Assembly (NCBI GenBank): GCA_905205085.1
Contig: CAJLCG010000076.1
Location: 1-11,635 of the forward strand
Length of the DNA stretch: 11,635 nt
Reading direction: 5' to 3'
Source of the DNA: an uncultured Oscillospiraceae bacterium
Lineage (GTDB): Bacteria; Bacillota; Clostridia; Oscillospirales; Oscillospiraceae
A model generated the notes under the pieces. That model was given only the letters and a program-made list of their open reading frames with translations, was not told the origin of the DNA and ran no database searches. Position numbers and translations under genes: made by a program. Shown piece by piece: positions 1-11,635 of this stretch. The number at the start of each line of letters is the position of its first letter. Positions within the stretch are counted from its first letter, which is position 1.

Positions 1-20
1 TCCCGGCGGCCCTGTAAATG

Positions 21-602
21 TTATTCTTGTGTTCCCGGTTCCACATAGGTCTGCAGTTCTTCCCAGGTGGGGGCTTTTTCGGCAATATCCACCCAGGTGG
101 GCAGGTTGCGCTCCAACTGCTCCCAGGTGATAAACCAGAAGCGGTATCGGATGAGCAGGTGGGCTGGGATGATGTCGGAGATAATCTTGTCGATCTCCTC
201 AAAGGCGGGGGGGATGCCGGGAATATCGGGGAAGTAGACCTCCACCGTGCCCGGCTCCTTGGTCTCCTCCACCCGGGCAATCACGCCGCAGCCTGCAATG
301 GTGTCGTTGATGGCCTCCAAGGTAAAGCTGTCTCCGCTGATGCGCAGCAGGGCGGCCAGCGCCTCCCGCATGGCCTTGGTGGTGGCAGCGGGGGGACGGC
401 GGCGCAGCAGACTGGCGATGCGCTCCAGGCCCCAGTCCTGGGCGGTGGCCAGATTGGCCTCCCGCTGGAGCTCGTCCAGTACGCTCTCTACCCCGTCCAG
501 GGCGAGACCTTCGGACTCCAGCTCGCCGCCCAGATAGCGGCTTTCCACATCGTAGACCCCCAGGGGGCGCAGCAGCTGCCGGAGATACTGGGCGTAACTC
601 AT
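21..602 (-). CDS. xkdU: Baseplate wedge protein, XkdU/YmfQ family (DUF2313)
   Basis: A 193-aa protein of the YmfQ/XkdU (DUF2313) family, which works with baseplate J at the outer baseplate of PBSX- and Mu-type contractile tails. It opens with SYAQYLRQLLRPLGVYD, typical of the family, followed by a helical stretch to about residue 70. A central part contains LLRISGDSFTLEAINDTI, and the C-terminal half contains VEVYFPD and an IIPAHLLIRY segment, also seen in relatives. The ATG overlaps the stop of the baseplate J gene as ATGA, so translation is coupled. The length is normal for the family. The last residues (WEELQTYVEPG) may be a variable attachment for the fibre gene expected just beyond the window's left edge. 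Family assignment comes from residue patterns and gene order. No enzymatic role is expected. Confidence 0.88.
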   Translation of the reverse strand: MSYAQYLRQLLRPLGVYDVESRYLGGELESEGLALDGVESVLDELQREANLATAQDWGLERIASLLRRRPPAATTKAMREALAALLRISGDSFTLEAINDTIAGCGVIARVEETKEPGTVEVYFPDIPGIPPAFEEIDKIISDIIPAHLLIRYRFWFITWEQLERNLPTWVDIAEKAPTWEELQTYVEPGTQE

Positions 603-1651
603 GGCATCGCCTCCACCGTCAGGGTGCCCAGGGTGGGCAGCTGATCCAGCTCCACCTCCTGGTCTGCGGCAGGGGAGAGAATCACATAGTTCTCTACATT
701 TTCACACCCGTAGATCACGCTGCCCAGCTGGGCCCGCAGCACGTCGTTGCCCAGCCGCTCTCCGGAGAACCACCGGCGCACCGCCTCTTCCACCGCCTGC
801 TGCACCGCCCGCTGATCGGTGCCCTCTCTGGCTCGTACCTGGATGGAGACGTTGATGGTGAGGGCCTTGGGGGAGAGCACCTGTACGTCTACGGCAATTT
901 CACGCCGGGACTGGAAGTACTCCTGAAGCTGTGCCAGCAGCTCCTCGTCAGGCTGGCCGCTGAGGGTGGCTACGACAATGTCTACCGTGCCAATGCCCCG
1001 GTTGCGGGGCAGAACGGATACTGCCGTTACCTCGTCAAAGGACAGGGCGCCCTGCTCATAAAAGGCGATGTTGGCGCCGTTGGGCAGACGCCAGTAGGTG
1101 TCCAGGACCCGGGCTCGCAGATCTTCATCCTCCTCGGGGTCGCTGCCGCCGGTAAAGGGCAGAGGGTTGGTGCAGGAGGACACCCCCACCGGGGCCACCG
1201 CCATGGCGGTGATGGCCCGGGCGGACACGTTACCTGCGGCTCCGGACAGCAGGGCCAGGGCGGGGATGTCCACCGTGGTTTCACCGGGGGCAATTACCCC
1301 GTCGGCCGTGGTCTCAAAGCGGATCATATCTGCCGTCAGACACACTGTGCCCTGGGGGATGGTGCGGGGAATATCAGAGCTCTGGGCAGTAAAGCGGATC
1401 ACGCCCTGGGCGGGTGTGGCCTGCTTGCGGGTGAGCCCCCGCAGCTGGGCGTGGAGATCCAGATAGTCGCTCTCCGCGGTCTGGGGAAAGGCCTGGCGGG
1501 TGACCCACTGGGCCTGAATATATAGGGCGTAGACCTGGGCGGCTACGGCGTACATCCGCACGGCCAGGTCGCACCCGGGCTCGGGAGCCAGACCGGTCTG
1601 TTCCTCCAGACAGGTCAGCATCTCCCCAAAAATTTCGTCAATCGTCTTGAT
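599..1651 (-). CDS. xkdT: Baseplate J-like protein (XkdT/gpJ family)
   Basis: Baseplate wedge protein of the gpJ/Mu gp47/XkdT family, which links the central hub to the wedges and triggers sheath contraction. The N-terminal region has the family pattern of a GCDLAVRMYAVAAQVYALY helix, then AFPQTAESDYLDLHAQLRGLTRKQAT, and a beta-rich middle (FETTADGVIAPGETTVDIPA, GAAGNVSA, FTGGSDPEEDEDLRAR). The first ATG is at 1621 and would give 340 aa. However, ten more in-frame codons (KTIDEIFGE) match the usual family N-terminus, and the only good Shine-Dalgarno sequence (1658-1665) lies 7 bases before an ATC codon at 1651. I therefore start it there (350 aa). The in-frame stop at 1664-1666, which is also the stop of xkdS, limits any further extension. 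The 3' end overlaps xkdU as ATGA. Product identity is firm. The start is the open point. Confidence 0.9.
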   Translation of the reverse strand: MKTIDEIFGEMLTCLEEQTGLAPEPGCDLAVRMYAVAAQVYALYIQAQWVTRQAFPQTAESDYLDLHAQLRGLTRKQATPAQGVIRFTAQSSDIPRTIPQGTVCLTADMIRFETTADGVIAPGETTVDIPALALLSGAAGNVSARAITAMAVAPVGVSSCTNPLPFTGGSDPEEDEDLRARVLDTYWRLPNGANIAFYEQGALSFDEVTAVSVLPRNRGIGTVDIVVATLSGQPDEELLAQLQEYFQSRREIAVDVQVLSPKALTINVSIQVRAREGTDQRAVQQAVEEAVRRWFSGERLGNDVLRAQLGSVIYGCENVENYVILSPAADQEVELDQLPTLGTLTVEAMP

Positions 1652-1657
1652 AACAAT

Positions 1658-1665
1658 CCCTCCTT
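1658..1665 (-). promoter_or_regulatory. Ribosome-binding site that sets the baseplate J start
   Basis: The minus strand reads AAGGAGGG here, overlapping the TAA stop of the XkdS-like gene. From the GGAGG core, seven bases lead to an in-frame ATC at 1649-1651. The tail-tube gene has the same arrangement (GGAGG, seven bases, TTG). The ATG at 1621 is about 37 bases away and has only GGGGAG touching it directly, too close to act as a ribosome-binding site. Confidence 0.7.
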
Positions 1666-2020
1666 ACCCGGTGATGTCCAGGGAGAGCGACAGGGGTTCT
1701 CCCTGCCACTCCAAATAGACCTGCAAATGGGCCCGGTTTCCGTCCAGCGGGGTCCACTGGACATCGGTGACCGCCAGCCCCTCCTCCGCCTCCAGGGCTT
1801 GAACCGCATACTGCCGGGCCAGAGCGGCGCGGGCGGAGGGCTTTCCCTCCCGGCACAGCTGGTAAAGGCGGCTGCCCATCTCGGGCAGGAAGGGGAACTG
1901 GCCCCGCCGGGCGGTGAGGCGGAACAAAACCCGCTGCAGCAGCGCCTGGGCCCCGTCCAGCAGCTGAAAATCACCCTGGGCTCCGGGGAGGTAATCTCCC
2001 TGACTGAGTTTTCGCTCCAA
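1664..2020 (-). CDS. xkdS: Baseplate protein, XkdS/gp25-like (DUF2634)
   Basis: A 118-aa protein at the xkdS position between the spike and baseplate J. The family (DUF2634, related in role to T4 gp25 and P2 gpW) contributes to the baseplate wedge and the start of the sheath. The N-terminus (KLSQGDYLPG...GDFQLLDG) and the central RLTARRGQFPFLPEMGSRLYQL, where a short loop precedes a strand ending near Gly-Ser, fit this fold. The C-terminal half reads VTDVQWTPLDGNRAHLQVYLEW, like the closing beta strands. The start is a TTG at 2020, three bases beyond the previous stop. A purine-rich GGGAGGGGGG lies upstream at a slightly long spacing, and no ATG is available. The gene is followed closely by baseplate J, whose ribosome-binding site overlaps its TAA. 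Confidence 0.82.
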   Translation of the reverse strand: MERKLSQGDYLPGAQGDFQLLDGAQALLQRVLFRLTARRGQFPFLPEMGSRLYQLCREGKPSARAALARQYAVQALEAEEGLAVTDVQWTPLDGNRAHLQVYLEWQGEPLSLSLDITG

Positions 2021-2021
2021 G

Positions 2022-2432
2022 TTACAGCCCCCCTCCCATCAGTGACGATACAATCTCCCAGACAATGTCGGCAATGAAATCCTCCAGGGTCTGTTCTCCG
2101 ATCCAGACCTGGCCATTGAGTCGGATCCCGTCCTCACACAGGTCGATCTGCCCGGTCCCGCCGCTCAAGCGTACCGAGCCCGGCTCCAGTTCCTCTTCCG
2201 GCTGCCGCACACCCACCAGGCAGGGGGACTCCTGATGGTCTCCCGCCTTGAGCACCAGCACTTTTTCGCCCACTGCGGGGCGCCAGCGGTAGCCGCCGGG
2301 GGCGTAGATCGCCACCCAGCGCCGCTCTCCGCTCAGGTATACTCCGGCGGGGTCGCCCCCCAGGGTGACCACGCCCACGTCGCCGGGCGCTTCCGCGTTT
2401 CGGCTGTCCAGTTTTCGATTGGATGTCCACAT
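2022..2432 (-). CDS. Small baseplate spike/hub protein with OB-like fold (gpV-like)
   Basis: A 136-aa protein in the slot where PBSX has xkdR. The sequence suggests a tail-spike or gpV/gp45-like protein. Residues around 15-80 read GDVGVVTLGGDPAGVY, then WVAIYAPGGYRWRPAVGEKVLVL and SPCLVGV, the pattern of an OB domain in phage baseplate assembly protein V. A short beta stretch follows (GSVRLSGGTGQIDLCEDGIRLNG), like the first rungs of a spike helix, then a C-terminal helix ending in SSLMGGGL. I see no HxH iron-binding apex motif and no lysozyme or amidase domain, so the piercing tip may be simple or supplied by another gene. An in-frame GTG lies at 2441, but ATG at 2432 has GAGG at better spacing. 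Function is inferred from the OB pattern and position. Confidence 0.65.
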   Translation of the reverse strand: MWTSNRKLDSRNAEAPGDVGVVTLGGDPAGVYLSGERRWVAIYAPGGYRWRPAVGEKVLVLKAGDHQESPCLVGVRQPEEELEPGSVRLSGGTGQIDLCEDGIRLNGQVWIGEQTLEDFIADIVWEIVSSLMGGGL

Positions 2433-2442
2433 ATCCTTCACC

Positions 2443-3393
2443 TCACACCAACACGTCCGGAGGCACCAGCTCCAGCCGGGTCCAGCCTCCGCTCTCGTCC
2501 ACGCCCACCTGGGCCTGTTCCACCCGGTACAGTCCGCTCCGACCCCAGTCAGAGCGGCTCAGCTGCACCAGGTCCCCCGGCTTTCCATAGAACAAAATGG
2601 GGATGGTCACCTCCAGAACCAGCTGCTGGACAGCAGACTGGTCCAGCTGGAACTGGCCGGAGTAGCGCATGGCCTGGTACTGGCTTTTGCCTGGCATGGT
2701 GAGTACCTGCCGGCGGCTGCCGCCCATGGCCTGAAAATCTTCGTTGTTCACCGTCTGGGTCAGCTGCTGATACCGGTCCCGCACCACCACTTGGGACAGC
2801 ACGCCGTAGCGCCTGTCCCGGCGCACCAGCTGTTTGACCGGGGTGGCGTCGTCCAGCCGCAGGGTGGTATTGTCCTCCCACGGGGTGAGCACCAGCCGTC
2901 CCTCCCGGTCGAAGCGGGGGGGACGGCTGTGGTAATAGCGGACAAAGTCGTAGAGGACCGACCACTCGCTGCTGCCCACAGCCACGGAAAATTGGGAGAC
3001 CGGGGCCATATCGGCCCGCTGGGCTACCGTAATGCCATAGGGGGCCACATGGTCCCGGAGAATATCATCCAGGGTAGCCACCTGGTAGTCCTGTCCCAGG
3101 GCCTCATTGTCCAGCAGCCGGGCCGCCATTCCCCGTCCGGACACATCAATCCAAGCCCCCTGGGAGGTGAGGGCGGTCTCGCACTCGTCGATCACGCCGG
3201 TAAAGACCACCTGGTCTTCCTCCATGGCCCGGAAGGTACACCACTGCTGGGGGTCCACCGTGTTGGTTCCCTCCCAGAGACAGCGGATCTGAAAGCTGTC
3301 ACAGGGGACCCCGGAGGTATATTGAAACACCCAGGACAGGGGAGCGGGCAGTACGGTGGTCTCCCCCTGGGCAGAAATCACATATCCGGTCAC
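2443..3393 (-). CDS. xkdQ: Baseplate hub protein, XkdQ family (P2 gpD-like)
   Basis: A 316-aa protein matching XkdQ in length and position. The family forms the trimeric baseplate hub ring under the tail tube, equivalent to T4 gp27 and P2 gpD. Visible features are an N-terminal beta region (WVFQYTSGVPCDSFQIRCLW, with VFTGVIDECE), then SGRGMAARLLDNEA, a hallmark stretch of the XkdQ/gpD group. Next come DILRDHVAPYGI, the central SEWSVLYDFVRYYHSRPPRFDREGRLVL, and a C-terminal beta domain containing TIPILFYGKPGDLVQL and GLYRVEQAQVG. The gene starts with GTG, which overlaps the LysM gene's stop as GTGA with GAGG just upstream. It is followed nine bases later by the spike gene's start region. The name 'hydrolase' sometimes given to this family is unlikely, because no catalytic motif is visible. 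Confidence 0.88.
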   Translation of the reverse strand: MTGYVISAQGETTVLPAPLSWVFQYTSGVPCDSFQIRCLWEGTNTVDPQQWCTFRAMEEDQVVFTGVIDECETALTSQGAWIDVSGRGMAARLLDNEALGQDYQVATLDDILRDHVAPYGITVAQRADMAPVSQFSVAVGSSEWSVLYDFVRYYHSRPPRFDREGRLVLTPWEDNTTLRLDDATPVKQLVRRDRRYGVLSQVVVRDRYQQLTQTVNNEDFQAMGGSRRQVLTMPGKSQYQAMRYSGQFQLDQSAVQQLVLEVTIPILFYGKPGDLVQLSRSDWGRSGLYRVEQAQVGVDESGGWTRLELVPPDVLV

Positions 3394-3974
3394 GACACCC
3401 TCACCTCATCTCCGATGTGAATGAGATTGGGGTTTTTGATCTGGGGATTCAAGGCGATAAGATCACTCAGCGCCATGCCATAGCGGGAAGCAATGGCCCA
3501 GAGGGTGTCGCCCTTTACCACCTGGTAGTAGACGGGAATGGTCTGGGTGGCTTGGGTGGTCTGGGCAGTGCCGGAGCTTTGGGCGCTCTGAGAGGACCAG
3601 GTGCGCACCTCGCCGCTGTAATAGTTGGCCTCCTCCCAGAACTCAAAGGAGTAGCGCACATAGTCCCGCAGGGGCTCCTGCTCCAGCCGCAGGGAGACGA
3701 AGTAGGCGTTGGCCGCCTGCCACAGGGGATGAATGAGCTGCCCCGGCCCGCCGGAGTAGAACACATTGGCCAGCTGGCCAAACTGGGAATAGGCGTCCTC
3801 GCCGATAAATTCCCCCTCTCCCTTCATGACCCGCCGGGTCCGTCCCAGATCCTGCAGGTAATAAAGGCCGAAGGGGATCTTGTTGATGGCCATGATCCGT
3901 TCATAGTCGATGGAATACACTCTGGGGTTGTGGGGCCAGACGTACTCCTTATAGCGCATGGGGGTTAAAAGCAA
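3390..3974 (-). CDS. xkdP: LysM-containing baseplate/tail protein (XkdP family)
   Basis: A 194-aa XkdP-like protein, T4 gp53-like in role, joining the tube end to the hub. Residues 1-120 form the conserved N-terminal part, rich in Tyr, Trp and Phe (RVYSIDYERIMAINKIPFGL, LGRTRRVMKGEGEFIGEDAY, SFEFWEEANYYSGE). Residues 125-147 are a Ser/Thr/Gln/Ala linker. Residues 149-193 are a complete LysM domain (VVKGDTLWAIASRYGM ... LNPQIKNPNLIHIGDEV), which binds glycan chains of peptidoglycan in other proteins and in contractile baseplates often acts structurally. The start is TTG at 3974 with GGAGG nine bases away. The internal ATG at 3959 is too far from that site. It follows the tape-measure-position gene by 18 bases and overlaps xkdQ as GTGA. 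Confidence 0.87.
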   Translation of the reverse strand: MLLTPMRYKEYVWPHNPRVYSIDYERIMAINKIPFGLYYLQDLGRTRRVMKGEGEFIGEDAYSQFGQLANVFYSGGPGQLIHPLWQAANAYFVSLRLEQEPLRDYVRYSFEFWEEANYYSGEVRTWSSQSAQSSGTAQTTQATQTIPVYYQVVKGDTLWAIASRYGMALSDLIALNPQIKNPNLIHIGDEVRVS

Positions 3975-3992
3975 TGCCCCGTCCCTCCTTCC

Positions 3993-4703
3993 TCAGTACA
4001 GGGAAAAGCCCCGGTCATACCGGCGGCTGTCCCGTTGAAAGGCCCGGTCCACCGCCCGGGCCTGATCCTCCTCCCGCGCGGCGGCCGCGGCGGCGGCCAG
4101 GGGGGAATCTCCCAGAGAGGCGGGGTCGTACTGGGTCCCTGTATCCGGCAGCCTTCCGGAGGTGCGGGCAGCCAGACTGCCGCCTCCCTGGCTGCGGCTG
4201 AGGGCATCCAGGGAGGCCTGGGTGCGGTCAAACTGCCGCAGCTGTTCCAGGAGAGCCGGTTCATCCTGCCGGGCCTGGGCGGTTTCCTCTCCCGCCCAGA
4301 GGGAACCCTGGGCGAGCCGGGCCCGGTCCGGGCTCTGGGTCTGTGCCGTCCCGGTCTGTCCGCCCTGGACGAGCTGGGAGCGGGCCCAGCGCTGTCTCTG
4401 CTGCACATCGCTTAAGCCCTGCCCGGCAGAGAATTGGTCCAGGAGCTGCTCCAAGTGGTTATCCTCATGGCGCTGTCCGGCCTGGAGCTGGTCTAAAAGC
4501 TCCTGGTTTAGCTGCTGCTGAAGGGCGTCCTGCCCGCTGGTGTGCTGTGCGGTGCGGATGGCGTCCTCACTGGCCTGGCCCGCAGACTGGACCGGGGGAG
4601 AGGGCAGGATCAGATCGGTAAGATCTGGCTGCCACAGCTGCTCCTCCCCGTCCTCCAGGGCATCCTCCACCTGTTCCAGCAGATGGTCTAAATCATTGGT
4701 CAT
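3993..4703 (-). CDS. Gln-rich helical protein in the tape-measure position
   Basis: Not recognised by family. It is 236 aa, hydrophilic, with about one residue in eight glutamine and no hydrophobic membrane segment. The N-terminus is acidic (HLLEQVEDALEDGEEQLW). Residues 55-110 look like a long helix or coiled coil and hold an imperfect repeat 18 residues apart (QELLDQLQAGQ at 67-77, EQLLDQFSAGQ at 85-95). Residues 120-200 are low complexity. Then come a run of seven alanines (203-209) and a conserved-looking basic/aromatic end, RRYDRGFSLY. It sits between the frameshifted chaperone and the LysM gene, exactly where the tape measure lies in PBSX-type tails, and its ATG overlaps the chaperone extension's stop as ATGA. 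It could be a very short tape measure or a different scaffold for tail assembly. Tape-measure identity rests on position and composition only. Confidence 0.5.
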   Translation of the reverse strand: MTNDLDHLLEQVEDALEDGEEQLWQPDLTDLILPSPPVQSAGQASEDAIRTAQHTSGQDALQQQLNQELLDQLQAGQRHEDNHLEQLLDQFSAGQGLSDVQQRQRWARSQLVQGGQTGTAQTQSPDRARLAQGSLWAGEETAQARQDEPALLEQLRQFDRTQASLDALSRSQGGGSLAARTSGRLPDTGTQYDPASLGDSPLAAAAAAAREEDQARAVDRAFQRDSRRYDRGFSLY

Positions 4704-4993
4704 GTTGCCTCCCCCTTTCCAAGGGCCGCAAAGCGGGCGGGGTCAAAGTTGGGGTTGATTGCCCCCTCTACTGACTCCACTGGCCGGCCGCAGCCGGGAC
4801 ACAGGCCCTGCTGGGCCTGTATCCGGCAGCTGGGGCACAGCCGTTCCAGTTCTTCCTCCCGGTCCAGCACCATGTGGGTCAGACACCACAGGTAGTCCCG
4901 GTCCCGCATCTGTCGGGCCCGCGCCTCGGTGGGTAGAGCCCCAAAGGCCCGCAGCACCCGCCAGCGCAGCCGGTCCGCGCCGTCGGCGGCTAC
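4700..4993 (-). CDS. -1 frameshift extension of the tail assembly chaperone, with zinc ribbon
   Basis: This is the -1 frame continuation of the chaperone gene, open from the slippery run at 4993 to a TGA at 4700-4702. It would add 97 residues to the 113-aa product, giving about 210 aa, as gpG/gpGT do in many long-tailed phages. Residues 118-165 of the fusion are helical and basic (DGADRLRWRVLRAFG, MRDRDYLWCLTHMVLDREEE). Residues 166-181 hold C-x2-C-x8-C-x2-C (CPSC ... CPGC), a zinc-ribbon pattern, and the end is INPNFDPARFAALGKGEAT. A GTG at 4957 could start a separate 85-aa protein, but no ribosome-binding site precedes it. The end overlaps the next gene as ATGA, which shows that ribosomes are expected to travel in this frame. 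The frameshift itself is inferred from sequence and family precedent. Confidence 0.75.
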   Translation of the reverse strand, partial: VAADGADRLRWRVLRAFGALPTEARARQMRDRDYLWCLTHMVLDREEELERLCPSCRIQAQQGLCPGCGRPVESVEGAINPNFDPARFAALGKGEAT

Positions 4994-5331
4994 TTTTTTT
5001 TTACCTCATCTGCCTGCTCCTGGTTGAGGGTCAGGGGCGGGTTCTCCTCCCGGTTAAACCGGCTCCAGGTTCGGGCCAGGTTGGAGATCTCCTCCACCCG
5101 AAGCCCGGAGAGCACGGCCTCCCCGCTGGAGAATACGCGTTCCCCCTCCTGGGTCTCCAAAGCCCGGGCCAGCAGGCAGGCGTTGGCGCACAGCGCCCGC
5201 TCCCACTCCTCCTGGCAAAGCTTGTCGGCCTCCCGCCGGGCTTGGAGAATCTCCAGGGCGGACAGCAGCCGCAGGCGCATGCCGTTGTCCAGCTCCATAT
5301 AGTCCCGGCCGGCCAAAATGGAAGGACTCAT
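4990..5331 (-). CDS. xkdN: Tail assembly chaperone, short form (XkdN-like)
   Basis: A 113-aa protein in the slot between tail tube and tape measure, where PBSX has xkdN. Such proteins coat the tape measure while the tube polymerises and are not part of the finished particle. It is mostly helical: residues 1-30 (ILAGRDYMELDNGMRLRLL), a charged helix (ILQARREADKLCQEEWERAL), a middle helix rich in Ala and Leu, and GLRVEEISNLARTWSRFN near the end. The frame closes with three lysines and TAG directly after an A9 run, so some ribosomes should slip and make the longer form. ATG at 5331 is chosen because GGAGG lies six bases upstream. The in-frame extension upstream of it covers that site and overlaps the tube gene. 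One base separates it from the tube's stop. Confidence 0.82.
   Translation of the reverse strand: MSPSILAGRDYMELDNGMRLRLLSALEILQARREADKLCQEEWERALCANACLLARALETQEGERVFSSGEAVLSGLRVEEISNLARTWSRFNREENPPLTLNQEQADEVKKK
4993..5002 (-). promoter_or_regulatory. Probable programmed -1 frameshift site (A9-G)
   Basis: The minus strand reads GTA AAA AAA AAG TAG in the chaperone frame, a run of nine A followed by G. Both A-AAA-AAA and A-AAA-AAG fit the bacterial -1 slippery heptamer, and the zero-frame stop follows at once. Downstream, GC-rich sequence at 4990-4958 can fold: CCGCC (4989-4985) with GGCGG (4962-4958), enclosing GCGC (4980-4977) with GCGC (4967-4964). This could stimulate slippage, though it starts only a few bases from the run and I cannot compute its stability. 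Confidence 0.72.
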
Positions 5332-5332
5332 C

Positions 5333-5722
5333 TCACGCCTCCATTTCCAGGCGCTTGGAGGCCACAATGGTCACCTTCTCCAGCACCATGTCGCCCAGGG
5401 TGCCGTTCTCCTGAATGGAGGACCAGTGGCAGCCGGAGTAGACGATCTTCCGGTCGGGCTTGCAGATGACCAGGGAGAAGTCGGCCAGAGAGTAAAAGTC
5501 GATGCCGTCCTGCACCGCCTCATCGGTGGCGTACAGACGGCTGAGCTCCAGTACATGGGTGGTCTGGCCGGGGATGGTAGCCACGGGCTCCTCCTCGCCA
5601 AAGGCCTCCACCGCCCGGCTGGTCTTGTCGGAGCGGGCGGAGTAGCTCTGCACCACCGCCACCTTGACACCGTCTACCTCCAGGTAGATGTCGCTGCTGG
5701 TGGGAAATCCTGTGATACTCAA
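5333..5722 (-). CDS. xkdM: Tail tube protein (XkdM family)
   Basis: A 129-aa protein that forms the inner tube of the contractile tail. Family marks are ITGFPTSSDIYLEVDGVKVAV at the start, then SYSARSDKTSRAVEAFGEEEP, a middle segment HVLELSRLYATDEA, FYSLADFSLVICKPDRKIVYSGCHWSS, and a final strand MVLEKVTIVASKRLE. These match XkdM-type tubes, which are slightly longer in PBSX. The gene directly follows the sheath, as is usual. It starts with TTG, there being no nearby in-frame ATG, seven bases after GGAGG, and that ribosome-binding site overlaps the sheath gene's TAA. It should be among the most expressed proteins in the cassette together with capsid and sheath. Confidence 0.92.
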   Translation of the reverse strand: MSITGFPTSSDIYLEVDGVKVAVVQSYSARSDKTSRAVEAFGEEEPVATIPGQTTHVLELSRLYATDEAVQDGIDFYSLADFSLVICKPDRKIVYSGCHWSSIQENGTLGDMVLEKVTIVASKRLEMEA

Positions 5723-5728
5723 TGTAAT

Positions 5729-5736
5729 CCCTCCTT
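5729..5736 (-). promoter_or_regulatory. Strong ribosome-binding site setting the TTG start of the tail tube
   Basis: AAGGAGGG on the minus strand, overlapping the sheath stop codon, places a GGAGG core seven bases before TTG at 5720-5722. The spacing equals that of the portal (TTG), decoration (ATG) and tail-completion (ATG) genes. Confidence 0.75.
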
Positions 5737-6796
5737 AAATCACGATGTGGGCGGTCAGCCAGATCTGGTTGAGGCCGTGGGCCACCGTAAAGGTAAACTC
5801 CACCACGCACACGGTGGGGTCCTCGGAGTGGGCGGAGACGGTGACCTGATCATAGCCGGTGATGATCTCCCGGCTCATCTTGTTCTCCAGCTCCAGCACC
5901 ACCTGGGTGCGGATGGCGCCCCGGCTCTGGGCGGTGTTCTTGGCCCGGCGGAACTTGCTGCGCAGGCTGTCCCGCAGGGTGGGGATCACGTCATCCACAA
6001 TAAGGATGGTGGACAGCTCCCGCCAGGTGGTGTCCTCCACCTCACCGCTGGAGGTGCGGGTGGTGATGCCCCGCACCACGCTTACCTGTCCGTTGACGCT
6101 CTCCACAGGGGTGACGCCGCCCCGCACCAGCAGGTCGATGTCGTTGTCGCTGTACTGCTGGCTCAGGCCCTTCAGACCCAGCAGCTCCGCACCGCCCAAA
6201 GGGATGGCGGGGTCAGACTGGGAGGCGATAGCGCCGGCCACAGCGGCCGCGGTGCTCAGACCGTCCACCGCGGCGTCCTCGCCGTCTACGGAGCTGGGGG
6301 CCACCAGCACCACGCGCTCACAGTTAAGGCCCTTGGCCCGCTCCACCAGGGCGCTCACCTCCTCGCCGGCGGCGCCGCCCACCACGGCAATGCGCTCCCG
6401 GCGGGCGGCGCTGGCGGACAGTACCCTGTCCCGCAGGGCCTGCTGTACCGCCAGCTGGGTGCTGTCGCACAGCATGACCCGGATATTCTCCACGCTGCCC
6501 AGGGTCTCAAAGGCGGTCTCATAGCCCTCCTCGTTGGCCACAGGGACGGCTACCACGGCGGCCGCGCCGTTGAGCAGGGCCACGCGGATGAGCTCCGCCA
6601 TGTCCTGCTTGCCCTCCTGACTGCCGAAGGCGGACACGGCCGCCTCATAGCTGGTCACCGTGATGGGTACCCCGGCGGCAGCCACCGAGTTGATGGCCGC
6701 CAGGCCTACGATCTGATGTCCTCCGCTGCCCCGTACCAGGGTGGAGGCGTCGTAGGAGGAGTAGACGCCGGGGCGCTCGTGAGTGGTCAAATTCAT
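5735..6796 (-). CDS. xkdK: Contractile tail sheath protein (XkdK family)
   Basis: A 353-aa sheath protein that polymerises around the tail tube and contracts on infection. The N-terminus (ERPGVYSSYDA) is the classic start of the family. Residues 25-160 hold a Rossmann-like region with VGLAAINSVAAAGVPITVTS, AALLNGAAAVVAVPV-like strands and RIAVVGGAAGEEVSALVERA. A middle domain contains ERVVLVAPSS and DIDLLVRGGVTPVESVNGQV. The conserved C-terminal domain (about 240-353) has TWRELSTILIVDDVIPTLRDS, FRRAKNTAQSRGAIRTQV and a final strand region VVEFTFTVAHGLNQIWLTAHIVI that donates a strand to neighbouring subunits. PBSX XkdK is over 100 residues longer, so this is a compact sheath, apparently without extra surface domains. 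The ATG overlaps the tail-completion stop as ATGA. Confidence 0.93.
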   Translation of the reverse strand: MNLTTHERPGVYSSYDASTLVRGSGGHQIVGLAAINSVAAAGVPITVTSYEAAVSAFGSQEGKQDMAELIRVALLNGAAAVVAVPVANEEGYETAFETLGSVENIRVMLCDSTQLAVQQALRDRVLSASAARRERIAVVGGAAGEEVSALVERAKGLNCERVVLVAPSSVDGEDAAVDGLSTAAAVAGAIASQSDPAIPLGGAELLGLKGLSQQYSDNDIDLLVRGGVTPVESVNGQVSVVRGITTRTSSGEVEDTTWRELSTILIVDDVIPTLRDSLRSKFRRAKNTAQSRGAIRTQVVLELENKMSREIITGYDQVTVSAHSEDPTVCVVEFTFTVAHGLNQIWLTAHIVI

Positions 6797-7299
6797 AAGG
6801 TTCTCTCCCCTCTGATTTCAAAGTCCAGGAATTCGCCCTGCTCCTGGGTGCTGCTGAACACCAGCAGGGCGGTGCACACCAGCTGGGCCGGGCGCTTGAG
6901 CAGCCTGGCCTGCTGGTCATAGTCGGTCTCTCCGCAGGAAAAGGCACCCGGCGCCAGCCCCTTGGGGCCGGGGGGAAGACAGGCCTGAGCCAGGGCGGCC
7001 CAGGTCTGCTCCAGCGCGGTGGGATCAGTGCCGGGGGCGGCATACAGGTCCAAACCAAAGGTCAGGGTGACCGCCTTGCCGTACCGCTCCTCCCACTGCT
7101 GGGTGTCTGGGTTGAGCCGCTGCCCCAGATAGCTGGAAAAGCCCGCCGGAGAGCTTTCACACCCCCGCAGGGAGACAGAGATCACCGGAGTTTCCACCTG
7201 GGGCCGGTCTCCGGCGGGCCAGGCGGTGCGGGCGGGCAGCCCCTGCTCCTGGAGGTACTGACACAGTACCTCTACCGCCTGCTCCATGTGGGTGCTCAT
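6793..7299 (-). CDS. Tail completion/terminator-like neck protein
   Basis: A 168-aa protein placed directly before the sheath, where tail-completion or terminator proteins lie (the XkdJ/YqbJ region in PBSX-type operons). It opens with HMEQAVEVLCQYLQEQGLPA, then VETPVISVSLRGCESSPAGFSSYLGQ, a segment VTLTFGLDLYAAPGTDPTALEQTWAALAQ with alternating hydrophobic residues, and closes with RLLKRPAQLVCTALLVFSSTQEQGEFLDFEIRGE. The strand-helix-strand order suits the small fold of tail terminator proteins, which cap the tube and sheath and join to the head. ATG at 7299 is chosen because GGAGG lies seven bases upstream, and it overlaps the previous gene's stop as ATGA. It overlaps the sheath start in the same way. 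The exact role among neck proteins is inferred. Confidence 0.68.
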   Translation of the reverse strand: MSTHMEQAVEVLCQYLQEQGLPARTAWPAGDRPQVETPVISVSLRGCESSPAGFSSYLGQRLNPDTQQWEERYGKAVTLTFGLDLYAAPGTDPTALEQTWAALAQACLPPGPKGLAPGAFSCGETDYDQQARLLKRPAQLVCTALLVFSSTQEQGEFLDFEIRGERTL

Positions 7300-7634
7300 A
7301 CTCCCGCCTCCTCTCCCTTGTCTCTGGGCCGCAGTACCGCCCAAATGTGAGATACACTGCTTCCTACGTACACTGGGTGGGCGGAGGTGACGGTGTAACC
7401 CTCCCCCTCAAACTCCACCCAGTCGCAATTGGCTGTTAAGGGGCGGTTGGGGTCGCCCAGGTATAAAAACCGGTCCTCCCGCTGCCAGCCCAGGGGGGAG
7501 GGCAGGCTCTGGGCCTGACCCTTTTCCCGGATAGGCTGGAGGAAGGCCCGGGCGTCCACTTCCGTGTCCCCCTGGTGGAGGACCACCCGCTGGCCGTACT
7601 TGGCCAGCAGGGCGGCCCAGGCCGTGTCCATCAT
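7296..7634 (-). CDS. Head-tail connector/head-closure protein
   Basis: A 112-aa protein second in the run of three small genes between capsid and sheath. It has MDTAWAALLAKYGQRVVLH, then QPIREKGQAQSLPSPLGWQREDRFLYLGDP, and ends in CDWVEFEGEGYTVTSAHPVYVGS and HIWAVLRPRD. The short beta-barrel pattern, with a WV..EG..Y.V motif, resembles head-closure or minor structural proteins of YqbH/XkdH type, which seal the portal channel after packaging. The start is ATG at 7634, overlapping the previous stop in ATGATGG, with GGGGGTGA upstream. The second ATG at 7631 is equally possible and changes one residue. The 3' end overlaps the next gene as ATGA. Function is assigned by position and fold pattern only. 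Confidence 0.68.
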   Translation of the reverse strand: MMDTAWAALLAKYGQRVVLHQGDTEVDARAFLQPIREKGQAQSLPSPLGWQREDRFLYLGDPNRPLTANCDWVEFEGEGYTVTSAHPVYVGSSVSHIWAVLRPRDKGEEAGV

Positions 7635-7981
7635 CCCGTCACCCCCTGAAAATAAAAGCCTCCGTCGATGAGATAGGGGGCCATCAGCCGCTGAATCTGC
7701 TCGGTGAGCCCGCCGGTGTCCCCACTGTTCTCCGTCTGGATGGATACATCCCCGGCGGTGAAGGAGGTCACGCCGCTGCCGCCGCCGGCAGCATGCAGCC
7801 CGTCCAGTGCCATCCAGGCCGCGCACACCACAAAGGCGTCGGTACAGTCCTGGGGGGTGAGACCGGGGCGCAGCTGGGCGGCCAGAGTCCGCTCCGCTGC
7901 GGCGCACAGGGGCTCCAGAATTGCCCGCTGTTCTTCCGAGGCGCCCATGGCGATGGCTAAGGCAATGATCTGCTCGGTCAT
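7631..7981 (-). CDS. Head-tail adaptor protein (gp6/YqbG-like)
   Basis: A 116-aa, mainly helical protein directly after the major capsid protein, the usual place of the adaptor that binds the portal ring. The N-terminal half consists of helices (QIIALAIAMGASEEQRAILEP, then CAAAERTLAAQLRPGLTPQDCTDAFVVCAAWMALDGL). After a Gly-rich turn, the segment VTSFTAGDVSIQTENSG is a hallmark of this adaptor group, in which a gene-wide 'sft.GDvsi' stretch precedes the last helix LTEQIQRLMAPYLIDGGFYF. ATG overlaps the capsid stop as ATGA, and its own TGA overlaps the next ATG. The family is recognised by pattern rather than by search. Confidence 0.75.
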   Translation of the reverse strand: MTEQIIALAIAMGASEEQRAILEPLCAAAERTLAAQLRPGLTPQDCTDAFVVCAAWMALDGLHAAGGGSGVTSFTAGDVSIQTENSGDTGGLTEQIQRLMAPYLIDGGFYFQGVTG

Positions 7982-8997
7982 GCCTGCACCTTCAGCACGT
8001 GGGAGGCCTCCTGGAAGATCTTCGCAAAGCCGCTGATGGTGGTGATGGCCGCCCGCTCCAGCTGGCGGTCAATGAGCTTGTCGTACTCCACCATCACGTC
8101 GCTGCCCTGAATGAGCTCCAGAGCGTAGCGCTTGTCCAGGCCCACGGCTGTCTTCTCAGGCAGCACGCTGGTGCGCAGCAGGTTGGCGCCCAGGGGGGTG
8201 GACAGCTTGCCGGTGCCCTGGAAGTTGAGGCCGGTGAGGGGGTTCTGGAACTCGGGGAGTTTCAGCAGCTTGACCATCACGTCGGGGCTCACCAGAAGGG
8301 TGTTCATCTCGTAGGGCTCAAACTTGGCCCAGAAGTCCACCAGGTCGTCGTAGGTCAGGGTGTCGGAGGCGGCGGTGGTGAACACATCGGCGGCGTTGTC
8401 GTTGCCGTCGCCGTTGATGAGCACGTCTACGCCGTCAGCCAGCAGCATCTGGGCAATGTGGGCGCCGATCTGGCGCAGGGTGACGGAGAACAGATCCAGC
8501 TTGCGGTAGCGCACTGACTCGTAGGAGGCCACCAGCATGCGGCCCCGCTTGTGCAGCTTAATGAGGTTGGTCTGCACCTTGATGGTGGTGCTGGGGATGG
8601 CGGCGCCCTCGTCTACCGCACGCAGTTCCTTCTCCTCGCCGCCGGCCTGGGCGGCGATGGAGCGGTAGTCCATGCCGTCAAAATTGGTGGTGGCGGCGGT
8701 GATGGAGGGGATGAGGTTGCTCTCGTCCATGCCCTGGCGGACCGAGCGGGCGATGTACTCGGGGAAGAGGACAGCGGCATCGGCGGTGCGGAAGAACTTC
8801 TCCACCGCGTCGCAGCCTGCGCCCTTTACCTTGATATCAAAGCGCTTGAGCTGGCGCTGAAAGGCGTCCAGACCCTCCAGGCTGGTACCCTTGTACTGCT
8901 CGGAGGGGTCCAGGCGCTCCAGCACCTGGGTAAAGGTGCTGCCCGCCTCCTGATACATGCCCTTCTCCAGCTTCAAAGTGTCATAACGATTGGCCAT
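7978..8997 (-). CDS. Major capsid protein (HK97-type fold)
   Basis: A 339-aa protein of the PBSX XkdG-type capsid group, forming the icosahedral shell. The N-terminal part is helical and charged (YDTLKLEKGMYQEAGSTFTQ). The middle has FPEYIARSVRQGM, which precedes the spine of the shell fold, then KELRAVDEGAAIPSTTIKVQTNLIKL, the E-loop-like region, RGRMLVASYESVRYRKLDLFSVTLRQIG and ADGVDVLINGDGNDN. The end holds DLVDFWAKFEPYEMNTLLVSPDV, TSVLPEKTAVGLDKRYALELIQGSDVMVEYD and a closing strand region. A GTG at 9018 in frame is ruled out as the start because it would contain the GGAG ribosome-binding site itself. The ATG at 8997 lies 11 bases from that site. The gene overlaps the adaptor gene as ATGA and follows the decoration gene by 24 bases. 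Confidence 0.92.
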   Translation of the reverse strand: MANRYDTLKLEKGMYQEAGSTFTQVLERLDPSEQYKGTSLEGLDAFQRQLKRFDIKVKGAGCDAVEKFFRTADAAVLFPEYIARSVRQGMDESNLIPSITAATTNFDGMDYRSIAAQAGGEEKELRAVDEGAAIPSTTIKVQTNLIKLHKRGRMLVASYESVRYRKLDLFSVTLRQIGAHIAQMLLADGVDVLINGDGNDNAADVFTTAASDTLTYDDLVDFWAKFEPYEMNTLLVSPDVMVKLLKLPEFQNPLTGLNFQGTGKLSTPLGANLLRTSVLPEKTAVGLDKRYALELIQGSDVMVEYDKLIDRQLERAAITTISGFAKIFQEASHVLKVQA

Positions 8998-9021
8998 ATT
9001 CGTCCACGCTCCTTTCACAAA

Positions 9022-9363
9022 TTACAGGCACACCACAGCGGTGTGGGCGGCGTCATCCACCGAGGCCACCAGGGCGGTCACGCCGGTGGAGGCGGCCTTT
9101 ACCTTGCCGGTGCCGTCAGCGGCCAGAATGACCTGGCCCAGGCTCACCGAGCCGGAGATGGGCAGAGTCATGAAGCCCTTTACCTGGACTCCGGCAAAGC
9201 CCTTACGGTTGGACAGGGCCAGACCACAGAATGCGTCGTTGTCGCTGCACGCGCCCACCTGGCCGTCGTCGGTGATCTTCACCACCTGGCCGGGGACCAC
9301 GTCCTCCTTGGCCAGAAAAGTGGCGGTCACGGCGCCGATCTCTTCAAACGAAACCTGATTCAT
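9022..9363 (-). CDS. Small capsid decoration-type protein (DUF2190-like)
   Basis: A 113-aa, mostly beta-strand protein between protease and capsid. It resembles DUF2190-type head cement: VTATFLAKEDVVPGQVVKITD, CGLALSNRKGFAGVQVKGFMTLPIS, SLGQVILAADGTGKVKAAS, and TALVASVDDAAHTAVV. Such proteins bind the outside of the expanded shell and stabilise it. Here the gene precedes the capsid gene, as in other prophages with protease-decoration-capsid order. ATG at 9363 has GGAGG seven bases upstream. It is the first gene after the 58-base, AT-richer gap that separates it from the protease, the longest gap in the cassette. I see no convincing promoter or terminator in that gap. The family match is by pattern. 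Confidence 0.68.
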   Translation of the reverse strand: MNQVSFEEIGAVTATFLAKEDVVPGQVVKITDDGQVGACSDNDAFCGLALSNRKGFAGVQVKGFMTLPISGSVSLGQVILAADGTGKVKAASTGVTALVASVDDAAHTAVVCL

Positions 9364-9421
9364 GCTTGTTCCTCCTTAAAAAGTAAATTGAGAATGGAAA
9401 CCGCACCTTGTCGGTACGTCA

Positions 9422-10354
9422 CTAAATAAGAAAAGCTCCGTCCTCCTGGGACAGAGACTGGGACTTCTGTGCGTAGGGCAGCTGCAGAGGGTAGTTCTTG
9501 GCCGCCTTCTGGCCGTAGAGCCGCTGGAGCTGGCGTAACTCGGGCTCCTCCAGGTGCTGGGCCATGCGCTGCAAGACCTTCATGTCGGCCTGGGGGTCGG
9601 CCAGGGCGGCCAGCCGCACCACATCCTCCCGCAGCTCCTTGAGAGCACGCACGCCCAGTTCGGCCTGGGCTTTCAGCGTTTCAATCTCGCCAGCAAAGCG
9701 GGGGTAGTCGGCCAGCAGCTCCTTGAGGGTCTCATAGTGCTTGCCGCCCATGGCCTTTACCACGCCCGCCTGGGGCTGGGCGGGGACGGCTACAAAGGAG
9801 AACTCATAGGCGTCGGCGGGCTCCTCCAGGCTGAGATAGCACAGCTTTCCGTCATAGACCTGGCCGGGCTGATGGCCGCAGCCAGCCCCGGCCTCCTCTC
9901 CGCAGATGGAGCACACACGGCGCTTCACCGCGCAGCCCACGCTCACTTCCTTTTTGATGCCGCCGTCAATTTCGGCGATGAGTCCCCGGTTGTCGTCGGT
10001 GCGCACCATATAGGCCCGGGCCTTCAGCCAGCAGTAGGGGTCCCCCGCCTGGGTGACCCGCTCCGGCTCAGAGATGACCTGGGTGGAAAAGATTCGTGCG
10101 GATTGATTGCGGGCCGACCAGTTGTGGTCAAAGATGCCGCTCTTGCCCAAAAACAGGGGGGCCAGAGCCTCCAGTGTATGGGCGGGGAACCGCTCAAAAT
10201 CCCGGTCCACCTCGTTGTCGCACAGCCGCACGGAGAAGACGTATACCTCCTGGGCGGTGAGGGGCTTTTTGCTCCAGGTGTTGATGAGCTCCAGCTCCTC
10301 GGGGCTCACCCCCTCGGCCTGCTGCAAGGCCAGGGCGGTTTTGGTAATGTTCAA
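9422..10354 (-). CDS. xkdF: Prohead protease with C-terminal scaffold-like region (XkdF-like)
   Basis: A 310-aa protein that should cleave scaffold and capsid N-termini before the shell matures. Residues 35-60 read EVYVFSVRLCDNEVDRDFERFP, typical of the XkdF-type serine protease group. His77 lies in GIFDHNWS and Ser138 in KKEVSVGC, the likely catalytic pair. Residues 148-172 form a cysteine/histidine cluster (Cys148, Cys151, Cys159, His161, Cys172) within ICGEEAGAGCGHQPGQVYDG, probably a zinc site. EPADAYEFSFVAVPAQ (178-193) ends the protease domain. Residues 205-285 are a charged helix or coiled coil that can serve as internal scaffold, as no separate scaffold gene is present. The start is TTG at 10354, overlapping the portal stop as TTGA, with GGGAGG eight bases upstream. 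The longer in-frame ORF to 10444 only reads through portal sequence. Confidence 0.85.
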   Translation of the reverse strand: MNITKTALALQQAEGVSPEELELINTWSKKPLTAQEVYVFSVRLCDNEVDRDFERFPAHTLEALAPLFLGKSGIFDHNWSARNQSARIFSTQVISEPERVTQAGDPYCWLKARAYMVRTDDNRGLIAEIDGGIKKEVSVGCAVKRRVCSICGEEAGAGCGHQPGQVYDGKLCYLSLEEPADAYEFSFVAVPAQPQAGVVKAMGGKHYETLKELLADYPRFAGEIETLKAQAELGVRALKELREDVVRLAALADPQADMKVLQRMAQHLEEPELRQLQRLYGQKAAKNYPLQLPYAQKSQSLSQEDGAFLI

Positions 10355-11493
10355 CTTGCTTCCCTCCCAATCTCTTCTGCCTGGGCGTGGAGCAGCTGGG
10401 CCCGGGCCTCTTCCACGATGTCCTGGAGGTTGATATCCTCCCACTCAATGCTCACCTGGTCGTCATAGCCGCCCAGGCGCAGCCACAGCCGGCAGATGCG
10501 CCGGAGCATGGGCTCCAGACTGCGGCGGATGGCGGTAATTTCACTGGTGAGCAGGTCGGCCTGCTGGGCGCTCATGCGCTCGGTGGACGACCAGGACAGC
10601 CCCAGCAGGAAGGGGGGAATGCCCGTCTTGGCCACCAGCTGCTCCAGAATCTGGCGTACCGGCACCTCGCTGTCCAAAATCTGGTTGTCTGCGCCAATGA
10701 CCTTGATGTCTACATCCCCCACCGCCACAAAGTCCCGCACCGCCCCCTGGCGGGAGGACTGCATGGCCTGGGACCACTGGCTGGCTACCTGTTCGCCCCG
10801 CTCCTGGGCGGAGAGAGGGCTGTTCTCGTCGGGCTTACACACCACAGCAAAGCGCAGGTTGCCTACCCGCTCCCAGTTCTGCCCCAGAGCCTGGTAGATT
10901 TTCAGCAGGATTCCGGTGAGAAACGGCATGGAGCGCAGCATGGATACCCCGTAGGGGTGCTCCGCCTCAGGCTGGAAGGGGGTGAAGAGCAGCAGCTGCT
11001 GCCAGGGCAGCTCTTTGGGCTGGCCCCCGTCCTCCCGCACACACAGGCGGAAGTCCAGGGGGGAGTCCCCCTCCCGAATCTCCACCAGGGCGGGGTCCGC
11101 GCACAGCAGGGCGGCAATGGTCTTGCCCTGGGGGTCCAGCACCATCTCGCCCACGCCCTGGCCGCAGGTGAGCATACAGTCCAGATACTGGTCTAAAAAG
11201 GACTGGATGCCCTGCTGTCCCCGGCCGGTGTCCACCGTAGCCAGAAAGCGGTTTAGACCCTGCTGGGCCCGGGTGTCGCCGCAGCGCACCTGTACCCCGC
11301 CGCACAGCCGCACCATTTTCCAGATGGCGGCGTCAATAATAGGCACTGCCTCCCGGATAGAACGGTAGAGGGTAATCTCCCCGCTACGCAAAGGCACATA
11401 CTGGTCCAGTACCCCGAAGGGGTGGCGCTCCCAGTCCCTCAGCTGGACCTGAGGGGGTTTCCCCGCTGGTTTTTTCTTCTCAAACCATTTCAA
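10351..11493 (-). CDS. Phage portal protein
   Basis: A 380-aa portal protein (XkdE-like position), the dodecameric ring through which DNA enters and leaves the head. It has VPLRSGEITLYRSIREAVPIIDA, then LDQYLDCMLTCGQGVGEMVL, ADPALVEIREGD and FRLCVREDG, LLFTPFQPEAEHPYGVSML, and MPFLTGILLKIYQALGQNWERVG, the typical alternation of stem and wing segments. Next comes VIGADNQILDSEVPVRQILEQL followed by TGIPPFLLGLSWSSTERMSAQQ, a strong portal hallmark before the crown helices. The last helix has EEARAQLLHAQAEEIGREAS. The start is TTG at 11493 with GGAGG seven bases upstream, and its first bases overlap the stop of the preceding frame as TTGA. No in-frame ATG is nearby. It overlaps the protease gene by four bases. 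Confidence 0.92.
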   Translation of the reverse strand: MKWFEKKKPAGKPPQVQLRDWERHPFGVLDQYVPLRSGEITLYRSIREAVPIIDAAIWKMVRLCGGVQVRCGDTRAQQGLNRFLATVDTGRGQQGIQSFLDQYLDCMLTCGQGVGEMVLDPQGKTIAALLCADPALVEIREGDSPLDFRLCVREDGGQPKELPWQQLLLFTPFQPEAEHPYGVSMLRSMPFLTGILLKIYQALGQNWERVGNLRFAVVCKPDENSPLSAQERGEQVASQWSQAMQSSRQGAVRDFVAVGDVDIKVIGADNQILDSEVPVRQILEQLVAKTGIPPFLLGLSWSSTERMSAQQADLLTSEITAIRRSLEPMLRRICRLWLRLGGYDDQVSIEWEDINLQDIVEEARAQLLHAQAEEIGREAS

Positions 11494-11635
11494 GTATCTT
11501 CCTCCTTTTCAAGCCAATTCCGGTTGTATTTCAGGAACCTGTCCCATAAACTGGAGTAGGCTAAAATCCGGTTCGCTCCACGCTTCCGGCGAAAAAGCCG
11601 CCGGAAGAACCGGCGGCAATGGTAGCGGCAAAATA
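11490..11635 (-). CDS. C-terminal end of an unidentified upstream gene
   Basis: From the right edge one minus-strand frame stays open for 47 codons and stops with TGA at 11490-11492, overlapping the portal's TTG as TTGA. Nearly all neighbours overlap this way, so the frame is probably the real end of the gene before the portal. The residues are basic (RRFFRRLFRRKRGANR) and end in YNRNWLEKEEDT. In phages of this group the gene before the portal is normally the terminase large subunit, but nothing here is diagnostic of it. Other frames also remain open for part of this stretch, so confidence is limited. It is partial at the window edge. Confidence 0.5.
   Translation of the reverse strand, partial: FCRYHCRRFFRRLFRRKRGANRILAYSSLWDRFLKYNRNWLEKEEDT
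11592..11617 (-). terminator. Terminator-like hairpin with overlapping alternative hairpin upstream of the portal
   Basis: On the minus strand GCCGCCGG, a 5-base loop and CCGGCGGC form a perfect 8-base-pair stem (11617-11597), followed at once by five T. This is the form of an intrinsic terminator. Its descending arm can also pair differently: CTTCCGGC (11607-11600) with GCCGGAAG (11590-11583), another 8-base-pair stem that encloses the T run. The two cannot exist together. The stretch is inside a probable coding frame (Arg-Arg-Phe-Phe-Arg-Arg), where translation would suppress it, so it may be coincidental. Confidence 0.3.

What the first reader, a model, noticed from the sequence alone, without database searches (positions are those of the whole stretch)
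3993..4703. Only a 236-aa protein where a tape measure should be
In PBSX-type tails the gene between the chaperone and the LysM/XkdP gene is the tape measure, usually several hundred to over a thousand residues. Here the slot holds one Gln-rich, mostly helical protein of 236 aa without a membrane segment, and both flanking genes are intact, so a simple deletion is not evident. At about 1.5 angstrom per helical residue this would set a tail of only about 35 nm. Either the particle has an exceptionally short contractile tail, or length control is done differently.
Basis: partly seen in the sequence, partly recalled or inferred. Interest (0 to 1): 0.72.

Follow-up and report, generated by a model that had tools for sequence, protein, structure and literature searches.

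The report
Short-tailed, host-inherited gene-transfer-like particle cluster
The very short tail-length gene is real and is shared by many gut bacteria that appear to have kept a phage-derived, DNA-packaging particle as part of their own chromosomes, which makes it a candidate for a new variant of gene transfer agent with an unusually short contractile tail.

Summary
In detail: window 3993-4703(-) is an intact 236-aa gene in the tape-measure slot between a frameshifted tail chaperone and the LysM/gpU-like gene. It is not a deletion. In 92 relatives measured, the slot protein never exceeds 289 aa: 104-268 aa in 36 loci with a sheath, 25-71 aa in 14 without, 73-289 aa in 42 further contigs. Mainly the two ends are conserved. 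The nearest whole genome found, a 2.9-Mb contig, has no TP901-type tape measure anywhere.

The larger finding is what carries it. Relatives hold a 12.5-kb unit, TerS-TerL-portal-capsid-sheath-tube-baseplate; its capsid gene occurs once per genome (114 of 114 positive genomes of 300). In the window's clade it lies between glgB/dacD-like genes and, mostly, recG. Its tree shares 24 of 34 splits with host rpoB, with no strong conflict, over 37 genomes. The 17 genes tested are under purifying selection. TerS lacks the front of its family profile. Best reading: a vertically inherited, gene-transfer-agent-like particle with a minimal tape measure and a short contractile tail. GTA-like packaging is published for Oscillospiraceae without a gene cluster; this is a candidate. 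Packaging and transfer are inferred, not shown.

The parts
3993..4703 (-). slot protein, 236 aa: proposed minimal tape measure; conserved N-terminus (MTNDLDHLLEQ) and C-terminus (RDSRRYDRGFSLY), variable middle
4700..4957 (-). second half of tail chaperone (C4 zinc-ribbon-like, Pfam matches all below cut-off), in another frame
   Evidence: role by position
4990..5367 (-). first half of tail chaperone, ends just after a poly-A run
   Evidence: role by position, no family match
4994..5002 (-). run of nine A, probable frameshift site joining the two chaperone halves; runs of 7-9 A in nine of twelve relatives printed
3390..3974 (-). gpU/XkdP-like tail protein with LysM domain
2443..3393 (-). baseplate hub (XkdQ-like)
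2022..2441 (-). putative spike/gpV-like protein (phrog_25991, function unknown)
   Evidence: role by position
1664..2020 (-). baseplate wedge (gpW/gp25-like)
599..1621 (-). baseplate J-like wedge subunit
21..602 (-). baseplate gpI/Gp48-like (Pfam match below cut-off), last gene of the unit
5333..5722 (-). tail tube protein (phrog_27038, function unknown)
   Evidence: role by position
5735..6796 (-). tail sheath, 353 aa
6793..7344 (-). tail terminator-like protein (phrog_25177, function unknown)
   Evidence: role by position
7296..7634 (-). head-tail connector 2 (ORF starting MMDTAW; frame read)
   Evidence: role by position
7631..7981 (-). head-tail adaptor
7978..9018 (-). major capsid protein (PF25209)
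9022..9363 (-). small virion structural (decoration-like) protein
9422..10444 (-). protein in the XkdF/protease-scaffold position (phrog_16951, function unknown)
   Evidence: role by position
10351..11493 (-). portal protein
11561..11635 (-). 3' end of the large terminase gene (YFAATIAAGSSGGFFAGSVERTGF*), cut by the window edge

Best explanation
The window is most of a host-owned particle cluster of Oscillospiraceae: small and large terminase (outside the window but for the last codons), portal, capsid, connectors, sheath, tube, chaperone, slot protein and baseplate, in one 12.5-kb unit that has passed vertically with the chromosome. The 236-aa protein is its tape measure reduced to the minimum: the conserved C-terminus anchors at the baseplate hub/gpU end, the conserved N-terminus marks the other end, and the variable linker between them sets how many tube and sheath rings are laid down, giving a contractile tail of roughly 30-50 nm. 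The frameshifted chaperone upstream loads it. The particle would package host DNA without sequence choice, because TerS has lost its front, DNA-binding part, and either deliver it to kin cells (gene transfer agent) or, less likely, kill them as PBSX does. Shown by computation: gene, position, conservation, size series, flanks of relatives, vertical inheritance, purifying selection, TerS truncation. Inferred: tape-measure role, tail length, packaging, delivery.
For: Slot lengths by tail type do not overlap: 36 loci with sheath 104-268 aa (median 193), 14 without 25-71 aa (median 49), Mann-Whitney p=5e-8, not corrected for relatedness. One capsid match per genome in 114 of 114 matching genomes out of 300 of the family. 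TerL+portal+MCP tree against rpoB tree over 37 genomes: Mantel r=0.856 (0 of 9999 permutations as high), 24 of 34 splits shared (mean 0.24 when labels are shuffled), 19 of 24 strong splits shared, 0 strong conflicts. Flanks in the window's clade: glgB 6 of 6 loci, dacD-like 5 of 6, recG 4 of 6 (by clustering; named from L083). dN/dS 0.04-0.27 for 16 genes, 0.41-0.51 for the slot. TerS of L083 aligns only to positions 57-128 of PF03592 (20.8 bits, below the cut-off of 26.1), whereas L101, L107, L112 and L121 align from positions 2-6. RcGTA precedent: 49-nm tail, tape measure of about 216 residues. GTA-like packaging is reported in Onthomonas (Oscillospiraceae) and Ruminococcus callidus without an assigned cluster.
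Against: No particle, packaged DNA or transfer has been seen for this cluster. 186 of 300 family genomes and 321 of 394 order genomes gave no capsid match, so it is far from universal. No tail fibre or lysis gene lies in the window clade's unit; no LexA-like box was found upstream of TerS in 44 loci. Four of 10 genomes carry a TP901-type tape measure elsewhere. Three sheath-less loci with tube and LysM-type genes (L112, L113, L120) show no slot protein. Five of 35 order loci show no terL at this threshold, among them L213, L216 and L217, where no terminase lies before the portal gene. The structure model is too poor to test the role.
Confidence: 0.67

Rival explanations
1. PBSX-like killer: the vertically kept particle packages host DNA but does not deliver it; it kills competitors by contraction, and the slot protein is still a short tape measure.
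For: Terminase is of the PBSX family (TIGR01547); the 2026 paper raises the same doubt for FpGTA. Retained contractile sheath in 39 of 44 family loci.
Against: Of 35 loci with no sheath match, 34 keep the portal, 35 the capsid (by selection) and 30 the large terminase next to it, so the head seems to be what is kept; a contraction killer should keep the sheath. PBSX has a long tape measure (recalled).
Confidence: 0.2
2. Ordinary defective prophage: a remnant of a temperate phage in which the tape measure happened to shrink.
For: The structural genes are phage-derived; the virus collection IMG/VR holds at least 46 loci of this cluster.
Against: Purifying selection on 17 genes tested, one copy per genome and host-congruent trees, host genes at both ends in relatives, no integrase among the 25 most frequent Pfam families of 132 flank proteins (130 rarer families and 49 rarer PHROGs were not shown).
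Confidence: 0.06
3. The slot protein is not a tape measure but an anchor, plug or assembly factor for the hub; tail length is set by something else, and the long linker in sheathed members serves the sheath or chaperone.
For: The C-terminal RD-RRY-like motif survives in 25-71 aa proteins of sheath-less relatives, some with the tube apparently fused to the terminator; the linker is poorly conserved and partly disordered.
Against: Position, conserved ends with a length-variable middle, and the association of length with the sheath fit a measure.
Confidence: 0.25

Closest known systems
RcGTA of Rhodobacter capsulatus (Bardy et al. 2020, PMC7296036, passages seen)
   Same: GTA with a short tape measure (113 + 83 + 20 residues) and a 49-nm tail.
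   Different: RcGTA has a non-contractile tail (recalled); this cluster encodes a sheath and a PBSX/Mu-type baseplate. No sequence relation was tested.
FpGTA of Faecalibacterium (Borodovich et al. 2026, PMC12946183; abstract, sections 9, 10 and 26 read)
   Same: Same gut lineage of hosts; TerS without an obvious DNA-binding domain, TerL, portal, scaffold and capsid genes; no replication genes.
   Different: FpGTA is described as podovirus-like, 10.5 kb plus a second operon. Homology to this cluster was not tested: no named Faecalibacterium sequence was reachable. Two compact relatives read ORF by ORF (L206, L212) have a similar layout.
PBSX of Bacillus subtilis
   Same: PBSX-family large terminase; the same order of tail genes (recalled). 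Named as the first GTA/GTA-like system of Gram-positive bacteria in PMC12946183.
   Different: PBSX is a larger element with lysis genes and a long XkdO tape measure (recalled). Here the slot is 236 aa and no lysis gene adjoins in the window clade.
Mu-like contractile phages SuMu and vB_MhM_3927AP2
   Same: Same slot order: sheath, tube, chaperone, tape measure, then hub and baseplate genes.
   Different: Their annotated tape measures are 787 and 759 aa (from coordinates), three times longer.

Membership tests
Gene transfer agent (features from abstract and passages of Kogay et al. 2022) | transmitted vertically as part of the cellular genome | tested here: met
   37-genome tree comparison, 0 strong conflicts; shared flanks within clades
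Gene transfer agent (features from abstract and passages of Kogay et al. 2022) | caudoviricete-derived head and tail genes in a chromosomal cluster | tested here: met
Gene transfer agent (features from abstract and passages of Kogay et al. 2022) | packages at best part of its own genome; particles carry random host DNA | not testable with these tools
   needs particles; published packaging in related hosts is not tied to this cluster
Gene transfer agent (features from abstract and passages of Kogay et al. 2022) | made by a small subpopulation and transfers genes | not testable with these tools
   experiment needed
Gene transfer agent (as reported for FpGTA) | small terminase without DNA-binding domain | tested here: met
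   L083 TerS aligns only to PF03592 positions 57-128 of 141 (below cut-off); L101, L107, L112, L121 keep the front part; sequences. That the front part binds DNA is recalled
Tail tape measure protein | encoded between the chaperone and the hub/gpU gene | tested here: met
Tail tape measure protein | conserved ends with length-variable middle | tested here: met
Tail tape measure protein | match to a known tape measure family | tested here: not met
   no Pfam or PHROG match
Tail tape measure protein | length sets tail length | not testable with these tools
   needs electron microscopy
PBSX-type element | PBSX-family large terminase | tested here: met
   TerL of relative L049: TIGR01547, 177.6 bits over cut-off 105.05
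PBSX-type element | long XkdO tape measure (recalled) | tested here: not met
   236 aa here; maximum 289 aa in 92 relatives measured
Headless tailocin | no capsid, portal or terminase genes | tested here: not met
   terL, portal and MCP in 44 of 44 family loci, which were fetched by capsid or sheath matches

The most novel reading that the evidence does not exclude
An ancient gene transfer agent is spread over the gut order Oscillospirales and shows its own dismantling: contractile tails with a 100-290 aa tape measure, then sheath-less tails with a 25-71 aa remnant and a terminator-tube fusion, then near tail-less capsids like those of Ruminococcus and perhaps FpGTA. The window is the contractile stage, and it is the missing gene cluster behind published GTA-like packaging in Oscillospiraceae and Ruminococcus.
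Probability: 0.5. Interest if true: 0.92.

Novelty: new variant of a known kind. Interest (0 to 1): 0.82.

Why it matters
Few gene transfer agents have a known gene cluster. A vertically inherited cluster in gut bacteria gives genes to remove when asking what drives the capsid-borne DNA traffic already measured in faeces. Apart from PBSX, which is called GTA-like and has a contractile tail (recalled), I found no contractile-tailed GTA in the listings; most of the listed papers (for example 51 found and 20 listed) were not opened, and the library is open-access only. The natural series of slot lengths, with and without a sheath, makes the tape-measure rule testable at its lower limit. And a virus collection lists these host loci as viruses, which may distort virome statistics.

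Tried and rejected
Whole-genome search for the window: none held. Direct search for the slot protein in viral contigs found no relative (12 pattern hits, none confirmed); the better conserved tube and sheath worked. The first rpoB tree gave Mantel r=0.08 because about half of the rpoB sequences were antisense ORFs; found by identity check and redone with motif-checked frames. Two dN/dS values (prot vs L083, spike vs L049) were codon-register artefacts and were recomputed (0.060 and 0.245); connector 2 was not tested. LexA-like boxes upstream of TerS: none in 44 loci, 0.56 expected by chance. Solved-structure search for the tube: no match. Naming the compact relatives: the capsid of L212 finds proteins named Ruminococcus; no Faecalibacterium name is among the 120 rows shown of 2511, so homology to FpGTA stays open. 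I considered and rejected deletion, headless tailocin and ordinary cryptic prophage.

Rows dropped: of 79 loci, 18 had no LysM-type gene on the plus strand and were not measured; 11 of the 61 examined had no motif-bearing ORF (6 with sheath, 5 without) and are outside the length test; by the ORF lists I read 90-178 aa proteins in the six with sheath (part's output was cut). Of 51 contigs, 42 gave a slot protein, 2 had a LysM-type gene but no motif, 7 were not measured. Of 44 genomes searched for rpoB 41 matched; I left out three fragmentary ones (G021, G068, G305) and G059 (no marker found), leaving 37. Flank scan: 164 proteins listed, 132 scanned.

Full report
Observation. The minus strand of the window reads portal, a protein in the XkdF position, small virion protein, major capsid protein, three connectors, sheath, tube, chaperone in two frames, slot protein, LysM/gpU-like protein, hub, spike, W, J and I (several roles are by position only, see parts). 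The right edge holds the last codons of a large terminase. The slot ORF 3993-4703(-) encodes 236 aa and overlaps the upstream chaperone half by 4 bases. A run of nine A at 4994-5002 lies just before the stop of the first chaperone half; runs of 7-9 A recur there in nine of the twelve relatives printed, and the other three (L100, L110, L115) have none. So the upstream gene looks like a gpG/gpGT-type chaperone and the next gene sits where a tape measure belongs. In two Mu-like contractile phages whose sheath matches this one, the same slot holds annotated tape measures of 787 and 759 aa.

Is it a deletion? No. The protein family is broad (296 proteins at E<=0.01; one at 92% identity is named Pseudoflavonifractor phocaeensis). 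I looked for the slot in 79 loci from genomes of the family and order (44 and 35) by finding the ORF that ends just before the LysM-type gene and carries the C-terminal motif. Sixty-one had the LysM-type gene and fifty could be measured: 36 with a sheath, 104-268 aa; 14 without, 25-71 aa. A further 42 viral or virome contigs gave 73-289 aa; the one of 73 aa (L220) is again sheath-less. The alignment of 42 homologues shows an invariant C-terminus, a fairly conserved N-terminus and a middle that varies in length and sequence. Against L083 the last 45 residues are 84% identical, the first 36 are 69% and the middle 35%. The relatives with the smallest slot proteins have no sheath match, and in several (L194, L196, L201, L216, L217 and, weakly, L191 and L213) the tube domain lies in the C-terminal half of a 225-272 aa protein whose front part sits in the terminator position; both domains are detected by profile, mostly with weak E-values, in L196, L201 and L217. 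That is what a shrinking tail would look like. Three loci (L112, L113, L120) keep tube and LysM-type genes with no slot protein in sight.

Could a long tape measure be supplied from elsewhere? In G117, one contig of 2.9 Mb whose capsid is 98% identical to the window's, the TP901 tape-measure family has no match. It is absent from 6 of 10 genomes tested and present in 4 of 10, there on other contigs or more than 200 kb from the cluster. Other tape-measure families were not tested.

What carries it? The window itself has no genome on hand, so its surroundings come from relatives. All 44 family loci hold terL, portal and MCP, 39 of 44 hold the sheath, and the terL-to-I span in the 39 that have both ends is 11.4-14.0 kb, median 12.5 kb. 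Portal precedes capsid in all but L052 and L105. A TerS-like ORF lies directly before terL in 44 of 44 loci, about 100 aa in the window's closest relatives, longer elsewhere. In the window's own clade (L049, L050, L083, L084, L085, L086) the unit sits after glgB (6 of 6) and a D-Ala-D-Ala carboxypeptidase-like gene (5 of 6), and before recG (4 of 6). Elsewhere it sits next to other household genes, for example pgi in L111 and typA in L112. Among 132 flank proteins the most frequent Pfam families are host enzymes, histidine kinases, SLH domains and RecG; no integrase is among the 25 families shown, though 130 rarer ones were not shown. Some relatives carry one more gene directly after I: a likely adhesin in L051, L088, L093, L094 and L095 (five flank proteins match CBM 5/12, which I take to be these), or a holin in L096 and, by its place, in G075.

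Vertical inheritance. In 300 genomes drawn evenly from the family, 114 have the capsid gene and each has exactly one match. In 394 of the order 73 match; four have more than one match (G336, G534, G588, G657), of which only G588 has a strong second one. For 37 genomes a tree of TerL, portal and capsid was compared with a tree of rpoB: Mantel r 0.856 against a maximum of 0.339 in 9999 permutations, 24 of 34 splits shared against at most 2 in 500 label shuffles, 19 of 24 strong splits shared and none in conflict. A mobile phage family would not be expected to do this. An earlier run with wrong rpoB frames gave r=0.08 and is discarded for the reason shown. Between the window and two relatives the 17 genes tested are under purifying selection, strong on portal and capsid (0.04-0.07), weakest on the slot protein (0.41-0.51).

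Across the order (35 loci, fetched because their capsid matched) the sheath is found in 5, the tube in 8, LysM-type in 18, terL in 30. Sixteen loci of the 79 show neither sheath, tube nor LysM-type gene. In L213, L216 and L217 no terminase lies before the portal; L214 and L215 look unlike the rest and may be something else. These are results against a simple picture of one intact unit everywhere.

Packaging. The large terminase of L049 is of the PBSX family and the nearest annotated phage terminase is 49.6% identical. The small terminase of L083 has lost the front third of the family profile, the DNA-binding part by recalled knowledge, while some distant relatives keep it. A TerS without an obvious DNA-binding domain was reported for FpGTA. 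This predicts packaging without choice of sequence. A 'Bacteriophage sp.' record from human faecal samples, MT835769, is a piece of chromosome with this cluster beside dihydrofolate reductase, thymidylate synthase and a nucleoside phosphorylase gene. That fits packaged host DNA, or carry-over.

Link to published work. Borodovich et al. 2026 (abstract, sections 9, 10 and 26 read, passages elsewhere) found short, even packaging of host DNA in Ruminococcaceae (including R. callidus), Oscillospiraceae (Onthomonas) and Christensenellaceae, searched several MAGs including Onthomonas, and report a strong cluster candidate in one, of Faecalibacterium, described as podovirus-like. The words contractile, sheath and tape measure do not occur in the held main text. 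The compact relative L212 has capsid homologues named Ruminococcus. So this family is a candidate for the unexplained cases. Homology with FpGTA itself was not testable.

How it would work. By analogy with RcGTA (tape measure of about 216 residues, 49-nm tail) a 236-aa measure with 135 helical residues in a poor model gives a tail of some 30-50 nm with baseplate. The chaperone loads the slot protein; its ends meet hub and terminator; tube and sheath polymerise until the linker is covered; the head is filled with host DNA; cells lyse by a route not encoded here. All of this paragraph is inference.

Verdict. The finding is real and ordinary neither in size nor in setting. It is a new variant of a known kind: a gene-transfer-agent-like element with a contractile tail at the short limit, vertically kept in gut Oscillospirales. 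Confidence in the best explanation was lowered from 0.68 to 0.67 on checking, for the three loci without an adjacent terminase.

Noticed in passing
window 3993-4703: The slot protein contains no lysine and no cysteine in 236 residues.
   Followed up: no
window 4994-5002: Poly-A slip site in the chaperone gene, 7-9 A in nine of twelve relatives printed; L051 has both chaperone halves in one frame.
   Followed up: partly
L001, L002, L218, L220 (GenBank MT835769, MT837832, MT835508, MT835952): Records deposited as 'Bacteriophage sp.' from faecal samples hold parts of this cluster; L001 continues into host household genes.
   Followed up: partly
L003-L048: IMG/VR lists pieces of this host-inherited cluster as viral contigs, so virus collections may be inflated by it.
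   Followed up: partly
L051, L088, L093, L094, L095 directly after gene I: Proteins of 152-158 aa, probably the five flank proteins with a CBM 5/12 match, likely adhesins.
   Followed up: no
L096 (3293-3736) and G075:C1:710438: A toxin-secretion/phage-lysis type holin gene follows the cluster in some relatives; that family has no match in G117.
   Followed up: partly
L052, L105: Capsid gene lies before the portal gene.
   Followed up: no
L191, L194, L196, L201, L213, L216, L217: Terminator and tube appear fused in one protein in sheath-less relatives, suggesting a tube of very few rings.
   Followed up: partly
L213, L216, L217: No large terminase next to the portal gene; it may lie elsewhere in those genomes.
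   Followed up: partly
L219 (MT835552): 33.7-kb faecal contig with a related terminase (55%) but few other shared genes; possibly a true phage relative.
   Followed up: no
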